A DNA stretch of 15,191 nucleotides, from positions 1 through 15,191 of the forward strand of contig JANJXE010000216.1 of assembly GCA_024709185.1 (NCBI GenBank). Reading direction: 5' to 3'. This DNA is from Paludibacter sp. (GTDB taxonomy: Bacteria > Bacteroidota > Bacteroidia > Bacteroidales > Paludibacteraceae). Position 1 is the first letter of the stretch; each line of letters starts with the position of its first letter. Under the pieces are notes generated by a model. The model was given only the letters and a program-made list of their open reading frames with translations. It made no database searches and was not told the origin of the DNA. Positions 1 through 15,191 of the stretch are shown in pieces. The position numbers were made by a program, and so were the translations under genes.

Positions 1-51
1 AAACCGTTTTTCAAAATACTTGACGAAAACAAAATTTTGGAAACATTATGA
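1..51 (+). CDS. 3' end of an unidentified upstream gene (partial)
   Basis: Frame 1 is open from the window edge and ends with a TGA at 49-51, which overlaps the MerTP start codon as ATGA. The 16 visible residues end in ILDENKILETL, a charged helical tail. A four-base ATGA overlap is a classic sign of translational coupling, so this is probably the last codons of the preceding gene of the mercury operon. ArsR-type metal sensors commonly precede merTP genes in Bacteroidota and this tail would suit one, but too little is visible to identify it. Confidence 0.5.
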   Translation, partial: KPFFKILDENKILETL

Positions 52-647
52 AAACAGACAACAAACTAATTGGAGCAGGACTTTTAACAGCAATTGCAGC
101 TTCATTGTGTTGCATTACACCTGTTTTGGCTCTCATTGCAGGAACAAGCGGACTTGCCTCAACTTTTTCTTGGCTTGAACCTTTCCGACCGTATTTTATC
201 GGAATGACAATTTTAGTGCTTGGTTTTGCTTGGTATCAAAAGTTGAAACCAAAAAAGCAAATTGACTGCAACTGTGAGACAGAAGAAAAACCAAAATTCT
301 TTCAGTCAAAAATGTTTTTAGGAATAGTAACGGGATTTGCCATCGTTATGCTTGCTTTTCCATACTATTCAAGTGTTTTTTACTCAAAGGCTGAAAAGCA
401 AATCATAGTAGTGGACAAATCCAATATTAAAAAAGTAGAATTTACGATTAGCGGTATGACTTGTGAAAGTTGTGGCGAACACGTAAATCACGAAGTAAAT
501 AAATTGACAGGAATAATAAGTTCAAACGCATCTTACGAAAATGGAAATGCAATCGTAGAATTTGACAACTCAAAAACAAACATTTCTGAAATCGAAAAAG
601 CAATAAACTCAACAGGATATTCTGTAGCTGACAAAAAAGAAAATTAA
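48..647 (+). CDS. merT: Mercuric ion transport protein MerTP (MerT-MerP fusion)
   Basis: Inner-membrane Hg(II) importer in which a MerT-like membrane part is fused to a MerP-like metal-binding domain. Three hydrophobic segments are visible (about residues 8-35, 47-66 and 88-112). The first holds the vicinal pair C21-C22 (SLCCITP), the MerT mercury relay site. A CxC pair (C74, C76) lies in the loop after the second segment, where MerT also has cysteines. Residues 128-195 form a heavy-metal-associated domain with the motif GMTCESC (C139, C142). Classical MerT and MerP are separate proteins; the fused form is common in Bacteroidota. The start is fixed by the ATGA overlap with the upstream gene, and the next gene follows after one base. 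No mercuric reductase (merA) is visible; it may lie outside the window. Confidence 0.9.
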   Translation: MKTDNKLIGAGLLTAIAASLCCITPVLALIAGTSGLASTFSWLEPFRPYFIGMTILVLGFAWYQKLKPKKQIDCNCETEEKPKFFQSKMFLGIVTGFAIVMLAFPYYSSVFYSKAEKQIIVVDKSNIKKVEFTISGMTCESCGEHVNHEVNKLTGIISSNASYENGNAIVEFDNSKTNISEIEKAINSTGYSVADKKEN

Positions 648-648
648 A

Positions 649-855
649 ATGGAAATCAAATTACAATCAACAATAACTTGTCCCAACTGCGGACACAAGA
701 AAGAAGAAACAATGCCGACAGACGCTTGTCAATATTTTTACGAATGTGAAAAATGTAAACAAGTTCTAAAACCAAAACAAGGCGACTGCTGTGTTTATTG
801 TAGTTACGGAAGTGTTGCTTGTCCACCAATTCAGCAGGACAAAAAATGTTGCTAA
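649..855 (+). CDS. GDCCVxC-domain cysteine-rich protein, mercury-operon associated
   Basis: A 68-residue protein with eleven cysteines: CPNC at 11-14, CEKC at 33-36, the family signature GDCCVYC at 45-51, and a terminal CC. The family is named for this motif and is often found beside merTP; some members carry selenocysteine at a motif position, but this one has only cysteines. It begins one base after the merTP stop, so the two genes are certainly co-transcribed. A soluble cytoplasmic role in binding or handing on thiophilic metal is likely from the cysteine pairs. That role is inferred, since the biochemical function of the family is not well established. Confidence 0.85.
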   Translation: MEIKLQSTITCPNCGHKKEETMPTDACQYFYECEKCKQVLKPKQGDCCVYCSYGSVACPPIQQDKKCC

Positions 856-884
856 CAGACGAAAAACAAAGAAGCCCAGCCACT

Positions 885-1007
885 AACAGCGGTTTGGCAA
901 AAGTGGCGGTTCAGTTCTTCGTATGACAGTTTATCGTAAATTTGAAGAGTGTGCTTCGTATGAACATTTGTGGTAAAATCGCCACCTTCGCCAAGCCGCG
1001 AAACGTT
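885..1007. repeat. Long imperfect inverted repeat, attC-like (element 1)
   Basis: The left arm (885-908) begins AACAGCGGTTTGGC and ends GTGGCG. The right arm (980-1007) begins CGCCACC and ends in AACGTT. Read as its complement, the right arm matches the left in GCGG, TTGGC and GTGGCG with a few mismatches and a three-base offset near the outer end. The outer edges are AAC...GTT, and the loop is about 70 bases. It starts 30 bases after the GDCCVxC gene. The layout (AAC ... GTT edges, paired inner boxes, imperfect pairing) resembles an integron attC site, but it could equally be a dispersed Bacteroidota intergenic repeat or a transcription-stopping structure. Confidence 0.55.
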
Positions 1008-1174
1008 GTATGCAAGTGTAAAAAGACAAAACTCGATGCTTTGAAATAAAAGATTAATTAATAGAAAGAAAAATTTATTGATTTGGTGCTTCGTAAAAAG
1101 GTCAGTGCATATTGAGGGTAATTTATTTTGTTTTTTCTCTCCCCCCCGCAAAGACAAAAGAAACCCAACCGCAC

Positions 1175-1241
1175 AAAACAACACATTTGCAAACCGCTGC
1201 AAGCCAGCCCTGCAATCCAAAGTTTGCAAAAGAGTTGTTTT
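1175..1241. repeat. Long imperfect inverted repeat upstream of fur (element 2)
   Basis: The 20-base arms at 1175-1194 and 1222-1241 pair at 17 positions, broken only by a three-base internal mismatch. The outer part is AAAACAAC facing GTTGTTTT; the inner part is TTTGCAAAC facing GTTTGCAAA. The loop is 27 bases and holds two more TGCAA words. A run of seven T (1238-1244) covers the right edge, so read on the + strand it could also work as a terminator for the mercury operon. It ends about 44 bases before the fur start codon. Like element 1 it has CAAC...GTTG outer boxes. Confidence 0.55.
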
Positions 1242-1284
1242 TTTGCCTGCGCTACATTAGCTTAATCATTGTACATTTACATTT

Positions 1285-1695
1285 ATGAAAGGTAAAACAG
1301 ATAAAAAATTAGAACAAAAGAATATCAAACCAACCGCTATGCGCCAATTGGTTTACGAGATTTTAGAAAAACAAAAGAAAGCATTAAGCCTTTATGAAAT
1401 AGAACAGCAGTTTGACAATGTTGAAAGGTCAACTATATTTCGTACGCTCAAGACGTTTCAGGACAACTACCTTATTCACAGCATTGACGATGGTACGGGA
1501 GCGGTAAAATATGCCTTGTGCGATGATGATTGTACCTGCAAACCCGATGACCTTCATATTCATTTTTTATGCAATAAATGCGGTCAAACTCACTGTATGA
1601 AAGACATGCCAGTTCCAAAGATGGATTTAGCAGAAGGCTTCTCGTTTGAAAATGCCAATTTTGTGGTAAAAGGAATTTGCCCTAATTGCCGATAA
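1285..1695 (+). CDS. Fur-family metal-responsive transcriptional regulator
   Basis: A 136-residue cytoplasmic repressor of normal Fur length. Residues 10-80 form the winged-helix DNA-binding domain, with the family signature RSTIFRTLKTF at 48-58. The C-terminal dimerisation and metal-binding half has HIHFLCNKCG (91-100) and CPNC (132-135), the two CxxC pairs that bind structural zinc in Fur and Zur proteins, plus D/C-rich residues 80-89. The metal cannot be assigned from sequence alone; Zur-like zinc sensing is one option. It lies directly upstream of a TonB-dependent receptor and a CDF-like gene, its likely targets. A 5-5-5 palindrome in the 66-base gap before the receptor is a candidate operator. 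The ATG at 1285 gives a full N-terminal domain. Confidence 0.88.
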   Translation: MKGKTDKKLEQKNIKPTAMRQLVYEILEKQKKALSLYEIEQQFDNVERSTIFRTLKTFQDNYLIHSIDDGTGAVKYALCDDDCTCKPDDLHIHFLCNKCGQTHCMKDMPVPKMDLAEGFSFENANFVVKGICPNCR

Positions 1696-1700
1696 AACTT

Positions 1701-1715
1701 TGCAATACTGTTGCA
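1701..1715. promoter_or_regulatory. Candidate Fur/Zur-type operator palindrome
   Basis: TGCAA-tactg-TTGCA is a perfect 5-5-5 inverted repeat six bases after the fur stop codon and 13 bases upstream of the TAnnTTTG box that probably drives the receptor gene. Size and placement suit a repressor site for the adjacent Fur-family protein. The same 5-N5-5 layout recurs imperfectly as TGCAA-N5-TTGTT at 1225-1239 upstream of fur, but that copy lies inside the arm of another inverted repeat and is less certain. Confidence 0.4.
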
Positions 1716-1728
1716 CGTACTTATTCAG

Positions 1729-1736
1729 TAGTTTTG
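1729..1736 (+). promoter_or_regulatory. Bacteroidota -7 promoter box of the receptor gene
   Basis: TAGTTTTG fits the Bacteroidota -7 consensus TAnnTTTG exactly and lies 26 bases before the receptor start codon. The matching -33 element is not clear: TTTG at 1699-1702 is too far upstream and TTG at 1711-1713 is closer than usual. Confidence 0.45.
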
Positions 1737-1761
1737 TTACATAATTTTTAAAAGTTATGCA

Positions 1762-3945
1762 ATGAAACAAACATTCACTATTCTATTACTTCTTTTTTCA
1801 ACAGGTTTATTATTCGCACAAAACAAAATAACTTTTGAGGTAAAAGAAGAATCTGGCGAATCCTTAATTGGAGCAAGTGTAATTATTGAAGGAACGACGA
1901 CAGGTACAATTACAAATAATGAGGGTTTTGCAAGATTGGAGAATTTACCCAATGGCGAAATAGAGTTTGTAATTTCTTTTGTCGGCTTTAAAGAAAAGGA
2001 AATTACTTTATCTTTTCCAGATGACAACAACAAAACGATTGAAGTTGAGCTGGAAGAAGGAGAAGAACTTGAAGAAGTTGTAATTGCAGCAACAAGGTCT
2101 TCCCGAACAATTCAGGATATTCCAACAAGAATTGAAGCAATTACAGGCGAAGAATTAGGCGAAAAAGCAGCTATGAACTCAACAAATATTGGCATGCTTT
2201 TAAGAGAAACCACAGGTGTGCATATGCAGCAAACCTCACTTAGTTCTGGAAATATGAGTATTCGCATTCAGGGTTTGGATGGTCGATACACACAAATATT
2301 AAAAGATGGAATGCCACTTTATGGTGGTTTCGCCGGTGGGTTATCTATTATGCAAATACCACCGCTTGACTTAAAGCAAGTTGAGCTAATTAAAGGGAGT
2401 AATTCTACTTTGTACGGTGGTGGAGCAATTGCAGGTTTGGTAAACCTTGTAACCATACGACCAGAAGAGGAAGCAAAGCTTGATGTTATGCTAAATCAAA
2501 CAAGTGCTTTGGGTACAACTGGCAATTTGTTTTATGCGCAGAAATACGGAAAAGTTGGTCTTTCAGTTTATGGCTCAGCTAATAATCAAATCGCATTCGA
2601 CCCCGACGAAGATGGTTTTTCAAATATGCCCAAAGCGCAAACTTTTAGTCTAAATCCAAAATTCTACTACTACTTCAATCCTAACACTGAATTAAGTTTA
2701 GGGTTAAACACTACCATCGATAATAGAACGGGTGGAGACATGGAAGTGATAAAGGGAAACACAAGTACTGAACATATTTTTTCCGAAGAAAATAAATCGG
2801 AACGTTATGCTACGCAATTAAGTTTTCGGAATACAACCGATGACAGAACATTCTCTTTTAAAAATAGTGTTTCCTATTTTGACAGAAAACTAAGTATTCC
2901 AGACTACCGATTCAGTGGAAATCAATTATCCAGTTTTACCGAAGCCATATACAATTTGCATAAAAACGATAATACAGAATGGCAATTGGGATTAAACCAT
3001 TATCTCGAACAGTTTACAGAGACAGACGCTGACTCATATTCTGCAAGAGATTATACACATAACACCTTTGGTGGCTTTATTCAAAACACTACCGATTTTA
3101 GTAAAAAACTTGGGTTAGAAACTGGTTTACGAACCGACTACAATGCTGACTATGGGACATTTGTGCTGCCACGTTTTTCATTGTTATTTAAACCTAACAA
3201 TAAATTAAGTTCACGACTTGGCGGTGCTATGGGTTACAAGCTTCCTACAATTTTCACCGAAGATGCTGAGAGAATTTATTATCGGGATATTCAACCATTA
3301 TCAAAAGACCTGGTAGATGCAGAAACTTCAATAGGAGGAAATTTCGATATAAATTACAAAACCGCATTGGGCGATGAAATGACTTTCTCAATCAACCAAC
3401 TCTTCTTTTTGACTCAGCTAAAAAATGCATTGGTTTTACGGGAAGACGAAACAATGGGCATGGCTTATTTTGAAAGCGCTGATGGTAACATTTTAAGTTC
3501 AGGCTTTGAAACCAATATAAAACTAACATACGACGATTTTAAACTCTATTTAAACTACGCCTTTGTTAATACCGAATTACAATACGATAATATCAATAAT
3601 CAGAAACCACTTACACCAAAGCACAATGCGGGTGCAGTATTATTCTATGAAATTGAAGAAAAATGGTCTGCTGGATATGAGGTTTATTACACTGGGAAAC
3701 AGTTCGATAATTTATACAATCAAAAAACAGATTATTGGACAATGGGAATAATGATTATGCGACATTGGGAACGTTTATCTTTATTCGTGAATTTCGAGAA
3801 CTTTACAAACGTTATGCAATCTGATTTTGAACCTTTGGTTTTGCCGCCAACAAATAATCCTACTTTCCCTGATATTTGGGCACCGGCTGATGGATTTGTA
3901 TTTAATGGAGGAATAAAACTTAGATTATCAGGCGACAATGATTAA
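1762..3945 (+). CDS. TonB-dependent outer-membrane receptor, probably metal or metallophore related
   Basis: A 727-residue outer-membrane receptor that takes up a substrate using energy from TonB-ExbBD. Residues 1-20 are a signal peptide ending in LLFAQ. Residues 22-105 are a carboxypeptidase-regulatory-like domain (GASVIIEGT, NGEIEFVISFVGFKEKEI), common in Bacteroidota receptors. Residues 110-240 form the plug, with EEVVIAATRSSRTIQDIP at its start, RIQGLDGRYTQILKDGMPL in the middle and VELIKGSNSTLYGGGAIAGLVNLV at its end. The remainder is rich in alternating aromatic strands of the 22-strand barrel. No SusD partner follows, so this is not a glycan system; the Fur regulator before it and the CDF-like gene overlapping its end point to a metal or metal-chelate substrate. 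The substrate is inferred. Confidence 0.88.
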   Translation: MKQTFTILLLLFSTGLLFAQNKITFEVKEESGESLIGASVIIEGTTTGTITNNEGFARLENLPNGEIEFVISFVGFKEKEITLSFPDDNNKTIEVELEEGEELEEVVIAATRSSRTIQDIPTRIEAITGEELGEKAAMNSTNIGMLLRETTGVHMQQTSLSSGNMSIRIQGLDGRYTQILKDGMPLYGGFAGGLSIMQIPPLDLKQVELIKGSNSTLYGGGAIAGLVNLVTIRPEEEAKLDVMLNQTSALGTTGNLFYAQKYGKVGLSVYGSANNQIAFDPDEDGFSNMPKAQTFSLNPKFYYYFNPNTELSLGLNTTIDNRTGGDMEVIKGNTSTEHIFSEENKSERYATQLSFRNTTDDRTFSFKNSVSYFDRKLSIPDYRFSGNQLSSFTEAIYNLHKNDNTEWQLGLNHYLEQFTETDADSYSARDYTHNTFGGFIQNTTDFSKKLGLETGLRTDYNADYGTFVLPRFSLLFKPNNKLSSRLGGAMGYKLPTIFTEDAERIYYRDIQPLSKDLVDAETSIGGNFDINYKTALGDEMTFSINQLFFLTQLKNALVLREDETMGMAYFESADGNILSSGFETNIKLTYDDFKLYLNYAFVNTELQYDNINNQKPLTPKHNAGAVLFYEIEEKWSAGYEVYYTGKQFDNLYNQKTDYWTMGIMIMRHWERLSLFVNFENFTNVMQSDFEPLVLPPTNNPTFPDIWAPADGFVFNGGIKLRLSGDND

Positions 3946-4735
3946 ATCAGAATACCACATATCGAAAATGGATTGTCCATCCGAAGAAAACATGATTCGT
4001 ATGAAGTTGGATGGAATAGAGGTTATCAGGAAATTGGAATTCGATATTGAAAATCGCAATCTTACTGTTTTTCATTCTCGGGAAGATGAAGAAATATTAT
4101 CGCGTCTGGAATCATTAAACTTTGGAGCAAAACATACATATTCAAGTTCTATTGATGAAAAGGAAGTAACAATAGAAAGTTCCGATGTACAATCAAAACT
4201 GTTATGGACGATACTCATAATTAATTTTGGATTTTTCATAATTGAAATGACTACCGGACTTATTTCAAAGTCAATGGGTTTGGTGGCAGATTCTTTAGAC
4301 ATGTTAGCTGATTCTTTTGTATATGGATTAAGTCTTTGGGCAGTTGGTTCAACAGTTCTGAGAAAAAAGAAAGTTGCACGTTGGAGTGGTTATTTTCAAT
4401 TATCCTTAGCCTTTTTAGGTATTATAGAAGTGGTAAGACGATTTATAGGTTCTGAAGAAATGCCAGACTACAGAATTATGATTGGAGTTTCAGTTTTAGC
4501 ATTAACTGCCAATGCCATCTGTTTGTACCTACTCCAGAAATCGAAAAGTAAAGAAGCACACATGAAAGCCAGTATGATTTTTACTTCCAACGATGTAATA
4601 ATAAATTCAGGAGTTATTTTAGCTGGAGTATTGGTGTTGCTGACCCAATCAAAATATCCTGATTTGATTGTTGGTTCTATTGTTTTTTTGATTGTATCTC
4701 AGGGTGCATTTAGAATATTGAAACTTGGGAAATGA
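3938..4735 (+). CDS. HMA-like/CDF-like cation transporter
   Basis: A 265-residue inner-membrane protein. Residues 1-70 have the fold of a heavy-metal-associated domain, but its usual MxCxxC loop reads MDCPSEE (11-17), leaving one cysteine. Residues 85-262 hold about six hydrophobic segments like a cation diffusion facilitator. The second segment has ADSLDMLADS (D118, D121, D125), matching the DxxxD/HxxxD metal site. The fifth has SNDVIINSG, where D219 is kept but the partner four residues before is F215 rather than His or Asp. The C-terminal cytoplasmic domain of full CDF proteins is absent. The start codon overlaps the receptor stop by eight bases, so the two are translationally coupled. Cytoplasm-to-periplasm export of a divalent cation is the likely role, but the altered site leaves the metal open. 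Confidence 0.8.
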   Translation: MIKSEYHISKMDCPSEENMIRMKLDGIEVIRKLEFDIENRNLTVFHSREDEEILSRLESLNFGAKHTYSSSIDEKEVTIESSDVQSKLLWTILIINFGFFIIEMTTGLISKSMGLVADSLDMLADSFVYGLSLWAVGSTVLRKKKVARWSGYFQLSLAFLGIIEVVRRFIGSEEMPDYRIMIGVSVLALTANAICLYLLQKSKSKEAHMKASMIFTSNDVIINSGVILAGVLVLLTQSKYPDLIVGSIVFLIVSQGAFRILKLGK

Positions 4736-4825
4736 TAGCCATCCCTTTTTGTAAGCACATTGTCAAGTCGCACGAGCCACTCTAAACCTAAACTTGCCAA
4801 AGAGCTTACAAAGCCAACCCTAATT

Positions 4826-4843
4826 ACCGCCTTTAAGGGCGGT
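4826..4843 (+). terminator. Terminator-like hairpin after the fur/receptor/transporter unit
   Basis: ACCGCC (4826-4831) pairs perfectly with GGCGGT (4838-4843) around a six-base TTTAAG loop. Only a short T stretch follows (TTTGGGG), so it is a weak but plausible intrinsic terminator, 90 bases past the CDF-like stop codon. Confidence 0.45.
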
Positions 4844-4975
4844 TTGGGGATTTACCCACCCACAAAAACAAAATAAATTTGTACTCCGAATCAACGTCTG
4901 TGCAGATTGATAAGAAAACTGTTAAATTTGTTAAAACTTGAGACGGATTGACTTTGAAGGATAAACACCAGCATA

Positions 4976-5102
4976 CAACAAAGTGTATAAATCATTTGGC
5001 GGATAGTGCTAAATTCAAGGGTGTTACATTTAATAAAATTTGTGTTAGTTTGAAAGGTTCGTGCTTCCAATCGCCAAACGACACCATACACGTAACACGT
5101 TG
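4976..5102. repeat. Long imperfect inverted repeat, attC-like (element 3)
   Basis: Outer CAAC (4976-4979) faces GTTG (5099-5102). Inside these, GTGTAT (4983-4988) pairs with ATACAC near 5086-5091, and TTTGGCG (about 4995-5001) pairs with CGCCAAA (5072-5078), with mismatches and a one-base offset between the paired boxes. The central loop is about 52 bases. The layout of outer CAAC/GTTG and two inner paired boxes repeats that of element 1, though the sequence differs. The right edge reads GTTGGCAACC (5099-5108), and a near-perfect inverted copy, GGTTGCCAAT, lies just after the AbiTii gene at 6068-6077. Confidence 0.55.
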
Positions 5103-5126
5103 GCAACCATTTAAAAAAAGACGACC

Positions 5127-6059
5127 ATGACAATAATTGAGCAAATAATTGAAGAATTATCCGATTCCGAAAAGTCATTAACAAACCCACTGTTAAAGAC
5201 AAAAATCCTTGCAACCAGGATTGGAAACAAGGAATTGATGGATTGGTCAAATAAAGAATTAAGTGGTTACAAGGATAAAGAATTACCAAGTTATAGATAT
5301 GGAAAGTGTAATCTGACTTGCACTATGCAACAAGGATTTTATACGCAAGATAATGTTCCTTTACCATTGATGGTATTTCCGAAGGATTTTGTAAAGGAAA
5401 TGGCTCGATTTAGATTTGATGATAGTGTTCAAACTTTAGAAAGCCAAGAAAGGGAAAATAAAAATGGAATGATTTATAAAGAGTTTGGACCTGATATGTG
5501 TGCCTATTTGACAAGATTGGCAATGGATGCAGGGCAAAACTTTAGCATATCTAATTTAAGAGTTATTGTTCATGTTGGACAGATTACTCAAACATTAGCT
5601 GAAATTAGAGCAAAATTGCTTGATTTTATGCTCCAAATAGAAAAGGAACTACCTGACTTAGATGACCTAATTAAAAACAAATTGACAGTGAAAGAAAATG
5701 TTAATGAAAAGGTAGAGAAAATCTACAATCAAACGATTATTAATGCAAGTGGTTATGGTAACACTATTTCTGCTGGTGATTATAATACTATTAATTCTAC
5801 AATTACTATAAATCAAGGCAACATAGATGAATTTAAGGAAGAATTGAGAAAGTATAAAGTTAGCGAAGAAGATGTAACTGATATCGCTGAAATTATACAG
5901 AATGAGAAACCTGAAGTAACTACTGGAAAATTTGGGACAAAAACGAATAATTGGATTCAAAAAATGATAAGCAAAACCTTAGATGGAACATGGCAGATAG
6001 CTACAGGAACTGCTGGTGGATTACTTGTTGAATTGATAAAAAGTTATTACGGAATGTAA
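5127..6059 (+). CDS. AbiTii-domain protein, probable defence gene
   Basis: A 310-residue protein. The N-terminal 185 residues fit the AbiTii domain, with the recognisable block LLKTKILATRIGNKEL (22-37), then WSNKELSGY and ELPSYR. AbiTii domains are named for abortive infection and occur in suspected anti-phage proteins; the mechanism is unknown. Residues 200-230 are a short Asn/Gly/Thr-rich beta-prone stretch with the repeated words GYGNTI and DYNTI. Residues 288-308 form a Gly-rich hydrophobic helix that could insert in a membrane. The ATG at 5127 starts the conserved domain at once. The gene stands alone, framed by an inverted repeat pair (5099-5108 and 6068-6077) like a captured cassette, and runs convergently toward the phage genes. 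Confidence 0.7.
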   Translation: MTIIEQIIEELSDSEKSLTNPLLKTKILATRIGNKELMDWSNKELSGYKDKELPSYRYGKCNLTCTMQQGFYTQDNVPLPLMVFPKDFVKEMARFRFDDSVQTLESQERENKNGMIYKEFGPDMCAYLTRLAMDAGQNFSISNLRVIVHVGQITQTLAEIRAKLLDFMLQIEKELPDLDDLIKNKLTVKENVNEKVEKIYNQTIINASGYGNTISAGDYNTINSTITINQGNIDEFKEELRKYKVSEEDVTDIAEIIQNEKPEVTTGKFGTKTNNWIQKMISKTLDGTWQIATGTAGGLLVELIKSYYGM

Positions 6060-6135
6060 AAATAAACGGTTGCCAATCGAGTGGACTGCCCTGCCGGCAG
6101 TTAACCTACAAAGTTTGCCCCTCAAAGAAAGAGAT
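6060..6135. other. Junction between the accessory region and the phage segment
   Basis: GGTTGCCAAT at 6068-6077 is the inverted partner of GTTGGCAACC at 5099-5108. A perfect ten-base palindrome CTGCCGGCAG lies at 6091-6100, within a hairpin ACTGCC (6085-6090) / GGCAGT (6096-6101). The phage reading frame stops at 6122, only a few codons past its conserved motif. The exact join cannot be fixed without a reference copy of the phage, but it should fall between about 6078 and 6140. There is no tRNA or integrase next to it. Confidence 0.45.
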
Positions 6136-7012
6136 TTGCAACCACCGGCACCGCATGACACCTGCACTGCGGATGCCAGCCGATGAATCGAAAAGACTTT
6201 GGGTATTTCCCTTTCTTTGATTCACATACCGGACAATTGAAGAACCGATTTGACCTGATGATTTCAATCCCGGTAACAAAGTCCAACTGTTGGTACTTTT
6301 CATAATCAGCAACACGATATGCCATGTTAATCTCCGTTCTGGTGAGGCGCATGGCATTCTTATATGAACTACGATATACACCGGGGCCGGGATGATATTT
6401 TTGGGCGTTTTTGGAGAGGTGAAGAATTCCGTGCTTGTCTTTCACTCTCCGGAAAAGCTTATCCGGATTTTGTAGGTACTGGCGCAAGTCCCGACTAAGC
6501 TGAGCAGCAGATCGTCCCTCACCTAATGCGATGTCGATTCCCAGTTCCAGTTCTCCTTTGAATTGCAGGGAGTAGTTCCACACACGGTCGGAAAGTCCCA
6601 GCCCGTTAATTTTCCTTTCCTGAAAAGCCTTCAATGCCTCCATATTTCGGCTTTTAAAGCGTGAAAGCTGTTCGGATGATAGTTTGGTTGCCTGAGACAT
6701 AAATTCGACGATTTGGTCGTTCTTAAAGCTCGAAGCAAGCCATTCCTGCCGTGACATCTCTCGGATATGAGAATACATCTGAGCGTTCAATAGATTGATG
6801 ATGGAATCCGCCTTTCGCTGAGCTTTGGGAAAGTTCTCAAAAGCAAACGGAACAGCAGGACTGGCAACAATTCCTTCCACTATCGTAGCAGCTTCATTGA
6901 TGGCCGACAAGTAGAGTTTTTGCAGTTGCAGAATGTACTGTTCAATGCGTTGATAATGCTGGCGGTCGTAGCTTATACCAATCTCCTTAACGGTGTATTG
7001 TGTTTTGTTCAT
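6122..7012 (-). CDS. Phage minor head protein, SPP1 gp7 / Mu gpF-like, probably C-terminally truncated
   Basis: A virion protein carried with the portal that helps build the phage head and eject DNA. The N-terminal 130 residues are helical. Residues 215-289 carry the hallmark C-terminal domain: RLTRTEINMAYR (222-233), RFFNCPVCESKKG (256-268) and GWHPQCRCHAVPV (278-290), a Cys/His cluster of the gp7/gpF family. Only six further residues follow (VANLFL). Relatives in Bacteroidales phages usually continue well beyond this motif, so I infer that the true 3' end is lost at the junction just downstream. The start overlaps the 63-aa gene as ATGA. No scaffold, capsid or tail gene follows, which supports a break here. 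Confidence 0.82.
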   Translation of the reverse strand: MNKTQYTVKEIGISYDRQHYQRIEQYILQLQKLYLSAINEAATIVEGIVASPAVPFAFENFPKAQRKADSIINLLNAQMYSHIREMSRQEWLASSFKNDQIVEFMSQATKLSSEQLSRFKSRNMEALKAFQERKINGLGLSDRVWNYSLQFKGELELGIDIALGEGRSAAQLSRDLRQYLQNPDKLFRRVKDKHGILHLSKNAQKYHPGPGVYRSSYKNAMRLTRTEINMAYRVADYEKYQQLDFVTGIEIIRSNRFFNCPVCESKKGKYPKSFRFIGWHPQCRCHAVPVVANLFL

Positions 7013-7200
7013 ACTGGTTCAATCCATCTGTCGTTAATCGTATCTCCTACCTTGATACGACCTTGCGCCCAAAGAGTATTGAGCGCTTGCCGTACCTTTT
7101 CGTAAACTTCCCTTTTAGTTGCGTAGGTTGGGAATTTTCGAGCCGATTGTTTCTCCTGAACAATCTCACTTATAACCTGCATCAATGCTTCTTCCATCAT
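7009..7200 (-). CDS. Small phage protein between portal and minor head genes
   Basis: A 63-residue protein that I do not recognise. It is predicted mostly helical at residues 1-45 (MMEEALMQVISEIVQEKQSA, then REVYEKVRQALNTLW), followed by a short basic turn and the ending GDTINDRWIEPV. The helix-plus-wing look might suit a small winged-helix fold, but there is no diagnostic motif. It overlaps the portal stop and the minor-head start by four bases each (ATGA in both cases), so it is certainly translated within the virion operon. Confidence 0.7.
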   Translation of the reverse strand: MMEEALMQVISEIVQEKQSARKFPTYATKREVYEKVRQALNTLWAQGRIKVGDTINDRWIEPV

Positions 7201-8615
7201 ACGGATGTTGGGAATGATTGAATAGTGTTGAGTTCCTTTTCTTCCTGCTGAATTTGCCGAAGTTCTGCTTCTGCATCTGCAACAAATCCAGCCATTTTAA
7301 CCCCTGTTTTTTGCGACATAACAGCTTTATTTCCGGTTGCTGTCATAATCACTTCCAGCTTATCGGATTCATCATCCATCATGAAGGGAGTTATCATGAA
7401 TTCAATATCTGTTGCTTTGGCAATTGAAGCCAGTTTGGTGTTGAAGTGACCGATGAAAGCCTTAACAACCGATGTTCTGCGCTGAAGGTATTCATCAAAC
7501 ACCTCCATGTGGTCTTGCACCTTTAAATGAGCATCGAGAAACATCAGTTTAAGAGCCTTTCCGGATATTCCTGTTCCGATGGATTTCACATTCTCAAAAG
7601 CGATGTTTGGAGTCTGACTTATGGTATAGATTAAGTCCAGTAGAGAAGAAATCTCCAACTTCACAGCTTCCGGAGCGTGTGTCCATGAAAGATAGTTAGC
7701 TTCTGATTCCTTTTCTCCAACTAGGATTTTTCCGCTTTCTCCCTTCTTTGAGAAACCTTTGATAGTACCTTTCACAAAGATGGTAGGCGAAGCATGATAA
7801 TCGTTCGTATCAGCGAAGTTAGAGAGTAGTTTTTCCAGGCGTTCAATCATGCATTGCACATCCTCGTAATCGGCTGTTTCAGTTTGAGCGTAAACGATAG
7901 GAATTTTACCGATTGGATTTTCTTTTGGGAAACCTTCAACAAGGGTTGCAGCACCTTCTGTTATATCGAACTTATAGATGAAGTTATCCGTATAGGTTTC
8001 AAAGTAACGTTTGTTTCGTCCGGTATTTTTGGTAGTGTATTCCCGTGAGAAAGCCACCATATCACCGTAATCATTGAAATAGGGATAGAGTATATCTCCC
8101 TTCATAGGGTTGAGTATCGACATCCGGAGTTTAAACCGTGAGCCAATACCATAGCGGGGCTCTTCTCCTTCCTCCAAAGGGACAGGATACCACAGTTCGG
8201 CAATCTCAGTACAGGAGAATAGAGCCTTTGCAATCTTTCGGTTTAAGGAGTTGATTTTGACATCATCCATTATCTCTTGGAATGCTGTAAAAACCAACTT
8301 CTGTTGTTCGTTGGCTGTCGCCTGAAGAACATGTTCAACCGGATTACCAAAGAGAAAAGAGGCTGCTCGCTTTACTATCAACTTTTGAAGAGCAAGGGCT
8401 ATTCGAGCCACCTTTTCGGTTCTGATTTCACCGTTTTCGTTTTTAATCAGCTTATTGGGTCGCTCTATCTCATCAAAGATAAGATGCTTTTGCGGGTCAA
8501 TAGCTGAAATGTATTTTTTAATGTCGGGAAGTTCCGCACCCCGACCTTTCTTTAGCTCCTGAATGATTTCCTCAGGGGTTGTCATTGTAAAAATCTCATC
8601 AACACTCATAATCAT
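7197..8615 (-). CDS. Phage portal protein, SPP1 gp6-like
   Basis: Subunit of the dodecameric ring at the capsid vertex through which terminase packs DNA. At 472 residues it has the usual length for SPP1 gp6-type portals. Recognisable blocks are RPNKLIKNENGEIRTEKVAR (about 52-71), VKRAASFLFGNPVEHVL (about 80-96), the helical TLVEGFPKENPIGKIPIVYA before the stem region, and NIAFENVKSIGTGISGKALK (about 342-361), typical of the wing-to-stem part. The position after terminase and before the gp7-like gene is the standard order. The frame is open to a TTG at 8618; I choose the ATG at 8615, and the ATG at 8609 is also possible because no strong ribosome site decides. Confidence 0.88.
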   Translation of the reverse strand: MIMSVDEIFTMTTPEEIIQELKKGRGAELPDIKKYISAIDPQKHLIFDEIERPNKLIKNENGEIRTEKVARIALALQKLIVKRAASFLFGNPVEHVLQATANEQQKLVFTAFQEIMDDVKINSLNRKIAKALFSCTEIAELWYPVPLEEGEEPRYGIGSRFKLRMSILNPMKGDILYPYFNDYGDMVAFSREYTTKNTGRNKRYFETYTDNFIYKFDITEGAATLVEGFPKENPIGKIPIVYAQTETADYEDVQCMIERLEKLLSNFADTNDYHASPTIFVKGTIKGFSKKGESGKILVGEKESEANYLSWTHAPEAVKLEISSLLDLIYTISQTPNIAFENVKSIGTGISGKALKLMFLDAHLKVQDHMEVFDEYLQRRTSVVKAFIGHFNTKLASIAKATDIEFMITPFMMDDESDKLEVIMTATGNKAVMSQKTGVKMAGFVADAEAELRQIQQEEKELNTIQSFPTSV

Positions 8616-8628
8616 CAACTTAAAAATC

Positions 8629-10131
8629 TTAGTAAAATAATCCGCTTAAATCCTGCACGTTATTGTGGTTGTGTGGATAGAAGGTGTTAGCCAGTGCATC
8701 AAACTTATCGGGTGAGCGTTTAATCCTCTCCACTAAGTTCTCCTTCTTCTCGATAGCTATGGAGCCGTTCGATTGAAACACCCATTTGATTTCAGTAGCT
8801 TCCTCCAACAGCTCATCATCTGGCGGCAGGCAGGGATAGTTTTTGTTTTTAGGATCGAGCCAGTCACGTACACACCAGTACAGGTAGGCTTTCATATTCA
8901 GAAAGGTATAAACTCCGGTTACATCGTTCAGTCCCGAAGCACTTTCAGAGAATTTGCATGAAACGGCATTGTCAAAACCGAGCTCTAAAAGCCGGGAATA
9001 AACTCCAGCTCCTTCACCAATAGTATCAATAAAAGCCATTACCCGCTTATCTTTCAGATGTCGGGCAATCATTCCGGTTACATGCATGTGGTCAGCCTTT
9101 CCTCCGGATTGATGGAGTTGAAAGCGTTCAACAAACTTGCCGTAACGATGACAAAGCACCGAACGGTCACGACCCATTCCGGCCACATCAGCACCGATGA
9201 TAAGTTTGGAATGGTTAATGGGTTGTTCCTGCGTGTAAATCTCCCAGTTCCGGTTGGCAATCTCTATCCATTCGTAAGGGATAAGAACATCTTCTGCAAC
9301 CTTTGGAAACATCCCTCTCACCTTCACACGGAAAAGGTCGTTGGGTCGATAAAAACTACCTTCCCATACAAAGTCACCCTCTCCCTCGTTGAAATCATCC
9401 TCTGAGATAGGAGTTGTCCATGTCACTACCTTATCCTTTACCCATTCATAGTCCACCTGTCCGGGAATCCTGTTTTCTTTGGTAACCACATTCTCCGCAT
9501 TAAGAGAATCCAGCCGGAATTTAGAGAATCGTTCCGCTTTCATTGCCCGTGCAGCATAGCCTGTTGTTACGTTTGGGTTGAAGACAATTAACAGCCGTGA
9601 ATTACCCTGTAAGTTCCCTTCTATAGCGTTGAAAGTAGTTTCGGTAATACCTGATGCCTCCGTTACGACAAACATCGTATTGGAAGCGTGAAAGCCTGAC
9701 CATGCTTCTGTTGCATCGTCTCCTGCCTTGAATCCGGTAAGAAACCACTCCTCATAGTTAGTCCGGATGTCACCTGCAACCAATCGCCCAGGCAAACATC
9801 CTGCATTGCGAAATAGTCGCCTGACTTCCGGAACCATGATATTCAGCACCTGTCGTCCTGTAGGGGCTGTCATTGCTACCTTGGTGTTTTCTACCAGTCT
9901 GCCATCTTTTGAGAATTTTGGAGTGAGGTAAAGAAAGCATAAGCTGGCACAAGCAGCCACGAAGTCCTTCCCTCGTGCTGTTCCACTTGCTACGGCAGTC
10001 ATGGGATTGTGTTGTACCGATGAAATGATAGCCTGCTGTTCGTGATCCAGCCGGGCTTTCAAAACATCCCTCACAAAGAGATTCCAGTCTTCCTGCCAGC
10101 GCTTAAAACTTTTAATATACTTTTCATTCAT
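8629..10131 (-). CDS. terL: Terminase large subunit (TerL)
   Basis: The ATP-driven motor and nuclease that packs and cuts phage DNA. At 500 residues it is full length. The N-terminal ATPase has a Walker A-like loop ASGTARGKD (48-56), a TAPTGRQV segment (88-95), and Walker B MFVVTEAS (153-160), in which Thr replaces the usual first Asp while the catalytic Glu is kept. A coupling-like segment follows at LIVFNPN (181-187). The C-terminal RNase H-like nuclease shows GADVAGMGRD (313-322), AFIDTIGEGAGV (366-377) and SPDKFDAL (473-480), giving D315, D369 and D477 as likely metal ligands. Its start overlaps the small subunit stop by eight bases. Confidence 0.93.
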   Translation of the reverse strand: MNEKYIKSFKRWQEDWNLFVRDVLKARLDHEQQAIISSVQHNPMTAVASGTARGKDFVAACASLCFLYLTPKFSKDGRLVENTKVAMTAPTGRQVLNIMVPEVRRLFRNAGCLPGRLVAGDIRTNYEEWFLTGFKAGDDATEAWSGFHASNTMFVVTEASGITETTFNAIEGNLQGNSRLLIVFNPNVTTGYAARAMKAERFSKFRLDSLNAENVVTKENRIPGQVDYEWVKDKVVTWTTPISEDDFNEGEGDFVWEGSFYRPNDLFRVKVRGMFPKVAEDVLIPYEWIEIANRNWEIYTQEQPINHSKLIIGADVAGMGRDRSVLCHRYGKFVERFQLHQSGGKADHMHVTGMIARHLKDKRVMAFIDTIGEGAGVYSRLLELGFDNAVSCKFSESASGLNDVTGVYTFLNMKAYLYWCVRDWLDPKNKNYPCLPPDDELLEEATEIKWVFQSNGSIAIEKKENLVERIKRSPDKFDALANTFYPHNHNNVQDLSGLFY

Positions 10132-10504
10132 CTTCCACCTGACTTGCAGCTTTCATTAATTCCTCGAATGGATTAATAGTAAGCTGGTTGTCGATGGTTT
10201 CGATGTATCCACGTTTCTTGCCTTTGGTTTTTAGAAAGAAGAAAATACTTGCTTCCTTCTGTTCGTGAATATTTTTCTTTAGCATTGACTCTGCCATGTC
10301 GAGTACTTCCTCATCCAGCTCCTCTATCCGTTCCCTGAAGTAGGGGTCGGTCTTCATCCATTCGTAAAAGCAGTTTCTCGATATCTTGGTATGCCTGCAT
10401 GATGCTGACACGTTACATGCGGACTTATCGTAAGCAGACACGAAGGTTAATTTATTCCTCCGTGTCGCAGCAGTTCCTGAGAACTTGGTTTTTTTATGTG
10501 TCAT
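10124..10504 (-). CDS. terS: Terminase small subunit
   Basis: The DNA-recognition partner of the packaging motor. At 126 residues it is the usual size. A basic N-terminus is followed by a helix-turn-helix at about residues 30-52 (NVSASCRHTKISRNCFYEWM) and then FRERIEELDEEVLDMAESML, a helical oligomerisation segment of small terminases. The pattern of a KISRNCFYEW helix followed by an acidic coiled helix is typical of Bacteroidota phage and prophage small subunits. It lies directly upstream of, and overlaps, the large subunit, which confirms the role. The short acidic tail (QVEDE) contacts the large subunit in related systems. Confidence 0.85.
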   Translation of the reverse strand: MTHKKTKFSGTAATRRNKLTFVSAYDKSACNVSASCRHTKISRNCFYEWMKTDPYFRERIEELDEEVLDMAESMLKKNIHEQKEASIFFFLKTKGKKRGYIETIDNQLTINPFEELMKAASQVEDE

Positions 10505-10520
10505 ATTATGTCATTCCATT

Positions 10521-11198
10521 TCACTCGAATAATGTACTTTGAATTGATTGTTCGGGTTTGCTCTTCTCCGGCTGATAGGATTTGTACTTGTAGGACTTGA
10601 GTGTTTCAATCTCCGCTTTCTTTTGATTTGAAGCATTTAACCAGTCCTTGTCAGTCCAGCGTTTCCGGCAGGCATCACGGTAATTCAACTCATTGGGCTG
10701 TACCTTGTGGTTATCAACCAGACTACCTTCGGTGAAAAAGTCCTCGATGGTTTTACCTTTGATTTTGCCCCTTCGTGTGTGGATATCCAAAGCGTAATCA
10801 GGAATCTGTCTCATCTTGGTATCAACGAAAAGGTGAGAATCAAAGTAGTAGTTCAACGCCCAGTCGGTATGCCTGCTTTTGGGTGAGTTAACCAAATAGA
10901 GAATAGCCTGCACATAGGGCAATCGTTCCTGCTTCTTCTTGTCTCCCTTGTTTGAGGATAGTTTTTCGTACTGCCAGTAAAGAGAATTGATGACAACCGT
11001 TGCCATAGGATTAGCCAGACCGATATCCTCCGTTGAGATGATAAACATCCGTTTCCATGCATAGGGGATGAAGCCACTTTCGTACAGCTCCACACCCCAA
11101 TACATGGCTCCTTCTTCGTTGCACCTTCTGATTTCTTTCTGAAAAGCGGAAACAACCTCGAACAGGTCGTAACCGTTTAATGTCGTTACTTGCTCCAT
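10521..11198 (-). CDS. Stand-alone RarA/MgsA C-terminal-domain protein
   Basis: Residues 8-120 match the C-terminal collar/oligomerisation region of RarA (MgsA) ATPases: DLFEVVSAFQKEIRRCNEEGAM, then MFIISTEDIGLANPMA (51-66; compare the family core SEDIG-ADP) and QAILYLVNSPKSR (97-109). Residues 133-160 (PDYALDIHTRRGK ... EDFFTEG) extend this. The AAA+ ATPase module with Walker motifs is entirely missing, so this is not a RarA enzyme but an isolated domain; such forms occur in phages. The last residues read QSTLFE, close to the QL[SD]LF peptide that binds the beta sliding clamp. Recruitment to the replication fork is therefore plausible. It lies between the glycosyltransferases and terminase in one operon. 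The function is not established. Confidence 0.75.
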   Translation of the reverse strand: MEQVTTLNGYDLFEVVSAFQKEIRRCNEEGAMYWGVELYESGFIPYAWKRMFIISTEDIGLANPMATVVINSLYWQYEKLSSNKGDKKKQERLPYVQAILYLVNSPKSRHTDWALNYYFDSHLFVDTKMRQIPDYALDIHTRRGKIKGKTIEDFFTEGSLVDNHKVQPNELNYRDACRKRWTDKDWLNASNQKKAEIETLKSYKYKSYQPEKSKPEQSIQSTLFE

Positions 11199-11225
11199 AT
11201 CTTTCTGTAAATTAGGTTTTTATAT

Positions 11226-12050
11226 TTATTCAAACTTACAATTGGATAAGTGATTTTGCAAGCTGTCATCTTCGCAGTTTAACGAAGTATAACGATATTT
11301 ATCTAAGTAGTAACTGATGTCTACATCGACACCAAACCAGCTCGAGCCGGGCTTTTCCTTCACTTCGGGAAAATCCTTTTGAAGAAGGTGGATAGTGTCT
11401 AAAGCATCCTGTTTGCGGTTGTAAACCTGACATCCTTCCTTGTTAGCATTCTGCACTACCTTTAGGCCGGATAAGCCGTAATTAAGCGTGTGAAAGCCTT
11501 TCTTCCACATGTAAAGAGAGGTGAGTGTATTGGTAAACTCCCGCATATCGGGATTAATTTCTTCAACAGCATCCAGTCGGATCATTGCAATACCCTGAAG
11601 TGGTTTATTGAGGTGTGTCCATTTGTGGATATTTTTCTTTGAGTAAAGCCAGTAACGGTACTGAGTAAAGCGTATCCCACCGATTGATGGGAATTGTTCC
11701 ATAGCCTGATGGCAGTCTGAAAGAGTCTGCATAAATGCTTCCAATGGTTCTTCTGTATCAATACGGGCAAAGCCATCTACATCATCATCGAGCTGGAAAA
11801 GGTATTTGAAACCCTTTTCTTTAGCGTACCTTCTGATGTAGTTGAGTGAGTACATTAAGCCCTGCTTTGATTCAGGAAGTGTTTCGACTGCATCACCTAA
11901 GTAGTACTTATACAGAAAACGTTCCTTTGGCTCAACAAATACCTTTACATTGGGCAGTTCTTTTGCCCACGACATGGTTTTCTTTGTGATGTATTCCGGA
12001 CGTGAAAGTGATGGAATACCGATGAATGTATCTTTTAAAAATGGCTTCAT
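11226..12050 (-). CDS. GT-A-like glycosyltransferase, phage TAGT-type (second of two)
   Basis: A 274-residue protein with a nucleotide-sugar transferase-like fold. The N-terminus reads FIGIPSLSRPEYITKKT (9-25) and the donor-metal motif is FQLDDDVDGF (85-94). Further blocks are GIRFTQYRYW (125-134) and a LQGIAMIRLD segment, and the C-terminal part ends with HLLQKDFPE and GSSWFGVDVD. The best fit is the phage glycosyltransferases linked to TET/JBP and base hypermodification (TAGT-like), which add sugars to modified bases. It appears to be a distant paralogue of the gene before it. The ATG at 12050 is two bases past the previous stop; a TTG at 12056 with a four-base overlap is the alternative. 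The acceptor (DNA base or other) is inferred only from neighbours. Confidence 0.65.
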   Translation of the reverse strand: MKPFLKDTFIGIPSLSRPEYITKKTMSWAKELPNVKVFVEPKERFLYKYYLGDAVETLPESKQGLMYSLNYIRRYAKEKGFKYLFQLDDDVDGFARIDTEEPLEAFMQTLSDCHQAMEQFPSIGGIRFTQYRYWLYSKKNIHKWTHLNKPLQGIAMIRLDAVEEINPDMREFTNTLTSLYMWKKGFHTLNYGLSGLKVVQNANKEGCQVYNRKQDALDTIHLLQKDFPEVKEKPGSSWFGVDVDISYYLDKYRYTSLNCEDDSLQNHLSNCKFE

Positions 12051-12052
12051 AA

Positions 12053-12799
12053 TCAATAAGGAAATTTAAGTGAACGTTCTCCGATGTTTACATTCTGTTT
12101 AAGAGCTGTTGGTTCCTTGTACTGGATAGCTTCTCCAAACTTTTGCCGCAGGTAGAGCGTGTTTCTTATCATGCTCTCACGGGTGCGATAGTCATTACAT
12201 CCTCCCAAAGCGGTGAAGTTTCCATCAGTAACAAATGAATACCGATTATCGATAAGGCAATATCGGTGCATGTAGATAGTGAGACAGGAAATGTAATGGT
12301 CTTCACCTTCTGAAAGATTCAGGTCGTATGCCAGTCCGTGTCCTCTGATGAAACCACAGAATGAAGCATTCATGTAACCAGTATGTACAATGGGTGAAAA
12401 AGCATTGTATTCAAGTGGATTCCTGATTTTAGAAAATGAGAAAACCCTCGAATTGATTTGCTTTGAGATATAGGCCGTTTGATTGATGATTTCAAGTATT
12501 GTTTCCGGGTCATCGATAGTTCCGGAACCTTCCCCGTAGAAGTAGTTCTTTCTCACTGATACCACATCATCATCAATCATAAAAACATCCTCACTGGCCC
12601 AGTTATCCAAGATCCATTGCCGTGTATGAGTTATCCCTCTGATATGCGAAGGAACACCCACCACTTCCGTTTTGGGATTGTGAGCTTTATAGTCTTCCGC
12701 TTCTCCTGCAGGAACAACCAGTACCAGTGATGGAATGAGTCGGGTTGTCCGAACATTATTTGCCCTTCCTTTTGACGGGCACACTATCTTAATTGACAT
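12053..12799 (-). CDS. GT-A-like glycosyltransferase, phage TAGT-type (first of two)
   Basis: A 248-residue protein. It opens with MSIKIVCPSKGRANNV and has the GT-A metal motif VFMIDDDVVSVRK (72-84), a FCGFIRGHG turn (148-155) and a GED at 165-167, where inverting GT-A enzymes carry their catalytic acid/base. The C-terminal LYLRQKFGE resembles LLQKDFPE of the next gene, suggesting an old duplication. I take the ATG at 12799 rather than the in-frame ATG at 12859: the PSKGR core then starts at once and a strong GGGAGGAGG ribosome site lies about 7 bases upstream. The start overlaps the ParB-like gene by 11 bases. Such enzymes cluster with ParB-like proteins in predicted DNA-modification operons. 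Confidence 0.68.
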   Translation of the reverse strand: MSIKIVCPSKGRANNVRTTRLIPSLVLVVPAGEAEDYKAHNPKTEVVGVPSHIRGITHTRQWILDNWASEDVFMIDDDVVSVRKNYFYGEGSGTIDDPETILEIINQTAYISKQINSRVFSFSKIRNPLEYNAFSPIVHTGYMNASFCGFIRGHGLAYDLNLSEGEDHYISCLTIYMHRYCLIDNRYSFVTDGNFTALGGCNDYRTRESMIRNTLYLRQKFGEAIQYKEPTALKQNVNIGERSLKFPY

Positions 12800-13427
12800 T
12801 TGTAGCCTCCTCCCAAATTTCCTGAAAACGTTGAACAGTAAGTACGTGTGCTTCTCCAATTTTGGAGTTTTTGTAATCCTTCATCTTCTGAAGTTTAAGT
12901 ACGTTCCTCAGCCAGTTTAAGTCCATCTCGTTATCACAGAAAATCATGATAGTTGAGTATTTCTCATTGAACTGCTGAACTATCGGCATTTCAGCATTGT
13001 CGTTTGTGATGGCTTTGAATTTTTCCTCAAACTCACTTTGGATTTTGCCTATCTCCTTGTCAGTAAAACCTACTTCAAAAAGGAATTTCTTATCGAAGAA
13101 CTCATTGAGCATTTCGAAGTCAAACTCAGCCTGATTCTTATTGAGTCGAAGGTTAAGCTCCTTTTCCCCCTGTTCATCCAGCGTTACTTCAATACAGGGA
13201 GCTTCGGTGTAACCCATAGCCTTAGCGATTTTCAGACGTTGATTACCACCAACTACTATGTTCAACCTGTCAGGATGAACGTTTACTACCAAAGGCTGAA
13301 CAAAGCCAAAGGTTTGGAGTGATTTTTTGATGTCCTCCCGTTGCTTAGCTGTTATCTTGCGGGGGTTGTACGTAGGTTCGATTAATGAATCGATGTCCTT
13401 GTATACTATTTTTAGATTGTTTTCCAT
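12789..13427 (-). CDS. ParB/Srx-fold protein, phage DNA-modification type
   Basis: Residues 8-100 form a ParB N-terminal domain: IEPTYNPRKI (16-25), LQTFGFVQPLVVN (37-49), VVGGNQRLKIAKAMGY (58-73) and RLNKNQAEFD (94-103). The GGNQR motif takes the place of the GEHR/GGHR box that binds nucleotide in chromosomal ParB. No centromere-binding helix-turn-helix follows; instead residues 145-205 form a second region (FNEKYSTIMIFCDNEMDLNW ... GEAHVLTVQRFQEIW) seen in phage ParB-like proteins that travel with methylases and base-modifying enzymes. At 212 residues it is far from a plasmid partition ParB, and no ParA is nearby. It heads the glycosyltransferase block after a 52-base gap. Confidence 0.82.
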   Translation of the reverse strand: MENNLKIVYKDIDSLIEPTYNPRKITAKQREDIKKSLQTFGFVQPLVVNVHPDRLNIVVGGNQRLKIAKAMGYTEAPCIEVTLDEQGEKELNLRLNKNQAEFDFEMLNEFFDKKFLFEVGFTDKEIGKIQSEFEEKFKAITNDNAEMPIVQQFNEKYSTIMIFCDNEMDLNWLRNVLKLQKMKDYKNSKIGEAHVLTVQRFQEIWEEATNVN

Positions 13428-13479
13428 ACTACAAAAACGAATGTAAATATACTAATTAATGCTTATATGATAAGCACTT
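13428..13479 (-). promoter_or_regulatory. Intergenic gap with perfect hairpin/palindrome upstream of the ParB-like gene
   Basis: This is the widest gap in the phage gene block. TGCTTAT (13460-13466) and ATAAGCA (13470-13476) form a perfect 7-base inverted repeat around three bases, immediately after the NinG-like stop codon. On the - strand TACATTCG (one base off TAnnTTTG) lies between the palindrome and the ParB-like start codon. It may be an operator with an internal promoter for the modification and packaging genes, or a weak attenuator; it has no long T-run in the direction of transcription. Confidence 0.35.
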
Positions 13480-13917
13480 TTATTTTAAAAAAATTTGATT
13501 TTTCTCTAATGTTTCTAATTTTTTCTTGTACAAAGCTATCAGCATATCCAGCTCTGAATCAGTTAGTTGACAGGAGTTGAAACGTTTTAATTCCAGCATT
13601 TCGACGTTCTTTTCACCCACCTTTTCTATTAATCCACGTCTATATCCTTGAATGTTACCTTCTGTAAACCTGTTGCACTGAATGCACTGAGCGTTGACGT
13701 TCATCTCATCGTATCGGGTTGCCATGTGGCGACGATTGATGTAATGGCCGGCATCGCATTTATGGAAGTGAATAACACGACCACAACTTATGCAATATCC
13801 GTAGGCGAAACCGCAGTCCCGACGACGGATGTACTGGCTGAAAATTCTGTCCAATCGTGCTATCTTTCTGCTTCTGGGGGTGGTGGGTGTTTTCTGCTTT
13901 TGTCTATTCCACCACAT
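13480..13917 (-). CDS. ninG: NinG/Rap-like recombination endonuclease
   Basis: A 145-residue homologue of lambda NinG (Rap), a structure-specific nuclease acting on recombination intermediates in phage DNA. The N-terminus is basic (RQKQKTPTTPRSRKIARLDRIF). Residues 43-82 hold the zinc-binding HNH-like core: CISCGRVI (43-50), KCDAGHYINRRH (53-64), then MNVNAQCIQCNR (72-83). These pair CxxC with CxxC around the conserved DAGHYI..R block of the family. Lambda NinG is longer (about 200 residues); the C-terminus here is shorter. It follows SSB by three bases, in a replication/recombination cluster. Confidence 0.85.
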   Translation of the reverse strand: MWWNRQKQKTPTTPRSRKIARLDRIFSQYIRRRDCGFAYGYCISCGRVIHFHKCDAGHYINRRHMATRYDEMNVNAQCIQCNRFTEGNIQGYRRGLIEKVGEKNVEMLELKRFNSCQLTDSELDMLIALYKKKLETLEKNQIFLK

Positions 13918-13920
13918 ACA

Positions 13921-14343
13921 TTAGAAAGGTAATCCGTTATTATTCACTGCGGGTTCCGGCATATCAACACGCCTGGGCTCACCAAAAGATTCCGGACTCA
14001 TTGTTGGTTGAGCGGGTTCTGTTCTGGCGCTTAACAGCTCCAAACTGGTAACATCGAGATTAAGCGCTATTTGATGAGTGTTGCTGGCCTGACTTGCAAA
14101 GAGTTTAGCCGAGAAGCGACCTTCGACATAGACTTTTGTCCCTTTTTTAAGATACGCTGTGAGTGATGAATTTTCCCCCACACGTTTCAAGCAGGATACC
14201 CATTGTGTTTTTTCGTGTTCCACTCCCTGACTGTCTTTGAATTTGTCAGTGTGAGCAACTGAAAATGAAATGAAACTAGCCGTTCCAAATGTCTTCAGGA
14301 CTGCATCCTGTCCCAAATGACCTATTACTGTTAATTTTAGCAT
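13921..14343 (-). CDS. ssb: Single-stranded DNA-binding protein
   Basis: A 140-residue SSB. Residues 1-105 form the OB-fold: MLKLTVIGHLGQDAVLKTFG, FISFSVAHTDKFKDSQGVEHEKTQW (24-48), then LKKGTKVYVEGRFSAKLF (65-82). A disordered Pro-rich tail follows and ends NNNGLPF. The terminal LPF matches the bacterial SSB tip (DDDIPF) that recruits partner proteins, but the acidic residues before it are largely missing, so partner binding may differ. Its start codon lies within the last codons of the 50-aa gene (7-base overlap, ATGCTAA), indicating coupled translation. Confidence 0.93.
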   Translation of the reverse strand: MLKLTVIGHLGQDAVLKTFGTASFISFSVAHTDKFKDSQGVEHEKTQWVSCLKRVGENSSLTAYLKKGTKVYVEGRFSAKLFASQASNTHQIALNLDVTSLELLSARTEPAQPTMSPESFGEPRRVDMPEPAVNNNGLPF

Positions 14344-14489
14344 AATTGATTTTTGAGTTTTTGTTTATGTTCTTTCCACTTGTTTATGAATAGACTTCTT
14401 GCGGCCAAGTTACCTTTGAAGTCTTTTAACCTGCGACAATACTCCATGATTGTCATTTCAGATAAGTCCTTGTAATCCATTCTCATCAT
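14337..14489 (-). CDS. Overlooked 50-aa basic phage protein upstream of ssb
   Basis: A 50-codon frame begins ATGATGAGAATGG at 14489 and ends with TAA at 14337-14339. An excellent ribosome site, AAGGAGGAG (14492-14500), lies just ahead of the start. It overlaps the end of the 233-aa gene by 32 bases and the ssb start by 7 bases. The product is basic and helical (YKDLSEMTIMEYCRRLKDF, then NKWKEHKQKL). I do not recognise a family. The tight overlaps and the strongest Shine-Dalgarno of the region argue that it is translated. Confidence 0.68.
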   Translation of the reverse strand: MMRMDYKDLSEMTIMEYCRRLKDFKGNLAARSLFINKWKEHKQKLKNQLC

Positions 14490-15159
14490 AACTCCTCCTT
14501 AATCGATTCCGGTGTATTTTCTTTTTGATAAGATTCCTGATTTTCTGTCGGGCTTGCTTTCGCTTCATTGCCCTGTAGGTTTCGTAGGTAACAGCATTGG
14601 CAGCCCATAGCGCTCGCTTTTGTTCCCGATTCTGATGCTCTAACTTCTCTTCGTGCTTTCTTATCTCTCTTTGCCGTTCCGAAAGGAAATGATTTTTGGC
14701 AGTCATGATCTTAAGCGGGTCAACCGTGCCGTAGAACTCACCGAAGGTTCCCAGTTTGAGCTTTACCATGAAAAGAGCAACTTCAGCGATATTCAGAAAG
14801 TAGCAATCGTAGTAGAACAGCGTTGAAAGCTCCTCTATCTGGAAGTCCGACATTTTCTCCTTCACACCCACATAGTCGCAAAGATTATCAAACTGAATTT
14901 TCAACCAGTTGATGGGAGCCATCTCCGAGTACACCTTTGCAACTTTGGCCAAGGTAGGATAAGGATAGTAATGACATTGGACATAGTCCGCTCGTTTGGA
15001 GAGGATTATGGTCTGAATCCGGGGGTTAAAACGTTGGGCAAATTCCATGTAGGTTTGACCGAACTGGCTTTTAATTTCTATAATCTCCTGAGATTCGGGC
15101 TGCTTCTTCTGCAATACGTTGCTTGCGGGCATCTGTATTAATTCTCCTACTGTTTTCAT
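14458..15159 (-). CDS. Uncharacterised phage protein of the replication/recombination cluster
   Basis: A 233-residue soluble protein without a family I can name for certain. The first 20 residues (MKTVGELIQMPASNVLQKKQ) look like a short binding segment. Residues 30-150 are mixed and aromatic-rich (YVQCHYYPYPTLAKVAKVYS, then LFYYDCYFLNIAEVALFMVK). Residues 150-225 are a long, highly charged, strongly basic helical region (EIRKHEEKLEHQNREQKR, then KRKQARQKIRNLIKKKIHRN), which suggests nucleic-acid contact. It heads the visible part of the operon, 15-32 bases from an AT-rich leader, and overlaps the next small gene. The position before ssb and ninG suggests a replication or recombination accessory role; this is a guess from context. 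Confidence 0.75.
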   Translation of the reverse strand: MKTVGELIQMPASNVLQKKQPESQEIIEIKSQFGQTYMEFAQRFNPRIQTIILSKRADYVQCHYYPYPTLAKVAKVYSEMAPINWLKIQFDNLCDYVGVKEKMSDFQIEELSTLFYYDCYFLNIAEVALFMVKLKLGTFGEFYGTVDPLKIMTAKNHFLSERQREIRKHEEKLEHQNREQKRALWAANAVTYETYRAMKRKQARQKIRNLIKKKIHRNRLRRSYDENGLQGLI

Positions 15160-15191
15160 TGTTTTTTAGTTCAAAGACTCCGGCCCAGTTG

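Follow-up and report, generated by a model that had tools for sequence, protein, structure and literature searches.

A recurrent ParB-TAGT gene block, often with a free RarA C-terminal domain, as a probable DNA-glycosylation module of phages and a phage-derived integrative element

What is made by four adjacent minus-strand genes that lie between ssb/ninG and terminase in a contig of Paludibacter sp., and on what does the product act? The stretch analyzed (15,191 nucleotides, one entire contig) is called the window. A first-pass annotation had placed here genes for a ParB-like protein, two glycosyltransferases (GT1 and GT2) and an isolated RarA C-terminal domain (RarA-C), and had proposed that they glycosylate DNA bases. 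Reading frames and profiles confirmed the four genes and their position, and each protein scored over its Pfam cut-off in a profile scan of the window proteins (Table 1). On balance, the block probably serves phages, and an integrative element derived from a phage, as a DNA-glycosylation module.

Table 1. Features of the window, with positions, strand and supporting matches.
Feature	Positions	Strand	Match
Element's own SSB, 140 aa	13921-14343	-	PF00436, 51.3 bits
NinG/Rap-like junction endonuclease	13480-13917	-	PF05766, 89.3 bits
ParB-like protein, 212 aa, ParB_N at residues 11-87 plus conserved C-terminal region	12789-13427	-	PF02195, 31.1 bits (cut-off 26.3); phrog_620, 119 bits
GT1, conserved TAGT-family GT-A glycosyltransferase, 248 aa	12053-12799	-	PF20691, 45.7 bits (cut-off 27.5); phrog_842, 87.9 bits
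GT2, second TAGT-family glycosyltransferase, exchangeable slot	11226-12056	-	PF20691, 48.5 bits (cut-off 27.5)
Free-standing RarA/MgsA C-terminal domain protein, 225 aa	10521-11198	-	PF12002 MgsA_C, 47.5 bits (cut-off 27)
Probable terminase small subunit, before large subunit	10124-10504	-	phrog_4044, E 2.7e-6
Terminase large subunit	8629-10131	-	phrog_2, 97 bits
Portal protein, SPP1 type	7197-8618	-	PF05133, 165.3 bits
MuF-like minor head protein	6122-7012	-	phrog_7625 and others
AbiTii-like defence protein	5127-6059	+	PF18864, 124.9 bits; PADLOC AbiTii, 128.1 bits

The GGNQR previously noted in ParB was read again in the translation, the DDD motif was present in both glycosyltransferases and invariant across 17 aligned GT1/GT2 rows, and both enzymes are TAGT-like by PF20691, as had been claimed. 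For GT1, the longest frame runs from 12053 to 12859 and phrog_842 was matched over residues 21-252, nearly full length; the most likely start is the ATG at 12799, as in the related loci L004 and L005, and there the first bases of GT1 lie within the 3' end of parB. GT2 may start at ATG 12050 or TTG 12056. The two enzymes had also been called old duplicates. They share a family, but at ~17-18% identity and in separate parts of the tree, with GT2 in a clade apart from GT1, descent by an old duplication is only possible.

Of the two partner proteins, the window ParB has at residues 12-135 a match to the PADLOC model for type II methyltransferases. No ParA partner was found beside it (its neighbors are NinG and GT1), and none is annotated beside the ParB of phage Jayden. 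The RarA-C protein matched RarA structures in a profile search (3ctd, 2r9g, 3pvs) and with Foldseek (2r9g, 3ctd, 8g28, 3pvs), and near the C-terminus its family conserves the stretch PDYxxDxHTRxGK. A Pfam scan of this protein found no AAA+ ATPase and no second domain; the host RarA frames listed were 334-548 aa, save one of 272 aa (G190, 48 bits).

Recurrence in other phages, on which the first-pass annotation had made its proposal depend, was found across distantly related phages. ParB adjoined the TAGT, or stood one gene away, in 25/25 TAGT loci read, and RarA-C was present at 20 of the 25; these comprised all 23 of the 23 GT1-profile loci with L086 and L088, most were chosen by GT1 similarity (four were not), and the profiles for the 23 were built from many of those same loci. 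Loci L012-L014, L017-L020, L057, L061, L062, L086-L089, L015, L016 and L021 were scored independently. With all reading frames scanned, ParB was found in each of L015, L016 and L021 and RarA-C in L016, and the ParB of L086 was weak (29.6 bits with the family profile, no Pfam match). L013/G222 and L014/G341 were each taken as the same contig and counted once. The assignment of L018 to Lachnospiraceae is in doubt, as this locus is near-identical to L017, yet the bins were assigned to different phyla. At every locus read the TAGT came with a ParB-like protein, and most of the pairs had a free RarA-C as well. The block goes beyond a chance neighborhood, since L003 keeps all four proteins (96-98% identity) and remote loci keep GT1, at 25-28% identity, with ParB adjoining.

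Among 393 genomes of the order Bacteroidales, GT1 matched five. The RarA-C matches listed at >200 bits in these genomes were just four short frames, each ≤1.5 kb from GT1, two of which were taken as the L013 and L014 contigs; the diverged RarA-C of G326, seen on reading L057, was among the weaker matches of that search. The TAGT and RarA-C matched the same 56 Microbacterium phage records, ~1.5 kb apart; these stand for 42 named phages, cultured in the laboratory, that carry the module. The gene row of Jayden is ParB, TAGT, UDP-glucose dehydrogenase, RarA-C. The TAGT profile also matched Shigella phage ESH35, with sub-cut-off or borderline matches in G556, G723, G510, G466, G509, G476 and G477, and it rang in the control genome Bacteroides ihuae too; all these matches lie outside the loci read. 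The window RarA-C matched 85 phage records, of which 11 labeled 'Bacteriophage', 5 of Listeria, 2 of Acinetobacter, 2 of Enterococcus and those of Bacillus except SP-15 were not read. A link to SP-15, a hypermodified phage, was dropped, its RarA being of full-length size (CDS 170498-171787, 429 aa) and encoded by gene 218, away from modification genes 146-155.

Around the core, genes are exchanged between lineages. In a sister element, GT2 is replaced, gene for gene, by a methyltransferase and another glycosyltransferase, and DNA similarity between the window and L004 is interrupted over 11201-12052 only. The lineage-variable genes, found either next to ParB or in the interval from TAGT to RarA-C, include a second TAGT, a SAM methyltransferase, another glycosyltransferase, a UDP-sugar dehydrogenase, UDP-galactopyranose mutase, ATP-grasp and a PLP decarboxylase; an N6_Mtase gene lies within the L087 block. 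Sugar-chemistry genes were present at L057, Jayden, L004, L007 and L008, and the variable genes fit sugar chemistry.

Judged by its relatives, the window appears to span the right-hand end of an integrated element. In the L004, L005 and L012 contigs an integrase (at the contig edge in L005) accompanies the operon, which runs as far as MuF and is followed by cargo or genes of host type. MuF is the last phage gene of the element, where DNA shared with relatives stops, and the AbiTii-like gene occupies the variable-cargo position. The terminase small subunit gene is directly downstream of RarA-C. No capsid or tail genes were recognized in L004, L005 or L012 (reading frames; Pfam on the early genes of L004), and the window's element looks satellite-like, with defence cargo. 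L003 and L012 are almost identical elements. The SSB tail (NNNGLPF in the window, DNDNGLPF in L003, DNDNGFPF in L004, NNGFPF in L005) is a possible docking site for RarA-C. In a ParB-site search of 6100-15191 no repeat family stood out, just short imperfect copies. Promoter-like matches, 23 vs 20.4, were about as many as chance gives, terminator-like matches numbered 12 vs 8.3, and within the window nothing reached the Rfam gathering score and no tRNA was found.

The AlphaFold2 model of GT1 (pLDDT 75.5, pTM 0.78) and its structural matches gave a GT-A fold, with the DDD of the alignment as acidic metal-binding motif. Its best BFVD matches were viral proteins, from E 2.8e-15 onward, with a 'Beta-glucosyl-HMC-alpha-glucosyl-transferase' of Klebsiella phage PKO111 at rank 3 and named TAGTs at ranks 4 and 5. 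The structure check cut both ways: the viral matches included TAGTs, whereas the nearest PDB folds by Foldseek were cell-surface and protein glycosyltransferases, the list being headed by surface enzymes such as WrtF, and TarS and TarP came soon after. A sequence search of the PDB gave no relative of GT1, and VIA-align listed no DNA glycosyltransferase, which is not evidence of absence. The TAGT of T6 adds a second glucose onto glucosylated hmC in DNA, as described in passages of PMC13216743 and PMC13390438. The match to TarP does not separate the readings, because the T6 TAGT has itself been published, in a passage of PMC13216743, as nearest to enzymes of the GT2 family, the entry being printed 6HI1J, which is taken to be TarP 6H1J. 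The proposal of DNA-base glycosylation was upheld in part: TAGT membership, recurrence and the viral TAGT matches speak for it and the PDB folds against it, and the expected base-making enzyme beyond the right edge found no support.

In the mechanism that we infer, ParB would position the enzyme on double-stranded DNA, as do, presumably, the ParB domains fused to phage DNA methyltransferases. RarA-C, having no ATPase motor, would recruit the enzyme to newly copied DNA, where the element's SSB may be its docking partner. GT1 would put the first sugar on a base, GT2 or its replacements would add or change an outer group before packaging, and the modified DNA may serve to evade restriction.

The TAGT family takes its name from a genomic link to TET/JBP oxygenases and was reportedly defined in a 2013 paper; that study, which may mention ParB, lay outside our literature search, in which no paper on the ParB/TAGT/RarA-C trio was found. 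A TET/JBP oxygenase, hydroxymethylase or kinase had been suspected beyond the right edge of the window, an expectation that found no support: none was recognized in relatives running on to the integrase, in a pair of larger contigs, of 39 and 61 kb, or in two complete phage records. A GT-B alpha- or beta-glucosyltransferase was not among the families listed for 45 and 49 proteins scanned (for the latter, 25 of 27 families were listed). The main competitor is the usual glycosylation of a 5-hydroxymethylpyrimidine, its enzyme being too diverged to see or supplied by the host; it overlaps the DNA-glycosylation reading, differs on the acceptor alone, and is unlikely but a serious contender. Most small early genes match no family, and TET/JBP profile searches (0/11 and 0/8 genomes or records) rang in none of their positive controls, as this competitor allows. 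Against it, none of seven records from phages or viruses (five are contigs and maybe fragments; Jayden and Javan291 are complete) gave a thymidylate-synthase-type gene in a search whose controls rang in 9/14 genomes, and the single match in each of seven cellular genomes was off the block's contig in the five compared.

More tentatively, ParB-TAGT(-RarA-C) may be a self-contained glycosylation machine that needs no hydroxymethylated base, acting by direct joining or with an unrecognized base-activating partner. In the direct-joining variant, the sugar would be placed onto an ordinary base, e.g., on an exocyclic amine, at a site that ParB opens or activates. In either variant the outer decorations would be swapped as cassettes. 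If true, a DNA-borne sugar that needs no hydroxymethylation would be a new chemistry and a new route to sugar-modified DNA, and would bear on the understanding of restriction and modification-sensing defences.

That the glycosyltransferases instead decorate a virion or host protein (e.g., portal, MuF or terminase), hence their place beside head genes, is improbable. The block is often just upstream of terminase in the loci read, and in the circularly permuted genome of Jayden it also stands shortly before the terminase small subunit. This location is no pointer to a protein target, because ParB-methyltransferase genes are also found shortly before terminase (in Javan49 and Javan100, ParB is fused to an adenine methyltransferase, with three genes between). 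Moreover, the TAGT is accompanied at each locus read by a ParB like those that form fusions with DNA methyltransferases, the RarA-C domain belongs to DNA repair, and the best viral structural matches of GT1 are TAGTs. The block could be an anti-host or inter-phage weapon of a satellite that acts on a host DNA or factor and not in self-protection, as the AbiTii cargo and the lack of recognized capsid or tail genes in the window's element would suit; we give this little credence, since the block is also found in L007 and L008, larger contigs with tail-type genes as judged by eye, and in Microbacterium phages that have a complete set of structural genes, and the frequent proximity to terminase is expected for self-modification ahead of packaging. 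Modification of a cell-surface glycan, for superinfection exclusion or seroconversion, is the least credible reading: surface enzymes lead the PDB matches, and UDP-galactopyranose mutase and UDP-glucose dehydrogenase are surface-sugar enzymes too, but the pairing with ParB and RarA-C is left unexplained, and the sole surface-glycosyltransferase locus read (L090 of G560, a weak sub-cut-off TAGT match in a polysaccharide locus by eye) has neither of the two.

Taken as a DNA-glycosylation module, the block can be set beside several known systems. GmrSD/DUF262 type IV restriction also has a ParB/Srx fold domain acting on glycosylated DNA, in the account of PMC4619093; GmrSD is there described as cutting glucosylated hmC DNA, whereas the ParB of the block partners a glycosyltransferase, and the likeness is one of fold description. 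With RarA/MgsA the C-terminal domain is common by profile and fold, but the block protein is without the AAA+ ATPase. The ParB-methyltransferase fusions of phrog_498 have a similar ParB (34.8-37.9% identity over ~125-135 residues, 30 listed of 156); their catalytic part is the fused methyltransferase, whereas the block has a separate glycosyltransferase. The TAGT of T-even phages (beta-glucosyl-HMC-alpha-glucosyltransferase) is of the same Pfam family as both glycosyltransferases and of the same PHROG, and GT1 is closest to this group in structure. T6 is described as having an hmC pathway and an alpha-glucosyltransferase that adds the first sugar; for the block, no alpha- or beta-glucosyltransferase family was among those listed for the proteins scanned and no hmC maker was found. 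Comparable too are the solitary phage TAGTs of PMC13216743, where 288 of 753 phage genomes have a TAGT but no alpha- or beta-glucosyltransferase and potentially encode novel transferases; the block likewise has a TAGT with neither seen. ParB and RarA have a term count of 0 in the main text of PMC13216743, whereas both are partners in the block, and solitary TAGTs of this kind gain a genetic frame: ParB, often RarA-C, and exchangeable decorators.

The window is an entire contig of 15,191 bases from a genome in 558 contigs, and the genes on it are listed in the table. The four block genes named in the first-pass annotation were confirmed, all exceeding curated Pfam cut-offs: the ParB protein (ParB_N, 31.1 bits; cut-off 26.3), the TAGT-family glycosyltransferases GT1 and GT2 (45.7 and 48.5 bits; cut-off 27.5) and RarA-C, a free RarA/MgsA C-terminal domain (MgsA_C, 47.5 bits; cut-off 27). 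Nearly all of GT1 was also covered by phrog_842, 'beta-glucosyl-HMC-alpha-glucosyltransferase' (87.9 bits). As the likely GT1 start lies just within the parB frame, and GT2 starts at, or a few bases from, the GT1 stop, translation of ParB, GT1 and GT2 is probably coupled. Metal-handling genes were seen by eye beside the element both in the window and in a Paludibacter relative (L068, heavy-metal efflux genes).

Coordinates of features in the window and in the loci compared with it
Sequence	Feature	Coordinates	Strand
Window	Host-type genes (by eye) and AbiTii gene	1 to ~6,060	+
Window	MerT/MerP-like, Fur-like and CDF-like genes (by eye)	1-4735	
Window	AbiTii gene (124.9 bits), directly after MuF	5127-6059	
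Window	Phage operon; reading order DUF6633, SSB, NinG, ParB, GT1, GT2, RarA-C, TerS, TerL, portal, MuF	6,122-right edge	-
Window	Likely GT1 ATG	12799	
Window	DNA in common with L004, 86%	12053-15191	
Window	DNA in common with L004, 92%	6058-11200	
L005	Cargo after MuF: 1,252-aa TPR-type protein, with DUF2971 and RES genes beyond it	16880-20638	
L066	Stretch belonging to the variable cargo after MuF	2793-4527	
L012	Cargo after MuF: 329-aa protein	16765-17754	
L012	Second partial copy of MuF 3' end (82%), downstream of cargo	18299-18518	
L057	UDP-galactopyranose mutase, GNAT, ATP-grasp and PLP decarboxylase genes around ParB, TAGT and 314-aa RarA-C	6812-12798	

Further loci were collected by a GT1 scan of viral contigs (6 loci), a GT1-alignment scan of genome contigs (10 loci) and tblastn (one phage record, Javan291), and two whole-genome samples were searched without selection by neighbourhood. 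Among 393 genomes of the order, five carried a match to the GT1 profile; at E ≤ 0.001 the Pfam TAGT profile matched 12 of 395 genomes of the class, five of them, including the window's genome, over the cut-off. Five TAGT loci from the class sample were inspected: four strong ones, in G776 (two), G165 and G459, and a weak one. When 27 loci were scored in all frames with ParB, GT1 and RarA-C profiles, ParB accompanied a GT1-type TAGT in 23/23 loci and RarA-C in 20/23; many profile sequences were loci later scored, the independent scorings being separate scans that covered L012-L014, L017-L020, L057, L061, L062 and L086-L089, plus L015, L016 and L021. Two loci held a TAGT of another subfamily (L086, 132.4 bits; L088, 122.7 bits) adjoined by ParB (weak in L086, 29.6 bits), and RarA-C was found in neither. 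Pooled, ParB was present at 25/25 TAGT loci and RarA-C at 20/25, or 17/17 and 12/17 once we had grouped close relatives, for loci mostly retrieved by similarity to GT1 and thus not a census of all TAGTs. The lineages in which RarA-C was not found were L011 (Javan291), L015 (GT1 truncated), L021, L086 and L088. ParB directly adjoined the TAGT everywhere except in L057, where the two are separated by an ATP-grasp gene. Distant members can score under Pfam cut-offs, as did L018 (ParB 24.1 bits, RarA-C 16.6 bits), and the RarA-C of L057 and of Microbacterium phage Jayden gave no Pfam match. L017 and L018 carry a near-identical block in MAGs labelled Bacteroidales and Lachnospiraceae, and one bin assignment is probably wrong.

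The RarA-C profile matched 355 of the 393 genomes of the order, and nearly all listed matches scored ≤59 bits and were frames of 334-548 aa, as long as whole RarA. Four among the matches listed, a tally that is not a full census, exceeded 200 bits; these were frames of 201-232 aa, each with a GT1 match no more than 1.5 kb away, and two are on contigs already represented by L013 and L014.

Among cultured phages, queries with TAGT and with RarA-C returned an identical set of 56 Microbacterium phage records, amounting to 42 named phages without double accessions, with the genes ~1.5 kb apart; this related group was counted as a single lineage, and the one member inspected was Jayden, a complete phage. 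Its gene order is ParB, TAGT, UDP-glucose dehydrogenase, RarA-C (custom profiles: ParB 97.5, TAGT 96.3, RarA-C 138.5 bits), and Pfam's own TAGT model does not reach its TAGT. In Arthrobacter phage Kitkat, RarA-C (gp80) occurs without a TAGT, and its Glycos_transf_1 glycosyltransferase (gp93) and ParB gene (gp95), at a distance of 13-15 genes, may represent a variant of this arrangement built on a different enzyme fold.

The first-pass annotation had suggested that a base oxidiser or hydroxymethylase lay past the right edge. A thymidylate-synthase-type enzyme was found in none of seven phage or viral records, complete Jayden and Javan291 included, in a search whose controls gave matches in 9 of 14 genomes. 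Each of seven cellular genomes had a single such match, presumably host thyA, on a contig other than that of the block in the five compared. TET/JBP oxygenases were found in 0/11 and 0/8 genomes or records, a weaker result since no control genome gave a match. Pfam scans of 45 Jayden proteins (E ≤ 1e-5) and of 49 proteins drawn mainly from the early genes of L004, L007 and L011 (E ≤ 1e-7; 25 of 27 families shown), returned recombination, replication and regulation families and no oxygenase. Since no known hydroxymethyl source was found, two readings follow: an unrecognised enzyme makes the acceptor, or the sugar is attached to DNA by a new route. A hidden hydroxymethyl pathway, which overlaps the main reading and touches the acceptor chemistry only, is possible and rather doubtful.

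DNA is the predicted target from the TAGT family, the GT1 structure, the position of ParB and the putative roles of RarA-C and SSB as partners. The GT1 model (pLDDT 75.5) matched viral proteins from E 2.8e-15 onward, TAGTs among the best, and its best PDB match was far weaker (E 7.7e-5). Because the PDB holds no sequence relative of GT1, matches there to surface glycosyltransferases and GalNAc-transferases indicate a GT-A fold, not a substrate. Six phage records with a similar ParB domain were inspected. In Javan49 and Javan100 the domain begins an adenine methyltransferase, followed by three genes and then terminase; in NatCom_3357 three genes separate a 413-aa protein annotated ParB-like from terminase; the remaining three showed no terminase within the 3.5 kb displayed. 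A PADLOC type II methyltransferase model aligned with residues 12-135 of the window ParB. RarA proteins are described in passages of PMC8735627 as recruited to replication forks via SSB or PCNA; RarA-C retains the C-terminal half of RarA, and the element carries its own SSB, whose tail ends NGLPF. Set beside this evidence, action of the glycosyltransferases on a protein target is unlikely, a weapon against host or rivals is improbable, and action on a surface glycan, for which the PDB matches are uninformative, is more improbable still. In Bacillus phage 035JT001 (gp78-gp83), ParB, a PAPS-reductase-domain protein and a methyltransferase are consecutive, with another ParB three genes on, a candidate for another ParB-linked DNA-modification set.

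The window and its close relative L004 share DNA on both sides of a break that spans GT2 and a few bases alongside. The L004 slot is filled by a SAM methyltransferase and a GT2 35% identical to that of the window, a pair also present in L008. As L004 GT1 is sister to window GT1 in the tree and L004 GT2 groups with L008 GT2, the slot was exchanged. Elsewhere L006, L007 and L013 hold a further small glycosyltransferase (Glycos_transf_2 match below cut-off), L016 (a planctomycete MAG) a tandem second TAGT, and L087 an N6_Mtase gene within the block. The genes of L057 suggest modification with a sugar that bears an amino acid or amine; membership is least certain for this locus, whose TAGT lies slightly under the Pfam cut-off (26.0 bits) on a long branch. 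Slot exchange fits a fixed targeting core with a changeable outer decoration, which would vary in this way if defences track the exposed group.

In the relatives L004, L005 and L012 the same operon starts with a tyrosine integrase and ends after MuF, to the right of which lie cargo or host-type genes; in L004 host-type genes also lie beyond the integrase. The element comprises replication-recombination genes, TerS, TerL, portal and MuF, with the integrase known from relatives, and no capsid, tail or lysis gene was recognised in it (frames by eye, Pfam on part of the frames). Judged over window positions 5127-15191 together with L004, L005, L012 and L065-L069, it resembles a phage satellite of Bacteroidota or a prophage that has been stably trimmed. 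Cargo directly after MuF is variable, and this position is likely a hotspot for defence cargo. The partial MuF copy in L012 may be a clue to the way cargo or attachment sites are acquired. Since the block also occurs on contigs that by eye carry tail-type genes (L007, L008) and in Microbacterium phages, it is not a satellite trait.

The first-pass interpretation, that the block glycosylates DNA bases with ParB and RarA-C guiding the enzymes, is partly supported, by the recurrence with both partners and the likeness of the GT1 model to viral TAGTs; the expected hydroxymethylase was not found in the records searched. On balance we favour, with some reserve, a DNA-glycosylation module working in this manner. 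The ParB-TAGT(-RarA-C) frame without a hydroxymethyl source did not appear in the literature searched, which covered founding TAGT work incompletely. TAGT-based DNA glycosylation is already known: passages of PMC13216743 and PMC13390438 describe the T6 TAGT as placing a second glucose on glucosylated hmC in DNA.
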